Assembly: GCF_016654015.1 (NCBI RefSeq)
Contig: NZ_JAEPWM010000006.1
Location: 186,001-250,000, forward strand
Direction: 5' to 3'
DNA from: Ramlibacter ginsenosidimutans
Lineage (GTDB): Bacteria > Pseudomonadota > Gammaproteobacteria > Burkholderiales > Burkholderiaceae_C
DNA length: 64,000 nucleotides
How positions within the stretch are numbered: the first letter of the stretch is position 1; each line of letters opens with the position of its first letter. This document shows positions 1 through 64,000 of this stretch, piece after piece. The notes under the pieces are model-generated. The model saw nothing but the letters and a program-made list of their open reading frames with translations. It searched no databases and was not told the origin of the DNA. The position numbers and the translations under genes are program-made.

Positions 1-379
1 GGTCCACCTCGATCTGCGGCCGGTCGGCGCGAAAGCGCAGGATGTCGGCCGGCAGTTCACCGGAGAGCGAGGTCACGCTCGCGAACACCTTGATCACGCC
101 GCGCACGCCCTCGACGTAGCCGGCCATCTCGCGCTGCATGCGGTCCATCGACTGCAGCAGCTGGCGCGCATGGTGGGCGAGCGCCTGGCCGGCGGCCGTG
201 GCCTGCGCGCCCTTGGCGCCGCGCTCGAGCAGCGGCACCTTCAGGTGTGCCTCCATCTCGGAGATGCGTTTGCTCACCGCCGACGGCACGATGTTCTCGC
301 GCGCAGCGGCGCGGGCGATGCTGCCTTCCTCCAGCGTCGCGAGGAAGAGGCGAATGGAAACGGGGTCGATATCGCGCAC
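1..379 (-). CDS. LysR-family transcriptional regulator, N-terminal part (cut by window edge)
   Basis: Only the first 126 or so codons are in the window; the gene runs off the left edge. The visible protein begins VRDIDPVSIRLFLATLEEGS and continues through a winged helix-turn-helix (about residues 5-65, with SAVSKRISEMEAHL and LLERG) into the linker helix rich in Gln, Met and Arg. This is the usual LysR DNA-binding head; the effector domain is outside the window, so the ligand cannot be guessed. The start is taken as GTG at 379, because the upstream regulator stops at 389 and no ATG fits between. It lies 9 bases downstream of that gene on the same strand, so the two may be co-transcribed. Confidence 0.85.
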   Translation of the reverse strand, partial: MRDIDPVSIRLFLATLEEGSIARAAARENIVPSAVSKRISEMEAHLKVPLLERGAKGAQATAAGQALAHHARQLLQSMDRMQREMAGYVEGVRGVIKVFASVTSLSGELPADILRFRADRPQIEVD

Positions 380-388
380 GCGGAGCCT

Positions 389-1828
389 TCAGATGCCGGA
401 AGCATAGGGCGCGAAGCCGCGCTGGTTCTCGTCGATCTGCAAGGTGCGGCCCAGCGGCGGGAAGGCGCGCTGCGCGCAGTCCGCGCGGTCGCACACCTTG
501 CAGCCCGCCCCAATCGGCGTGGCCGCGTCCGGATCCACGAGGTTCAGGCCCTTCGCGTACACGAGGCGGTCGGCATAGCGTGCGTCGCAGCCCAGCGCCA
601 CCGCGAAGATGCGCCGGGGCGCGCCATAGCCGCCGCGGCGGTGCTCCACCGTCCGCGCGATCCACAGGTAGGTCCGGCCGTCCGGCATGCGCGAGAGCTG
701 CGTGAGGATGCTGCCCGGATGCGAGAAAGCCTCGTACACGTTCCACAGCGGGCAGGTGCCGCCGTGGCGCGAGAAGTGGAAGTCCGCCGTGGACTGCCGC
801 TTGGAGACGTTGCCCGCCCGGTCGACGCGCACGAAGAAGAAGGGGATGCCGCGGCCGGGCGCATGGTGCATCGTCGACAGGCGATGGCCTATGGTCTCGA
901 AGCTCACGCCGAAGCGGTCGCTGAGCAGCTCGATGTCGTAGCGCAGCGCCTCGGCTGCTTCCTGGAAGCGCCGGTTCGGCAGCACCAGCGCGCCGGCGAA
1001 GTGGTTGGCGAAACCCAGGCGCGCCAGGCTGCGCGCCTGCGAGGTCTTGAAGGCGTCGGCCGTGGTGAAGGAGTCGATCAGCGGGCCGGTTTCCAGGAAG
1101 GCGAGTTGCACGCCGAGCTGGAAGGCCTGCTGGCCCGGGTCCATGTCGGTCGCCAGCGAGATCGTGCGCGTCGCCGCGTCGTAGCTGCGCAGCGCGTGGT
1201 CGGAGGTGCGGTTGGCGGCCGTCTCGCGCACCGCGATGCCGTGCTGGCTGTGCAGGCGGTCGCGCAGGCGGGCCAGCAGTTCCGCGCCCCCGACCGTCGC
1301 GCCTTCCGTGACGGCTTCGTACAGCTCTTCGGCGCGCTCGTCCAGCATCGCCATGTGGTGGTGCCGCGCGTAGAAGAACTCGCGCACTTCCTCGTAAGGC
1401 TGCAAGGGCGGTCCGAGCTCGCCCGCCATGCGGTCGCCGTCGCTGCCGGCGGCGATGGACGAGAGCCGATCCTCGGCCGTGCGGGCGCGCTTGTGCAGGT
1501 GCAGCAGCACGCGGGACACCGACGGCAACTGCGACGCCACCATGCGCGCTTCGGTCTGCGGCACCGCCTCGGCCTCGCGCGCGTCCGAGAACACGGTCTG
1601 CAGCTCGCTCAGCCGCCGCGCGCCTTCGTCCTCGGAGAACAGTTGCAGGTCGATGCCGTGCGCGGCCTGCAGCCGCAGCAGCACGGGCACGGTCAAGGGG
1701 CGCTGGTCGTTCTCGATCTGGTTGAGGTAGCTCGGCGAGATCTTGAGCGACGCCGCCAGCGCGGCCTGCGTCAGTCCCTGCTGCTCGCGCAGCGTCTTGA
1801 GCCGGACCCCCATGAAAGCCTTGGTCAT
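389..1828 (-). CDS. pccR: PccR/RamB-type short-chain acyl-CoA transcriptional regulator
   Basis: A 479-residue regulator divergent from the methylmalonyl-CoA mutase gene. Residues about 7-62 form an XRE helix-turn-helix ([20 protein letters not shown]). The rest matches the IrrE/ImmA-like plus DUF2083 layout of the PccR/RamB/ScfR family, including [11 protein letters not shown]. The metalloprotease HExxH signature is not evident, as in other family regulators. A Cys cluster ([10 protein letters not shown]) lies near the C-terminus. Family members control propionyl-CoA carboxylase, glyoxylate-cycle or methylcitrate genes and respond to acyl-CoAs. Position beside mutase and carboxylase genes argues for control of propionyl-CoA assimilation. 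The ATG at 1828 fits family N-termini; a second in-frame ATG at 1813 has a better-spaced AAGG and is possible. Confidence 0.85.
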
Positions 1829-1848
1829 CTTCGCAAGCTTCGCAAATT
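1829..1848. promoter_or_regulatory. candidate PccR operator, pccR-proximal
   Basis: The stretch CTTCGCAAGCTTCGCAAATT carries two copies of TTCGCAA two bases apart, directly against the pccR start codon. It resembles the TTTGCAAA-type half sites reported for PccR/RamB regulators. Its position would let the protein repress its own gene. This is a motif match plus position, not proof. Confidence 0.45.
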
Positions 1849-1902
1849 CACAGCGCCGAAATGGCTCCGACTTCCAGTTTAGCCGTTGTCTTGGCGGCCT
1901 GC

Positions 1903-1921
1903 TTTTGCGAAGATTGCGAGG
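1903..1921. promoter_or_regulatory. candidate PccR operator, mutase-proximal
   Basis: TTTTGCGAAGATTGCGAGG ends two bases before the mutase ATG and is close to the reverse complement of the 1829-1848 element (TTTGCGAAG followed by TTGCGA). The two elements sit at opposite ends of the 95-base divergent promoter region, as expected if one regulator controls both genes. No confident -35/-10 pair was found between them. Confidence 0.45.
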
Positions 1922-1923
1922 TT

Positions 1924-4089
1924 ATGAGTACACCGACCCAAGACACGCGCAGCGCGCCGGACCTGGACCCCTGGAAGAAGGCCGCGGCCAAGTCCGCGCC
2001 CGGGGGCAACGTCGATGCCCTGAACTGGGTGACGCCGGACGGCATCACGGTCAAGCCGCTGTACACGTCGGCGGACCTCGCAGGCCTGCAGCATGCGGAC
2101 ACGCTGCCGGGATTCGCGCCGTTCGTGCGCGGCCCGCAGGCGACGATGTACGCGGCGCGGCCCTGGACCATCCGCCAGTACGCCGGCTTTTCGACCGCCG
2201 AGGAGTCCAACGCCTTCTATCGCAAGGGCCTCGCGGGCGGCGGCCAGGGCGTGAGCGTGGCCTTCGACCTCGCGACGCACCGCGGCTACGACAGCGACCA
2301 TCCGCGCGTGGTGGGCGACGTCGGCAAGGCCGGCGTGGCCGTGGACTCGGTAGAGGACATGAAGATCCTGTTCGACGGCATTCCGCTGGACAAGGTCTCG
2401 GTCTCGATGACCATGAACGGCGCCGTGCTGCCGGTGCTGGCCGGCTATGTCGTCGCGGCCGAAGAGCAGGGCGTGCAGCAGGACCAGCTGTCCGGGACCA
2501 TCCAGAACGACATCCTCAAGGAGTTCATGGTCCGCAACACCTACATCTATCCGCCGGAGCCTTCCATGCGGATCGTGGGGGACATCATCGAGTACACGGC
2601 GAAGAACATGCCGAAGTTCAACTCGATCTCGATCTCCGGCTACCACATGCAGGAGGCGGGTGCGAACCAGGCGCTGGAACTCGCTTTCACGCTGGCCGAC
2701 GGCAAGGAGTACGTGAAGACGGCCATGGCCAAGGGCCTGGACGTCGACGACTTCGCCGGGCGCCTGTCCTTCTTCTGGGCGATCGGGATGAATTTCTATC
2801 TCGAGATCGCCAAGATGCGCGCGGCGCGCCTGCTGTGGTGCCGGATCATGCAGGGCTTCGGCGCGAAGAAGCCCAAGAGCCTGATGCTGCGCACGCACTG
2901 CCAGACCTCGGGCTGGTCGCTCACCGAGCAGGACCCGTACAACAACGTCGTGCGCACGACCATCGAAGCGATGGCGGCCGTGTTCGGCGGCACGCAGTCC
3001 CTGCACACCAACAGCTTCGACGAGGCGATCGCGCTGCCGACGGAATTCTCTGCCCGGATCGCGCGCAACACGCAGCTGATCATCCAGGAAGAGACCCACA
3101 TTCCCAACGTGATCGACCCGTGGGCCGGCAGCTACATGATGGAGAAGCTGACCCAGGACATGGCCGATGCAGCCTGGAAGATCATCGAAGAAGTCGAGGC
3201 CCTGGGCGGCATGACCAAGGCGGTCGATTCAGGCTGGGCGAAGCTGAAGATCGAGGCGGCCGCCGCGGAAAAGCAGGCGCGCATCGACTCGGGCCGCGAC
3301 GTGATCGTCGGCGTCAACAAGTACAAGCTGGCGAAGGAAGATTCGCTGGACATCCTGGAAGTCGACAACGTCCGCGTGCGCGAGCAGCAGATCGCGCGGC
3401 TGGCGAAGATCCGCGCGTCGCGCGACGGCGGGAAGGTGCATGCTGCGCTGGAGGCACTGACCACGGCCGCACGCACGGGGCAGGGCAACCTGCTGGACCT
3501 CGCCATCCGTGCGATCCGCCTGCGGGCCACGGTGGGCGAGGTGAGCGACGCCCTGGAGAAGGTATTCGGGCGCCATCGCGCCGATACGCAAAAGGTGACC
3601 GGCGTGTATGCAGCTGCCTATGACTCGGCCGAAGGCTGGGAAGCGTTGAAGAAGGAAATCGCGGAGTTCGCGGAGCAGGAGGGCCGGCGGCCCCGCGTGA
3701 TGGTCGCCAAGCTGGGCCAGGACGGACACGACCGCGGGGCGAAGGTCGTCGCGACCGCCTATGCGGACCTCGGGTTCGACGTCGACATGGGGCCGCTGTT
3801 CCAGACGCCCGAGGAGTGCGCCCGCCAGGCGATCGAGAACGACGTGCATGCCGTGGGCATCAGCACGCTCGCCGCGGGCCACAAGACGCTGGTGCCCGCG
3901 ATCATCGCGGAGCTGGAGAAGCAGGGCGGCGACGACATCATCGTGTTCGTGGGCGGCGTGATCCCGCAGCAGGATTACGAGTACCTGTACAACGCCGGCG
4001 TCAAGGGCATCTATGGCCCCGGGACGCCGATCCCGGCCAGCGCGAAGGACGTGCTGGAGCAGATCAAGAAGGCAACGGGAAAAGCGTGA
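1924..4089 (+). CDS. scpA: methylmalonyl-CoA mutase, single-chain
   Basis: A 721-residue adenosylcobalamin-dependent mutase that interconverts methylmalonyl-CoA and succinyl-CoA in the cytoplasm. The catalytic TIM barrel fills roughly residues 20-560. The C-terminal B12-binding domain carries the DxHxxG signature (DGHDRG, residues 600-605; His602 would be the lower cobalt ligand). Both domains are in one chain, and length matches homodimeric Sbm-type enzymes (about 714 residues). The reading frame is open upstream, but the ATG at 1924 ([10 protein letters not shown]) is preferred because family proteins begin shortly before the WKKAAAK region and the upstream part overlaps the operator region. 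It heads the operon with meaB, pccB and pccA. Confidence 0.96.
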
Positions 4090-4100
4090 TGCCGCCGGGA

Positions 4101-4121
4101 AATTGGGTTCTGACCCCAATT
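4101..4121. repeat. small hairpin, AATTGGG/CCCAATT
   Basis: AATTGGG and CCCAATT form a 7-base perfect stem around a 7-base loop, just after the mutase stop. The TTGGGGTCAGAACCC-like core recalls intergenic motifs near REP-associated transposases in proteobacteria, but no such transposase is in the window. Confidence 0.5.
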
Positions 4122-4136
4122 GGATATTGGAGCGTT

Positions 4137-4238
4137 CGTAGGCTGGCGCGGCCCGCGGCCGCGGCAGGTGAGCGCAGCGAACCCCAGCAGGATCCCGCGC
4201 ACTTCGCTGGGGTTCGCTGCGCTCACCACCAGCCTACG
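4137..4238. repeat. dispersed inverted repeat between scpA and meaB
   Basis: The left arm (CGTAGGCTGG, then GGTGAGCGCAGCGAACCCCAG at about 4167) is mirrored by the right arm at 4204-4238 (CTGGGGTTCGCTGCGCTCACC then CCAGCCTACG). A 35-base copy of the right arm with one mismatch recurs at 40602-40636. This is a mobile-type palindromic intergenic element that splits the mutase operon without a coding sequence. Confidence 0.85.
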
Positions 4239-4252
4239 GAAGGTGGGGCGCG

Positions 4253-5278
4253 GTGAATCTCGCGCAGGCCATCGTGGGGGCCCCTGGTGCGCGCCAGCGC
4301 CGTGCCATCGCCAAGGCGATCACGCTGCTGGAGTCCACCCGCGGCGACCACCGGGCGCAGGCGGACGAACTGCTGACCGAACTCCTGCCCCACACCGGCA
4401 AGGCCTTCCGGCTGGGGATCAGCGGCGTGCCGGGCGTGGGCAAGAGCACCTTCATCGAGGCGCTCGGCCTCTACCTGATCGCGCAAGGGCATCGCGTGGC
4501 CGTGCTCGCCATCGATCCTTCGTCGACCGTGTCCGGCGGATCGATCCTGGGCGACAAGACGCGCATGGAGCATCTGTCCGTGCACGCGCAGGCGTACATC
4601 CGGCCCAGTCCCTCCAGCGGCACGCTGGGAGGCGTCGCCGCGAAGACGCGCGAGTCCATGCTGGTGTGCGAGGCGGCCGGCTACGACGTGGTGATCGTCG
4701 AGACGGTCGGCGTCGGCCAGAGCGAGACGGCCGTGGCCGGCATGACGGACATGTTCGTGCTGATGCAGCTGCCCAATGCCGGCGACGACCTGCAGGCGAT
4801 CAAGAAGGGCGTGATGGAGCTCGCCGACCTGGTGGTGATCAACAAGGCCGATCTCGATCCCGACGCCGCTACCCGTGCGCGGGCGCAGATCACCAGCGCA
4901 CTGCGCATCCTGGGCCAGCACGGCAACCCCGATCACGCGCACCACGATGCGACGCTGTGGCATCCGCAGGTGCTGCAGCTCAGCGCCCTGAAGGTCCAGG
5001 GCGTCGAAGCCTTCTGGCAGGCGGTGGGCGAGTTCCGCCGGCTGCAGGAAGCCGGCGGCCGCCTGCAGTCGCGCCGCAAGCACCAGGCCCTGGCCTGGAT
5101 GTGGGAGCGCATCGACAGCGGCCTGAAGCGGGCTTTCCGGCAGGCCCCGGCCGTGAAGGCGCTGCTGCCGCAACTGACCAACGAAGTCGAGCATGGGCTG
5201 CTCGCCGCCTCCACGGCGGCGCGGCGCCTGCTCGACGCCATGCACGAAGGGACGCGCGGCGGCCCTTCCGCCAACTGA
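4253..5278 (+). CDS. meaB: MeaB/ArgK-type GTPase, methylmalonyl-CoA mutase chaperone
   Basis: A 341-residue G3E-family GTPase that protects and reactivates adenosylcobalamin-dependent mutases by gating cofactor loading. The P-loop is GVPGVGKST (residues 58-66). [10 protein letters not shown] (switch II region) and NKAD (guanine specificity) follow in the expected order. The GTG start at 4253 is preceded by AGGTGG. Length fits the family (about 330 residues). It follows the mutase gene in the same operon, separated by the palindromic repeat, which is the standard MeaB context. Confidence 0.95.
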
Positions 5279-5294
5279 TCCAACGGAGAACGAC

Positions 5295-6827
5295 ATGCAA
5301 GACATCCTGGCGCAGCTCGAGGAGAAGCGCGACGCCGCGCGGCTGGGCGGCGGCGACAAGCGCATCGCTGCGCAGCACAACAAGGGCAAGCTCACCGCCC
5401 GCGAGCGCCTCGAACTGCTGCTCGACGAAGGCACCTTCGAGGAATGGGACATGTTCGTGGAGCACCGCTGCACGGACTTCGGCATGGCCGACAACAAGAT
5501 CCCGGGTGACGGCGTCGTGACCGGCTACGGGATGATCAACGGCCGCCTCGTATTCGTGTTCAGCCAGGACTTCACCGTCTTCGGCGGCGCACTCTCCGAA
5601 GCGCATGCGGAGAAGATCTGCAAGGTGATGGACCAGGCCATGAAGGTGGGCGCGCCGGTGATCGGCCTGAACGACTCGGGCGGCGCGCGCATCCAGGAAG
5701 GCGTGGCGTCGCTGGGCGGCTACGCCGACGTGTTCCAGCGCAACGTCATGGCCTCGGGCGTGGTGCCGCAGATCTCCATGATCATGGGCCCCTGCGCGGG
5801 AGGCGCGGTGTACTCGCCCGCGATGACCGACTTCATCTTCATGGTCAAGGACAGCTCCTACATGTTCGTGACCGGCCCGGAGGTCGTGAAGACGGTGACG
5901 CACGAGGAAGTGACCGCGGAGGAGCTGGGCGGCGCCTCCACGCACACGACCAAGAGCGGCGTGGCCGACCTCGCGTTCGAGAACGACGTCGAGGCGCTGA
6001 TGATGCTGCGGCGCCTGTACAACTACCTGCCCCTGAACAACCGCGAGAAGCCGCCGATCCGCCCGAGCAACGATCCGGCCGACCGCATGGACTTCTCGCT
6101 CGACACGCTGGTGCCGGACAACGCGAACAAGCCCTACGACATGAAGGAGCTGATCACCAAGACGGTGGACGACGGCGACTTCTTCGAGCTGCAGGCGGAT
6201 TACGCGAAGAACATCGTGATCGGCTTCGCCCGCATGGAAGGCCAGACGGTGGGCATCGTCGCGAACAACCCGCTGGTGCTGGCCGGCTGCCTGGACATCA
6301 AGAGCTCCATCAAGGCGGCGCGCTTCGTGCGCTTCTGCGATGCCTTCAACATTCCGGTCATCACCTTCGTGGACGTGCCCGGCTTCATGCCCGGCACCTC
6401 GCAGGAGTACGGCGGGATCATCAAGCACGGCGCCAAGCTGCTCTACGCCTATGCCGAGTGCACGGTGCCCAAGGTCACGGTCATCACCCGCAAGGCCTAT
6501 GGCGGCGCCTATGACGTGATGAGTTCCAAGCACCTGCGGGGGGACGTCAACTTCGCATGGCCCAACGCGGAGATTGCGGTGATGGGGGCGAAGGGCGCGG
6601 TGGAGATCATCTTCCGCGAGGACAAGGGCGACCCGGCCAAGCTGGCCGCGCGCGAAGCGGAATACAAGGCCCGCTTCGCCAACCCCTTCGTCGCCGGCGC
6701 CCGCGGCTTCATCGACGACGTGATCCTGCCGCACGAAACCCGCAAGCGCATCTGCCGCTCCCTGGTGATGCTGCGCGACAAGAAACTCGAAAACCCGTGG
6801 CGCAAGCACGGGAACATCCCGCTCTGA
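5295..6827 (+). CDS. pccB: propionyl-CoA carboxylase, beta (carboxyltransferase) subunit
   Basis: A 510-residue biotin-dependent carboxyltransferase. It moves CO2 from carboxybiotin on PccA to propionyl-CoA, giving methylmalonyl-CoA. Two crotonase-like halves are visible: the N-half with [18 protein letters not shown] and [12 protein letters not shown], and the C-half with [10 protein letters not shown] and [12 protein letters not shown], which supply the glycine-rich oxyanion loops. The ATG at 5295 follows an ACGGAG ribosome site; an upstream in-frame extension overlaps meaB and is rejected. It lies 16 bases after meaB. The partner subunit lies downstream beyond a palindromic repeat. Confidence 0.96.
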
Positions 6828-6831
6828 AGGC

Positions 6832-6969
6832 AAACACCCAACATCCGGACGCAGAGGACGCAGAGATTTCGCAGAGGACGCAAAAGAAGACATCAAAGAA
6901 TTGTTCATTGAATTCTTTTGCGCCTTCTGCGTAACCTTTGCGTCCTCTGCGTCCGGTTGTTGGGTTTTA
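6832..6969. repeat. large imperfect palindrome between pccB and pccA
   Basis: About 60 bases on the left (CCGGACGCAGAGGACGCAGAG, then CGCAGAGGACGCAAAAG) pair with the inverse on the right (CTTTTGCGCCTTCTGCG, then CTTTGCGTCCTCTGCGTCC), around a short AT-rich centre near 6900. It holds no reading frame. The internal GACGCAGAG tandem units are typical of intergenic repeats in Burkholderiales. As RNA it would form a long hairpin that could lower or protect pccA transcription. Confidence 0.85.
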
Positions 6970-6979
6970 AAGGACCCCC

Positions 6980-9028
<2,049 letters not shown>

Positions 9029-9048
9029 CCCATCGCGAGCGCATCCCA

Positions 9049-9537
9049 ATGCAAGACAGTCGTCCCTTCAAGGTGCTGGGCATCCAGCAGATCGCCATCG
9101 GCGGCATCGACAAGCTCAAGCTGCACAGGCTGTGGGTGGACCTGTTCGGGCTGGAGGTGACCGGCACCTTCCGCAGCGAGCGCGAGAACGTCGACGAGGA
9201 CATCTGCGCGCTGGGCGAGGGCCCGCTGAAGGTCGAAGTGGACCTGATGCAGCCGCTGGACGCCGAGAAGAAGCCCGCGGTGCATGCCACGCCGCTGAAC
9301 CACGTGGGGCTGTGGGTCGATGACCTGCCCCGGGCGGTGGACTGGCTCAGCGGCCGCGGCGTGCGCTTCGCCCCGGGCGGCATCCGCCGCGGCGGCGCCG
9401 GCTTCGACATCTGCTTCGTGCATCCGCGGGGGAACGACGAGTTCCCGGTGGGCGGGGAAGGGGTGCTGATCGAGCTGGTGCAGGCGCCGCCCGCCGTGGT
9501 GACCGCCTTCGCAGCGCTGGCCGCCGCGCCGTCCTGA
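9049..9537 (+). CDS. VOC-superfamily protein, candidate methylmalonyl-CoA epimerase
   Basis: A 162-residue glyoxalase/VOC fold protein 20 bases after pccA. Two beta-alpha-beta-beta-beta modules are suggested by [16 protein letters not shown] at the start and [18 protein letters not shown] in the middle, with a terminal LIELVQ supplying a Glu. The central His and terminal Glu match VOC metal ligands; the first ligand position is Gln rather than His. Operon position supports a role in methylmalonyl-CoA epimerisation, which the pathway needs because carboxylase and mutase use opposite stereoisomers. The match is to the superfamily, so a different lyase activity is possible. Confidence 0.7.
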
Positions 9538-9551
9538 GCTGTTGCGGCGGC

Positions 9552-9580
9552 ACGGCGCGGCGCGCGTTTGTCGCGCCGTT
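9552..9580 (+). terminator. possible terminator after the propionate operon
   Basis: ACGGCGCG and CGCGCCGT make an 8-base perfect stem with a 12-base loop, just after the VOC stop at 9537. The following T-run is very short, so termination strength is doubtful. Confidence 0.35.
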
Positions 9581-9657
9581 GGGACAGGCGCGCGCACCGT
9601 TTGCGCAGACTGGGGTTACGCGGCGAGCCTGCTGGCGGAGAATCCGGCTGCTCAAGC

Positions 9658-11043
9658 ATGGATAAGGCTTCTCCCCAACTCCTGGTCGCTGCCGGTCGCG
9701 GACCCGCGCCGCAGGACGCGGTGCTGCGCTGCCAGGCCGCGCTGCTGGCCCGCAGCCTCCTGCCCGAAGCGGCGACGGCCCTGGCCGCCGAACTGGCCGA
9801 GGTGCTGCAGTGCCGCCGGGTGAGCGTGGGCCTGCTGGAAGCCGGGCGCATTCGCGTCGTGGGCAGCTCGCAGGCCGCCGACCTCGACCCCCGCCAGGAC
9901 GCCGCCGCGCAGCTCGCCGCAGCCATGCACGAGTCGCTGGACCAGCACCTGTCGCTCGCCTGGCCTCCGCTGCCCGGCATCGATGCAGTCACCCTGGCGC
10001 TGGCGCAGCTGGCCGGCACGGGCCAGGCCTGCGCCATTCCGCTGGTCGCGGCGGGTGAGACCGTCGGGGCGATCACGCTGGAGCGCGGCGCCCAGCCGCC
10101 GTTCACGGCGGCCGATCTCGCCACCTGCGAGGACGTGGCCAGCTTCGCCGCACCGGTGCTCGCCATGAAGCGCGACGCGGCGCTGCCCTGGACGGTCCGC
10201 GCGCGCCGCTGGCTGCAGGCCCGCCTGGCAGCACCCGGTCAACGCCGCAAGGCGTGGATCACCGGCGCTGTCGTCGCCATCGCAGTGCTGGCCGTCCCGC
10301 TGCCCTGGCGCGTGAGCGCACCGGCGCGGCTGGAAGGCGCCGTGCAGCGCGCCGTGGTCGCGGCCTCCGACGGCTTCTTGCAGCAGGTGAACGTGCGCCC
10401 CGGCGACCGCGTCACCGCCGGCCAGCTGCTCGGCCAGCTCTCCTCGCAGGACCTGGAACTGGAGCGCCGCCGCCGGGAAAGCGAGATGCGGCAGCACGAG
10501 AACGCGTACCGCGCCGCCGAGGCCCGCAACGAGCGCACCCAGATGGTGGTGAGCCAGTCGCGCGCTGCCGAGGCCGAAGCGTTGCTGGCGCTCGCGGAAA
10601 CGCAGTTGCAGCGCAGCCAGCTGGTCGCACCCTTCGACGGCGTCGTCATCAAGGGCGACCTCGCGCAGAACCTGGGGGCGCCGGTGAAGAAGGGCGAAGT
10701 GCTGATGGTGCTGGCGCCCAGCGACAACTTCCGGCTGATCGTCGAAGTGGACGAGACCGACATCGCCGCAGTGCGACTGGGCCAGCACGGGGCGCTGGCG
10801 CTGGCCGCGCGGCCCGAGCAGCCGCTGCCGTTCACCACGCGCCGCATCGTGCCGCTGGCGACCGCTGCCGATGGCCGCAACTACTTCGAGGTGGAGGCGA
10901 GCCTGGACTCGCCGCAGCCGGACCTGCGCCCGGGCCTGAGCGGCGTCGCGAAGATCGAGGCGGGGCACCGGCCGCTCGCGTGGCTGCTGTTGCACCGTCC
11001 CGTCGCGTGGGCGCGGCTCGCGTTGTGGACCCTGGGGCCGTGA
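9658..11043 (+). CDS. GAF-domain HlyD-type periplasmic adaptor
   Basis: A 461-residue membrane fusion protein with an unusual cytoplasmic head. Residues about 20-170 resemble a GAF sensor (ACAIPLVAAGETVGAITLER). One transmembrane helix follows (about 200-217, ITGAVVAIAVLAVPLPW). Then come a lipoyl-like half (LQQVNVRPGDRVTAGQLLGQ), a Glu/Arg-rich hairpin coiled coil (about 265-320), and a second lipoyl half with beta barrel (LVAPFDGVVIKGDL). HlyD adaptors bridge inner and outer membrane exporters; a cytosolic GAF head suggests ligand-gated activity. ATG at 9658 is chosen over an upstream in-frame start because the extension is Arg-rich and untypical. The stop overlaps the next GTG (GTGA), so translation is coupled. 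Confidence 0.85.
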   Translation: MDKASPQLLVAAGRGPAPQDAVLRCQAALLARSLLPEAATALAAELAEVLQCRRVSVGLLEAGRIRVVGSSQAADLDPRQDAAAQLAAAMHESLDQHLSLAWPPLPGIDAVTLALAQLAGTGQACAIPLVAAGETVGAITLERGAQPPFTAADLATCEDVASFAAPVLAMKRDAALPWTVRARRWLQARLAAPGQRRKAWITGAVVAIAVLAVPLPWRVSAPARLEGAVQRAVVAASDGFLQQVNVRPGDRVTAGQLLGQLSSQDLELERRRRESEMRQHENAYRAAEARNERTQMVVSQSRAAEAEALLALAETQLQRSQLVAPFDGVVIKGDLAQNLGAPVKKGEVLMVLAPSDNFRLIVEVDETDIAAVRLGQHGALALAARPEQPLPFTTRRIVPLATAADGRNYFEVEASLDSPQPDLRPGLSGVAKIEAGHRPLAWLLLHRPVAWARLALWTLGP

Positions 11044-13190
11044 ACGAGCCCCTGGTCAGCGGCTCCTGGTACCGCGTCGCCCCGCTGCGACCGAGCCTGG
11101 TGGCTGGCCTGAAGATCGTGCGCCAGCGCGTGCGCGACCAGCTGTGGCACGTGCTCGTGGAGCCGGGGTCAGGGCGGCAGCTGCGGCTCAATCCCGCCGC
11201 GTACGCGTTTGCCGGCCGCTGCGACGGGCGCGCCAGCGTCGAGGACCTCTGGCAGGCGGCGCTGCGGCGCGAGGGGGAAGACGCGCCGACCCAGGACGAC
11301 GTCCTGCGCCTGCTCGCCCAGCTCTTTCGCGCCGGCATGCTGCACTTCGACGCGGCGCCGCACCTGTCGCTGCTCTTCGCGCGCCGCGGCGAGGACGACG
11401 GCAAGCGGCGCCGCAGCTTCGTGAATCCGCTGGCGCTGCGGCTGCGCCTGTTCGATCCCACGCGCCTGCTCGATCGCCTGCTGCCGCTCGCCGCCCAGGT
11501 CCCCATGAAGCTCGCCGCGCTTGCGTGGCTTCTCCTCGTGCTGCTCGCCGCCGTGGCTGCGGCCGTGTCGTTCCCGCAGCTGAAGGCCGACGCGTTGAGG
11601 GTGATGGCCACCCCTTCCAGCTATGCGATGGCATGGCTGGCCTACCCGCTAGTGAAGTCGCTGCACGAGCTGGCGCATGCGCTGGCCGTGCGCCGCTTCG
11701 GCGGCGCCGTGCGCGAAGTCGGGCTCTCCATGCTGCTGCTGACACCGGCGCCCTACGTTGACGCGAGTGCGGCCAACGCCTTTTCGTCGGCGCGCGAGCG
11801 TGCGCTGGTGAGCGCCGCCGGCATCCTGGTGGAGCTCGCGCTGGCGGCGCTCGCGGTCTTCGCGTGGACGGTGCTGGCGCCGGGGCTGCTGCGCGATGCA
11901 GCCACCGTGGTCGTCCTGATCTGCTCGGTGTCCACCTTCCTGTTCAACGCCAATCCGCTGATGCGGATGGACGGGTACTACCTCCTGTGCGACGTGCTGC
12001 AGCTGCCCAACCTGGCCTTGCGCAGCCATGCGTGGTGGGCTTCCGCCTGGCGGCGGGCGCTCGGTGCGGAGCCGCCGCTGCCGGCCAGCGCGCTGGCGGC
12101 CGGCGAGAGCAAGTGGCTCCTGGCCTATGCACCCGCGTCCTTCGCGTATCGACTCGCGCTGCTGGCGACGCTGGTCGGCTGGGTGGGACATCATTCATGG
12201 CTGGCAGGATGGGGACTGGCGCTGGGGCTGCTTGCGTGGCTCGCCACGCTGGCCGTGCGCGGCGTGCTGCGTTCGGCCGCGGCGGCGCCGCAACCCGCTG
12301 CGCGCCGCAAGGTCCTGGCGGTCGCGGCCGGCGCCGCCCTGGCCGTGGTGCTGGCGCTGTTCGTGGTGCCGCTGCCGGCCAGCGTCGTGACGCAAGGCGT
12401 GGTGTGGCCTCCCGACCATGCGCAGCTGCGGCCCGATGCGGCCGGCTTCGTGGAGCAACCGGTGGTGCGCGACGGCGATGCCGTGCTGCAGGGGCAGGTC
12501 GTGCTGCGGCTCGCGGACGCCGAGCTCGTCGCGCAGCGGGACAAGGCGGCCAGTGAGCGCACCGGGCTGATGGCGGAGCAGTACCACGCCTTGCTGCTGG
12601 ATCCCGCGCGGGCCGGCGACGTCAACGAGCAGCTCGCGCGCAACGACGCGGAACTGCAGCACGCCGAAGGCCAGCTCGCGGGACTGGAAGTGCGGGCCCG
12701 CAGCGCGGGCCGCGCCGTGTTGCCGCACGAGCAGGACCTGGACGGCACGTACGTGCAGCGCGGGGCCATGGTCGGCTACGTGCTGGGCCCGGAGCCAGCG
12801 CAGGTGCGGGCGGTGCTGCGCGACGAAGACCTGCTGCGCGTGCGCGGCCGCCTGCGGGGCGTCGAGGTCCGGCTGGCCGACTCGCCCTGGACTGCGCGCG
12901 CGGCGCAACTGCGCAACGAGACCCCCGCGGCCACGCGCCAGCTTCCGAGCGCCGCGCTTGGCGACCGCGACGGCGGCCCGGTCGCGGTGGATCCGGCGGA
13001 CAAGGACGGCCTGCGCACGCAGGCGCCCGTGTTCCTGCTGGACGTGGTGATGCCGGACCTGCCCGCCGGAAACGTGGGCGGCCGCGCCTGGGTGAAGCTG
13101 CAGTTGCCGGCGGAGCCCCTGGGCTGGCAGGCGGTGCGCAACCTGCGCCAGCTGCTGCTGCGGCAGTTCAGTCCGACGGGGCAGGCATGA
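11040..13190 (+). CDS. M50-family membrane metalloprotease with C-terminal HlyD-like region
   Basis: A 716-residue membrane protein. Residues about 30-105 look like a PqqD-type winged helix. Hydrophobic helices then surround the zinc motif HELAH (209-213) and the second M50 motif NPLMRMDGYY (305-314, Asp311 as third ligand). After further helices and a final one near 455-475 (LAVVLALFVVPLPASVV), the C-terminal part carries an HlyD-like lipoyl region (PDAAGFVEQPVVRDGDAVLQ) and a short coiled coil. This matches proteins named putative peptide zinc metalloproteases, which sit beside HlyD exporters; substrates are mostly unknown. GTG start at 11040 overlaps the previous stop. It could process the exported giant protein or act as a structural channel part. 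Confidence 0.85.
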   Translation: MNEPLVSGSWYRVAPLRPSLVAGLKIVRQRVRDQLWHVLVEPGSGRQLRLNPAAYAFAGRCDGRASVEDLWQAALRREGEDAPTQDDVLRLLAQLFRAGMLHFDAAPHLSLLFARRGEDDGKRRRSFVNPLALRLRLFDPTRLLDRLLPLAAQVPMKLAALAWLLLVLLAAVAAAVSFPQLKADALRVMATPSSYAMAWLAYPLVKSLHELAHALAVRRFGGAVREVGLSMLLLTPAPYVDASAANAFSSARERALVSAAGILVELALAALAVFAWTVLAPGLLRDAATVVVLICSVSTFLFNANPLMRMDGYYLLCDVLQLPNLALRSHAWWASAWRRALGAEPPLPASALAAGESKWLLAYAPASFAYRLALLATLVGWVGHHSWLAGWGLALGLLAWLATLAVRGVLRSAAAAPQPAARRKVLAVAAGAALAVVLALFVVPLPASVVTQGVVWPPDHAQLRPDAAGFVEQPVVRDGDAVLQGQVVLRLADAELVAQRDKAASERTGLMAEQYHALLLDPARAGDVNEQLARNDAELQHAEGQLAGLEVRARSAGRAVLPHEQDLDGTYVQRGAMVGYVLGPEPAQVRAVLRDEDLLRVRGRLRGVEVRLADSPWTARAAQLRNETPAATRQLPSAALGDRDGGPVAVDPADKDGLRTQAPVFLLDVVMPDLPAGNVGGRAWVKLQLPAEPLGWQAVRNLRQLLLRQFSPTGQA

Positions 13191-13272
13191 CACGGCGAGC
13201 CGGCCACGGGCGAAGCCTGCCGTGCACGGCGCGGAGGGCGCGTCCCGTGGGCCGCCGCAAGGAGTGAACGCC

Positions 13273-15189
13273 GTGGCGCATGCCTGGCCTTTTCCCGGTG
13301 TGGTCTGGGGCGAGTACCCGGAGCATTCGTCCGCGTCGGCTGCGCAGCGGCGCGGCAGCCAGCTGTCGCTGGCGGCGTTGCAGTCCTTTGCCGAATCGGT
13401 CCTGCAGCAGGGCACCATTGCGCCGGCGGCCGTGGCCGGCCGGCTGCAGGGCCTGCCGGCCCTGGTCCCACAGGAGGATGCATGGCTGCATGAAGCCGCC
13501 GTGCTGGCCACCAGCGCACTCACGCACACGGTGGGCTACGTGCCGCACCGGCAGCAGCTCATGGCTGCGCGCGCGCTGCTCGACGAGCGCCTGGCGGAGA
13601 TGGCGACCGGCGAAGGCAAGACGGCCGCCATCGCGCTGGCCGCTGCCGTGGCGGCGCTCGCCCGCACGCCGGTCCACGTGATCACGGCCAACGACTACCT
13701 CGCGCAGCGCGACGCCGACGCGCTGCGGCCGTTCTACGAGCGCCTCGGGCTGCGCGTGGATTGCGTGACGCAACCCATGGACGCGGCGCAACGGCGCAGC
13801 GCCTATCGCGCCAACGTCACCTACTGCACCGCCAAGGAGCTCGCCTTCGACTGGCTGCGCGACGGTCTCGCCCGGGCGTCGGACCTGTCCGCCCTGGAGC
13901 AGCGGGCCCGCCGGCTCGCGGGCACCTTGCCGCGACCGCCCGTGTTGCGGGGACTGTGCATGGCGATCCTCGACGAGGCGGACACGGTGCTGATCGACGA
14001 GGCGCGGGTGCCGCTGGTGCTGGCGCAGGCCGCCGGAGGCGATGAGGAGTCCGGGTTCTACCGCGGCGCGCTCGAGGCGGCGCGCCGGCTGGCCGCAGAC
14101 GTGGACTACCGGCCCGTCGATGCGCGGCGCTTCGTCCTCACGGACCAGGGCCGCGCACGGCTGGCTGCCTGGCCGGCTGCGGACCATCCGCTGCTCGGGC
14201 ACCGTGCCCATCGCGAAGCGGCCGTCGAACTCGCGCTGGTCGCCCTGCATGTGCTGGAGCGCGATCGCGACTACGTGCTGCGCGATGGCGAGGTGCGGCT
14301 GGTGGACGAGACCACCGGACGAGCCGCCGCGGGGCGCGCCTGGTCCTCGGGCCTGCACCAGCTGGTGGAGTGGAAGGAGGGCGTGCCCGGCACCCGCCGC
14401 AACAGCACCATGACGCAGACCACGTTCCAGCGCTTCTTCCCGCGCTACCTGCGGCTGGCGGGTGCGAGCGGCACGCTGTCCGAAGCCCGCAGGGAACTGC
14501 GTCAGGTCTATGGGCTGGACGTGGTGGTCATTCCTCGGCGCGAGCCCTGGCGCGTGCAGGCGGCGCCGTTGCGCCTGTGGCCGGACAGCGCAGGGCTGTG
14601 GCAAGCCGTGGCGGCCGAAGCCGCCGCGGTCGCGGCACAGGGCCGGGCGGTGCTGGTCGGCACCGAAACCGTGGGGCACACCGAGGCGCTTTCCGCCGTG
14701 CTGCGCACCGCTGGCGTGCCGCACCAGGTGCTGCATGCGCGCCAGGACCAGGAGGAGAGCCGGCTGATTGCCGCGGCGGGACAGGCCGGCCGCATCACCG
14801 TGGCCACCAGCATGGCGGGTCGGGGCACCGACATCATGTGCGAGCCAGCGGTGCTGGAGCGCGGCGGACTGCACGTGATCCTCTGCCAGGCCAATGCTTC
14901 CGCGCGGATCGACCGCCAGTTCCTCGGACGCGCGGGCCGCCAGGGCCAGCCCGGGAGCATCCGCCGCATGGCCGCCGCCGATTTCCCCCTGCTGCGCCGG
15001 TGGTGGCCTGAGCGCTGGCTGGATTTCGCCGCGAGGGCAGGTGAAGGCGAAGTGTTGGCAAATGTCACACTAAAGGTTGCGCAAGCTCGACAATCCTTTA
15101 CGACTCGTTACGAGCGTGTGAAACTCAGCCACATCGCCGAGTCCATGGAACGGGACTTGACGTTCAGTCGGCAGGTACACCATGAATAG
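13273..15189 (+). CDS. SecA-like DEAD motor ATPase lacking the SecA C-terminal scaffold
   Basis: A 638-residue SecA paralogue. Walker A is MATGEGKT (110-117), Walker B is LDEADTVLIDEAR (233-245), motif V is TSMAGRGTDI (512-521) and motif VI is GRAGRQGQPGS (552-562). A preprotein cross-linking-like domain lies between about 250 and 345. Only about 75 residues follow motif VI, so the helical scaffold, two-helix finger, wing and zinc tail of the roughly 900-residue housekeeping SecA are absent. A dedicated translocation motor is likely. GTG at 13273 is chosen because AAGGAG lies 8 bases upstream; an earlier in-frame GTG at 13222 lacks a site. It overlaps the following HlyD gene by 8 bases. Confidence 0.88.
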   Translation: MAHAWPFPGVVWGEYPEHSSASAAQRRGSQLSLAALQSFAESVLQQGTIAPAAVAGRLQGLPALVPQEDAWLHEAAVLATSALTHTVGYVPHRQQLMAARALLDERLAEMATGEGKTAAIALAAAVAALARTPVHVITANDYLAQRDADALRPFYERLGLRVDCVTQPMDAAQRRSAYRANVTYCTAKELAFDWLRDGLARASDLSALEQRARRLAGTLPRPPVLRGLCMAILDEADTVLIDEARVPLVLAQAAGGDEESGFYRGALEAARRLAADVDYRPVDARRFVLTDQGRARLAAWPAADHPLLGHRAHREAAVELALVALHVLERDRDYVLRDGEVRLVDETTGRAAAGRAWSSGLHQLVEWKEGVPGTRRNSTMTQTTFQRFFPRYLRLAGASGTLSEARRELRQVYGLDVVVIPRREPWRVQAAPLRLWPDSAGLWQAVAAEAAAVAAQGRAVLVGTETVGHTEALSAVLRTAGVPHQVLHARQDQEESRLIAAAGQAGRITVATSMAGRGTDIMCEPAVLERGGLHVILCQANASARIDRQFLGRAGRQGQPGSIRRMAAADFPLLRRWWPERWLDFAARAGEGEVLANVTLKVAQARQSFTTRYERVKLSHIAESMERDLTFSRQVHHE

Positions 15190-16087
15190 AGTCAGGGGTT
15201 GGGGGGCGCTGGTGGGGGCGCTACTGCCGGCGGCGGCAGTCGCGCAGGCGCTCGGCTGCCTGATCGAGCCGTACCGCGTCTCGGAAGTGGGCAGCCCGAT
15301 CGTCGGTGTCATCGAGTCGGCGGCGGTGGAGCGCGGCGACCTCGTCCGCGCCGGCCAGGTGCTGGCCACGCTGCGTGCGGATGTCGAGCGCCAATCGCTG
15401 GCGGTGGCGCAGAGCAAGGCCGATGCGGTGGGCGAGTTGCGCGCCGCCGAGGCCAACGCCGAACTCGCGCGGCAGAAGCTCGCGCGTGCCAAGGACCTCG
15501 CCGACCAGAAGTTCATCTCCAGCCAGGCGCTGGAACAGGCGCGCGCCGAGGCGATGGTGGCGGAGAACCGTCTCGAGCAGGCCCGCGAGCAGCGTGACGT
15601 GTACGCTCGCGAGCATAGTCTGGCCGCAGCGCAGCTGGGACAGCGGACGATCCGCAGCCCGTTCTCGGGCGTCATCGCGGAGCGCTACATGTCGGCTGGC
15701 GAACACATCGACGACAAGCCGATCTACCGGGTCGCCATGATCAACCCCTTGCGGGTCGAGGTGGTCCTGCCGGCCTCTGCGTACGCGAGCGCGCGGCAGG
15801 GCATGAGCGTCACCGTGCTCCCCGAGTTCCCCGGGGCCACGCCGCGCCAGGCCAAGGTGACGCTGGTGGATCGGGTCATCGATGGCGCCAGCAACACGTT
15901 CCGCGTGCGCATGGAACTGCCGAACCCGGACCTGTCGTTGCCGGCGGGGCTGCGCTGCAAGGTCGATCTCGGCGCACCGACCGGGGCCTCGCGCGGCACC
16001 CCGGCGGCTACGGGGCGGCGCGACGGCTCGGCGCTGCAGTTGAAGAATGCGCCGGCGTTGGTCAGGCAACCCGCGCCCAACCCCTGA
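15182..16087 (+). CDS. secreted HlyD/RND-type periplasmic adaptor
   Basis: A 301-residue adaptor with a cleavable-type signal (MNRVRGWGALVGALLPAAAVAQA, cleavage likely near residue 22). A lipoyl half (SPIVGVIESAAVERGDLVRA), a long Ala/Glu/Arg coiled-coil hairpin (about 65-150), the second lipoyl half (IRSPFSGVIAERYMSAGEHI) and a beta-barrel domain follow. No membrane helix remains after the signal, unlike the first adaptor, so this is a soluble or membrane-associated periplasmic subunit. It starts inside the end of the SecA-like gene and lies 15 bases before the giant protein gene, arguing for one assembly. Confidence 0.85.
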   Translation: MNRVRGWGALVGALLPAAAVAQALGCLIEPYRVSEVGSPIVGVIESAAVERGDLVRAGQVLATLRADVERQSLAVAQSKADAVGELRAAEANAELARQKLARAKDLADQKFISSQALEQARAEAMVAENRLEQAREQRDVYAREHSLAAAQLGQRTIRSPFSGVIAERYMSAGEHIDDKPIYRVAMINPLRVEVVLPASAYASARQGMSVTVLPEFPGATPRQAKVTLVDRVIDGASNTFRVRMELPNPDLSLPAGLRCKVDLGAPTGASRGTPAATGRRDGSALQLKNAPALVRQPAPNP

Positions 16088-16102
16088 ACGGCGGCCCATC
16101 CC

Positions 16103-19100
16103 ATGCACTGGCTGCGCCGACTCCTGACGGACCGCGATGGTCGCAGGATTCCGATCGCGGAGCCGATGGAGCCGCGCCTGCTGTATTCCGCGGACCTCAC
16201 GGCGGGCCTGATGCTGGCCTCCAGCGTCGACGCGGCGGCGCCCGAGGTGCGCACGGTCACGAGTGCGGGCGAGTACGCCGCGTCGACGGCGACGAATGCG
16301 AGCACGACGGCGGCTGGCGGCGCCGTCCAGACCGCGTACGCGGCGCTGCGCATGGGCTTCGAGGCCAACCAGGGCCAGGCCGCTCCGGGCGTCGACTACG
16401 TCGCGCAAGGCAGCGATTACGGCGTCGCGCTGGCCGGCGGCAATGCGCAGCTCACGCTGGTCACGGACCAGGGCGTGCAGTCCGTGACGATGACGCTGCA
16501 AGGCGCGCACACCGCCACCGCGCAGGCCGAGGACCTGCAGGCGACCACCAGCAACTCCATTGTCGGCAGCGACGCGTCGAAGTGGCGCACCGGCATCGCG
16601 AACTACGGCGCAGTGCGCTACGCCAACGTCTACGACGGCGTGGACGTGCGCTACTACGGAACGCAGCGGCAGCTGGAATACGACTTCATCGTCGCGGCCG
16701 GCGCTGACGCCAGCGCCATCCGCCTGCAGTTCCAGGGCAGCGCAGGCGCGACGGTGGATGCGGACGGCAACCTCGTCCTGCAGGTCGCAGGCAGCGACGG
16801 CACGGTGCGCTTCAAGGCGCCGGTGGCCTACCAGCGCGGCGCGGACGGTCAGCTCGAAGCGGTGGCGAGCCGCTACGCGCTGCAGGCCGACGGCAGCGTC
16901 GGCTTCGCACTGGGCGCGTACGACAGCAGCCGCGAGCTGGTGATCGACCCGGTGCTGGACTACGCGACCTACTTCGGGGACAACAACTTCGACAACGCAG
17001 TGGCCGTCGCGACCGATGCCCAGGGCAACGTCTACGTCACGGGACGCACCAACTCCGTCAACGCGAGCAGCGGACCGCTCCTGCCCGTGATCGGCCCGGG
17101 CGGTGGCTCGGGCGACGTCTATGTCGCCAAGTTCTCCTCCGACCTGTCGACCCTGCTTTGGTCGACACGCATCGGCGGCGCCAACGGGGACCAGGGCAAC
17201 GCGATTGCGGTGGATGCCAATGGCAACGTGGCCGTGGCCGGCTGGACGAAGTCGAACGACTTCCCGACGAAGAACGCGACGCAGGCCAGCATCAGCGGTG
17301 GCGGCGATGGCTTCGTCCTGAAGCTCAATGCCAGTGGTGCCCTGGTGTTCAGCACCTACGTGGGCGAAAGCAACGCGAGCGACTCGGCCAACGCGGTCGC
17401 GTTCGACAGCTCCGGCAACGTCTACGCGGCCGGCCAGGCAAGCAACAGCAACCTGCTGTCCAGTGCGCTGCAGGCTGTGTTCGGCAACTCGGACAACGCC
17501 TTCGTCAACAAGTACGCCAGCAATGGCGACTTGCTCTGGTCGCAACTGCTGGGTGGCAACTCCACCGATGCGGCCAACGGCATCGCGGTGGGCGGCGGCG
17601 GCTCCGTCTACGTGGTCGGCCAGACCCAGTCGTCCAACATGAGCGTGCTGTTCGGCCAACAGAGCGCACTCTCCGGTTCCAGCGACGGCTTCCTGGCCCG
17701 CCTGGACGGCACGGACGGCACGGTCGGCTGGTCGACTTACCTGGGTGGCTCCAGCACGGACTCGGCCAGCGCCGTCGCCGTCAACGCCGGCAAGGTCTAC
17801 GTAGTCGGGACCACGCACGCGGGCAGCAGCATCAGCTTCACCACCACGGCGGGCGCCTTCATGACCAGCTCGCCCACGAGCAACAAGGACACGGGCTTCG
17901 TGCGCGTCTACGACACCACGAAGACCGGCGCGGCCTCGCTTCTCTATTCGTCGTATCTCGGCGGCTCGGGGTCGGACACGCCTTCCGGCGTGGCGTACGC
18001 GGGCGGCCGCGTGGTCGTCACCGGCCTGGCCGGCTCCAGTGACTTCCCGGTGACGGGTGGGGCGGTGCAGGCCACGAACGCAGGCTCGTCGATGTACGTC
18101 GCCGTCCTGAACCCGGCCGGTGGGGGCAGCGCCGATCTCCAGTACGGCACCTACTACGGCGAGAAGATGACGCCGGGTGGCGTGGCGATCTACGGGGGGC
18201 GGGCCTACGTCGTGGCCGCGACGGCCGTCACCGGTTATGGCACGGCCGGTTCGTACCAGCCTGCCATCTCGAACAACACCGACGGCGTCGTCGCCGCGTT
18301 CGACCTGTTCTCCAACACGGCGCCGACGCTGAATGGCGTGGTGCAGCCCTCCGCCATCCTGGAGGACAGCGGGGGCGGCAGCGGCTTCCTGGTCTCGTCG
18401 CTGATCGCAGGGCAGGTCAGCGATCCCGATGCCGGCGCGCTGGCGGGCATCGCCATCGTGGGCAGCCCCGGCAGTGCCAACGGCACCTGGCAATACTCGC
18501 TGGACAACGGCAGCACCTGGGCGGCCGTCGGTTCGACGTCGGCCAGCAGCGCGCTGGTGCTGGCAGCGGACACCCAGTCCCGGTTGCGCTTCGTGCCCGC
18601 TGCCGACTATGCGGGCACCGCCAGCGCGGGACTGACGATCCGCGCCTGGGACCGCACCAACGGCACCACCGGCAGCCGCGTGGATGCGAGCGTGACCGGC
18701 GGCATCACCGCATTCAGCAGCAACAGCTTCGGTGTCGACCAGGCCGTCACGCCGGTGAACGACCCGCCCGTGCGCACCGGCGGCACGGTGGTGGACGTCA
18801 CGACGCTGGAGGACCAGACCGTCGACCTCGGCCTGGGCGGACTGAGCTACGGCCCCGGCGGCGGCGCGGACGAGGCCAGCCAGGTGCTGACCGTGACCGT
18901 GACCGGGCTGCCCACCGGCCTCGGCAACGTGGTCCTGAGCGACGGGACCACGTTGGTCGCGCTCAACACGGCCTACACGGTCAACGACCTGAAGGGCATG
19001 AAGTTCGTGCCGGCCGCCAACGTGTCGGGCACCGGAGTGTTCTCGTGGAAGGTCACCGACAACGGCGGTACGGCCAACGGCGGCAGCGAGAAGCTGCTGC

Positions 19101-22100
19101 AGTCCCTCCAGGTAACCGTGACTGCCGTCAACGACGCACCGGTGCGCCTGAGCGGATCGGTCGCCAACCTCAGCGTCGTGGAAGGCTCGCCGGCTGCATC
19201 GCTCGGGCTTGCCAGTGTGAGCTACGGCCCTGGCGGCGGCGCCGACGAGGCGGCGCAGTCGCTGAGCTACCAGGTGATCGCCGTGCCCGCAGCCAATGTG
19301 GGACGCATCGTGCTGGCCGACGGCACGACGACGGTCGTCGCCGGGACCAGCTATTCGCTGGCGCAGATCCAGGGCATGCAGTTCCTGGCAGGCAGCGTCG
19401 CGAGCGGCAGCGGGACCTTCGCTTTCACGGTCAAGGACAACGGCGGCACCGCCAGCGGCGGGGTCGACACGCTGGTGCAGTCGCTCGCCATCGCTGTGGT
19501 CAACCAGGCGCCGACGCTGGACGGGCTGAACCCGCTGTCCATGCTGGAGGACGACGCCACCGACCAGGGCATGCTGGTCTCCACCCTGGTGGCCGGCCAC
19601 ATCGCCGACCCGCTGGGCGCGTCGGGCATCGCCGTCACGGGTGCCAGTGATCCGCACGGCACCTGGCAATACACGCTCGATGGCGGCACGACCTGGTCGG
19701 CCATCGCGGGCGTGAGCGACAGCCAGGCCTTGCTGCTGGCGAGCGACGCCAACACCCGCGTGCGCTTCGTGCCGCAGGCGGACTGGAACGGCTCGGCGGC
19801 GGGCCTGTCGGTTCGCGCCTGGGACCGCAGCGCCGGGACGGCGGGCCAGCTCGCCGACACCACGGTCAACGGCGGCAGCAGCCCCTTCAGCGCGCAGCTG
19901 CAGACGGCGAGCGTCACGGTCACGCCGGTGAACGACCCGCCCGTGATCGTGGCGGGCAGCGTCGCCAACGTCACGGCGCGCGCCGGCACGAGCACGAGCC
20001 TCGGCCTCACCGGCCTCGCGTACGGACCCGGTGGTGGCAGCGACGAAGCCGGCCAGAGCCTGACGTTCACCGTGACCGGTGTCCCGCCGGCGGCGCTGGG
20101 CACGCTGCTGCTCGCGGACGGCCTCACGGCCGTGGCGGCGGGTAATGCCTACACCCTGGCGGAGTTGCAGGGCATGCAGTTCGCGCCGGCCACCGGCGTG
20201 ACCAGTGGCAGCGGCAGCTTCGCGTTCACGGTGCGGGACAGCGGCGGCACCGCATTCGGCGGCAGCGACTCGCTGGCGCAGAGCCTCACCATCACGGTCG
20301 CCAACCAAGCTCCGGTGCTGGCCGGCGCCAACGCGCTGCCCGACGTGGCGGAAGACGCGGCGGCCAACAACGGCGCGACGGTGGCACAGCTGGTGAGCGG
20401 CCGCATCACCGACCCCGCCGGCGCGCACGGCATCGCGGTCGTCGCTGCGGCGAACGCGAACGGGGAGTGGCAGTACAGCCGCGACGACGGCGGCACGTGG
20501 CACGCGTTCACGGGCGTGGCGACGACCACCGCGACCTTGCTCACGACCGAGGACCGCATCCGCTTCGTGTCCGCCCCGAACTGGAACGGCACGGCCGGGG
20601 GCCTGGTGTTCCGCGCCTGGGACGGCAGTGGCGGGACGGCCGCGCAGGAGAGCGGCGACACGACGGTCACCGGCGGCAGCAGCCCATACAGCGACGCCAC
20701 CGCGGAAGCGACGGTCACCGTCCTCGCGGTGAACGATGCGCCGGTGCGCAGTGCGGGCGCGGTGGCGAACCTCACCGTGGCGGAGGACAGCGCCAGCACG
20801 TCGCTAGTCCTGGGGACACTCGCGTTCGGGCCGGGTGGTGGAGCGGACGAAGCCGGCCAGGTGCTCACGTACGCCGTCGTCGCCGTGCCGCCCGCCACGC
20901 TGGGGCAGGTGACGCTGGCCGACGGCACCGTGGTCGCGCCGGGCAGCTATACGCTGGCGCAGATGCAGGGCATGCGCTTCCTCGCAGCGGCCAACGCCAA
21001 CGGCACGGCCGCTTTCAGCTTCCAGGTGAACGACGGCGGCGGCACGGCGAACGGCGGCGTGGACACGCTCGTGCAAAGCCTGCAGATCACGGTGACGCCA
21101 GTGAACGATCCGCCGGTGCGCACGGCGGGCAGCGTCGCCAACCTCTCCGTCGCCGAGGACAGCGGAGCGAGCAGCCTGGGCCTGTCGGGCCTGGCCTATG
21201 CGCCGGGCGGCGGCGCCGACGAGGCGGCTCAAACGCTCACCTACACGGTGACGGTGCTCCCGCCCGCCGCCTTGGGGCAGGTCACGCTGGCCGACGGCAC
21301 CGCCGTCGGTGTGGGCAGCTATACGCTGGGGCAGATCCAGGGCATGCGCTTCCAGGCGGCTGCCAACGCGAACGGCAGCGGCAACTTCGCCTTCACCGTG
21401 CAGGACGGCGGCGGGACGGCCAACGGCGGCAGCGACACCCTGGCCGAGGCGCTGAACATCGTCGTCAGCGCGGTGAACGATGCGCCGGTGCGGCTCTCCG
21501 GCACGGTCGGCGACCTGACGGTGGTCGAAGGCGCACCGGCGACGTCGCTGGGCCTGGCGGGCCTCGCTTACGGGCCGGGCGGCGGCGCCGACGAAGCGGG
21601 GCAGTCGCTTGGCTATCGCGTCACCGCGGTGCCGGCGCCCTCGGTGGGCCGCATCGTCCTGGCCGATGGCACCACCGTCGTCGCGGGGGGCAGCTACACG
21701 CTGGCCCAGCTTCAGGGCATGCAGTTCGCGAGCGCGAGCGTCGCGAGCGGCAGCGGGATCTTCAGCTTCACGATCCAGGACAACGGCGGCACGGCCAACG
21801 GCGGCATCGACACGGTGGCCGAGTCGCTCAGGATCGCCATCGTCAACCAGGCGCCGACCCTCGACGGACTCAATCCGATGACCCTGCGCGAGGACCCCTC
21901 CAGCAACGACGGCGTGCTGGTGGCCGACCTCGTGAACGGCCACATCGCCGACCCGCTGCATGTGCAGGGCGTGGCGATCGCCGGGGCCGCCGACCCGAAC
22001 GGCAGCTGGCAGTACAGCCTGGACGCCGGGGCCACCTGGACCGCCATCGCCGGCGTGAGCGACCAGCATGCGCTGCTGCTCGGGGCCGACGCCAACACGC

Positions 22101-25100
22101 GCGTGCGCTTCGTGCCCGCTCCGGATTTCGCGGGCAATGCCGGTGGACTGCAGGTGCGTGCGTGGGACCAGAGCAGCGGCACCGCCGGAGGCTACGCTGA
22201 CGTCACGGCGAACGGAGGGTCCACCGCGTTCAGCGCGCAGGCGTACACGACGGACGTGACGGTGACTCCGGTGAACGATGCGCCCGTGCTGGTGTTCGGC
22301 GGCCTCATGGACCTCACGGTGACCGAGGGATCCGTCACGAGCCTGGGCCTGGGCAGCGTGAGCTACGGGCCCGGTGGCGGCGCGGACGAGGCGAACCAGG
22401 CCCTGGCGTACCGGGTGACGGCCGTGCCGCCATCGGCGTTCGGCACCATCCAGCTCGCCGACGGCACGGTCGTCGCCGCGGGCCAGAGCTACACGCTGTC
22501 GGACATCGAGGGCCTGCGTTTCGTGGTGGCCGCGGGCGTGACCAGCGGCAGCGCCACCTTCGCCATGACCGTGCAGGACAACGGCGGCACGCTCGACGGC
22601 GGGGCCGACAGCCTGTCCCAATCGATGCTGCTCACCGTGCGCAACGTGGCGCCGGTTCTCTCCGGCAGCAATCCGCTGACCGCCCTGGCGGAGGACGCCG
22701 CCAGCAACAACGGTACGCTGGTCGCCGATGTGGTGAACGGGAAGATCAGCGATCCCGGCGCGTCTTACGGAATCGCGGTGATAGCCGCCACCAACCCGAA
22801 CGGCAGCTGGCAGTACAGCCGCGACAACGGCGCGAGCTGGCAGGCGTTCACCGGCGTGGGCACGACCTCGGCCATCCTGCTGGCGGCGGACGGCGAGGAC
22901 CGGCTCCGCTTCGTTCCCGCCGCGGACTGGAACGGCACGGCCGGCGGCCTGGTCTTCCGCGCCTGGGACGGAAGCGGCGCAACGGCGGGCGCGACCACGG
23001 GCGACACGAGCACCACCGGCGGCGCCAGCCCCTACAGCGTGCAGACTGCGGAGGCGATGGTGACGGTCTTCGCCGTCAACGATCCGCCGGTGCGCACGGC
23101 GGGCACGGTGGCCAACCTCACCGTCGCCGAGGACAGTGCTTCCGCGAGCCTGGGGCTGGGCGCAATTGCGTACAAGCCTGGCGGCGGCAGCGACGAAGCG
23201 ACGCAGGTCCTGACCTATACAGTCACTGGCTTGCCGCCGGCCTCGCTCGGCGCCGTCACGCTGGCCGACGGCACGGCGGTCAGCGCTGGCAGCTACACGC
23301 TCGCCCAGATCCAGGGCATGCGCTTCGCCGCGGCCGCGAACGCGAACGGGACCGGGACCTTCTCGTTTGCCGTCACGGACAACGGCGGTGGAACCGACAC
23401 TCTTGCGCAAAGCCTGCAGATCACCGTCACGCCGGTGAACGATGTGCCGGTGCGTACGTCTGGCGGCGTATCCAACCTCGCTGTCGCTGAGGACAGCGGG
23501 TCCACGAGCCTCGGCCTGGTCGCGCTCGCCTATGGGCCCGGCGGCGGCGCCGACGAAGCGACGCAGACATTGACGTACACGGTGACGACCTTGCCTCCTT
23601 CGTCGCTCGGACTCGTGACGCTGGCCGATGGGACGGCCGTGACCACCGGCACCTACACCTTGGCTCAGATCCAGGGCATGCGCTTCGCCACGGCTGCCGA
23701 TGCGAACGGCACCGGCAGCTTCTCCTTTGCCGTGACAGACAACGGCGGTGGAACCGACACGCTCACGCAAAGCCTGCAGATCACGGTGACGCCGGTGAAC
23801 GACGCGCCGGTGCGCACGGCAGGATCGGTGGCTGGCCTCACTGTCGCTGAGGACAGCGGGTCCACGGGCCTCGGACTCGGCGCGCTCTCCTATGGGCCTG
23901 GGGGCGGCACCGATGAAGCCACGCAGTCACTGACGTACACGGTCACGGCCTTGCCGCCTTCGTCGCTCGGACTCGTGACGCTGGCCGATGGCACCGCCGT
24001 GACCACCGGCACCTACACGCTCGCCCAGATCCAGGGCATGCGGTTCGCCACCGCGGCGAATGCGAACGGGAGCGGCAGCTTTGCCTTCGCCGTCACCGAC
24101 AACGGCGGTGGAACGGACACGCTCGCGCAAAGCCTGCAGATCACGGTGACGCCGGTGAACGACGCCCCGGTGATCACCAGCAATGGCGGCGCGCCTGCCG
24201 CGAGCGTTGCCATGCCGGAGAACACCACCTTCGTGGGCGTCGTGACCGCTTCCGACGTCGATACGGCGCCGGCCAACCTGGTCTTCGGCATCGGCGGCGG
24301 TGCGGACGCGGCGCTGTTCGCGATCGACCCCGCGACCGGCGCGCTCTCCTTCCTGCAGCCGCCCGATTACGAGCGGCCGGCCGACGCCAACCGGGACAAC
24401 GTGTATGACGTGGTGGTGCAGGTCGGCGACGGCAGCCTCGCCGCGCAGCAGGCACTCTCCGTGCGTGTCACGGACGTCGCTGACACCGTGGCACCGCCCG
24501 CGCCCGTGACGCAGGCACCCGCACCCGCACCCGCACCCGCTCCTGCGCCTGCGCCTGCGCCTGCGCCGGTACTGGACCTCGCCCCTGCGCCAACGCCGGC
24601 GTCGGCATCCGCTCCTGCAACGGCGCCGTCGACGCAGCCCGCGACAGCGCTGCTGCCGCCCGCTGCCGCGCCCGCCGCTGCGGCGACCCGGGCGGCTCCC
24701 ACGGCCAGCACCGTGCATGACGCGACCGGCGCCGTCTCGCTGCAGGACGCGCTGGGCCCGACGATGCCGACCCCGATCACCTCGTTCAACAGCAGCCCGC
24801 CGTCGTTGGCGAACGCGCCGGCGCGCCTCGCGCTGGCGGCGGACACCAGCCACGTGCTGCACACGGTGGTCCTGGACCGCGCCGGGCTCGAGCTGATCTC
24901 CGGCGACCCCAGCACCCAACTCGTGCTGGCGCGCTTTGGCATCGACAGCCAGGGGGACGCCTTGCGGCTCGCCGACCTGCAGCGTTCGCTGCACTCGTCC
25001 GCGTTCGCGCACCAGTTCGACCGGCTGCGCGACTCCGTGCGGGAGGAGTTGCACCTCGACGACGCCGTGACCCTCTCCGCCGCGAGCGTCTCGCTGGGCC

Positions 25101-25291
25101 TGTCGCTGGTGTACGTCGTCTGGCTGATCCGGGGTGGGGTGCTGGTGGGCAGCTACCTCTCGGCGCTGCCGGCGTGGCGGCTGCTGGATCCCTTGCCGGT
25201 GCTGTCCCGCGTCGAGGACGAGGACGATGACGAGGAACCGCTCGAAGGCGCAGAGCCCGAGGGCCAGCACACCTTGCGGAGCTTCGGATGA
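16103..25291 (+). CDS. giant repeat protein with LEPR-type N-terminus, SBBP and cadherin-like modules and C-terminal membrane segment
   Basis: A 3062-residue protein, probably exported or displayed on the surface. The N-terminus has no classical signal peptide. Instead it has a basic start and the motif MEPRLLYSADL (22-32), the LEPR-XLL type found on very large repeat proteins. Residues about 80-310 contain FEANQGQ (86-92), typical of domains preceding SBBP propeller repeats. SBBP-like units (DAQGNVYVTG, DSSGNVYAAG) run to about 735. From 738 to about 2795 come ten cadherin-like modules with PGGG(A/S/T)DEA and five longer interleaved modules with WQYS(L/R)D. A Pro-Ala stretch (about 2803-2870) and a hydrophobic segment (2997-3034, SLGLSLVYVVWLIRGG and PAWRLLDPLPVL) precede an acidic tail. 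ATGA overlaps the kinase gene. Confidence 0.88.
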   Translation: MHWLRRLLTDRDGRRIPIAEPMEPRLLYSADLTAGLMLASSVDAAAPEVRTVTSAGEYAASTATNASTTAAGGAVQTAYAALRMGFEANQGQAAPGVDYVAQGSDYGVALAGGNAQLTLVTDQGVQSVTMTLQGAHTATAQAEDLQATTSNSIVGSDASKWRTGIANYGAVRYANVYDGVDVRYYGTQRQLEYDFIVAAGADASAIRLQFQGSAGATVDADGNLVLQVAGSDGTVRFKAPVAYQRGADGQLEAVASRYALQADGSVGFALGAYDSSRELVIDPVLDYATYFGDNNFDNAVAVATDAQGNVYVTGRTNSVNASSGPLLPVIGPGGGSGDVYVAKFSSDLSTLLWSTRIGGANGDQGNAIAVDANGNVAVAGWTKSNDFPTKNATQASISGGGDGFVLKLNASGALVFSTYVGESNASDSANAVAFDSSGNVYAAGQASNSNLLSSALQAVFGNSDNAFVNKYASNGDLLWSQLLGGNSTDAANGIAVGGGGSVYVVGQTQSSNMSVLFGQQSALSGSSDGFLARLDGTDGTVGWSTYLGGSSTDSASAVAVNAGKVYVVGTTHAGSSISFTTTAGAFMTSSPTSNKDTGFVRVYDTTKTGAASLLYSSYLGGSGSDTPSGVAYAGGRVVVTGLAGSSDFPVTGGAVQATNAGSSMYVAVLNPAGGGSADLQYGTYYGEKMTPGGVAIYGGRAYVVAATAVTGYGTAGSYQPAISNNTDGVVAAFDLFSNTAPTLNGVVQPSAILEDSGGGSGFLVSSLIAGQVSDPDAGALAGIAIVGSPGSANGTWQYSLDNGSTWAAVGSTSASSALVLAADTQSRLRFVPAADYAGTASAGLTIRAWDRTNGTTGSRVDASVTGGITAFSSNSFGVDQAVTPVNDPPVRTGGTVVDVTTLEDQTVDLGLGGLSYGPGGGADEASQVLTVTVTGLPTGLGNVVLSDGTTLVALNTAYTVNDLKGMKFVPAANVSGTGVFSWKVTDNGGTANGGSEKLLQSLQVTVTAVNDAPVRLSGSVANLSVVEGSPAASLGLASVSYGPGGGADEAAQSLSYQVIAVPAANVGRIVLADGTTTVVAGTSYSLAQIQGMQFLAGSVASGSGTFAFTVKDNGGTASGGVDTLVQSLAIAVVNQAPTLDGLNPLSMLEDDATDQGMLVSTLVAGHIADPLGASGIAVTGASDPHGTWQYTLDGGTTWSAIAGVSDSQALLLASDANTRVRFVPQADWNGSAAGLSVRAWDRSAGTAGQLADTTVNGGSSPFSAQLQTASVTVTPVNDPPVIVAGSVANVTARAGTSTSLGLTGLAYGPGGGSDEAGQSLTFTVTGVPPAALGTLLLADGLTAVAAGNAYTLAELQGMQFAPATGVTSGSGSFAFTVRDSGGTAFGGSDSLAQSLTITVANQAPVLAGANALPDVAEDAAANNGATVAQLVSGRITDPAGAHGIAVVAAANANGEWQYSRDDGGTWHAFTGVATTTATLLTTEDRIRFVSAPNWNGTAGGLVFRAWDGSGGTAAQESGDTTVTGGSSPYSDATAEATVTVLAVNDAPVRSAGAVANLTVAEDSASTSLVLGTLAFGPGGGADEAGQVLTYAVVAVPPATLGQVTLADGTVVAPGSYTLAQMQGMRFLAAANANGTAAFSFQVNDGGGTANGGVDTLVQSLQITVTPVNDPPVRTAGSVANLSVAEDSGASSLGLSGLAYAPGGGADEAAQTLTYTVTVLPPAALGQVTLADGTAVGVGSYTLGQIQGMRFQAAANANGSGNFAFTVQDGGGTANGGSDTLAEALNIVVSAVNDAPVRLSGTVGDLTVVEGAPATSLGLAGLAYGPGGGADEAGQSLGYRVTAVPAPSVGRIVLADGTTVVAGGSYTLAQLQGMQFASASVASGSGIFSFTIQDNGGTANGGIDTVAESLRIAIVNQAPTLDGLNPMTLREDPSSNDGVLVADLVNGHIADPLHVQGVAIAGAADPNGSWQYSLDAGATWTAIAGVSDQHALLLGADANTRVRFVPAPDFAGNAGGLQVRAWDQSSGTAGGYADVTANGGSTAFSAQAYTTDVTVTPVNDAPVLVFGGLMDLTVTEGSVTSLGLGSVSYGPGGGADEANQALAYRVTAVPPSAFGTIQLADGTVVAAGQSYTLSDIEGLRFVVAAGVTSGSATFAMTVQDNGGTLDGGADSLSQSMLLTVRNVAPVLSGSNPLTALAEDAASNNGTLVADVVNGKISDPGASYGIAVIAATNPNGSWQYSRDNGASWQAFTGVGTTSAILLAADGEDRLRFVPAADWNGTAGGLVFRAWDGSGATAGATTGDTSTTGGASPYSVQTAEAMVTVFAVNDPPVRTAGTVANLTVAEDSASASLGLGAIAYKPGGGSDEATQVLTYTVTGLPPASLGAVTLADGTAVSAGSYTLAQIQGMRFAAAANANGTGTFSFAVTDNGGGTDTLAQSLQITVTPVNDVPVRTSGGVSNLAVAEDSGSTSLGLVALAYGPGGGADEATQTLTYTVTTLPPSSLGLVTLADGTAVTTGTYTLAQIQGMRFATAADANGTGSFSFAVTDNGGGTDTLTQSLQITVTPVNDAPVRTAGSVAGLTVAEDSGSTGLGLGALSYGPGGGTDEATQSLTYTVTALPPSSLGLVTLADGTAVTTGTYTLAQIQGMRFATAANANGSGSFAFAVTDNGGGTDTLAQSLQITVTPVNDAPVITSNGGAPAASVAMPENTTFVGVVTASDVDTAPANLVFGIGGGADAALFAIDPATGALSFLQPPDYERPADANRDNVYDVVVQVGDGSLAAQQALSVRVTDVADTVAPPAPVTQAPAPAPAPAPAPAPAPAPVLDLAPAPTPASASAPATAPSTQPATALLPPAAAPAAAATRAAPTASTVHDATGAVSLQDALGPTMPTPITSFNSSPPSLANAPARLALAADTSHVLHTVVLDRAGLELISGDPSTQLVLARFGIDSQGDALRLADLQRSLHSSAFAHQFDRLRDSVREELHLDDAVTLSAASVSLGLSLVYVVWLIRGGVLVGSYLSALPAWRLLDPLPVLSRVEDEDDDEEPLEGAEPEGQHTLRSFG
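23071..24150 (+). repeat. three in-frame 360-base tandem repeats inside the giant gene
   Basis: Blocks beginning at 23071, 23431 and 23791 are each exactly 360 bases (120 codons); the phrase GCCGGTGAACGA recurs at 23431, 23791 and 24151. The second and third blocks are nearly identical over long stretches (for example GGACTCGTGACGCTGGCCGA in both), which points to recent duplication or gene conversion. Unit number could vary between strains. Confidence 0.9.
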
Positions 25292-27783
25292 AGTTGCTCA
25301 ACACGCGGACCTACATCTCCCTCGGCCTCGTGTCGCTGGTGAGCACGGTGCTGCTGGCGGCGTCCTTCCTCGGACTGGTGCCGGACCGCGAGGGTGCGGT
25401 CCGGGACGCGCGCGTGAGCCTGGCGGAGGCGCTGGCGGCCACCAGCACGGCGCTCCTGAACAGCGGCGATGCGCGGCCGCTGGAGGACGTGCTGCGCTTC
25501 GTCGAGAGGCGCAACCCGGACCTGCTCTCCGTGGGGCTGCGTACCGTGGACGGAAAACTGGTGCTGGCCGTGGGCGATCACCTGCGCGGATGGGTGCCGA
25601 TCGAGAACAGCGCCGCCCACGACGGCGAGATCCAGGTCAGCCTGCAGCGCGCAGGACAGCCGTGGGGGCAGCTCGAACTGCGGTTCGCGCCCATCACGGA
25701 GCCGGGCCTGGTGGGGCTGCTGCAGACGCCGCTGATCCCGTTGCTGACGTTCTGCTCGGCGCTGTGCCTGCTCGGATTCCACGTGTACCTCACGCGCGTG
25801 CTGCGCCATCTCGATCCCTCGCGCGCGATCCCCGGCCGCGTGCGTTCGGCGCTGGACTCGCTGGCCGAGGGCCTGCTGGTGATCGACCAGGGCGAACGCG
25901 TGGTGCTCGCCAACGAGGCGATCGTGCGGCTGCTGGGCAAGACGAACGAGGAGCTCACCGGCGTTCCCGTGGGCAGCATCGCGTGGCTCGATGCGGCGGG
26001 GCAGCCCCTGAAGGCCGGTTCGCAGCCCTGGTCGGTTGCGCTGGCGCAGGGCGTGGTGCAGCGCGAGCAGCATTTCAAGCTGCTGGACGCGGCCGGCCAG
26101 GAACACAGTTTCGTGGTCAACTGCTCGCCCGTGCTGGCCACCGGCGGCCGTGCTTCCGGTGTGCTGATCAGCCTGGAAGACGTCACGCAGCTCGAACGCA
26201 GCCGCGTCGAGCTGCGCGCGGCCCGGGACGAAGCGGAGGCCGCGAACCGCGCGAAGAGCGAGTTCCTCGCCAACATGAGCCACGAAATCCGCACCCCGAT
26301 GAACGCCATCCTGGGCTTCACCGAGCTGCTGCGCCGCGGCTACGGCAAGAGCGAGCGCGAGTCCTCGCGCTACCTGGACACCATCCACCACAGCGGCAGG
26401 CATCTCCTGGGTCTCATCAACGACATCCTCGACCTGTCGAAGGTGGAGGCGGGCCAGCTCACGGTGGAGAAGATCGCCTGCGCGCCGCACGAAGTGGTGC
26501 AGGGTGCGCTGGCGGAACTGGCCCTGAAGGCGCGGGAGAAGGACCTGCGCCTGTCGCTGCGCCTGATGACGCCCGTGCCGGAACGGGTGCAATCGGATCC
26601 GGCGCGCATCCGGCAGGTCGTGCTGAACCTGCTGAGCAACGCGGTGAAATTCACCGAGCAGGGCAGCGTGGAAGTGGTGCTGGCCTGCAACGGCACGGCC
26701 TACAGCATCGAGGTGAACGACTCCGGCATCGGCATGGACCCGGCGAAGGTGGAGTCCATGTTCGATCCGTTCACGCAAGCGGATGCGTCCATCACCCGCC
26801 GCTTCGGTGGCACGGGCCTGGGCCTGGCCATCAGCCGCAAGCTCGCGCGCGCGCTCGGAGGAGACCTGGTGGGCAGCAGCCAACCGGGCGTGGGCACGAG
26901 CATGCTGTTCACCTTCGGCACGGGCGCGCTGGAGGGCGTGCGCCTGCTGGACGCGACCGCCGTCCAGACGTCCCATGCCGAGGCAGTAGCGACGCGCACG
27001 CGCTGGCATATTCCGGCGGCGCGCGTGCTGGTCGTGGACGACGGTCCCGAGAACCGCGAGCTGATCTCGCTGGTGCTCGCGGAGCAGGGCCTCTGGGTCG
27101 AGGAAGCGGAGAATGGCCAGGTGGCGCTCGACAAGCTCGCCCAGGGCGCATTCGACCTGGTGCTGATGGACATGCAGATGCCTGTGCTCGACGGCCATGC
27201 CGCCACGCGCGAACTGCGCAGGCGGGGCATGAAGCTGCCGGTCGTGGCGCTGACGGCGCACGCGATGAAGGGCTTCGAGGAGGAGGTGATGAAAGCCGGC
27301 TGCACGGCCTACCTCACCAAGCCGGTGGATATCGACGCGCTCCTGCAGCAGGTCGCGCAGCTGCTCGGGGGCTCCGCGAGCGAAGAGCGTCCGGTCACCC
27401 GGCCTGCGTCCATCTTCGGCGAATTGAGCATCCCGGCGCCGCTGGAGGGTGCGATCCGCTCGCGCTTCGCGAACAGTGCGCGGCTGGTGCCGATCGTGCG
27501 CAAGTTCGCCGGGCGGCTGGCGCAGCAGCTTGCGCATACGCGCAATGCATTCGCGGCCGGCGACCTCGCGGAGGTGGCGCGCCTGGCGCATTGGCTGGCG
27601 GGCGCGGCAGGGACGGTGGGCTACGACGCGTTCACGCCGCCCGCCAGGGAGCTGGAGGCAGCGGCGCTGGCCGGCGACACTGCACTGGCCGAGGGAGTCC
27701 TGCAACGCCTCGCGCGGATGGCGGACCAACTCGAAATCCCGGAACTCGCGTCGGCAGAGCTCGGAGGCACGATCGTCCCATGA
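25288..27783 (+). CDS. hybrid histidine kinase with receiver and HPt domains
   Basis: An 831-residue membrane sensor. A helix at about 9-31 and another at about 146-167 flank a periplasmic domain of about 115 residues. A PAS domain (about 190-300) leads to HisKA with SHEIRTPMN (His332), an HATPase domain (NLLSNAVKFTE, GGTGLGLAI), a receiver (VLVVDDGPENREL, phospho-Asp628 in LVLMDMQMP) and a C-terminal HPt-like domain with His768 in RLAHWLAGAAG. This is the BarA/ArcB type layout for multistep phosphorelay. Its start overlaps the giant gene stop (ATGA), and its own stop overlaps the response-regulator start, so sensor, substrate and regulator are translationally coupled. Confidence 0.93.
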   Translation: MKLLNTRTYISLGLVSLVSTVLLAASFLGLVPDREGAVRDARVSLAEALAATSTALLNSGDARPLEDVLRFVERRNPDLLSVGLRTVDGKLVLAVGDHLRGWVPIENSAAHDGEIQVSLQRAGQPWGQLELRFAPITEPGLVGLLQTPLIPLLTFCSALCLLGFHVYLTRVLRHLDPSRAIPGRVRSALDSLAEGLLVIDQGERVVLANEAIVRLLGKTNEELTGVPVGSIAWLDAAGQPLKAGSQPWSVALAQGVVQREQHFKLLDAAGQEHSFVVNCSPVLATGGRASGVLISLEDVTQLERSRVELRAARDEAEAANRAKSEFLANMSHEIRTPMNAILGFTELLRRGYGKSERESSRYLDTIHHSGRHLLGLINDILDLSKVEAGQLTVEKIACAPHEVVQGALAELALKAREKDLRLSLRLMTPVPERVQSDPARIRQVVLNLLSNAVKFTEQGSVEVVLACNGTAYSIEVNDSGIGMDPAKVESMFDPFTQADASITRRFGGTGLGLAISRKLARALGGDLVGSSQPGVGTSMLFTFGTGALEGVRLLDATAVQTSHAEAVATRTRWHIPAARVLVVDDGPENRELISLVLAEQGLWVEEAENGQVALDKLAQGAFDLVLMDMQMPVLDGHAATRELRRRGMKLPVVALTAHAMKGFEEEVMKAGCTAYLTKPVDIDALLQQVAQLLGGSASEERPVTRPASIFGELSIPAPLEGAIRSRFANSARLVPIVRKFAGRLAQQLAHTRNAFAAGDLAEVARLAHWLAGAAGTVGYDAFTPPARELEAAALAGDTALAEGVLQRLARMADQLEIPELASAELGGTIVP

Positions 27784-29708
27784 TGGAACAACTCGATCCA
27801 GCAGGAGCCGCATCCCGCGCGAGGGCGCGCGACGCGGAGCGCGAGGGACCGGTCACGCAGCCGACCGTCTTCGCGCCGGGGGAAGACAAGCTGTCGGAGA
27901 GCGAACTGCGGGCGTTGTCGCCGCAGGACGTGCTGTGGCGCCATCGCTCGGGTCCGGCGCTCTCGGATGCGTTGATCATGATGGTCGACGACGAGATGCT
28001 GAACATCGAGATGACGCAGGCCTTCCTGCAGGAGGCGGGCTACCGGCACTTCGTCTACACCGACGCGCCGGAATTCGCGGTCGCGATGATGCGCAAGGAA
28101 GTCCCGGCCGTGCTGCTGCTCGACCTGAGCATGCCGAAGGTCAACGGGCTGGACATCCTGGCCACCATGCGCGACGACCCGGTGCTGCGCCACGTGCCCG
28201 TCATCGTCCTCACCATCAGCACGGATCCGCATGTGAAGCTCAAGGCGCTCGCCATGGGCGCGATGGACTTCCTGTCCAAGCCGGTGGATCCGAGCGAGCT
28301 GGGCCTGCGCATCCGCAACACGCTCGCGGCGAGCGCCTACCGCGAGTACCTCGGCCACCACGACGCGCTGACCGGGCTGCCGAACAAGCAGCGCTACCGG
28401 CAGCAGGTGGTGGACGTCCTCGCGGCCGCCGACGCGGCCGGCAATTCCGGTGCGTTGCTGCACGTCGGTGTCGATGCCCTCGGCCGCATCAACGATGCGC
28501 TCGGGCGCACGGTGGGCGACCAGATGCTGCAGCGCATCGCCAAGCGGCTGGCAAGCTGCGTGCAGACCGAGTCGGGCGGCGAACTCAGCTCGGAAAAGTT
28601 CGAGCCGGCGCTGTTCCGCTACGACGGCGACGAGTTCGCCATCGTCGTACCGTACATGGAAGGCGTGCACACCGCCGCCGCCTTCATCAGCAAGCTGCTC
28701 GAGGACGGCGCGGTCAGCTACCACCGCCACGGCGCTCCCGAGGTGTTCGTGACCTGCAGCATCGGCGTGTCGGTCTTCCCCGCGGACGGCATGGACGCGG
28801 ACCTGCTGATGCGCAACGCGGGCATGGCGCTGCGCCACGCGAAGCAGGCGGGCCGGCATCGCTACGAGTTCTTCTCGCCGCGCTTCAACGAAGTCGCGCA
28901 GAGCCGGCTGGACCTCAGCGCCGAATTGCGGCACGCGATCCGTCGTGACGAGATCGACCTGTTGTACGAGCCGCGCGTGGACCTCACGACGGGGCTGGTC
29001 GTGGCCGCGCAGTCGCTGGTGCGCTGGAAGCATGGCTCCGGCCGCGTGATCCAGGGCGACGAGCTCATGGACCTCGCAGGCAGCTCAGAGATGGACGTGG
29101 CGCTGGCCGAATGGAGCTTCGACCAGATGCGCGCGCACACGAAGAACTGGCGCGGCGCCGGATTGGTCCCGGTGCCCACCGGGATCAAGGTGTCGATGGC
29201 CAACATGCTGCCCAGCGACCTGGGTTACCTCGTGAACGCCGCCATCTCCGCCGGCATGGATCCGCGCACGATCTCGCTGGAACTGCAGCACGTCAGCGCG
29301 CTGGACAGCCTCCCGGCGAAGGAAACGGCGGCCATGGAAGCGCTGCGCCAGAAGGGCGTGCGCGTCGCGCTGGACCGCTTCGGCTGCGTCGCGTCCATCG
29401 CGCACCTGCGCAAGCTCGTCTGCGACGAGATCAAGGTCGACCCCTCGTTCGTGAAGGACCTGGAACAGGACGGCACGGCCCAGGCCATGCTGCTGGGCAT
29501 CGCCGACGTGGCGCGCAGGCTGCGCCTGTCGTGCGTGGCATGCTCGGTCGACACGCCGGCCCAGCTCGCGTTCCTGCGCAGGAACGCCTGGGACCTGGGG
29601 CAGGGCGCCGTCTTCGGCGAGCCGCTTCCGGGGCTCGCGTTCGCGGCCAAATGGCTCACGCGCAGCGGCAAGCCGCAGCGCCTGCCCTTCCCGGACGGCG
29701 TGCGCTGA
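27780..29708 (+). CDS. response regulator with degenerate GGDEF and EAL domains
   Basis: A 642-residue regulator: a receiver after a 60-residue leader (IMMVDDE, phospho-acceptor in LLLDLSMPKVNG), a GGDEF domain (about 195-375) and an EAL domain (about 385-630). The GGDEF signature reads YDGDEF, non-consensus at its first position. The EAL signature is AAQSLVRW where active enzymes have EALVRW, so the catalytic Glu is lost. The DDFG motif reads DRFG. A phosphodiesterase role is therefore unlikely; binding c-di-GMP or a partner is more plausible. ATG at 27780 overlaps the kinase stop (ATGA); ATG at 27783 is an alternative. Confidence 0.92.
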   Translation: MMEQLDPAGAASRARARDAEREGPVTQPTVFAPGEDKLSESELRALSPQDVLWRHRSGPALSDALIMMVDDEMLNIEMTQAFLQEAGYRHFVYTDAPEFAVAMMRKEVPAVLLLDLSMPKVNGLDILATMRDDPVLRHVPVIVLTISTDPHVKLKALAMGAMDFLSKPVDPSELGLRIRNTLAASAYREYLGHHDALTGLPNKQRYRQQVVDVLAAADAAGNSGALLHVGVDALGRINDALGRTVGDQMLQRIAKRLASCVQTESGGELSSEKFEPALFRYDGDEFAIVVPYMEGVHTAAAFISKLLEDGAVSYHRHGAPEVFVTCSIGVSVFPADGMDADLLMRNAGMALRHAKQAGRHRYEFFSPRFNEVAQSRLDLSAELRHAIRRDEIDLLYEPRVDLTTGLVVAAQSLVRWKHGSGRVIQGDELMDLAGSSEMDVALAEWSFDQMRAHTKNWRGAGLVPVPTGIKVSMANMLPSDLGYLVNAAISAGMDPRTISLELQHVSALDSLPAKETAAMEALRQKGVRVALDRFGCVASIAHLRKLVCDEIKVDPSFVKDLEQDGTAQAMLLGIADVARRLRLSCVACSVDTPAQLAFLRRNAWDLGQGAVFGEPLPGLAFAAKWLTRSGKPQRLPFPDGVR

Positions 29709-29714
29709 AGCGGG

Positions 29715-29733
29715 GGCCACGGACCGCGTGGCC
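29715..29733 (+). terminator. hairpin after the export gene cluster
   Basis: GGCCACG and CGTGGCC form a 7-base perfect stem around a 5-base loop, 6 bases after the response-regulator stop. No T-run follows, so it may only mark the 3' end of the message. Confidence 0.35.
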
Positions 29734-29846
29734 TCCTCCATTGGGCCTCCTAATGGAATCCACCGAGAGGCGCGCTGCGCGCGGCCAGCGTAGACTGGCT
29801 GCGGCCGACTGGGCTTTCCAGGGCCACCCCGCGTGAGGAGGCCTTC

Positions 29847-31682
29847 TTGCAGCCGACGAACATCGCGAATCCGGCGTACTTCCACAAGGTCGTGGATTGC
29901 CAGTGGGCGTGCCCCGCCCATACGCCGGTCCCCGAATACATCCGCCTGATCGCGCAGCGCCGTTACGGCGACGCGTACATGGTGAACTGGGTGTCCAACG
30001 TGTTTCCCGGCATCCTCGGCCGCACCTGCGACCGCCCCTGCGAGCCCGCCTGCCGGCGTGGCCGCGTGGAGCAGAACAACGCGGGGGATCCCGAGCCGGT
30101 CGCGATCTGCCGCCTGAAGCGCGTGGCCGCCGACATGAAGGAGGACGTGCGCGCGCGCATGCCGCAGCGTGCTGCGCGCAACGGCAAGCGCATCGCCTGC
30201 GTGGGCGCCGGCCCGTCGTCGCTCACGGTGGCGCGGGACCTGGCACCGCTAGGCTACGAAGTGACGGTGTTCGACGGCGAGGCGCGCCCCGGCGGCTTCA
30301 TGCGCACGCAGGTGCCGCGCTTCCGGCTGCCCGAGGAGGTGATCGACGAGGAGTGCGGCTACGTGCTGGACCTGGGCGTCGAGTTCGTCGCCGGACGCCG
30401 CATCGATTCGATGAAGGCGCTGATGGCCGAAGGCTGGGACGCGATCTTCGTCGGCTGCGGCGCGCCGCGCGGCCGCGACCTGGACCTGCCGGGGCGCAGC
30501 GAGGCCGCGGCGCAGATCCACATCGGCATCGACTGGCTGGCGTCGGTCTCCTTCGGCCACGTGACGCAGGTGGGCAAGCGCGTCATCGTCCTGGGCGGCG
30601 GCAACACCGCGATGGACTGCTGTCGCTCCGCCCGGCGCCTGGGTGGCGAGGACGTGAAGGTCATCGTGCGCAGCGGCTTCGAGGAGATGAAGGCCTCGCC
30701 GTGGGAGAAGGAGGATGCCATGCACGAGGGCATCCCCATCATCAACTACCACGTGCCAAAGGCCTACGTGCACGAGAACGGGCGCCTGACGGGCATGACC
30801 TTCGAGGTCGTCCGCGCCGAATACGATGCCAAGGGCCGCCGCAAGCTGGTCCCCACCGGCGAGCCCGACCCCTTCTTCGCCTGCGACGAGGTGCTGATCG
30901 CCGTCGGACAGGAGAACGCCTTTCCCTGGATCGAGCGGGACAGCGGCATCGCCTTCGACGAGTGGGGCTTGCCGGTGCTGGACAAGTCCACCTTCCAGTC
31001 CACGGTGCCCAACGTGTTCTTCGGCGGCGACGCCGCGCTGGGGCCGAAGAACATCATCACCGCCGTGGCGCACGGGCACGACGCGGCGATCTCGATCGAC
31101 CGCCTGCTGCACGGGGAGGACCCGCGCACGCGGCCGGCGCCTACGGTGAACCTGATGTCGCAGAAGATGGGCATCCACGAGTGGAGCTACCACAACGCCA
31201 CCTCGCTCGACCAGCGCTTCGCCGTTCCGTGGACGCAGGCGGAGAAGGCGCTGGCGAGCATCCGCGTGGAGGTGGAGCTGGGCTTCGATGCCGCGACCGC
31301 CTTCAAGGAGGCGCAGCGCTGCCTGAACTGCGACGTGCAGACCGTCTTCAACCAGTCCACCTGCATCGAGTGCGACGCCTGCGTGGACATCTGTCCGATG
31401 GACTGCATCAGCTTCACCGCGGACGGGGACGAGCCGGACCTGCGCACGCGCCTGAAGGCGCCCGCGCTGAACCTGGCGCAGGACCTGTACGTTTCGGGGC
31501 AACTCAAGACCGGGCGCGTGATGGTCAAGGACGAGGACGTCTGCCTGCACTGCGGGCTGTGCGCCGAGCGCTGCCCCACCGGTGCCTGGGACATGCAGAA
31601 ATTCCTGTTCAAGAGCGCGATGGCAGGCAGCGGCTGCCGCGACAAGGCGCAGCCACGCACCGCGCTGGAGGCAGAAGCATGA
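29847..31682 (+). CDS. GltD-like FAD/NAD(P) oxidoreductase with C-terminal ferredoxin domain
   Basis: A 611-residue iron-sulfur flavoprotein. The N-terminal GltD-type Fe-S domain has CQWACPAHTPVPEYI and CDRPCEPACRRG. FAD binding follows (GAGPSS, about 117-122) and then NAD(P) binding (VLGGGNTAMDCCR). The C-terminus adds two ferredoxin motifs, CIECDACVDICPMDC and CLHCGLCAERCPTG. Such proteins pass electrons between NAD(P)H and ferredoxin-dependent partners; the next two genes encode a 2-oxoacid:acceptor oxidoreductase, so this is probably its electron-transfer subunit (compare KorC in Thauera). Start is TTG at 29847, with GAGGAG 6 bases upstream and a good match to GltD-like N-termini. Confidence 0.88.
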   Translation: MQPTNIANPAYFHKVVDCQWACPAHTPVPEYIRLIAQRRYGDAYMVNWVSNVFPGILGRTCDRPCEPACRRGRVEQNNAGDPEPVAICRLKRVAADMKEDVRARMPQRAARNGKRIACVGAGPSSLTVARDLAPLGYEVTVFDGEARPGGFMRTQVPRFRLPEEVIDEECGYVLDLGVEFVAGRRIDSMKALMAEGWDAIFVGCGAPRGRDLDLPGRSEAAAQIHIGIDWLASVSFGHVTQVGKRVIVLGGGNTAMDCCRSARRLGGEDVKVIVRSGFEEMKASPWEKEDAMHEGIPIINYHVPKAYVHENGRLTGMTFEVVRAEYDAKGRRKLVPTGEPDPFFACDEVLIAVGQENAFPWIERDSGIAFDEWGLPVLDKSTFQSTVPNVFFGGDAALGPKNIITAVAHGHDAAISIDRLLHGEDPRTRPAPTVNLMSQKMGIHEWSYHNATSLDQRFAVPWTQAEKALASIRVEVELGFDAATAFKEAQRCLNCDVQTVFNQSTCIECDACVDICPMDCISFTADGDEPDLRTRLKAPALNLAQDLYVSGQLKTGRVMVKDEDVCLHCGLCAERCPTGAWDMQKFLFKSAMAGSGCRDKAQPRTALEAEA

Positions 31683-31737
31683 GCCGCCGGGCCGACGCCA
31701 GGCGAATTCCGCAGCGCGGAGCGAGGAGCACAGTCGA

Positions 31738-33558
31738 ATGAAGCGCATCGAGTCCGTCAACGACTTCGTGGTGAAGTTCGCCAACGTCAACGGCTCGGGC
31801 TCCGCCTCCGCCAACGAGCTGTTCGCCAAGTCCATCCTGCGCATGGGCGTCCCGGTCAGCCCGCGCAACATCTTCCCCAGCAACATCCAGGGCCTGCCCA
31901 CCTGGTACGAGGTGCGCGTCAGCGAACAGGGCTGGCTGGGCCGGCGCGGCGGCGTCGACATGATGGTCGCCATGAACCCGCAGACCTGGGACGCCGACGT
32001 CGCGGAGCTGACGCCGGGCGGCTACCTCTTCTACGACAACACGCGCCCGCTGCCCCCCGCCGCCTTCCGTGACGACATCAACGTGATCGGCATCCCGCTC
32101 ACGGAGATCTGCAACGCGGTCTACTCCGACCCGCGCCAGCGCCAGTTGTTCAAGAACATCGTGTACGTCGGTGCGCTCTCGGTGCTGCTGGAGATCGACC
32201 CGGCGGAAATCGAGAAGCTGTTCGGCGAGCAGTACCGCGGCAAGGAGAAGCTGCTCGCCTCCAACGTGCAGGCCCTGCAGCTCGGGCGCGACTTCGCCCA
32301 GGAACACCTGCAGTGGCCGCTGGGCATCCGCGTGCGGCGTGCCGACCGCGTGGGCCAGCGCATCTTCGTGGACGGCAACAGCGCGGCGGCGCTGGGTTGC
32401 GTGTACGGCGGCGCGACGGTCGCGGCCTGGTATCCGATCACGCCGTCCTCCTCGGTCGCCGAAGCCTTCCAGCGCTATTGCGGCAAGCTGCGCGTCGACG
32501 CCGACACGGGCCAGAACAACTACGCGATCGTGCAGGCCGAGGACGAGATCGCGTCCATCGGCATGGTGGTGGGCGCGGGCTGGAACGGCGCGCGGGCCTT
32601 CACGGCGACCTCCGGCCCGGGCGTGTCGCTGATGACGGAATTCATCGGCCTCGCGTACTTCGCCGAGATCCCGGTCACCATCATCGACGTGCAGCGCGGC
32701 GGACCGTCCACGGGCATGCCCACGCGCACGCAGCAGGCGGACATCCTGTCCTGCGCCTACGCGTCCCACGGCGACACCAAGCACATCCTGCTGTTCCCCG
32801 AGGATCCGCACGAATGCTTCGAGCACGCCGCGCGCGCGCTGGACCTGGCGGATCGGCTGCAGACGCCCGTGTTCGTGATGACCGACCTGGACATCGGCAT
32901 GAACCAGCGCCTGTGCGAGCCCTTCGAATGGAAGGACGGCGCCTACGACCGCGGCAAGGTCATGAGCGCCGAGGAACTCGAAGCGGGCCGCGACTTCGGG
33001 CGCTACAAGGACGTGGACGGCGACGGCATCCCTTGGCGGACGCTGCCCGGGACGCACCCCACGCGCGGGGCCTACTTCACTCGCGGGACCACGCGCGATC
33101 CGTACGCGCGCTACTCGGAGCGCGGCCCGGACTACGTCTACAACATGGAACGGCTGCTGCGAAAGTTCCGCACTGCGGCCGGCCTGGTCCCGCAGCCGGT
33201 GTTGCGGCGCGCCGCCGCCGAGACGCGCCTGGGCGTCATCTACTTCGGCTCCACCAGCCCGGCGATGCAGGAAGCCCTGGAAGTGCTCGATGCCCAGGGT
33301 GTTCTCCTGGATGCCTTGCGCCTGCGCGCATTCCCCTTCGGCGACGGCGTGGCGGAGTTCATCGCCAGGCACGATCACGTGTTCGTCGTGGAACAGAACC
33401 GCGACGCGCAGATGCGCACCCTGCTGCTCAACGAGCTGGAAATCGATCCGGCGCGCCTGGTGAAGGTCCTGCACTACGACGGCACGCCCATCACCGCCCG
33501 CTTCATCACTGACGCCATCACGGCGCACGCCCAGGCCGTTTCGGAGACCGTGGCATGA
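31738..33558 (+). CDS. 2-oxoacid:acceptor oxidoreductase, fused gamma-alpha subunit
   Basis: A 606-residue subunit. Residues about 1-200 are the gamma domain (VNGSGSASANELFAKSILRM), and the remainder is the pyrimidine-binding alpha half (AAWYPITPSSSVAEAF, ATSGPGVSLMTEF, DVQRGGPSTGMPTR). With the beta subunit it would oxidatively decarboxylate a 2-oxoacid to an acyl-CoA and reduce ferredoxin or a linked flavoprotein. YPITPSS and GGPSTGMPT are conserved in 2-oxoglutarate and related enzymes; substrate choice cannot be read with confidence. The ATG at 31738 is preceded by GCGAGGAG. The stop overlaps the beta gene (ATGA). Confidence 0.92.
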   Translation: MKRIESVNDFVVKFANVNGSGSASANELFAKSILRMGVPVSPRNIFPSNIQGLPTWYEVRVSEQGWLGRRGGVDMMVAMNPQTWDADVAELTPGGYLFYDNTRPLPPAAFRDDINVIGIPLTEICNAVYSDPRQRQLFKNIVYVGALSVLLEIDPAEIEKLFGEQYRGKEKLLASNVQALQLGRDFAQEHLQWPLGIRVRRADRVGQRIFVDGNSAAALGCVYGGATVAAWYPITPSSSVAEAFQRYCGKLRVDADTGQNNYAIVQAEDEIASIGMVVGAGWNGARAFTATSGPGVSLMTEFIGLAYFAEIPVTIIDVQRGGPSTGMPTRTQQADILSCAYASHGDTKHILLFPEDPHECFEHAARALDLADRLQTPVFVMTDLDIGMNQRLCEPFEWKDGAYDRGKVMSAEELEAGRDFGRYKDVDGDGIPWRTLPGTHPTRGAYFTRGTTRDPYARYSERGPDYVYNMERLLRKFRTAAGLVPQPVLRRAAAETRLGVIYFGSTSPAMQEALEVLDAQGVLLDALRLRAFPFGDGVAEFIARHDHVFVVEQNRDAQMRTLLLNELEIDPARLVKVLHYDGTPITARFITDAITAHAQAVSETVA

Positions 33559-34610
33559 CCTACATCGCGAAGCCGCCGCTGCACCATCCCACGCTCGAGA
33601 AGAACGGGGTCGGCTACACCCGGCGCGACTACGAGGGCAAGATCTCCACGCTGTGCGCGGGGTGCGGCCACGATTCGATCTCAGCCTCCATCATCCAGGC
33701 CTGCTGGGAGCTCGACATCGAGCCGCACCGCGTCGCCAAGCTCAGCGGCATCGGCTGCAGCTCCAAGACGCCGGACTACTTCCTCGGCGCATCGCACGGT
33801 TTCAACACCGTGCACGGACGCATGCCCTCCGTGCTCACCGGCGCGAACCTCGCCAACCGCGAGCTGCTGTACCTGGGCGTCTCGGGCGACGGCGACTCCG
33901 CCTCCATCGGGCTGGGCCAGTTCGCGCACGCGATGCGGCGCGGCGTGCGCATGGCCTACATCGTCGAGAACAACGGCGTGTACGGGCTCACCAAGGGACA
34001 GTTCTCGGCCACCGCGGACAACGGCAGCAAGAGCAAGAAGGGCGTGGTCAACAGCGACAGCCCGGTAGACCTGGTCGCCATGGCGCTGCAGCTCGGGGCG
34101 ACCTACGTGGGCCGCAGCTTCTCGGGCAACAAGGAGCAGCTGGTGCCGCTCATCAAGGGCGCGATCAGCCACGGCGGCGCGGCCTTCATCGACGTGATCA
34201 GTCCCTGCGTGGCCTTCAACAACCACCCGGGCAGCACCAAGAGCTACGACTACGTGCGCGAGCACAACGAGTCGGTGAGCCGGATCGACTTCATCACGCC
34301 GCGCACGGAGATCACCGCAGCGGTCGCGCCGGGCGAGGTGGTGGACGTGCGCCAGCACGACGGCAGCCTGCTGCGCCTGCGCAGCCTGCACCCCGAGTAC
34401 GACCCCACCGACCGCCATGCCGCCATGGCCTACATGCACACGCACCAGGCGCGCGGCGAGATCCTCACCGGGCTGCTGTACGTCGATCCGCTGGCGACCG
34501 ACCTGCACACCGCGCTGAACACCAGCGCGCGGCCTCTCAACGCGCTGGACGCCGACCAACTGTGTCCGGGGACTGGCGTCCTGGCCAGGATCAACGCATC
34601 ATTGCGCTAG
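33555..34610 (+). CDS. 2-oxoacid:acceptor oxidoreductase, beta (TPP) subunit
   Basis: A 351-residue thiamine diphosphate-binding subunit. LCAGCGHDSIS near the N-terminus supplies Fe-S and substrate contacts. SGDGDSASIGLGQ with VENNGVYGLTKGQ is the TPP/Mg motif. It pairs with the alpha subunit just upstream, overlapping by four bases. Length and motifs match KorB-type beta subunits rather than fused pyruvate:ferredoxin oxidoreductase. The enzyme is usually oxygen-sensitive in anaerobes, so presence here implies an oxygen-tolerant form or low-oxygen use. Confidence 0.92.
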   Translation: MTYIAKPPLHHPTLEKNGVGYTRRDYEGKISTLCAGCGHDSISASIIQACWELDIEPHRVAKLSGIGCSSKTPDYFLGASHGFNTVHGRMPSVLTGANLANRELLYLGVSGDGDSASIGLGQFAHAMRRGVRMAYIVENNGVYGLTKGQFSATADNGSKSKKGVVNSDSPVDLVAMALQLGATYVGRSFSGNKEQLVPLIKGAISHGGAAFIDVISPCVAFNNHPGSTKSYDYVREHNESVSRIDFITPRTEITAAVAPGEVVDVRQHDGSLLRLRSLHPEYDPTDRHAAMAYMHTHQARGEILTGLLYVDPLATDLHTALNTSARPLNALDADQLCPGTGVLARINASLR

Positions 34611-34665
34611 TCCCGCCAGACCCGGCACCAGGGCCGCAGCAGTCCGTTCCCAAGGAGGCTTGCAC

Positions 34666-35106
34666 ATGGCCGAGCGAACCGTCTTCCAGTCCGTGCCCAA
34701 GAAGCACGTGTTGAGCCTGGGTCCCCAGGCGAATGTCTGGGAAGCCGCCTGCGCGATGACGCGGGCCAACTGCGGCAGCATCCTGGTGATGGAGCCGCCG
34801 GACCGCCTGCTGGGCATCGTCACCGAGCGCGACCTGATGACCCGCGTGCTCGCCCGCGCGCTGGAGCCGAAGCAGACCACGCTGGCGCAGGTCATGACTG
34901 CGCATCCCCAGTGCGTGGCACCGGAGACCAAGGTGTCCGATGCCGTCGTCATCATGCTGGAGCGCGGCTTCCGGCACCTGCCGATCGTGGGCGCAGACCG
35001 CAAGATCCTGGGCGTGTTCTCGATTCGCGACGCGCTGCCGCGCGAGCTGGGCGCGGCGCTCAGCCAGGCAGAGTTCAACGAGCAGGTGAACGACGCACTG
35101 GGCTGA
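34666..35106 (+). CDS. CBS-domain protein
   Basis: A 146-residue protein built from two CBS motifs (about 10-65, ANCGSILVMEPPDRLLGIVT; about 80-135, RHLPIVGADRKILGVFS). Such stand-alone pairs bind adenine nucleotides and sense energy state. AAGGAGG lies 7 bases before ATG 34666, a stronger start than the TTG six bases earlier. It sits 55 bases after the beta subunit on the same strand, so it may tune the oxidoreductase. It converges with the RnfB-like gene, whose stop is 18 bases away. Confidence 0.9.
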   Translation: MAERTVFQSVPKKHVLSLGPQANVWEAACAMTRANCGSILVMEPPDRLLGIVTERDLMTRVLARALEPKQTTLAQVMTAHPQCVAPETKVSDAVVIMLERGFRHLPIVGADRKILGVFSIRDALPRELGAALSQAEFNEQVNDALG

Positions 35107-35124
35107 GGGCCCACTCGCCGCGCT

Positions 35125-35778
35125 TCAGCCCCCGCGCTTCGCCCGCGCCCGCGCGAGCGCCGCCTCGATCACCGCCTTCTTGCGCGCGAGCTCCTCGCCC
35201 TCGGCACCGTGCGTCAGCGCCGGCAGGTCGGCGAGCTTGGCGCGCGCCTTCTGCTCCATGCGTTCGGCGTGCTCGGCCTGCTCGCGCAGCTTGCGGTGCT
35301 GGCGTGCTTCGTAGCGCGCGAGGGCATCGTCGGCCTGCGCTTGCGACCAGGCCGCCCAGCCGGTGCGCTCGCCGGTGCTGTCCTCGAGGGCGATGCAATC
35401 CACCGGACACACCGGTACGCACAGCTCGCAGCCGGTGCAGTAAGGCTCGATCACCGTGTGCATGCGCTTGTTGCCGCCGAGGATGGCGTCGGTGGGGCAG
35501 GCGTCGAGGCACAGCGTGCAGCCGATGCACCAGGCCTCGTCGATCACGGCCATCTTGCGCGGGCCTTCCGTGCCCACGTCCGCCGCCAGCGGGCGCGGCG
35601 ACTTGCCCGTGAGGGCGGCGAGCCGCGCGATACCCTCGGCCCCGCCGGGCGGGCAGCGATCGATGTCCGCCTCACCCGCGGCCATGGCCTCGGCGTAGCC
35701 CGCGCAATCGGGATACCCGCAGCGCGTGCACTGGGTCTGGGGCAGGGCGGCGTGCAGTCGCGCCGCCTCGGGCTTCAC
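35125..35778 (-). CDS. RnfB-like ferredoxin
   Basis: A 217-residue iron-sulfur protein. The N-terminus has the RnfB-type cluster motif (CTRCGYPDCAGYAEAM), then two 4Fe-4S ferredoxin motifs, CIGCTLCLDACP and CTGCELCVPVCP. A charged helical tail (about 150-217) rich in Ala, Arg and Glu may form a coiled coil. The N-terminal membrane helix of true RnfB is absent, and no other rnf gene is nearby, so this is a soluble relative common in betaproteobacteria. GTG at 35778 overlaps the phaZ stop (GTGA). Its place opposite the 2-oxoacid oxidoreductase operon is suggestive only. Confidence 0.88.
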   Translation of the reverse strand: MKPEAARLHAALPQTQCTRCGYPDCAGYAEAMAAGEADIDRCPPGGAEGIARLAALTGKSPRPLAADVGTEGPRKMAVIDEAWCIGCTLCLDACPTDAILGGNKRMHTVIEPYCTGCELCVPVCPVDCIALEDSTGERTGWAAWSQAQADDALARYEARQHRKLREQAEHAERMEQKARAKLADLPALTHGAEGEELARKKAVIEAALARARAKRGG

Positions 35779-37145
35779 TTGCGGCGGGCGCGCGCCGGAG
35801 CCGTGGCTCGCGCCGACTTGGGGGCGCGGCGGGCAGCGGCCACGGACTTGCGCGCCGTGGTCTTGCGCGCGGCGGCCGCGGGCTCGTCGAACTGCTTGAT
35901 GAAGTCGCGCACCTGCGGGTACACGATCTCGCGCCAGCGGCGGCCGCTGAAGATGCCGTAGTGGCCTGCGCCCTTCACCTCGATGTGCTTCTGCCGCGCC
36001 TTCGGCACGTTGATGCAGAGGTCGTGCGCTGCCTCGGTCTGGCCGGAGCCGGAGATGTCGTCCAGCTCGCCTTCCACGGTGAGGTGCGCGCTGGTGCGGA
36101 TGTCCTCGGGCCGCACGCGTTCGACCGTGCCGTCCGGGCTGGTGACGTCCCACGTGCCGTTGACGAGCCGGAATTCCTGGAAGACGACGCGGATCGTGTC
36201 GAGGTAGTAGTCCGCGTCCATGTCGAGCACCGCGTTGTACTCGTCGTAGAACTGGCGGTGCGCTTCGGCCGAGGCGTCGTCCCCGGCGATCAGGTGCTTG
36301 AAGTAGTCGTAGTGGCTCGACATGTGCCGGTCCGGGTTCATCGCGACGAAGCCGGAGTGCTGCAGGAAGCCCGGGTACACGCGGCGGCCGGCGCCGGGGA
36401 AGCTCGGGGGAACGCGGTAGATCACGTTCGTCTCGAACCACTGGTAGCTCTTGTTCATCGCCAGGTTGTTGACGGCGGTGGGCGACTTGCGGGCGTCGAT
36501 CGGGCCGCCCATCATCGTCATCGTGAGCGGCGTCGGCTCGCCGCGGCTCGCCATCAACGACACGGCGGCCAGCACCGGCACGGTCGGCTGGCACACGCTG
36601 ATCACGTGGCAGTTGCCGTATTCCTTCTGCAGGTGGCGGATGAAGTCCTGCACGTAGTTCACGTAGTCGTCCAGCGCGAAGGAGCCTTGCTCCAGCGGCA
36701 CCAGGCGCGCGTTGCGCCAGTCGGTGATGTAGACCTTGTGGTCGCTGAGCATGGTGCGCACGGTGTCGCGCAGCAGCGTGGCGTAGTGACCGGAGAGCGG
36801 CGCGACGATCAGCACCGCGGGCTGGCCCTTCAGCTTGGTGAGCGTCTGCGGGTCGTCGGTGAAGCGCTTGAACCGGCGCAGTTCGCAGAACGGCTTGTCC
36901 ATTTCCACGCGCTCGTGGATCGCGACTTCCACGCCGTCGACGTCGACGGTCGTGATGCCGAACTCGGGCTTCTCGTAGTCCTTGCCGAGGCGGTACATCA
37001 GGTCGTATGCCGCCGAGAGGCGTTGCGAGACGGGCGTCTGGCCGAAGGGCGTGAGGGGATTGCTGTAAAGCTTGGATGCCGCCTGCGCAAAGTCCGCGAA
37101 CGGCTCCATCAAGGAGCGCTGCGCCTCGTAGATCTGGTAGAGCAT
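35775..37145 (-). CDS. phaZ: intracellular polyhydroxyalkanoate depolymerase
   Basis: A 456-residue PhaZ of the intracellular type that mobilises PHB granules. The lipase-box-like motif is SVCQPTVP with Cys185 as nucleophile in place of Ser, as in Ralstonia PhaZ1. GHYATLLRDTVRTML and the terminal KGAGHYGIFSGRRW also match the family. The last 34 residues (about 423-456) are almost entirely Ala, Arg, Lys, Ser, Thr and Pro, a histone-like tail not needed for catalysis. ATG at 37145 opens the gene. The RnfB-like gene overlaps its end. Confidence 0.94.
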   Translation of the reverse strand: MLYQIYEAQRSLMEPFADFAQAASKLYSNPLTPFGQTPVSQRLSAAYDLMYRLGKDYEKPEFGITTVDVDGVEVAIHERVEMDKPFCELRRFKRFTDDPQTLTKLKGQPAVLIVAPLSGHYATLLRDTVRTMLSDHKVYITDWRNARLVPLEQGSFALDDYVNYVQDFIRHLQKEYGNCHVISVCQPTVPVLAAVSLMASRGEPTPLTMTMMGGPIDARKSPTAVNNLAMNKSYQWFETNVIYRVPPSFPGAGRRVYPGFLQHSGFVAMNPDRHMSSHYDYFKHLIAGDDASAEAHRQFYDEYNAVLDMDADYYLDTIRVVFQEFRLVNGTWDVTSPDGTVERVRPEDIRTSAHLTVEGELDDISGSGQTEAAHDLCINVPKARQKHIEVKGAGHYGIFSGRRWREIVYPQVRDFIKQFDEPAAAARKTTARKSVAAARRAPKSARATAPARARRK

Positions 37146-37159
37146 GGTGGTACCTGTTG

Positions 37160-37170
37160 TTGCAGTGCAA
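37160..37170 (-). promoter_or_regulatory. palindrome in the phaZ leader, candidate operator
   Basis: TTGCAGTGCAA is a perfect 5-1-5 palindrome 15 bases upstream of the phaZ ATG. Read on the minus strand it overlaps a TATATT that could serve as -10. PhaR-type regulators of PHA genes bind TGC/GCA dyads, so PhaR is the natural candidate; a matching -35 was not clear. Confidence 0.4.
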
Positions 37171-37251
37171 TATACCAGCGCCTGAGCAAGGCTGCATGCG
37201 GTATTACTACGCATGAGCATACCCCTCCGCGCAGGGGGCGCGGCGTCGGAC

Positions 37252-37284
37252 AAGCGGCTGCCGGTCCGCCGGCCTGTGCCGCTT
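37252..37284 (-). terminator. nested hairpin after the 37301-39016 gene
   Basis: AAGCGGC and GCCGCTT enclose an inner GCCGG-CGGA-CCGGC hairpin, placed 17 bases after the minus-strand stop at 37301. There is no good T-run, so it may be an inefficient or factor-dependent terminator. Confidence 0.4.
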
Positions 37285-37300
37285 CCTGCCGCGCAGGCTG

Positions 37301-39016
37301 CTAGATCGCCTGCAGGACGGAGGGGCCGATTGCGTGCACGGTGTTCGCGTCGGGCGCGATGCCCAGGATCGCCCGCGCCACGGCCTCGGCCACCTCGATG
37401 CCATCGACGCCCGCGGACATGATGCCGCCCGCGTAGCCGGCGCCTTCGCCCGCCGGATAGAGGCCGCGCACATTCAGGCTCTCGTACTGGCGGTTGCGCG
37501 TGATGCGCAAGGGGGAGGAGGTGCGCGTCTCGACGCCGGTCAGCACTGCGTCGCGCATGGCGAAGCCCGCGATCTGGCGATCGAACGCCGGGATGGCCTC
37601 GCGGATCGCATCCAGCACGTACACGGGCAGGCTCTCGCGTCCCGGCTGCGCCAGGTCCGTGCAGCGCACTCCCGGCTTGTACGAGGGCAGGACGTTCCCC
37701 ACCGCGCTGCTGCGCTGCCGCTTGACGAAGTCGCCCACCAGCTGCCCCGGTGCGAAGTAGTCGCCTTCGCCCAGCTCGTAGGCCCGCGACTCCCAGAGGC
37801 GCTGGAAGCGCATGCCGTCGAGGGGATTCACCGGTCCTGCGGCGGCGCCGTCCTGCCGGTAGTCCTGCGGCGAGATCCCCACGACGATGCCCGCGTTCGC
37901 GTTGCGCTCGTTGCGCGAATACTGGCTCATGCCGTTGGTGACCACGCGTTGCGGCTCCGACGTCGCCGCCACCACCGTGCCGCCCGGGCACATGCAGAAG
38001 CTGTAGACGCCGCGGCCGTTCTTCGCGTGGTGGACCAGCTTGTAGTCGGCCGCGCCCAGGATGGGGTTGCCGGCGTTCGGCCCGAAGCGTGCGCGGTCGA
38101 TCACGCCTTGCGGGTGCTCGATGCGGAAACCCACGGAGAAGGGCTTGGCCTCCATGAACACGCCGCGCTCGTGCAGCATCGTGAAGGTGTCGCGGGCGCT
38201 GTGCCCCAGCGCCAGCACCACGTGGTCGGCCCGCAGCTGCTCGCCGGACGCGAGCGTCACGCCGCGCAGGTGCAGCGCATTGCCTTCGCGTTCGAGCAGC
38301 ACGTCGATCACCTGCTGGCCGAAACGGATCTCGCCGCCGAGCGCGACGATGTCGGCGCGCATCTTCTCCACCATGCTCACCAGCCGGAAGGTGCCGATGT
38401 GCGGCTTGCTGACGAACAGGATCTCCTCGGGCGCGCCCGCCTTCACGAACTCGGTGAGCACCTTGCGCGTGAGGTGGCGCGGGTCGCTGATCTGGCTCCA
38501 CAGCTTGCCGTCGCTGAAGGTGCCGGCGCCGCCTTCGCCGAACTGGACGTTCGACTCGGGGTTCAGCACGCTGCGGCGCCACAGCCCCCAGGTGTCCTTC
38601 GTCCGCTGCCGCACTTCCTTGCCGCGCTCCAGCACGATCGGGCGCAGCCCCATCTGCGCCAGCAGCAGCGCGGCGAAGATCCCGCAGGGGCCGAAGCCGA
38701 CGACGATCGGCCGCGGCCGCTCCTGTGCCTGGAAATCGGCCGGCGCGTGGGCGACGAAGCGGTAGCGCGTGTCCGGCGCCGGCTTCAGGTGCGGGTCGCC
38801 GGGATGCGCCGCGAGCACTGCGGCCTCGTCGCGCACTTCGCAGTCGACGGTGTAGATCAGCAGGATCGCGCTCTTCTTGCGCGCGTCGTAGGCGCGCCGG
38901 AACACGTTGAACGACAGCAGGTCCGCGTCGTCCACGCCGAGGCGGCGCGCGACCGCGGGACGCAGTGCGTCCTCCGCGTGGTCCAGCGGCAAGCGCAGTT
39001 CGGTAATCCTCAGCAT
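37301..39016 (-). CDS. FAD-dependent dehydrogenase, COG2509-like
   Basis: A 571-residue flavoprotein. An N-terminal region of about 95 residues (MLRITELRLPLDHAEDAL) precedes the FAD-binding segment PIVVGFGPCGIFAALLLAQM. Further signatures are FGEGGAGTFSDGKL, MCPGGTVVAATSE and YPAGEGAGYAGGIMSAGVDG near the C-terminus, the set seen in uncharacterised COG2509-type dehydrogenases. The biological substrate is unknown. It is a single gene between phaZ and a small basic protein; both flanks carry hairpins, so it is probably transcribed alone. Confidence 0.85.
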   Translation of the reverse strand: MLRITELRLPLDHAEDALRPAVARRLGVDDADLLSFNVFRRAYDARKKSAILLIYTVDCEVRDEAAVLAAHPGDPHLKPAPDTRYRFVAHAPADFQAQERPRPIVVGFGPCGIFAALLLAQMGLRPIVLERGKEVRQRTKDTWGLWRRSVLNPESNVQFGEGGAGTFSDGKLWSQISDPRHLTRKVLTEFVKAGAPEEILFVSKPHIGTFRLVSMVEKMRADIVALGGEIRFGQQVIDVLLEREGNALHLRGVTLASGEQLRADHVVLALGHSARDTFTMLHERGVFMEAKPFSVGFRIEHPQGVIDRARFGPNAGNPILGAADYKLVHHAKNGRGVYSFCMCPGGTVVAATSEPQRVVTNGMSQYSRNERNANAGIVVGISPQDYRQDGAAAGPVNPLDGMRFQRLWESRAYELGEGDYFAPGQLVGDFVKRQRSSAVGNVLPSYKPGVRCTDLAQPGRESLPVYVLDAIREAIPAFDRQIAGFAMRDAVLTGVETRTSSPLRITRNRQYESLNVRGLYPAGEGAGYAGGIMSAGVDGIEVAEAVARAILGIAPDANTVHAIGPSVLQAI

Positions 39017-39042
39017 GGCGATGCGTTCATGGGCCGGAATGC

Positions 39043-39064
39043 AAAACGCCGCCCGCGGGCGGCG
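39043..39064 (-). terminator. rho-independent terminator of the small basic protein gene
   Basis: CGCCGCCCGCGGGCGGCG (39047-39064) is a perfect palindrome followed, on the minus strand, by TTTT (39046-39043). It lies 22 bases after the stop at 39086 and ahead of the next gene's ATG at 39016. Confidence 0.75.
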
Positions 39065-39085
39065 ACTTGCGTGCGGCGGGGTGGA

Positions 39086-39253
39086 TCAGCCGCCCTTGCG
39101 CGGACGCTTGCCCGGGTTCTTCTTGCTGCGCGTGTGGGAGCCGCGCTCCAGGCTGACCTTCTGGCCGTGGCCGGCGGTGTTGGTGAAGCCCTTGCCGGCC
39201 TTCTCCTTGGGAGTGGCCTTGCGGTCTGCTTCGGTGACGATCTTGTTGCCCAT
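39086..39253 (-). CDS. small basic protein, hypothetical
   Basis: A 55-residue protein beginning MGNKIVTEADRKATPKEKAG, rich in Lys, Arg, Gly and Thr and ending in a basic Arg/Lys/Pro/Gly tail. No transmembrane segment, Cys cluster or known domain is visible. The charge suggests nucleic-acid or ribosome binding, but function is unknown. ATG 39253 is used; the frame continues upstream without a plausible start, and a clear terminator follows the stop, which supports a real short gene. Confidence 0.7.
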   Translation of the reverse strand: MGNKIVTEADRKATPKEKAGKGFTNTAGHGQKVSLERGSHTRSKKNPGKRPRKGG

Positions 39254-39296
39254 GGCGGTTCCGTTCGAATGTTCTGGTGGAGGGTTGAACCCGCGA

Positions 39297-40583
39297 TTAT
39301 CCCTCAGGCGGCGGACGCAGTGCCCGGAGCCAGTGCAAGGCCCCCTGCGCAGCCACGCGCCCCGTCGCCATGCAGGCGGTGAGCAGGTAGCCGCCGGTGG
39401 GCGCTTCCCAGTCCAGCATCTCGCCGGCACAGAACACGCCGGGGAGCGCGCGCAGCATCAAGTGCTCGTCCAGTGCGTCGAAGCGCACGCCGCCCGCGGT
39501 GCTGATCGCCTCGTCGAGCGGGCGCGGCCGCGCCAGCGGCAAGGGCAGAGCCTTGATCGCCCGCGCGAGCTGCGCCGCGTCGGCCAGCTGCCCGGGTGTG
39601 AGCAGCTCGTGCAGCAGCGCCATCTTCAGCCCGTGCAGGCCGAGCCGGCTCTTCAGGTGGGTGGACAGGCTGCGCGGGCCGCGCGGATGGCTGCATTCGG
39701 CCAGCACCTGCGCTTCGCTGTGCTGGGGCAGCAGGTCGACGTAGAGCGTCGCCCCGCCGTCACTGGCAATGGCATCGCGCAGGCGCGCACTGAATGCGTA
39801 CACGAGGCTGCCTTCGACGCCGGTGTCGGTCACGACGAACTCGCCGGCCTGCAGGTCCGTGCGCCCTTGCGCGTCGGTGAATGCTGCAACGGTCTTCAGC
39901 GGCTGGCCGGCGAAGCGCTGGCGCAGGTGCTCGCTCCAGCCGCTGCGGCCGGGACCGGTCGGCTGCACGTCGAAGCCGCAGTTCGAGGGCTGCAGCGGCG
40001 CGATGGCGACGCCGCGTTGTTCCAGCCACGGCACCCACGCGCCATCGGAGCCGAGGCGCGACCAGCTGGCGCCGCCCAGGGCGAGCACGGTGGCGTCGGC
40101 GGCGTGGAGCACTTCGCCGCCCGGTGTGTGCAAGCGCAGGGCGCCGTGCGCGTCCCAGCCGGTCCAGCGATGGCGCGCGTGCAGCTTCACGCCGCTTTCG
40201 CGCAGCCGGTGCAGCCACGCGCGCAGCAGCGGCGCCGCCTTCATGTCCTTGGGAAACACGCGGCCCGAGGTGCCGACGAAGGTCCCGATGCCCAGCGCGT
40301 CGGCCCACGCGCGTACGGCGCTGCCGTCGAACGCGGCTATGGCCGCGGCGAGGGCGCCGCGCCGCTCGCCGTAGCGCCCCAGCAGGCGCTCGGTGGATTC
40401 CGAGTGCGTGAGGTTCAGGCCGCCGCGGCCCGCGAGCAGGAACTTGCGCCCTACCGAAGGCATGGCGTCGAACAGGTCGACGGCGACGCCGCCGGCCGCG
40501 AGCACCTCGGCGGCCATGAGCCCGGCGGGGCCACCGCCGATGACGGCGGCGCGGGCCGGCGGCTGTGCCTGGCGGGCGGTCAT
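39297..40583 (-). CDS. HI0933-like FAD flavoprotein, TIGR03862 type
   Basis: A 428-residue flavoprotein. The Rossmann start AAVIGGGPAGLMAAEVLA, the HI0933-type signature GRKFLLAGRGGLNLTHSE, TVLALGGASWSRLGSDG and the terminal GEMLDWEAPTGGYLL agree with the TIGR03862/HI0933 family. Members are widely conserved but their reaction is not established. It is a likely single gene between the small basic protein (44 bases) and the aminotransferase (79 bases carrying a copy of the dispersed repeat). Confidence 0.85.
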   Translation of the reverse strand: MTARQAQPPARAAVIGGGPAGLMAAEVLAAGGVAVDLFDAMPSVGRKFLLAGRGGLNLTHSESTERLLGRYGERRGALAAAIAAFDGSAVRAWADALGIGTFVGTSGRVFPKDMKAAPLLRAWLHRLRESGVKLHARHRWTGWDAHGALRLHTPGGEVLHAADATVLALGGASWSRLGSDGAWVPWLEQRGVAIAPLQPSNCGFDVQPTGPGRSGWSEHLRQRFAGQPLKTVAAFTDAQGRTDLQAGEFVVTDTGVEGSLVYAFSARLRDAIASDGGATLYVDLLPQHSEAQVLAECSHPRGPRSLSTHLKSRLGLHGLKMALLHELLTPGQLADAAQLARAIKALPLPLARPRPLDEAISTAGGVRFDALDEHLMLRALPGVFCAGEMLDWEAPTGGYLLTACMATGRVAAQGALHWLRALRPPPEG

Positions 40584-40601
40584 GTTGCCAGCGCCGCCGG
40601 A

Positions 40602-40636
40602 TCGCTGGGGTTCGCTGCGCTCACCGCCAGCCTACG
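40602..40636. repeat. second copy of the dispersed repeat arm
   Basis: Thirty-five bases (starting TCGCTGGGGTTCGCTGCGC) match 4204-4238 with one difference (CACCGCC versus CACCACC). Here only one arm is present, in the short gap between two minus-strand genes, while the copy at 4137-4238 has both arms. Confidence 0.85.
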
Positions 40637-40662
40637 TGTCGGCCTCGCGAGCCGAATCGCCC

Positions 40663-41865
40663 TCAGGCCACCACCTTGGCGATGCTCTCCGTCACGTAGT
40701 CGATGTTCTTCGTGTTGAGCGCGGCGACGCAGATGCGGCCGCTCTCGATGCCGTAGACGCCGAACTCGTTGCGCAGGCGGACCATCTGGTCCTTCGTCAG
40801 CCCGGAGTAGCTGAACATGCCGACCTGCTGCGTGATGAAGCTGAAGTCACGCTGCACGCCCTTGGCCTTGAGCTTCTCCACCAGGGCAGTGCGCATCTCC
40901 TTGATGCGCGTGCGCATGCCGGCGAGCTCGCGCTCCCACAGCGCACGCAGTTCCGGCGTGTTGAGGATGGTCGCGGCGATCTGGCCGCCGTGCGTGGGCG
41001 GGTTGCTGTAGTTCGTGCGGATCACGATCTTCAGCTGCGAGAGCACGCGCGCGGCTTCGTCCTTGTCCGCGCACAGCACGGACAGGGCGCCGACGCGCTC
41101 ACCGTAGAGGCTCAGGCTCTTGGAGAAGGAGGTGGAGACGAAGAAGTCCTCGCCGGAAGCCACGAATTTCTGCACCGCCAGCCCGTCTTCGGCGATGCCT
41201 TGGCCGAAGCCCTGGTACGCCATGTCCAGGAACGCCACCAGCTTGCGCGCCTTCACCGCCGCGACCACCTGGTCCCACTGGGCGGCCGTGAGGTCGTAGC
41301 CGGTCGGGTTGTGGCAGCAGGCATGCAGCACGATCACCGTGCCGGCGGGTGCGGTGTTGAGCGCCGTCAGCATGCCGTCGAAGTTGATGCCCTTCTTCGC
41401 CGCGTCGTAGTAGGGGTAGGTCTCCACGGTGAAGCCGGCCTGCGTGAAGAGGGCGCGGTGGTTTTCCCAGCTCGGGTCGCTGATCAGCACCTTGGCGGAA
41501 GGATTCAGCTTCCTGAGGAAGTCGGCGCCGACGCGCAGGCCGCCCGTGCCGCCCAGGGCTTGCACGGTGGCGACGCGGCCGCTCTTGACCGGCTCGGAAT
41601 CGGCCCCAAATACGAGCGACTTGACCGCCGCGTCGTATGCCGCGATGCCGTCGATGGGCAGGTAGCCGCGGGCGGCGTGGGCCGCCATCATCTTCTCTTC
41701 CGCCTTCTGCACGCACTCGAGCAGCGGCAGCTTGCCGTTGTCGTCGTAGTAGACGCCGACCCCGAGGTTCACCTTCTTCGGGTTGGTGTCGGCGACGTAT
41801 TGCTCGGTCAGGCCCAGGATCGGGTCGCGGGGCGCCATTTCGACGGCGTGGAAGAGGGACGACAT
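40663..41865 (-). CDS. tyrB: aromatic amino acid aminotransferase
   Basis: A 400-residue class I PLP aminotransferase that interconverts tyrosine or phenylalanine with the 2-oxoacids, using 2-oxoglutarate. It starts MSSLFHAVEMAPRDPILGLT, typical of the AspC/TyrB group. The PLP lysine lies in STSFSKSLSLYGERVG, and HACCHNPTGYDLT is the cofactor loop. Start is ATG 41865; in-frame codons upstream extend into the divergent region and do not fit the family. Separation of TyrB from AspC by sequence alone is uncertain, so aspartate transamination is possible. Divergent from uvrB by 93 bases. Confidence 0.88.
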   Translation of the reverse strand: MSSLFHAVEMAPRDPILGLTEQYVADTNPKKVNLGVGVYYDDNGKLPLLECVQKAEEKMMAAHAARGYLPIDGIAAYDAAVKSLVFGADSEPVKSGRVATVQALGGTGGLRVGADFLRKLNPSAKVLISDPSWENHRALFTQAGFTVETYPYYDAAKKGINFDGMLTALNTAPAGTVIVLHACCHNPTGYDLTAAQWDQVVAAVKARKLVAFLDMAYQGFGQGIAEDGLAVQKFVASGEDFFVSTSFSKSLSLYGERVGALSVLCADKDEAARVLSQLKIVIRTNYSNPPTHGGQIAATILNTPELRALWERELAGMRTRIKEMRTALVEKLKAKGVQRDFSFITQQVGMFSYSGLTKDQMVRLRNEFGVYGIESGRICVAALNTKNIDYVTESIAKVVA

Positions 41866-41958
41866 GGGGTTCCTTGGATGCAGTGGCAAGAACGCCCGGC
41901 CTGTTGTACGCTGGCCGGCTGCCCGCAATTTTAGTCTGTCGTATCAGGGACATCCCGA

Positions 41959-44070
41959 ATGAGCGCAATACCCGAGGCCGCACAGGCCCAGCAGGACCAG
42001 CCCAAGGGCGAGTTCGTCACCTTCCCCGACTCGCCCTTCGAGCTGTTCATGCCTTACCCGCCGGCGGGTGACCAGCCGCAGGCCATCGAGAAGCTGGTCG
42101 AGGGCGTCAACGACGGCGAGGTGTTCCAGACCCTGCTGGGCGTGACCGGCTCGGGCAAGACCTTCACCATGGCCAACGTGATCGCGCGGCTGGGGCGTCC
42201 TGCGATCGTGTTCGCGCCCAACAAGACGCTGGCCGCGCAGCTGTACTCCGAGTTCCGCGAGTTCTTCCCGAAGAACGCCGTGGAGTACTTCGTGAGCTAT
42301 TACGACTACTACCAGCCGGAAGCGTACGTTCCCCAGCGCGACCTGTTCATCGAGAAGGATTCCTCGATCAACGAGCACATCGAGCAGATGCGGCTGTCGG
42401 CGACCAAGAGCGTGCTGGAGCGGCGCGACACCGTGATCGTCGCGACGGTGTCCGCGATCTACGGCATCGGCGCACCCGAGGACTACACGCAGATGCGCTT
42501 CATCATGCGTGTGGGCGACAAGATCGGGCAGCGCGACATCATCGGCCAGCTCATTCGCATGCAGTACAACCGCAACGAGCAGGACTTCGCCCGCGGGACC
42601 TTCCGCGTGCGGGGCGACACGATCGACATCTTCCCGGCCGAACACAGCGAGCTGGCGATCCGCATCGAGCTGTTCGACGACGAGATCGAGACGCTGCAGC
42701 TGTTCGACCCGCTGACCGGGCGCATCCGCCAGAAGGTGCCGCGCTTCACGGTCTATCCGTCCAGCCACTACGTCACTCCGCGCGAGAAGGTCGTGTCGGC
42801 GGTGGAGTCCATCAAGCTGGAGCTGAAAGAGCGGCTGGACTTCTTCGTGTCCCAGGGCAAGCTGGTGGAGGCGCAACGGCTGGAGCAGCGCACGCGCTTC
42901 GACCTGGAGATGCTCAGCGAGCTCGGCCACTGCAAGGGCATCGAGAACTACACGCGCCATCTCTCGGGGGCGCCGCCGGGAGCGCCGCCGTCCACGCTGA
43001 CGGACTACCTGCCCAAGGACTCGCTGATGTTCCTGGACGAGAGCCACCAGATGATCGGGCAGCTCAATGGCATGTACGCAGGCGACCGGGCCCGCAAGGA
43101 AACGCTGGTGGAATACGGCTTCCGGCTGCCTTCGGCAATGGACAACCGGCCGCTCAAGTTCGAGGAGTTCGAGGCGCGCATGCGTCAGGTGATCTTCGTC
43201 TCGGCGACCCCCGCCGACTACGAGAAGACGCACGCGGGGCAGGTCGTGGAGCAGCTGGTGCGTCCCACCGGCCTGATCGACCCGGTCGTCGAGGTGCGCC
43301 CCGCCGCGCACCAGGTAGACGACGTGCTGCAGGAGATCCGCATCCGCGTGGAGCAGAACGAGCGCGTGCTCATCACGACGCTGACCAAGCGGATGGCGGA
43401 GCAGCTGACCGACTACCTCAGCGACAACGGGGTGAAGGTGCGGTACCTGCACAGCGACATCGAAACGGTCGAGCGCGTGGAAATCCTCCGCGACCTGCGC
43501 CTCGGCCAGTTCGACGTGCTGGTGGGCATCAACCTGCTGCGCGAAGGCCTGGACATTCCCGAGGTGTCGCTGGTGGCCATCCTCGACGCCGACAAGGAAG
43601 GCTTCCTGCGGGCCGAGCGCTCGCTGATCCAGACGATCGGGCGGGCGGCGCGCAACCTCAACGGCAAGGCCATCCTGTACGCCGACAACATGACCGACTC
43701 GATGAAGCGCGCCATCGGCGAGACCGAACGGCGGCGTGCCAAGCAGATCGCGCACAACGAGGCGCACGGCATCACCCCGCGCAGCATCCAGAAGCAGATC
43801 CGCGACCTCATCGACGGGGTCTACAGCGAGAAGGCGAGCAAGGAGCAGGAGAAGCAGGAGCTGCAGCGCGCGATGGTGGAGGACATGTCCGAGAAGGACG
43901 TCTCCAAGCGCATCAAGCAGCTCGAAAAGCAGATGCTCGAACACGCACGCAACCTCGAATTCGAGAAGGCGGCGCGCGTGCGCGACCAGCTGGCGCTGCT
44001 CAAGGAGCAGGCCTTCGGTGCTTCCGTGCACGACAACGTCGTTCCCATCGAAGCCGCCAAGAAGAAATGA
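41959..44070 (+). CDS. uvrB: excinuclease ABC subunit B
   Basis: A 703-residue DNA-repair helicase-like protein that receives lesions from UvrA and recruits UvrC. Walker A is GVTGSGKT, the beta-hairpin region is [15 protein letters not shown], and motif VI is [11 protein letters not shown]-terminal UvrC-binding UVR motif fits [23 protein letters not shown] 41959 starts the protein with a 20-residue extension before the conserved PYPPAGDQP. The stop overlaps the phosphatase gene (ATGA). No convincing LexA box was seen upstream. Confidence 0.97.
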
Positions 44071-44549
44071 AGCAGCGCTTTTCCGTGTTGATGGTCTGCA
44101 CGGGCAACATCTGCCGCAGCCCGACGGCCGAGGTCGTGCTGCGCCACAAGCTCGAGCACGCCGGCCTCGCGGAGCGCGTGCACGTCGCTTCGGCCGGCAC
44201 GACCGATTACCACGTCGGGGCGCCGGCGGACGACCGCAGCGCAAGGCACGCGCATCTGCGCGGCTATGATTTGTCCCGCCATCGCGCGCGCCAGGTCCAC
44301 GCCGCGGACTTCGAGCGCTTCGACCTGCTGCTGGCGATGGACCGCGGGCACCTCGAGGAACTGCAGGACGCCTGCCCGCCACAGCACCGGCACAAGCTCA
44401 GGCGGCTGATGGAGTTCGCTCCGGCAGGGCTTGCGGACGAAGTCGCCGACCCCTACTACGGTGGGATGAAGGGCTTCGAGACAGTGCTCGACCATGTCGA
44501 GGCCGCGTGCGATGGGCTGGTGCGGCACATCCGGTCCGACCGCGCCTGA
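44067..44549 (+). CDS. low-molecular-weight protein tyrosine phosphatase
   Basis: A 160-residue phosphatase with the CX5R active site at [13 protein letters not shown] (Cys11, Arg17) and the general-acid Asp in VADPYYGG. Length fits the family (about 150-160). Bacterial members act on tyrosine kinases of exopolysaccharide synthesis or on arsenate; none of those genes is nearby, so the substrate is unknown. The four-base overlap with uvrB implies coupled translation. A hairpin ending in CGGGTTTTCTG follows, before the iscR promoter. Confidence 0.92.
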
Positions 44550-44565
44550 ACGGCCTGCTGCACTG

Positions 44566-44606
44566 CAGAAAAACCCGAGTACCCGAGCTCCACGCCGGGT
44601 TTTCTG
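44566..44606 (+). terminator. terminator between the phosphatase gene and iscR
   Basis: CAGAAAAACCCG (44566-44577) pairs with CGGGTTTTCTG (44596-44606), with one bulged A. The T-rich arm lies at the 3' side, immediately before the iscR promoter. Confidence 0.6.
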
Positions 44607-44608
44607 GT

Positions 44609-44633
44609 ATACTTGACTGAAATAGTCAGGAAA
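44609..44633 (+). promoter_or_regulatory. IscR type 1 binding site and iscR promoter
   Basis: ATACTTGACTGAAATAGTCA followed by GGAAA matches the type 1 IscR consensus (ATASYYGACT, four-base AT-rich centre, YAGTCRRS). It overlaps TATACT (44608-44613), which with the preceding TGG reads as an extended -10. [2Fe-2S]-IscR bound here would repress the operon. Confidence 0.8.
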
Positions 44634-44778
44634 CCCAAGAAGAGAGTCAGAACACCGCCGGGCGACGCTTGCCTGGCCGGAAGAGGGCCGGCACGAAGCC
44701 GGAACATGGGTGGAGACGGCCTGGCGCGGCGGGTGCCGCGGCAGGCAAGGCAAGCAAGCGAGCAACAAGGAGCTAGCG

Positions 44779-45315
44779 ATGCGTCTCACGACCAAAGGCC
44801 GCTTTGCGGTCACTGCAATGATCGATCTGGCACTGCGCCAGAACAATGGTCCCGTCACGCTGGCGGCGATCAGCCAGCGCCAGCACATTTCGCTGTCGTA
44901 CCTGGAGCAGCTGTTCGGCAAGCTGCGCCGCCATGAACTCGTCGAATCCACCCGCGGGCCGGGTGGCGGCTACACGCTGGGCCGCAAGGCCGGTGAGATC
45001 ACGGTCGCGGACATCATCGTCTCGGTGGACGAGCCGATCGACGCCACCCAGTGTGGCGGCAAGGAAAACTGCCAGGGCGAGGGCGGCCAGTGCATGACCC
45101 ACGAGCTGTGGTCGGCGCTGAACCAGCGCATGGTGGAGTTCCTCGATTCCGTCACGCTGCAGAAGCTCGTCGACGACCAGCTCGCCAAGGGCGTGCAGAT
45201 CGAAGACAAGCCCACGCCCAAGCGCGCGATCTCGAGTGCGCCCGTCGTGAAGCCCATCCGCGTGAACGCGCCGAACTCGGTCTTCGCCCTGGGCAACACG
45301 CTCGCGAAGCAATAA
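44779..45315 (+). CDS. iscR: iron-sulfur cluster regulator IscR
   Basis: A 178-residue Rrf2-family regulator that represses the isc operon when loaded with [2Fe-2S]. The N-terminal winged helix ([19 protein letters not shown]) and the cluster Cys residues (Cys92, Cys98, Cys105, with His108 in MTHEL) are present. AAGGAG precedes ATG 44779. A leader of about 145 bases separates the IscR site from the start and contains GCCGGC-type hairpins. First gene of the iscRSUA-hscBA-fdx order. The tail (about 145-178) is longer than in enterobacterial IscR. Confidence 0.95.
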
Positions 45316-45343
45316 ACCAACCAGCCAGCAGAAGACGCCAGCA

Positions 45344-46564
45344 ATGGACATGACGCCCCATTTCCCGATCTACATGGACTACGGCGCGACGACGCCGGTC
45401 GACCCGCGCGTGGTCGACGCCATGATCCCGTGGTTGCGCGAGCACTTCGGCAACCCGGCCTCGCGCAGCCACGCGTGGGGCTGGGAAGCGGAAGAGGCCG
45501 TGGAGAAGGCGCGCCAGCAGGTCGCCGACCTGGTCGGCGCCGACCCGCGCGAGATCGTCTGGACCTCCGGTGCCACCGAGTCCGACAACCTCGCCCTCAA
45601 GGGAGCGGCGCACTTCTACCAGAGCAAGGGCAAGCACCTGATCACGGTGAAGACCGAGCACAAGGCCGTGCTGGACACCATGCGCGAGCTCGAGCGGCAG
45701 GGCTTCGAGGTGACCTACCTCGACGTGCAGGAAGACGGGATGCTCGACCTGGAGAAGTTCAAGGCGGCGATCCGGCCGGACACGATCCTGGCGTCGGTCA
45801 TGTTCGTGAACAACGAGATCGGCGTGATCCAGGACATCCCCGCGCTTGGAGCGATCTGCCGCGAAAAGGGCGTGATCTTCCACGTCGACGCCGCGCAAGC
45901 GACCGGCAAGGTGGACATCGACCTGAAGAAGCTGCCCGTCGACCTGATGAGCCTGGCATCGCACAAGACCTACGGTCCCAAGGGCATCGGCGCCCTGTAC
46001 GTCCGCCGCAAACCCCGCATCCGCCTGGAAGCGCAGATGCACGGCGGCGGCCACGAGCGCGGCATGCGCTCGGGTACCTTGCCGACGCACCAGATCGTCG
46101 GCATGGGCGAGGCGTTCCGCATCGCCAGGGAAGAAATGGCCAAGGACAACGAGCATGCGCGCAAGCTGCAGCAGAGGCTGCTCGACGGCCTCAAGGACGT
46201 GGAGCAGGTGTTCATCAACGGCAACCTGGAACACCGGGTGCCGCAGAACCTGAACATCAGCTTCAACTTCGTCGAAGGCGAGTCGCTGATCATGGGTATC
46301 AAGGGCCTGGCCGTGTCGTCGGGCTCGGCCTGCACCTCGGCGTCGCTGGAACCCAGCTATGTGCTGCGCGCCCTGGGCCGCAGCGACGAGCTGGCGCACA
46401 GCAGCCTGCGCATGACCATCGGCCGCTTCACGACCGAAGAAGAAATCGATTACGCCGTGGCCACGATCAAGCAGAACGTGGCGAAGCTGCGCGAGCTGAG
46501 CCCGCTGTGGGAGATGTACCAGGACGGCATCGACATCAGCACCATCCAGTGGACGGCTCATTAA
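45344..46564 (+). CDS. iscS: cysteine desulfurase IscS
   Basis: A 406-residue PLP enzyme that takes sulfur from L-cysteine and hands it to IscU. The PLP lysine is in [14 protein letters not shown], and the persulfide Cys is in [17 protein letters not shown]. The N-terminus reads [23 protein letters not shown] 45350 is an alternative start two residues in. The C-terminal segment ends in IQWTAH, as in other proteobacterial IscS. It lies 28 bases after iscR and 28 before iscU. Confidence 0.97.
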
Positions 46565-46592
46565 GGAACGAGAGAAAGATCAGGAGTACGAA

Positions 46593-46979
46593 ATGGCCTA
46601 TTCCCAGAAAGTCGTCGAACACTACGAGAACCCGCGCAACGTCGGATCCTTCGAAAAGGGAGACGAGAGCGTCGGCACCGGCATGGTGGGCGCGCCCGCC
46701 TGCGGCGACGTGATGAAGCTGCAGATCAAGGTGAACCCGTCCACGGGCGTCATCGAGGACGCGCGCTTCAAGACCTACGGCTGCGGCTCGGCCATCGCCT
46801 CCAGCTCGCTCGTCACCGAGTGGGTGAAGGGCAAGACGCTGGACGAGGCGGCTTCGATCAAGAACGCGCAGATCGCGGAAGAACTCGCGCTGCCGCCGGT
46901 GAAGATCCACTGCTCCATCCTGGCCGAGGACGCCATCAAGGCGGCCGTGGCCGACTACAAGAAGAAGCACACGAACTGA
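46593..46979 (+). CDS. iscU: iron-sulfur cluster scaffold IscU
   Basis: A 128-residue scaffold on which [2Fe-2S] clusters are assembled. Cluster ligands are Cys37 (APACGDVM), Cys64 (TYGCGSAIA) and Cys107 (KIHCSIL). The HscA recognition motif LPPVK is intact. CAGGAG lies 7 bases before the ATG. It is nearly the same size as E. coli IscU, with one inserted residue in the loop before Cys64. Third gene of the isc operon. Confidence 0.98.
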
Positions 46980-46984
46980 AGGCG

Positions 46985-47308
46985 ATGGCAGTGACTTTGA
47001 CCGAAGCCGCGGCGCGGCACGTCACCCGGTATCTCGCGAAGCGCGGGAAGGGCGTGGGGGTGCGCGTCGGCGTGAAAACCACCGGCTGCTCGGGGCTCGC
47101 GTACAAGCTCGAGTACGTGGACGAGGTCGCGCCCGAGGACATCGTGTTCGAGGACCATGGAGTGAAGCTGCTCGTCGATCCGAAGAGCCTGGCCTACATC
47201 GAAGGCACGCAGCTGGATTTCGTGCGCGAAGGCCTCAACGAGGGCTTCAAGTTCAACAACCCGAACGAGCGCGACCGCTGCGGCTGCGGAGAATCGTTCA
47301 GGGTTTGA
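46985..47308 (+). CDS. iscA: iron-sulfur cluster carrier IscA
   Basis: A 107-residue A-type carrier that delivers clusters or iron to apo-proteins. The three conserved Cys are Cys35 (TTGCSGLAY) and Cys99 and Cys101 (DRCGCGESF). ATG 46985 lies 5 bases after the iscU stop. The length and the terminal CGCGESF are those of IscA rather than ErpA, and position between iscU and hscB settles the assignment. Confidence 0.97.
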
Positions 47309-47310
47309 CG

Positions 47311-47829
47311 GTGAACCTGAGCGCCACCGACTTCGCCCTGTTCGGACTGCCGCAGCGCTTCGCCCAGGAGCGCTCCGAGGTCGATGCCCGCTGGAAGGAG
47401 CTCCAGCGCAACGCGCATCCCGATCGTTTCGCCGGCCAGGGTGCCGCGGCCGAGCGGGCGGCGCTGCAATGGTCCGTGCGCATCAACGAGGCCTACCGGC
47501 GCCTGAAGGACCCGCTCAAGCGGGCGGCCTATCTCTGCCAGCTGCTTGGCGCTCCCATCGACGCCGAGAACAACACGGCGATGCCCACCGAGTTCCTGGT
47601 GGAGCAGATGGAATGGCGCGAGGCACTGGACGAGGCGGAAGGTGAGGACGCCTTGAGCGAGCTCTCCGATCGCGTGATGAAGCGCCGCCGCGACATGCTT
47701 GCGCACATCCAGCAACTGCTGGACCTCGAAGGCGACGCGCCGGCCGCGGCCCAGCAGGTGAGAGCCCTCATGTTCATCGAGCGCTTTGCCGAGGACATCG
47801 AGGCGCGCCTCGCACAACTGGGACAATAG
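47311..47829 (+). CDS. hscB: co-chaperone HscB
   Basis: A 172-residue J-type co-chaperone that brings IscU to HscA. The J domain carries HPD in NAHPDRFAG, with helices typical of HscB ([20 protein letters not shown]). The C-terminal three-helix part (about 85-172) binds IscU. GTG at 47311 is taken as start, 2 bases past the iscA stop; a TTG at 47305 overlapping that stop is the alternative. Ribosome site is weak, suggesting translational coupling with iscA. Confidence 0.93.
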
Positions 47830-47839
47830 AGGGCTCACC

Positions 47840-49699
<1,860 letters not shown>

Positions 49700-49781
49700 C
49701 CCACCCCCGAAGCGCCTGCGGCGCCTCCCCCTCAAGGGGGCGCCACCAGCGGCCCGGCAAAGCCGGTTCCGCGGTGGCACT
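49700..49781. repeat. palindromic intergenic repeat between hscA and fdx
   Basis: Three stems follow one another: GCGCC/GGCGC (from 49712), CCCCC-TCAA-GGGGG (49727-49740) and CCGGC-AAA-GCCGG (49754-49766). The string CCCCCGAAGCGCC, then CCTCAAGGGGGCGCCACCAG, resembles a repeat abundant in Comamonadaceae genomes. It holds no reading frame and interrupts the otherwise compact isc operon. Confidence 0.75.
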
Positions 49782-49789
49782 GGAATGAA

Positions 49790-50128
49790 ATGCCCACGAT
49801 AAAGATCCTTCCCCATCCAGAGTACGCGCCCAACGGCGCGGAGGTGAAGGCGCCCGCGGGCACCTCCATCTGCGAGGCGCTGCTGGACAACGGCATCGCG
49901 ATCGAGCATGCCTGCGACATGAGCTGCGCCTGCACGACCTGCCACGTGATCGTGCGCGAGGGCTTCGACTCCCTCAACGAGATGGACGAGAACGAGGAAG
50001 ACCTGCTGGACCGAGCGTGGGGGCTGCAACCCAACTCGCGGCTGTCCTGCCAGGCGATCCTGGACCAGAAGGACCTGGTGGTGGAGATTCCCAAGTACTC
50101 CATCAACCACGCCAAGGAAAACCACTGA
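49790..50128 (+). CDS. fdx: ISC-type [2Fe-2S] ferredoxin
   Basis: A 112-residue adrenodoxin-like ferredoxin that supplies electrons for cluster assembly. The four cluster Cys are in HACDMSCACTTCHV (three of them) and LSCQAI (fourth); the extra Cys in the first motif is usual for ISC Fdx. The acidic segment DEDNE-like (EMDENEEDLLDRAWGL) fits IscS docking. ATG 49790 follows the repeat. A strong terminator hairpin lies 36 bases downstream, so the operon ends here; no iscX gene follows. Confidence 0.96.
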   Translation: MPTIKILPHPEYAPNGAEVKAPAGTSICEALLDNGIAIEHACDMSCACTTCHVIVREGFDSLNEMDENEEDLLDRAWGLQPNSRLSCQAILDQKDLVVEIPKYSINHAKENH

Positions 50129-50164
50129 GGCGTGGCGCCCGGGCGGCGCGGAGTTCGTGCAATG

Positions 50165-50191
50165 AAGCGGCCGGGGGCCGCTTTCTCGTCT
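50165..50191 (+). terminator. rho-independent terminator of the isc operon
   Basis: AAGCGGCC-GGG-GGCCGCTT (50165-50183) is a perfect 8-base stem followed by TCTCGTCT. It sits 36 bases after the fdx stop. The remaining bases up to 50339 show no further clear element. Confidence 0.7.
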
Positions 50192-50339
50192 GGATCGCCG
50201 CTGGCCGTGGAGCACGCTGGCTCGCGGTCCTGTACTGCGCCCTTTCGTTCGCGCGCCGAGCCGTCGTTTCGCGCCGCACCGCGTGCGCTTCGTCGCACCG
50301 CTTCCTTGCTCGTGGCGGCTTCGTGCAAGATGCGCGGCC

Positions 50340-52169
50340 ATGAGCGATGACACCCCCTCCACCGCGCCGCATTCGCAGCAGCGCAGGCGCTTGCTGCAGG
50401 CTGCTGCGGCCCTTCCGTTCGCCGGCATGGCGGCTGCGCAGCCGCAGGCCGGCGTCGCGCGCGTGCGTCCCGGCGCCCTTGGCTGGCCATCGCCGGCGCA
50501 GTGGCAAGGCTTGCGTGCGCAGCTGGGCGGTCGGCTCGTACAGTTGCAGTCGCCCTGGGCGGCCTGCGTCGCCGCGCCTGCGGGCGAAGAGTGCGCGCGC
50601 CTGTTCCGGCAGGTCGGCAATCCGTATTTCATCAGCGACGATCCGGCGCTCACGCAGGCGCTGGGCTGGGTGGACGCGTGGACCTCGGCGCCCAGCGCCT
50701 ACGCGGTCGAAGCGCGCAACAGCGCGGATGTCGCGGCGGCGGTGAACTTCGCGCGCGAGCATCGCCTGCGCCTGGTCGTGAAGGGCGGCGGCCACAGCTA
50801 CCAGGGCACCTCCAGCGCGCCCGGCTCGCTGCTGGTGTGGACGCACGGGATGCGCGACATCCGGCTGCACGACGGCTTCGTTCCGCAAGGGTGCGCCGGC
50901 CGGGTCGCACCGACGCAGGCGGCGAGCCTAGGCGCGGGCGCGCTCTGGGTGCATGCCTACGACGCGGTCACGACCCGCGGCGGGCGCTATGTCCAGGGGG
51001 GCGGCTGCATGACGGTGGGCGTCGCGGGCCTGGTGCAAAGCGGCGGCTTCGGCAGCTTCTCCAAGCGCTTCGGTACGGCGTCGGGCAACCTGCTCGAAGC
51101 AGAAGTCGTCACGGCCGATGGCGTCACGCGGATCGCAAATGCCTGCACGAACCCGGACCTGTTCTGGGCCCTGAAGGGCGGCGGCGGCGGCAGCTTCGGC
51201 GTCGTCACCCGCATCACCGTGCGCACGCACGAGCTGCCCGAGACCTTCGGCGCCGTCAACTTCACGGTGCGCGCGGATTCGGCTGCTGCGTTCCGCCGCC
51301 TCGCCGCGATGACGCTGGACTTCTACGCTGCATCGCTGATGAACCCGCACTGGGGCGAGCAGATCCGCTTCCTGCCAGGACACGTGATGCGCGTGCAGAT
51401 GGTGTTCCAGGGCATGGAGCGCGGCGAGGCGGTGGCGGTGTGGCAGCCCTTCCTCGACGCGATAGCCCGCCTGCCGGATCTCAGCGTGGATTTCGCACCG
51501 CTGAAGATCGTGTCGACCTCCGCGCGCGAGTTCTGGTCACCGACCTTCGTGAAGCGCGCGCTCGGCTTCATCAAGCGCGACGCGCGGCCGGGTGCGCCGG
51601 AGGGCAACGTGTACTGGCCCGGCGACGAGGGCCAGGCGGGCCAGGTCCTGCACGGCTACGCATCCACCTGGCTGCCCGCTTCGCTGCTCCAGCCGGCACA
51701 GCGCGCGTCGCTCGCCGATGCGCTCGTCGCCGCGGCCGCGCAATGGGGCGTTTCGCTGCACTTCAACAAGGGACTGGCCGGCGCGCCGCCGGAAGCGATC
51801 GCGGCCGCGCGCGACACGGCGATGAACCCGGCGGCGCTGGACGCGTTCGCGCTGGCGATCAGCGCGGCCCATGGTCCTGCGGCTTATCCTGGCGTGGCCG
51901 GCCACGAACCCGACATCGCAGTGGCACGGCAGCAGGCGGGGCGGGTGCGCGCCTGCATGGGGGAACTGCGCAAGCTCGTGCCCAAGCCGGGCTCCTACGT
52001 CTCGGAGAGCGACTTCTTCGAGCCGGACTGGCAGCATGCGTTCTGGGGCAGCCACTACGAGCGCCTGCTGGCGGTGAAGACGCAGTACGACCCGGGCGGC
52101 CTGTTCACCGTGCACCACGGCGTGGGAAGCGAAGCCTGGAGCGACGACGGGTTCACGCGCGGGGCGTGA
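50340..52169 (+). CDS. Tat-exported FAD-binding BBE-type oxidoreductase
   Basis: A 609-residue flavoprotein. The N-terminus has a Tat-like signal (QRRRLLQAAAALPFAGMAAA) and is probably exported folded. The PCMH-type FAD domain contains VKGGGHSYQGTSS, whose His is the usual 8-alpha FAD attachment site. GGCMTVGVAGLVQSGGFG and LKGGGGGSFGVVT follow. The C-terminus carries a BBE motif (SHYERLLAVKTQYDPGGLF). Substrates in the family include sugars, alkaloids and alcohols; none is evident here. ATG 50340 is chosen because the upstream extension is not signal-like. Convergent with the catabolic operon, 12 bases between stops. Confidence 0.85.
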   Translation: MSDDTPSTAPHSQQRRRLLQAAAALPFAGMAAAQPQAGVARVRPGALGWPSPAQWQGLRAQLGGRLVQLQSPWAACVAAPAGEECARLFRQVGNPYFISDDPALTQALGWVDAWTSAPSAYAVEARNSADVAAAVNFAREHRLRLVVKGGGHSYQGTSSAPGSLLVWTHGMRDIRLHDGFVPQGCAGRVAPTQAASLGAGALWVHAYDAVTTRGGRYVQGGGCMTVGVAGLVQSGGFGSFSKRFGTASGNLLEAEVVTADGVTRIANACTNPDLFWALKGGGGGSFGVVTRITVRTHELPETFGAVNFTVRADSAAAFRRLAAMTLDFYAASLMNPHWGEQIRFLPGHVMRVQMVFQGMERGEAVAVWQPFLDAIARLPDLSVDFAPLKIVSTSAREFWSPTFVKRALGFIKRDARPGAPEGNVYWPGDEGQAGQVLHGYASTWLPASLLQPAQRASLADALVAAAAQWGVSLHFNKGLAGAPPEAIAAARDTAMNPAALDAFALAISAAHGPAAYPGVAGHEPDIAVARQQAGRVRACMGELRKLVPKPGSYVSESDFFEPDWQHAFWGSHYERLLAVKTQYDPGGLFTVHHGVGSEAWSDDGFTRGA

Positions 52170-52181
52170 ACCCCGGGCGGC

Positions 52182-53036
52182 TCATTCGTACTTGCGGCCC
52201 TCGGCCAGCAACTGCGGCGTGCCGATGACGGCGTTGAGCCCGTCGAAGTCCAGCATCTCGCCGCGCAATGCGGCGGTGGTGCCGTCCTCGTGCAGCGTGC
52301 CGTAGTAGCGCTGCAGGGTGTGTGCCACCGCGCGCGCGGTGCCGCCGGGGAAGATGACGATGCGGAAGCCGACCCGGCCCAGTTCCTGCGCGCTCAGGAT
52401 GGGCGTCTTGCCGCCTTCGACCATGTTGGCCAGCAGCGGGATGCGCGAGGCGAAGCGCTCGCATGCGGCCTTCATCTGCTCCGGACTGCGCAAGGCCTCG
52501 ATGAAGAGCGCATCCACGCCGGTCTCCAGGTAACGCTCGGCCCGCTCCAGCGCCGCGTCGAGTCCTTCGATGGCGAGCGCGTCCGTGCGCGCGAGGATCA
52601 GCGTCTCGCTGCTGCGCCGGGCATCGAGCGCCGCGCGCAGCTTGCCGGCCATCTCCGCCGCCGGGACCACCGTCTTGCCATCGAGGTGCCCGCAGCGCTT
52701 GGGAAAGCCCTGGTCTTCCAGCTGGATCATCGCCGCACCGGCGCGCTCGAAGTCGCGCACCGTGCGCTGTACGTTAAGCGCGTTGCCGAAGCCGGTGTCG
52801 CCATCGACGATCACGGGCAGGCGCACCCGATCGGTGATGTGCGCGAGCGTCTGCGCGACTTCGGTGGCCGTGGTGAGGCCGACGTCGGAGCGCCCGAGCC
52901 GCGTATAGGCGATCGAGGCGCCGGAGAGGTACAGCGCCTCGAAGCCGGCCTGTTCGGCCACCAGCGCGCTCAGCGCGTCGTAGATACCGGGTGCGAGCAG
53001 CGGCTGCGCTCGCGCGAGGAGATTCTTCAAAGACAT
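52182..53036 (-). CDS. isocitrate lyase/PEP mutase-family lyase (PrpB/dimethylmalate-lyase like)
   Basis: A 284-residue TIM-barrel enzyme. QLEDQGFPKRCGHLDGKTVV holds the catalytic Cys in KRCGH, the form found in 2-methylisocitrate lyase (PrpB), and VDGDTGFGNALNV is the Mg loop. Such enzymes split 2-methylisocitrate, 2,3-dimethylmalate or similar hydroxyacids to pyruvate or succinate plus a short acid, or decarboxylate oxaloacetate. No prpC or prpD is nearby, but LeuCD-like hydratase genes and a flavoprotein dehydrogenase are in the same operon, favouring cleavage of a substituted malate. Last gene of the operon, 3 bases after the flavoprotein. Confidence 0.85.
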   Translation of the reverse strand: MSLKNLLARAQPLLAPGIYDALSALVAEQAGFEALYLSGASIAYTRLGRSDVGLTTATEVAQTLAHITDRVRLPVIVDGDTGFGNALNVQRTVRDFERAGAAMIQLEDQGFPKRCGHLDGKTVVPAAEMAGKLRAALDARRSSETLILARTDALAIEGLDAALERAERYLETGVDALFIEALRSPEQMKAACERFASRIPLLANMVEGGKTPILSAQELGRVGFRIVIFPGGTARAVAHTLQRYYGTLHEDGTTAALRGEMLDFDGLNAVIGTPQLLAEGRKYE

Positions 53037-53039
53037 CGT

Positions 53040-54371
53040 TCAGCCTTGCAATTGATTCGCGGCGGTGTGCGCCGCTACCCAGCCTCCGGCCACGGCGCTC
53101 AGCAGCCCGTTGCCGGAGAGATAGCCCCACACCGCATTGCCGCTGACACCGCGCGCGGCGCCGCCGGCGGCGAGCAGGTTGGGGAAGAGGCTGCCGTCGA
53201 CACGTTGCACCCGGCAGGATGCATCGATGGCGAGGCCGCCTTGCGTGTGGAAGAGGGCGCCGGTCACACGCACGGCGTGGAAGGGCGGCCCGAAGCGCTC
53301 GAGCTCGGGAGCGAGTTGCGCGGGATCGCAGCCGATGATGGCCGCCAGTCCCTCGCGGTCGCTCGCGGTGCGCAGCGCCCCGGCGGCTTCGGCCTCGCGG
53401 AAGTCGGGAAACTCCCGCGCCAGCGCCAGCTGCCGGTCACCGAAGACGTTCCACGCGGTGCCGCCCGGTTGCGCAAGCACGTCGACCGCCGCCTCCGAGT
53501 AGCCATGCGTCTCATTGTGGAAGCGCTGGCCCTTCGCGTTCAGCTGCACGCCGCCCTCCATCATCACGGCCCAGGTCATGAGCGCGCCTTGCGGAACCAC
53601 CCAGGAGCCGTGGCCCTGGTAGCCGCCCAGGTCGGCCAGACCGGCGCCCAGCGCGCGTCCCCACAGGATGGCACTGCCGTCATTGCCCTGGTGCCCGGCG
53701 AAGGTTGCATCGCGCATCTCCGGCAGCAGCTCGCGCACGAGCGCGGGGCTGCCGCCGAAGCCGTTGCACGCGAGCAGCAGCACGTCGCAGGCGATGCGTT
53801 CCACCACGCCGCGGGGACGTTCGGCTGCGACGCCGAGCACGCGATCGCTGTCGTCCACGTAGAGATCGACCACGCGGGCGGATGTGAGCAGGTCCGCACC
53901 TGCATCGATGGCCGCGGCGTGCAGCGCTGCGACCAGCGCGGCGCCGGTGCGCTCGCGCAGGCTGTGCATGCGGTGCACGCGATGGCCGGGATAGAGGAAG
54001 TTCGCCAGCACCTCGAAGTGCAGCCCGTGCTCGCCCAGCCGGTCGATCGCCGGACCACACGCTTGCGCGTACGCCTGCACGAGATGCGGCGCGGCCTGTC
54101 CCTTGCTCTTGGCCGCGATGTCTTCCGCGAACAGCGCGACGCTGTCGGCGATCCCCTGGTCCCGCTGCACGCGCGTACCGGCCGCGGGAATGAAGCCCGA
54201 GGACAGGGCGGTCGAACCGCTGGGCGTCGCGTCGCGCTCCAGCAGGACGCAGTCGATGCCGAGGTCGCGCAGCGCGATGGCCGCGACCAGCCCGCAGGCG
54301 CCCGCGCCGACGATGGCCACGGGCACGTGCACCGGTGCGTCGAAGCGAGCCGTGCGGACGACGCGCGTCAT
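53040..54371 (-). CDS. FAD-dependent dehydrogenase, fumarate reductase/tricarballylate dehydrogenase-like
   Basis: A 443-residue flavoprotein of the succinate dehydrogenase/fumarate reductase/TcuA group. FAD binding is at VAIVGAGACGLVAAIALRDL. FHNETHGYSEAAVDVL and GGLAIDASCRVQRVDG, then GAARGVSGNAVWGYLSGNGL near the C-terminus, are family signatures. No cytochrome or Fe-S partner is adjacent. It may oxidise a substituted dicarboxylate to its unsaturated form, feeding the aconitase-type hydratase. ATG 54371 lies 4 bases after the amidohydrolase stop. Confidence 0.83.
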   Translation of the reverse strand: MTRVVRTARFDAPVHVPVAIVGAGACGLVAAIALRDLGIDCVLLERDATPSGSTALSSGFIPAAGTRVQRDQGIADSVALFAEDIAAKSKGQAAPHLVQAYAQACGPAIDRLGEHGLHFEVLANFLYPGHRVHRMHSLRERTGAALVAALHAAAIDAGADLLTSARVVDLYVDDSDRVLGVAAERPRGVVERIACDVLLLACNGFGGSPALVRELLPEMRDATFAGHQGNDGSAILWGRALGAGLADLGGYQGHGSWVVPQGALMTWAVMMEGGVQLNAKGQRFHNETHGYSEAAVDVLAQPGGTAWNVFGDRQLALAREFPDFREAEAAGALRTASDREGLAAIIGCDPAQLAPELERFGPPFHAVRVTGALFHTQGGLAIDASCRVQRVDGSLFPNLLAAGGAARGVSGNAVWGYLSGNGLLSAVAGGWVAAHTAANQLQG

Positions 54372-54375
54372 GCGC

Positions 54376-55851
54376 TCACGCGGTGGGGCGGAACAGGTAC
54401 TCGCCGCGCGGCTGCCCGATCACGCCGCGGTCGCTCGCGTACACCTGCTCGCCCCGCAGGTAGGTCGCTTCGACGCGCGCCGACAACTCGAGGCCTTCGA
54501 ACGGCGTGTAGCCCTGCGTCGAGGGCGAGTCCTTGGCGTGGATGGTCCAGGTCTTCGCCGGGTCCACCAGCGCGAGGTCGGCGTCAAAGCCTTCGGCGAT
54601 GTCGCCCTTGCGGTTCAGGCCGAAGCGCTGGGCCGGCGTCCAGCTCGTCACGCGCGCCATGTGGTTGTAGCCCATGCCGCGCCGTGTCCCTTCGCTCACC
54701 AGCGAGGGCAGCAGGTACTCGGTGCCGCCGAAGCCGCTCTTGGCCATCCAGATATTGCCGAAGTAGTGCTTGGGCACCTTGGTCTCGTGGCGGCAGCAGG
54801 CGTGGTCCGACACCACCCAGTCCAGCTCGCCCGCGAGCAGCGCCTCCCAGAGGTATTCCACGTCCGCGCGCGGGCGGATCGGCGGATTCACCTTCGCCAG
54901 CTCCGCGGCCGGCGAGCTGATGTCCAGCATCAGGTGGCCGATGGTGACCTCGCGCCGGAAGTCGATGTGCGGGAACACGTCGGCCATCATCAGCGCCGCC
55001 TGCACCGCCTTGCGCGAGCTGAGGTGCAGCAGGTTGATGTTGGGCAGCGCGGTCTCGTTGGCGAGATAGCTCGCGATGAAAACCGCAAGCCCTTCGGAGT
55101 GCTGCGGCCGCGACGCGCTGTAGGCGGCGAGGCCCGACAGCGACTTGTCCTTCTCCACCAGCTTCGTGTAGGCCGTCATGATCTCCGCGGTCTCGCAGTG
55201 CAGCGACAGCGAGATCTGGTGCGCCTTTTCGGGCATGTTCTCGCGCGCCGCCTGGATGCCGCGCATGATGAACTCGAAGTGGGCGAAGTCGTAGCGCTGG
55301 TCGTCCCCGATCATCAGGAACTGCCGCTGCGCGTCGCTGGCGCCGTGCAGGCCGTGCGAGCCGTAGAACATGAAGATCTTGAAGCTGGGGACGCCGTGCT
55401 TGGCGATCAGCATCGGGATCTCCTCGATGTGCGTGCTGTCCATCGGCGCCAGGTGGTAGCCGTAGTCCACGTGGAAGCGGCCCTTGGACAGCTCCAGCAC
55501 CTCGGGATAGAAGTCGGCGTAAGGGCCGCCCTTGTTCAGGTAGTACTGGCCCGTGCGGAAGTAGTTGAGGCTCGAGGTCACGCCGCCCATGGCCGCAGCC
55601 TTGGACTCGGTGACGGCGTCTTCCGCCAGGGGCGAGTAGATGCCGCTGTGCATGTGGGCATCGACCACGCCCGGGAAGGCGAGCAGGCCGCGGCCGTCCT
55701 GCACCTGCTTGGCGAGGGACACGGTGATGCCGGGCGCGACGCGGGCGAACTTGCCGTCCTTGACGGCGATGTCGCCCTCGTGCACCACGTTGCCGTGCGG
55801 GCGCACCACGCGCACGTTCTTGATCAGGAGGTCGTAGAGCGGAGCGGTCAC
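54376..55851 (-). CDS. hydantoinase/dihydropyrimidinase-family amidohydrolase
   Basis: A 491-residue zinc amidohydrolase. Metal-site motifs run in the right order: FPGVVDAHMHSG (two His), SFKIFMFYGSHG with the Lys usually carboxylated, SLHCETAEIM, LLHLSSRKAV and VVSDHACCRHETK (final Asp). These suit a D-hydantoinase or imidase that opens a cyclic amide or imide; nicotinate-pathway enamidase is a relative. GTG at 55851 overlaps the small-subunit stop (GTGA), which fixes the start. Operon place between hydratase and flavoprotein suggests ring opening early in the pathway; the ring substrate is unknown. Confidence 0.88.
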   Translation of the reverse strand: MTAPLYDLLIKNVRVVRPHGNVVHEGDIAVKDGKFARVAPGITVSLAKQVQDGRGLLAFPGVVDAHMHSGIYSPLAEDAVTESKAAAMGGVTSSLNYFRTGQYYLNKGGPYADFYPEVLELSKGRFHVDYGYHLAPMDSTHIEEIPMLIAKHGVPSFKIFMFYGSHGLHGASDAQRQFLMIGDDQRYDFAHFEFIMRGIQAARENMPEKAHQISLSLHCETAEIMTAYTKLVEKDKSLSGLAAYSASRPQHSEGLAVFIASYLANETALPNINLLHLSSRKAVQAALMMADVFPHIDFRREVTIGHLMLDISSPAAELAKVNPPIRPRADVEYLWEALLAGELDWVVSDHACCRHETKVPKHYFGNIWMAKSGFGGTEYLLPSLVSEGTRRGMGYNHMARVTSWTPAQRFGLNRKGDIAEGFDADLALVDPAKTWTIHAKDSPSTQGYTPFEGLELSARVEATYLRGEQVYASDRGVIGQPRGEYLFRPTA

Positions 55852-56399
55852 GGGGTCGTCCTTTCCTGGAATCGGCGTTGCAATTGCGGCAGCAGCCCCC
55901 CGGCCTCGACCATGTCGAGCAGGAAGGCGGGGATGGGTTCGGTGGCCAGCACCTGGCCGTCGGCGCGCGTCACGGTGCCCGCGCGCGCATCGAAGGCGAT
56001 GCGTTCGCCTTCCACGATGGCCTCGCAGCCGGGACAGGTGAGCAGCAGCAGTCCGAGGTTGAAGGCATTGCGGAAGAAGAGGCCAGCGAACGACGGCGCG
56101 ATCACCGCGGCCACGCCCAGGTGGCGCAAGGCCGCGGCCGCCTGCTCGCGCGAGGATCCGATGCCGAAGTCGCGTCCGGCCACCACCACGTCGCCGGGCT
56201 TCACGTTGGGCGCGAAGTCGGGCCGCAAGGCTTCGAGGCAGTGCTGCGCGATCACGTCCACGCCGTGCTGCATCCAGTTGCCGGGTGCCAGTGCGTCGGT
56301 GTCGACCTGCGCGCCGAGGCGCCACACGCGATGGGTCACAGGACTACCCTCCGCGCTACGCGCTGCCGGATTCACCTTGGGAGCGGCCCGGCGGTTCAT
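55848..56399 (-). CDS. LeuD-like aconitase-superfamily small subunit
   Basis: A 183-residue swivel domain subunit. QVDTDALAPGNWMQ and AGRDFGIGSSREQAAAALRH match the LeuD/dimethylmalate dehydratase small subunit; the usual Cys in FGCGSS is Ile here. ATG 56399 overlaps the large-subunit stop (ATGA); a GTG at 56339 would remove about 20 residues of poorly conserved leader. With the large subunit it would hydrate an unsaturated dicarboxylate. No leuB lies nearby, so a catabolic rather than leucine-biosynthetic role is favoured. Confidence 0.88.
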   Translation of the reverse strand: MNRRAAPKVNPAARSAEGSPVTHRVWRLGAQVDTDALAPGNWMQHGVDVIAQHCLEALRPDFAPNVKPGDVVVAGRDFGIGSSREQAAAALRHLGVAAVIAPSFAGLFFRNAFNLGLLLLTCPGCEAIVEGERIAFDARAGTVTRADGQVLATEPIPAFLLDMVEAGGLLPQLQRRFQERTTP

Positions 56400-57661
56400 G
56401 CCAGCACCTCGCGCGGATCGACGATGCGGCCGGCGATCGCGGACGCCGCCACGGTGTACGCCGAGGCGAGATACACGCGCGTGCTGGGCGGCCCCATGCG
56501 TCCCTTGAAATTGCGCGCCGTGCTGGAGATGACCGTCTCGTCGGCGTCCAGGCTGTCGCCGTAGCCGGCGCAGATGCCGCAGGCGCTGGGCAGCAGCTGG
56601 GCGCCCGCGTCCTGCAGCACCTGCAGCACGCCTTCGCTGATCGCGGCATCGCGGTCGGCGTGGCTCGCGGGCGCGACCAGCAGCCGCACTCCCGCGGCCA
56701 CGCGCTTGCCGCGCAGCACCTGCGCTGCGAAGCGCAGGTCTTCCAGCTTGGCGCCGGTGCAGGCGCCGATGTAGGCGGCCTGGATCTGCGTGCCGGCGAA
56801 CTGCGAGGCGTCGCCTGCATTCGCCGGACTGAAGGGCGCGGCGACCTGGGGCGCCAGCGCAGCGGCATCGAACACGTGCTCTTCCGCCCAGCTGCCCGCG
56901 TCGGAATGCCAGGGCGCGACGTCGACGCCGGGCGCGCCGTGCGCCGCCAGCCAGTCCCGCGTGACCGCATCGGGAGCGACCAGGCCGACCTGAGCGCCGA
57001 GCTCGGCGCTCATGTTGGCGAGCGTCATGCGCTCCTGCATGGGCAGGGCGCGCACCGCTTCGCCCGCGAACTCCACGGCCTGGTAGGCGCCGCCGTTCAT
57101 GCCGAAGCGGCCGATCATGGCCAGCATCATGTCCTTGGCAGTCACGCTGGCGCCAAGGCGGCCGTCCCAGCGCATGCCCATCGTGCGCGGCACCTGCACC
57201 CAGATCGCCCCGGTGGTGACCACGCCCAGCATCTCGGTGCTGCCGACCCCGAACATGTAGGCGCCGAAGGCGCCTCCCGTGGGCGAATGCGAATCGCCGC
57301 CCACGCAGAACAGGCCCGGCCGGATGTGCCCGTGCTGCGGCACCACGACGTGGCAGATGCCCACCGAGTCGTAGACGTGCGGCAGCTGCTGGTCGCGCGC
57401 CCACTCGCGCGCGATGCGCACGATGCGCCTGGAGTCCTCGTTGCGCTCGGGAACATAGTGGTCCATCACCAGGACGACCTTGTCCTTGTCCCAGATCCCG
57501 GCGCCCAGTTGCTCCAGCATGGGCTTGAGGCGGCGCGGTCCCGAAGAGTCGTGGAACATCGCCAGGTCCACCTGGCACGTGACGACCTCGCCCACGCGCA
57601 CCTCCTCGCGCCCGGCTGCACGCGCGATCAGCTTCTGCGCGAGGGACTGGATCGCGGTCAT
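56396..57661 (-). CDS. LeuC-like aconitase-superfamily large subunit
   Basis: A 421-residue [4Fe-4S] hydratase subunit. The cluster Cys are in YIGACTGAKLEDL and SACGICAGYGD. VGGDSHSPTGGAFGAYMFGV and STARNFKGRMG agree with 3-isopropylmalate and 2,3-dimethylmalate dehydratases. The length matches the short LeuC2/DmdA class (about 420) rather than the 465-residue proteobacterial LeuC. ATG 57661 overlaps the Bug-protein stop (ATGA). Works with the small subunit immediately downstream. Confidence 0.9.
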   Translation of the reverse strand: MTAIQSLAQKLIARAAGREEVRVGEVVTCQVDLAMFHDSSGPRRLKPMLEQLGAGIWDKDKVVLVMDHYVPERNEDSRRIVRIAREWARDQQLPHVYDSVGICHVVVPQHGHIRPGLFCVGGDSHSPTGGAFGAYMFGVGSTEMLGVVTTGAIWVQVPRTMGMRWDGRLGASVTAKDMMLAMIGRFGMNGGAYQAVEFAGEAVRALPMQERMTLANMSAELGAQVGLVAPDAVTRDWLAAHGAPGVDVAPWHSDAGSWAEEHVFDAAALAPQVAAPFSPANAGDASQFAGTQIQAAYIGACTGAKLEDLRFAAQVLRGKRVAAGVRLLVAPASHADRDAAISEGVLQVLQDAGAQLLPSACGICAGYGDSLDADETVISSTARNFKGRMGPPSTRVYLASAYTVAASAIAGRIVDPREVLA

Positions 57662-58626
57662 TCCGCCTTCGCTCCCGAGTACTTCACCACCTTGCCCCAG
57701 CGGAGGATCTCCTCGTGCACGAAGCGCGCGAATTCCTCGGGCGAGTCGCCCACCGGCGTCGCGCCGTCGGATTCGATGCGCTTCCTCACCTCGGGCGATG
57801 CGATCGCCTGGCGCGCCGCGTCGCTGATGCGCCGGGCGAGCTCGGGCGGCATCTTCGCCGGCCCGAACAGGCCGAACCACGCGTTCGACTGGTAGCCGGG
57901 CAGCACTTCCGCGATCGCGGGCACGTCGGGGAACTGCGGCAGCCGCTTCGGGCTGGTGACACCGAGTGCCTTCAGCCGGCCGGCCTTGATGTAACCCTGC
58001 GCGTTGCCCACGTTGGCGAACATCATCTCCACCTGCCCGGCCAGCACGTCCTGGATGGCCGGCGTGGTGCCCTTGTACGGGATGTTGACGATATACGTGC
58101 CGGACATCATCTTGAAGGCTTCGCCCGCAAGGTGCACCGAGGAGCCCAGCGCGCCGATCGCGAAGTTCAGCTTGCCCGGCTTCGCCTTCGCAAGCGCGAT
58201 CAGCTCGCGCAGGTTGTTCGCGGGCAGCGAGGGATTCGCCACCAGCACCGCGGGCGTGCTCGACACCATCGTCAGTGGCGTGAAGTCCTTCTCCGGATCG
58301 AAAGGCAGGTGCGGGTACAGCGTGGCGTTGATCGCGTGGCTGGTGAAGCTCATGAGGAGCGTGCTGCCGTCGGGAGCCGACCGGGCCACCGCCTCGGCGG
58401 CGAGATTGCCGCCGGCGCCCGGCCGATTGTCGATCACCACGGTGCGCCCGAGAGCGCGCCCGAGTTCTGGTGCGATCGCGCGCGCCATCGTGTCCGTGGT
58501 GCCGCCGGGTGGTGCGCCGACCAGGATGCGTAGCGTGGCGGGCGCGCCTTGGGCGAACACGCGCGCGGCAGCGGGCAGGGTGGCGGCGAGGAGGAGGGAG
58601 CGTCGTCGGAGGAGAGGAGAGTTCAT
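57658..58626 (-). CDS. TctC/Bug-family tripartite tricarboxylate transporter substrate-binding protein
   Basis: A 322-residue periplasmic binding protein with a twin-Arg-like signal (RRRSLLLAATLPAAARVFAQ). LVGAPPGGTTDTMARAIAPE and VVIDNRPGAGGNLAAEAVA are the Bug signatures, and the DPEKDFTPLTMV region follows. Bug proteins bind carboxylates or amides. No TctA or TctB membrane genes are adjacent, which is common for Bug orphans; it could deliver to a distant TctAB or act in sensing. It lies between the ABC importer and the hydratase genes, so the ligand is probably the pathway substrate. Confidence 0.92.
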   Translation of the reverse strand: MNSPLLRRRSLLLAATLPAAARVFAQGAPATLRILVGAPPGGTTDTMARAIAPELGRALGRTVVIDNRPGAGGNLAAEAVARSAPDGSTLLMSFTSHAINATLYPHLPFDPEKDFTPLTMVSSTPAVLVANPSLPANNLRELIALAKAKPGKLNFAIGALGSSVHLAGEAFKMMSGTYIVNIPYKGTTPAIQDVLAGQVEMMFANVGNAQGYIKAGRLKALGVTSPKRLPQFPDVPAIAEVLPGYQSNAWFGLFGPAKMPPELARRISDAARQAIASPEVRKRIESDGATPVGDSPEEFARFVHEEILRWGKVVKYSGAKAE

Positions 58627-58633
58627 GGAAAGG

Positions 58634-59347
58634 TCAGACACCAAGGTAGGCCTGGCGCAATCGATCGGTTGCGAGCAGTTCGCCACTGGTGCCGGAGAAC
58701 TGGATGGCTCCGTTCTCCAGCACGTAGGCGCGCTGCGCGATCGCGAGCGATTGCGCCACGTTCTGTTCGACCAGCAGGATGGCGAGTCCCTGCCGGTGCA
58801 GGTCGGCGATGAGGCCGAAGAGTTCCTCGACCAGCAGCGGCGACAGGCCGAGCGAGGGCTCGTCGAGGATCAGGAGGCGCGGCTCGGCCATCAGGCCGCG
58901 GCCGATCGCGAGCATCTGCTGTTCGCCGCCGCTCAGCGTGCCCGCGTGCTGGCCGGTGCGTTCCAGCAGGCGCGGGAACAGCGCGAACACGCGCTCCAGG
59001 TTGACCGCGCGGTTCGCGCGCGCGCGCGTGAAGGAGCCGAGCTCCAGGTTCTCGCGCACGCTGAGGTTGGGGAAGATCTTGCGGCCTTCCGGCACGTGGA
59101 TCAGGCCGCGTGCGACCACGTCGCGGTAGTGCGCACGCGTGATGTCCGCGCCGTCGAAGTGGACGGTCCCGGCGCGTGCAATCACCAGCGCGCTCACCGT
59201 CTGGTTGAAGGTGGTCTTGCCGGCGCCATTGCTTCCGAGCAGGGCGACGATCTCGCCGGCGTGCAGGTCGAGGTCGATGCCGCGCAGCACTTCGACCGGG
59301 CCGTAGCCGCTGCGCAAGCCGCGCACGGAGAGCAGCGCTTCGGTCAT
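58634..59347 (-). CDS. livF: branched-chain amino acid-type ABC importer ATPase, LivF-like
   Basis: A 237-residue ATPase. Walker A is GSNGAGKTTF, the signature is LSGGEQQMLAIGRGL, and Walker B is LLILDEPSLGL. The terminal RLRQAYLGV is typical of LivF. With the LivG-like ATPase, two permeases and the binding protein it forms a HAAT-family importer. ATG 59347 overlaps the livG stop (ATGA). The Thr-Thr-Phe after the P-loop Lys (KTTFNQTV) is a slight departure from the usual KTTLL. Confidence 0.94.
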   Translation of the reverse strand: MTEALLSVRGLRSGYGPVEVLRGIDLDLHAGEIVALLGSNGAGKTTFNQTVSALVIARAGTVHFDGADITRAHYRDVVARGLIHVPEGRKIFPNLSVRENLELGSFTRARANRAVNLERVFALFPRLLERTGQHAGTLSGGEQQMLAIGRGLMAEPRLLILDEPSLGLSPLLVEELFGLIADLHRQGLAILLVEQNVAQSLAIAQRAYVLENGAIQFSGTSGELLATDRLRQAYLGV

Positions 59348-60090
59348 GTGGCCTCCGCGAGCCGGCGCGCCGTGCCGTGGCCCAGGTAGGCCTCGATCAC
59401 CTTCACGTCGCGCGTGACTTCGCCGGGCGTGCCGGTGGCGATCAGCTCGCCCTGGGCCAGCACCCAGACGTGCGCGGCCAGGTTCATCACCGCCTGCATC
59501 ACGTGCTCGATCATCAGCACGGTCACGCCCTCGGCCGCGATGGCGCGCACCACCGGAACCATCTCGCCGACTTCCTGCGGATTGAGGCCGGCGAGCACCT
59601 CGTCGAGCAGCAGCAGGCGCGGCCGCGTGGCCAGCGCGCGGGCAAGCTCCAGGCGCTTGCGGCCCGCCACCGTGAGGTCGCCGGCGGGCTTGTCGAGTTG
59701 CGGTGCAAGGCCGAGGCGCTGCGCGACCGCGTCCGCCGCCGCGAGCGCTTCGCGCCGGGAGGCGCAATGCAGGTGCGCGCCGACGGCGATGTTCTCGCGC
59801 ACCGTCTGCGCGGCAAACGGCTGCACGATCTGGAAGGTGCGGGTCAGGCCGCGGCGGGCGTTCAGGTGCGGCGCCTGTCCCGTGATATCGGTACCGTCCA
59901 GGACGATGCGGCCGCTGTCCGGACGCAGGAAGCCCGACAACAGCGCGAACAGCGTCGTCTTGCCGGCGCCGTTCGGCCCGATGAGGGCGCTGATGCCGCC
60001 GGCCTGCAACTCCAGCGAGACGGAACGCACGGCCGCCAGCCCGCCGAAGGACTTGGACACGTCCTGCACCTGCAGCAGCGCGCTAGCCAC
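59344..60090 (-). CDS. livG: branched-chain amino acid-type ABC importer ATPase, LivG-like
   Basis: A 248-residue ATPase. Walker A is GPNGAGKTTL, the LivG-type loop RTFQIVQPFAAQTVRENI follows, and Walker B is LLLLDEVLAGLNP. The signature region reads LTVAGRKRLELARAL, with GRKR in place of the more usual GQQR. The GTG at 60090 is chosen as start because AAGAGG lies 6 bases upstream; a TTG six bases earlier is possible. It overlaps the livM stop by 8 bases and the livF start by four. Confidence 0.93.
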   Translation of the reverse strand: MASALLQVQDVSKSFGGLAAVRSVSLELQAGGISALIGPNGAGKTTLFALLSGFLRPDSGRIVLDGTDITGQAPHLNARRGLTRTFQIVQPFAAQTVRENIAVGAHLHCASRREALAAADAVAQRLGLAPQLDKPAGDLTVAGRKRLELARALATRPRLLLLDEVLAGLNPQEVGEMVPVVRAIAAEGVTVLMIEHVMQAVMNLAAHVWVLAQGELIATGTPGEVTRDVKVIEAYLGHGTARRLAEAT

Positions 60091-61081
60091 GGGCAACCTC
60101 TTGCGGCGGCGGCGGCACCGTGCCGCGCGACCACAGGCCGCGCACCGACCGGCCGAGGCCCAGGATGCCGCGCGGCGCGAACATCACGATCACGATCAGC
60201 ACCGCGCCATAGATCACCATGTTGATTCCGGGCAGCGAGCCGAACAGGCCGCGCGTCACTTCGGCCAGCAGGTTGAGCACCAGCGCGCCGAGCACCGGCC
60301 CCCACAACGTACCGAGGCCGCCGACGATGGCCGCCACCAGCGCTTCCACCGAGGTGGTGGGGCCGTAGGCCAGTCCCGGGTCGATGTACTGGAAGACCTG
60401 CACGTAGAGCGCGCCGGCCGCGCCCATGAAGGCACCGGACAGGGCGATCGCGCCCAGCTTCACGCGGAACGGGTCGACGCCGATGGCGCGCGCGGCGTCC
60501 TCGTTGTCGCGCACGGCCTGCAGCCAGGCGCCGAAGCGCGCATGCCGCATCGTGCTGGTGACCAGCAGCGCGATCACCACCAGCGCCAGCGCGAGCAGCA
60601 CGAAGCCGCGGCGATCGGCGAACTGCATGTTGCCGATGCCTTCGTGCAGCGGCACCATCAGTCCCACGCCGGCGCCCGTGAAGGGCACGGAGAGCGCGAG
60701 GATGCGGAACACCTCGGCGAACGCCAGCGTCACGAGCGCGAAGTACGAGCCCTTCAGGCCGTAGCGGAAGGAGAGGGCGCCCACGATCACGCCGACCAGC
60801 GCCGCCGCCGCGATCGCGAGGGGCAGGGCGAGCCAGGGGTTCAGGTGCCCCTGCAACTGGGCGATCGCCTGCGCATAGGCACCGGTGCCGAAGAACAGGG
60901 CGTTGCCAAAGGAGAACTGGCCGCCGTAGCCGCCCAGGAGGTTCCACGACTGCGCCATGAGGCAGGCGTACAAGGCCATCATGGTGAAGTTGAGGACCAC
61001 GCCGGACCGCGCCGTGACGGCGAGCACGGCGACGGCGACGGTGAACACAGCGATCTGCAACAGGTCCCGGCGCGCGCTCAT
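60083..61081 (-). CDS. livM: ABC importer permease, LivM-like
   Basis: A 332-residue inner-membrane permease with about nine hydrophobic segments. NLLGGYGGQFSFGNALFFGTG and GLKGSYFALVTLAFAEVFRI are LivM signatures, and DNEDAARAIGVDPFRVKL is the cytoplasmic loop that couples to the ATPases. ATG 61081 overlaps the livH stop (ATGA). Pairs with LivH to form the transmembrane channel for the operon's substrate. Confidence 0.94.
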   Translation of the reverse strand: MSARRDLLQIAVFTVAVAVLAVTARSGVVLNFTMMALYACLMAQSWNLLGGYGGQFSFGNALFFGTGAYAQAIAQLQGHLNPWLALPLAIAAAALVGVIVGALSFRYGLKGSYFALVTLAFAEVFRILALSVPFTGAGVGLMVPLHEGIGNMQFADRRGFVLLALALVVIALLVTSTMRHARFGAWLQAVRDNEDAARAIGVDPFRVKLGAIALSGAFMGAAGALYVQVFQYIDPGLAYGPTTSVEALVAAIVGGLGTLWGPVLGALVLNLLAEVTRGLFGSLPGINMVIYGAVLIVIVMFAPRGILGLGRSVRGLWSRGTVPPPPQEVARG

Positions 61082-61950
61082 GTCCTCGCCCCGAACAGCC
61101 CTTGCGGCCGGAACAGCAGCACCGCGATGAACAGCAGGAAGACGCCGATCTGCCCCAGCGACTCGCCGAACCACAGGCCGCCCAGCGACTCGACGACGCC
61201 GATCAACAGTCCGCCCGCGAGGGCGCCGGCGAAGCTGCCCATGCCGCCCAGCACGACGATCGTGAACGCCACCAGCACGAAGCCGTTGCCCACCAGCGGG
61301 TTCACGTAGTACGCAGGCAGCAGGAAGCAGGCCGCCGCGCCCAGGCAGGCCAGGCCGATGCCGAAGCTCATCGCGTACACGTGGTCCACGTCGATGCCGA
61401 CCAGCCGCGCGCCCTGCTTCTCGCGGGCCACGGCGCGGATCGCCCGGCCCAGGTCGGTGCCGCGCACGACCCACAGCAGCAGCCCGGAGGCGACCAGCGC
61501 GCCCGCGAACGCGACCAGCTTGGTGACGGCGATCATGGCCGGGCCGATGGCGACCGTCGCCAGCGAGTACGGTGTGTCGATGGTGCGCGTGTCGGACTTG
61601 AACGCGAGCAGCGCGACGTTCTCCAGCACGATGGACAGTCCCAGCGTGACCAGCAGGATGTTTTCGTCCTTGCCGTGGCTCGCGCGGTTGATGATGCCGC
61701 GCTGCAGCCCGTAACCCGCCACGAACATCACCGGCACCATGATCGGAAGCGCCAGGTAGGGATCGAGGCCGAACGACGCCTTGAGGAAGTACACGCCGTA
61801 CAGCGCCATCATCAGCGCCGCCCCGTGCGCGAAGTTGATGATGTGCAGCACGCCGTAGATGAGGGTGAGGCCCAGTGCCACCAGCGCGTACACCGCGCCG
61901 GTGGTGAGGCCGTTCAACACGGCGGGGAACAGGATGCCGAACTCGAACAT
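61078..61950 (-). CDS. livH: ABC importer permease, LivH-like
   Basis: A 290-residue permease with about eight membrane segments. The start FGILFPAVLNGLTTGAVYAL and GLTLIYGVLHIINFAHGAAL are characteristic of LivH, and IVVLGGMGSFAGALAGGLLI is the conserved C-terminal half. The gene lies 22 bases after the binding-protein gene. Substrate range in this family covers amino acids, urea, amides and aromatic acids, so identity alone does not name the solute. Confidence 0.94.
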   Translation of the reverse strand: MFEFGILFPAVLNGLTTGAVYALVALGLTLIYGVLHIINFAHGAALMMALYGVYFLKASFGLDPYLALPIMVPVMFVAGYGLQRGIINRASHGKDENILLVTLGLSIVLENVALLAFKSDTRTIDTPYSLATVAIGPAMIAVTKLVAFAGALVASGLLLWVVRGTDLGRAIRAVAREKQGARLVGIDVDHVYAMSFGIGLACLGAAACFLLPAYYVNPLVGNGFVLVAFTIVVLGGMGSFAGALAGGLLIGVVESLGGLWFGESLGQIGVFLLFIAVLLFRPQGLFGART

Positions 61951-61972
61951 GGCTTTCCCGTCCCGCGCGCGC

Positions 61973-63190
61973 TCAGGCCTTCAGCGGGAAGACGGGCTCG
62001 GCCTGGCGGTACTCGCGCGGCACGATCACCTTGATGTCGTTGTCCAGCACCTGCGTCATGAGCGGTTGCGCGCCCTGGTTCTGGCCGTTGACGAACTTCG
62101 TGGGGCCGTAGGGCAGGAAGTGGTCGCTGAACGTGCTGGTCTCCAGCGCGTTGATGATGGCCGCACGATCGGCGGACTTCGCGCGCTCCAGCGAATCGGC
62201 CAGCAGCCGCATCGCCGTGTAGGTGAGGAACACCTCGTAGCTGTAGAACAGGTTCTTCGCCTCGGTGCGCTTCTTCAGCTCGAACGCGCGCTTGTCCTTG
62301 GGGTTGAACCAGTGGTTGCAGTCGATGATGCCCTTCGCCGGCTCCGGGAACTCCTTGACGAACTTGTAGCTCGAGGCCGCGCCGCCCAGCACGGAGAAGA
62401 TCGCCTTGGGCATCACCTTCTGCTGCTGCATCGTGCGCACCAGCAGCGCGTATTCGTTGTAGTAGTTGGCCGGGATGACGATGTCGGGGTTGACCGCCTT
62501 CATCCGCAGCACGATGTTGTTGAAGTCGCGCGTCGGGTTGGCGTGCTTGATGATCTCCTTCACCTCGAAGCCGAACCCGGGCAGCTCGTGCGCGAGCAGG
62601 TTGGCCGTGCCGGTGCCGAACAGCGACTCCTCGTGGATGATCATGACCGTGCGCGCCGGCTTGCCGGCGGCCGTGTTCAGCACGAACAGGTTGTTCATCG
62701 CGATCTCGGCCACCTTCTTGTAGCCGGGCGCGAAGCGGAAGGTGTTCTTCAGGCCGCGCTCGACGATCTGGTCGGCCACGCCGACGTCCACGATGTGCGG
62801 CAGGTTGTACTTGGCCGCGGCCTGCGTGGTGGCCAGGCAGATGGCCGAGGCGTAGGCGCCGACGATGCAGCTCACGCCGGCCTCGTTCATCCGCTCGACT
62901 TCGGCGCTGCCCGCGGCCGGTGTCGACTGCGCGTCGCCCAGCAGCGGCTCCAGCTTCGCGCCACCCAGCGACTTGATGCCGCCAGCCTTGTTGATGTCCT
63001 CGATCGCCATCAGCGCACCCTCGCGGCACTGCTGGCCCGAGTAGGCCAGGGCCCCCGTCACCGGGTGCAGCACGCCCACCTTCACGGACTTCGGCTGCGC
63101 GCCTGCCACGAGCGGGAACGCCAGCGCGGACGCGGCAGCGCCCGCGTGGGCGACGAAACTGCGGCGGTTCAGGGACGGGGCACGACTCAT
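61973..63190 (-). CDS. ABC importer substrate-binding protein, LivK/amide type
   Basis: A 405-residue periplasmic binding protein. A Tat-like leader (LNRRSFVAHAGAAASALAFP) ends near AGAQP. VKVGVLHPVTGALAYSGQQC begins the type I fold, and DGDAQST-like LLGDAQSTPAAGSAEVERM follows. It belongs to the ABC HAAT group that includes amide, urea and aromatic-acid binders; the ligand is not predictable. AAGGAG lies 7 bases before ATG 63190. Abundance of the binding protein relative to permeases is expected because it is first after the regulator gene. Confidence 0.93.
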   Translation of the reverse strand: MSRAPSLNRRSFVAHAGAAASALAFPLVAGAQPKSVKVGVLHPVTGALAYSGQQCREGALMAIEDINKAGGIKSLGGAKLEPLLGDAQSTPAAGSAEVERMNEAGVSCIVGAYASAICLATTQAAAKYNLPHIVDVGVADQIVERGLKNTFRFAPGYKKVAEIAMNNLFVLNTAAGKPARTVMIIHEESLFGTGTANLLAHELPGFGFEVKEIIKHANPTRDFNNIVLRMKAVNPDIVIPANYYNEYALLVRTMQQQKVMPKAIFSVLGGAASSYKFVKEFPEPAKGIIDCNHWFNPKDKRAFELKKRTEAKNLFYSYEVFLTYTAMRLLADSLERAKSADRAAIINALETSTFSDHFLPYGPTKFVNGQNQGAQPLMTQVLDNDIKVIVPREYRQAEPVFPLKA

Positions 63191-63209
63191 CGAGTTTCTC
63201 CTTCGGGGT

Positions 63210-64000
63210 TCAGTGGAACTGCGCGGACAACTCGCGGCTGACCCACACTTGCGCGGCGATGTCGCCGACGCGGGACAGCTGCATCTGGTACTCGTAGCGG
63301 TCGGGACGGTACAGCCCGTGCAGCCACTGCACGGGGCGCCCGTCTTCGTCCTGGATCAGCCGGCGCACGGCGAGCAGCGCCGAGCCGACCGCGACGCCGA
63401 GGTGCGGCGCCACCTGCGCATCGGCCAGCCGCGCGGAGATAGTCTGCCGCGCGCCGCCGACGCGCACGCCGGCTTCCCCCAGCAGCACCAGGATGGGCTT
63501 GCGGGCCAGCTCGCGCCGGCCGAAGTGGCTGGCGAGATCGCCCGGCACCCAGGTCGTGATGTGCGACAGCGGGCCTTCGCGGGTGGAGCGCACGCGCACG
63601 GCCTTCTGCACGGCGTCGCCGGCGGTGAGCTTCAAGGCCTGCGCCACCTCGCCGCTCGCGCCGACCTTGCTCACCTCGAGCACGCGCACGGTGGTGTTCT
63701 GCGTCATGCTGACGATGTTTTCGAGCAGGCCCGCGAGCTGCGTCGTCTTGGTCTGGCCGTGTGCGTCCGTCGCAGCGGTCGTCGCACCGAGCGGGCGCGT
63801 GCCGCGTCCGCGCTCGCGCGTGATCAGTCCCTCGCCGGCGAGCTCCTGCAAGGCGCGGCGCACCGTGACCCGCGCCACGCTGAACTGCCGCATCAGCGCC
63901 AGCTCGCCGGGCAGGCCCTGCGCGAAGCGGCCCTCGTGCAACTGCTCGCGCAGCACGAGGTAGATCTGGTGGTACTTCGGGACCGGGAGGGCGTCCGCCA
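63210..64000 (-). CDS. GntR/HutC-family regulator (start beyond right edge)
   Basis: The frame stays open to the window edge (ADALPVPKYHQIYLVLREQL), so the start codon lies outside; at least 263 residues are visible. The N-terminal winged helix contains LPGELALMRQFSVARVTVRR and LITRERGRGT, and the C-terminal UTRA ligand domain runs from about residue 95 (HITTWVPGDLASHFGRRE). HutC-type regulators usually repress catabolic operons and are released by a pathway intermediate. It is 19 bases upstream of the binding-protein gene on the same strand, so it heads the catabolic operon and probably regulates it. Confidence 0.9.
   Translation of the reverse strand, partial: ADALPVPKYHQIYLVLREQLHEGRFAQGLPGELALMRQFSVARVTVRRALQELAGEGLITRERGRGTRPLGATTAATDAHGQTKTTQLAGLLENIVSMTQNTTVRVLEVSKVGASGEVAQALKLTAGDAVQKAVRVRSTREGPLSHITTWVPGDLASHFGRRELARKPILVLLGEAGVRVGGARQTISARLADAQVAPHLGVAVGSALLAVRRLIQDEDGRPVQWLHGLYRPDRYEYQMQLSRVGDIAAQVWVSRELSAQFH

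Follow-up and report, generated by a model that had tools for sequence, protein, structure and literature searches.

A short SecA in a PqqD-M50-HlyD operon as the probable motor for export of giant LEPR-XLL proteins

The 64,000-nucleotide stretch of DNA analysed here (the window) encodes a short SecA_DEAD protein. With a probability of roughly 0.6, we regard it as the ATPase that works on the cytosolic side of an exporter dedicated to giant, surface-type LEPR-XLL proteins. This reading draws on gene co-occurrence and on sequence comparison. The operon that encodes the short SecA occurs almost only together with LEPR-XLL giants, and often beside their genes, which points to this protein as the probable engine of their exporter. 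The kind of protein has already been described; its likely substrate and the mapped boundary at which it ends are new.

Secondary SecA_DEAD domain proteins were described by Kamneva, Poudel and Ward in 2015 (PMC4452313) as proteins without SecA_SW, encoded beside M50, HlyD/biotinyl-lipoyl and GAF-HlyD genes in Proteobacteria, Planctomycetes, Verrucomicrobia and other hosts. These authors suggested that the M50 protein forms the pore and that SecA provides the ATPase, and called the broader role "completely unknown"; neither a substrate nor the LEPR motif nor PqqD appears in their text. The window SecA matches this family, as it is a second, non-housekeeping SecA_DEAD protein in which SecA_SW is absent and which has the same M50, HlyD and GAF-HlyD neighbours. 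Beyond the family description, we mapped the truncation point and measured the link to LEPR-XLL proteins. Searches of the open-access literature, with subscription papers outside their scope, returned no functional follow-up of the 2015 paper and no published export route for LEPR-XLL proteins. The LEPR-XLL link makes the 2015 question on the role of the secondary SecA directly testable. The LEPR-XLL motif occurs in very long bacterial proteins, and the link provides both sides with a testable partner.

Organization of the operon

The operon genes lie on the plus strand in the order GAF-HlyD, PqqD-M50-HlyD, short SecA, HlyD-type adaptor, LEPR-XLL giant and hybrid sensor kinase (Table 1). Neighbouring genes share 4 to 8 bases; only around the SecA start and ahead of the giant do they not overlap. 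The start codon of the HlyD gene (15182) overlaps the SecA stop codon (15187-15189) by 8 bp. The last gene (25288-27783) encodes a hybrid sensor histidine kinase with PAS, HisKA, receiver and Hpt domains; it begins within the stop region of the giant gene and is possibly part of the same transcript.

Like type I secretion systems (HlyB-HlyD-TolC), the operon brings together HlyD-type adaptors (three such domains, in three proteins) and a giant repeat protein as the probable substrate. It differs from them in having a SecA-type ATPase and an M50 membrane protein, and profile searches found no ABC transporter among the window operon genes. A TolC-type outer-membrane protein was likewise not found among these operon genes, to which that statement is confined. 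The candidate signal motif of LEPR-XLL giants is N-terminal, in contrast to the C-terminal signal of type I secretion.

Table 1. Positions of the operon genes and of their main elements in the window
Feature	Position	Strand	Evidence and remarks
GAF domain + HlyD-type adaptor, 491 aa, operon gene 1	9568..11043	+	Pfam HlyD_3 66 bits, GAF 28 bits; start codon uncertain
PqqD + M50-like intramembrane metalloprotease + HlyD-type adaptor, single 716-aa protein	11040..13190	+	4-bp overlap with GAF-HlyD stop
PqqD domain, residues 37-101, candidate leader-binding element	11148..11342	+	Pfam; solved PqqD 3g2b, E 3e-4; model
HELAH zinc site (HExxH) of M50 domain	11664..11678	+	Alignments
Short (secondary) SecA_DEAD motor, 655 aa	13222..15189	+	Pfam SecA_DEAD 241 bits; alternative GTG starts 13264, 13273
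Walker A GEGKT of short SecA, residues 130-134	13609..13623	+	
DEAD (Walker B) of short SecA, residues 251-254	13972..13983	+	
Preprotein cross-linking domain (PPXD) of short SecA, residues 277-383	14050..14370	+	Pfam SecA_PP_bind 73 bits
Motif VI GRAGRQG of short SecA, residues 569-575	14926..14946	+	
First half of long scaffold helix, residues 610-652, at short SecA end	15049..15177	+	Model and alignment
HlyD/RND-type periplasmic adaptor, 301 aa, N-terminal signal-like stretch	15182..16087	+	TIGR01730 122.7 bits, cut-off 94.9
LEPR-XLL giant, 3062 aa, probable substrate	16103..25291	+	NF012209; SBBP, cadherin-like, Big_9, tandem-95 repeats (Pfam)
N-terminal motif MEPRLLYSAD of giant, candidate export signal	16166..16195	+	

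Co-occurrence with LEPR-XLL giants

We examined co-occurrence in 300 genomes of the order and 398 of the phylum around the window (about 700 genomes overall), together with 80 public loci. Genes were counted as the full-length (strong) M50 type at 190 bits or more. With p-values that are overstated because the genomes are related and not independent, the M50 type and LEPR-XLL proteins were each found in 32 of the 300 order genomes and together in 28 (Fisher p = 6e-31); counted by genus (n = 135), the M50 type was found in 18, LEPR-XLL in 20 and both in 17 (p = 1e-17); and the 398 phylum genomes gave 37, 41 and 32, respectively (p = 8e-34). Counting by genus and sampling a second set of genomes gave results in the same direction as the genome-level link. 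Four order genomes had the M50 type without LEPR-XLL, and as their assemblies are broken into 310 to 580 contigs, the giant may have been lost in assembly.

The short SecA was present in all 32 order genomes with the M50 type and in none of the 38 without it. Twelve genomes chosen solely for their M50 gene (mostly Deltaproteobacteria-type MAGs, plus Omnitrophota and Rokubacteria) all had a short SecA, and nine had LEPR-XLL proteins. Among the 80 public loci, SecA stood beside the M50 gene in 75 and GAF-HlyD, upstream of it, in 76. Such a close tie of the short SecA to the M50, HlyD and GAF-HlyD genes fits a dedicated machine. Within the window genome, exactly two LEPR-XLL proteins scored above the curated cut-off, one of 3062 aa and one of 8786 aa, and each of their genes is paired with one short SecA, two by two. 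On contig C20, the gene order is 8786-aa giant, SapC gene, GAF-HlyD, PqqD-M50-HlyD, short SecA and HlyD.

Giant genes are often not adjacent to the SecA/M50/HlyD operon. A LEPR-type giant lay in the retrieved flank of 13 of the 80 public loci, and of 46 M50 genes, 20 had a LEPR-XLL gene no more than 50 kb away on their contig, leaving 26 with none. These unlinked genes would suit another explanation, namely that the operon and the LEPR-XLL giants merely mark the same surface-adhesion islands and that the giants exit by type I (ABC) secretion. An RTX-bearing LEPR-XLL protein in Vibrio also points that way, in a report that mentions LEPR-XLL in passing and unconnected to the SecA/M50 operon (PMC10868602). 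We consider this explanation very improbable, since the operon and the giants are tied genome-wide even where they are unlinked, and the operon genes searched include no ABC transporter. A weaker M50-HlyD class without SecA, which served as the negative control for the M50/LEPR-XLL link, argues against it as well: 22 order genomes have this class without the strong type, and LEPR-XLL proteins were found in only 3 of them, compared with 28 of the 32 with the strong type.

N-termini of the giants

The LEPR-XLL model NF012209 matched residues 20-37 of the 3062-aa giant with 20.1 bits by hmmscan and with 25.5 bits in the genome search (cut-off 17). LEPR N-termini are basic, and in most of them the motif LEPR-x-(L/M)-(L/M/Y/H)-S-A-D is present. 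No Sec-type hydrophobic core was found in them; their 12-mer hydropathy means were at most 1.8, compared with 2.2 for the signal-like stretch of the HlyD adaptor (2.23 for the hydrophobic 12-mer of the window protein).

The residue before SAD in this leader was Y or H in all 17 giants linked to clade-1 (window-like) operons, a set that includes same-locus copies or close relatives. Giants linked to clade-2 operons had L or M at this position, except for two with Y. This hints that the residue is read by the matching machine, with shared ancestry as an alternative.

Two features were seen near the C-termini of the giants. The 8786-aa protein (G000 contig C20:358445-384805; L006, L009 and L007) has a metalloprotease-like HExxHxxGxxH sequence (HELGHAAGLEH) there. 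The C-terminus of the 3062-aa giant (24900-25291) closes with SLGLSLVYVVWLIRGGVLVG, which is hydrophobic, and an acidic tail; this end could be a membrane anchor or a retention segment.

The motor and its ending

The short SecA gene is one open frame that ends at 15189 and starts with a GTG at 13222, 13264 or 13273, the last being the start used in the sequence-only reading. All three candidate starts include the P..G.YPER block that is common to its relatives. As the sequence-only reading had claimed, the motor motifs are complete, with GEGKT, DEAD, TSMAGRGTD (residues 529-537) and GRAGRQG all found. Pfam matched SecA_DEAD (241 bits), P-loop_SecA (118 bits) and SecA_PP_bind (73 bits), so the preprotein cross-linking domain, which that reading did not mention, is also kept. 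Motif VI is followed by 80 residues; the earlier count was about 75, and the short C-terminus itself stands. Pfam gave no SecA_SW match in the short SecA, and the one match in the genome is the housekeeping SecA. The window genome has three SecA_DEAD genes, one housekeeping (L008:1722-4535; 937 aa, 33% identity to the short SecA) and two short.

To locate the boundary, we aligned the window protein and 40 relatives (41 short SecAs) with the housekeeping SecA (937 aa) of the window genome. All 41 end at housekeeping residue 665 or 666, followed by a short tail, often LAFSGRxE. None of the 41 has a counterpart of the helical wing, the second scaffold half, the two-helix finger (housekeeping 772-808) or the zinc tail (917-934), in agreement with the earlier claims that wing, finger and zinc tail are missing. 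The claim that there is no scaffold at all holds for the second half only. The first half of the long scaffold helix, equivalent to housekeeping residues 641-666, is kept and conserved: Q642 and R653 each occur in at least 40 of the 41 short SecAs, and E646 and D660 in 37-38.

Two ways in which the truncation might have been only apparent were also considered. A scaffold hidden in the N-terminal region was not found; this region is predicted to begin with a disordered segment followed by SecA-like helices, and a hidden scaffold elsewhere was ruled out, as SecA_SW occurs once in the window genome, in the housekeeping SecA. A frameshift concealing a longer C-terminus, or a pseudogene, was ruled out because the ending is common to all 41 proteins and the next gene begins before the stop codon is reached.

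The short SecA shares the motor motifs, the preprotein domain and the first scaffold-helix half with housekeeping SecA, but the latter has the wing, the second scaffold half, the two-helix finger and the zinc tail in addition. Like the SecA2/accessory SecAs of Gram-positive bacteria and actinobacteria, it is a second SecA with a changed wing/scaffold region; unlike them, it has 655 residues (solved SecA2 proteins have 705-786) and different partners. The housekeeping model TIGR00963 scored 408 bits on the short SecA, under its equivalog cut-off of 800, and the SecA2 models TIGR03714, TIGR04221, TIGR04397 and NF012136 scored 306-369 bits against cut-offs of 725-1100. These curated cut-offs rule out membership in either group.

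A laboratory C-terminal truncation of E. coli SecA, SecA-N68 (PDB 5k9t), has a natural look-alike in the window protein. SecA-N68 is a fragment, whereas the window SecA occurs in nature as a conserved protein and has a short tail of its own. Removal of the regulatory C-terminal half of SecA raises its ATPase activity. The short SecA may therefore be a de-repressed motor that is restrained by its partners. As the motor is kept and the finger lost in every aligned member, these proteins offer a natural way to ask whether a SecA can push chains without the finger. In the absence of finger, wing and zinc tail, movement would depend on opening and closing of the clamp (PPXD against NBD2 and the scaffold helix) or on contacts supplied by partners.

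Degenerate short SecAs were seen in three otherwise normal operons (L161:7306-8940, L199:12170-14104 and L078:6142-8181). Walker A is altered or missing in L161 and L199, the preprotein domain is lost in L161, and motif V is lost in L078.

Predicted structure and the question of SecYEG

The structural model of the short SecA had a mean pLDDT of 89.5 and a pTM of 0.89, and its C-terminus was predicted as one 43-residue helix (610-652). The top Foldseek matches of this model were all SecA structures. Among complete SecAs, the best TM-score (TMq) was 0.77, for 6itc, a SecA with SecY and substrate. The scores for 5eul, 3dl8 and 3din, which are also SecY-engaged, were 0.74, 0.74 and 0.73, and those of free SecA were mostly 0.60-0.69 (1tf5, 0.69). 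The model thus most resembles SecY-engaged SecA; the state of its clamp is a prediction.

This resemblance is in keeping with the exporter reading and also bears on a rival explanation, in which the finger-less SecA works at ordinary SecYEG, as in SecA2-only systems, and loads or primes LEPR-XLL proteins while the housekeeping SecA finishes the push; the M50/HlyD proteins would then act past the inner membrane. The retained preprotein cross-linking domain and the presence of a complete housekeeping SecA in the genome are also consistent with such a division of labour, as is the 2015 SecA tree, which relates the clade to actinobacterial SecA2 (PMC4452313). We nevertheless find it rather doubtful. 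All aligned members have lost the finger and the wing, each of which is important at SecY. The LEPR N-termini have no Sec-type hydrophobic core, and the tie of the short SecA is to a single set of genes.

The PqqD-M50-HlyD partner

The partner protein begins with the PqqD domain, continues with membrane helices that bear the M50 sites, and has the adaptor at its end. The PqqD domain (PF05402) scored 36.6 bits, above the cut-off of 23.4. The PqqD fold binds leader peptides in peptide-modifying systems. Peptidase M50 (PF02163) scored 24.3 bits on the window protein, under the gathering cut-off of 27.2, which some of its sister-class relatives passed; the M50 match was called "rather weak" in 2015 too (PMC4452313). 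The HExxH and NPxxD residues (H209, E210, H213, N305, P306 and D311) were invariant in 28 and in 39 sequences, and both sites lie in or next to helices of the structural model (pLDDT 86.6). The adaptor half matches MexA/AcrA/MacA. The best named match of the membrane half was the daptide metalloprotease NF041824 (142 bits; equivalog cut-off 300). With this match and its PqqD-type element, the partner resembles daptide/RiPP leader proteases; it differs from them in being fused to an adaptor and in standing beside a giant protein, not a short peptide.

An invariant M50 site and a membrane half that best matches a daptide metalloprotease would also be expected if the short SecA were a regulator or unfoldase of the M50 protease, which brings the LEPR leader to the site and helps to release the cut product. 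The degenerate short SecAs could be accommodated by such a role. We judge it improbable, however, as every ATPase motif and the preprotein domain are retained in the great majority of short SecAs, and three adaptor proteins per operon point to transport, beyond processing alone.

A possible export route

In the exporter reading that we favour, the PqqD domain of the membrane protein would recognise the basic LEPR-XLL N-terminus, and the short SecA would feed the chain into an inner-membrane channel, which might be SecYEG or the M50 protein. The leader may be cut at the M50 site. The three adaptor proteins, together with a TolC-type protein, would then take the chain across the envelope.

A more specific version, which we put forward only tentatively, is a SecY-independent translocon. 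Here, PqqD-M50-HlyD would be the channel and would read the LEPR-XLL signal, and the finger-less SecA would drive through it chains that range from 3,000 to over 10,000 residues. The idea of an M50 pore dates from 2015 (PMC4452313); the novelty would lie in signal and substrate. The sequence-only reading had likewise proposed that a partner supplies the role of the finger or that the motor works on a different channel. The tie to the M50/HlyD/GAF-HlyD set supports this proposal in part. A finger-like segment was not found in any partner, SecA_SW having matched once in the genome. Three points escaped that reading: the 2015 description of the family, the probable substrate encoded a short way downstream, and the PqqD domain of the M50 partner.

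Loci without SecA

The strong M50 type was found without any second SecA in two genomes (G479 and G608), indicating that the motor is not indispensable everywhere. GAF-HlyD and M50-HlyD genes without an adjoining SecA were observed at L047 (the same locus as L129), L208 (genome G479) and L152. A short SecA is present elsewhere in the genomes of L047/L129 and L152.

The weaker M50-HlyD class looks like a sister exporter without SecA. Its operon (L200:1869-19899; L201-L205) consists of genes for a giant, a TolC-type OEP, HlyD, GAF-HlyD and M50-HlyD. Pfam detected the OEP in L200, L202, L204 and L205 and did not detect it in L203. The giant sequence LEPRLLFDGA was seen in this class (G093; L200). 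The presence of a SecA-less M50-HlyD system near LEPR-type giants suggests that LEPR export need not always use the short SecA. Locus versions without SecA (G479, G608 and the sister class) would need another motor, such as the housekeeping SecA, a point in favour of work at SecYEG. They suggest that the adaptor-M50 set forms a core shared by all versions, to which the short SecA adds a motor that is nearly constant yet separable. In another family of the phylum, one locus encodes a DUF3467 protein (L207:10402-10701) between the giant and GAF-HlyD.
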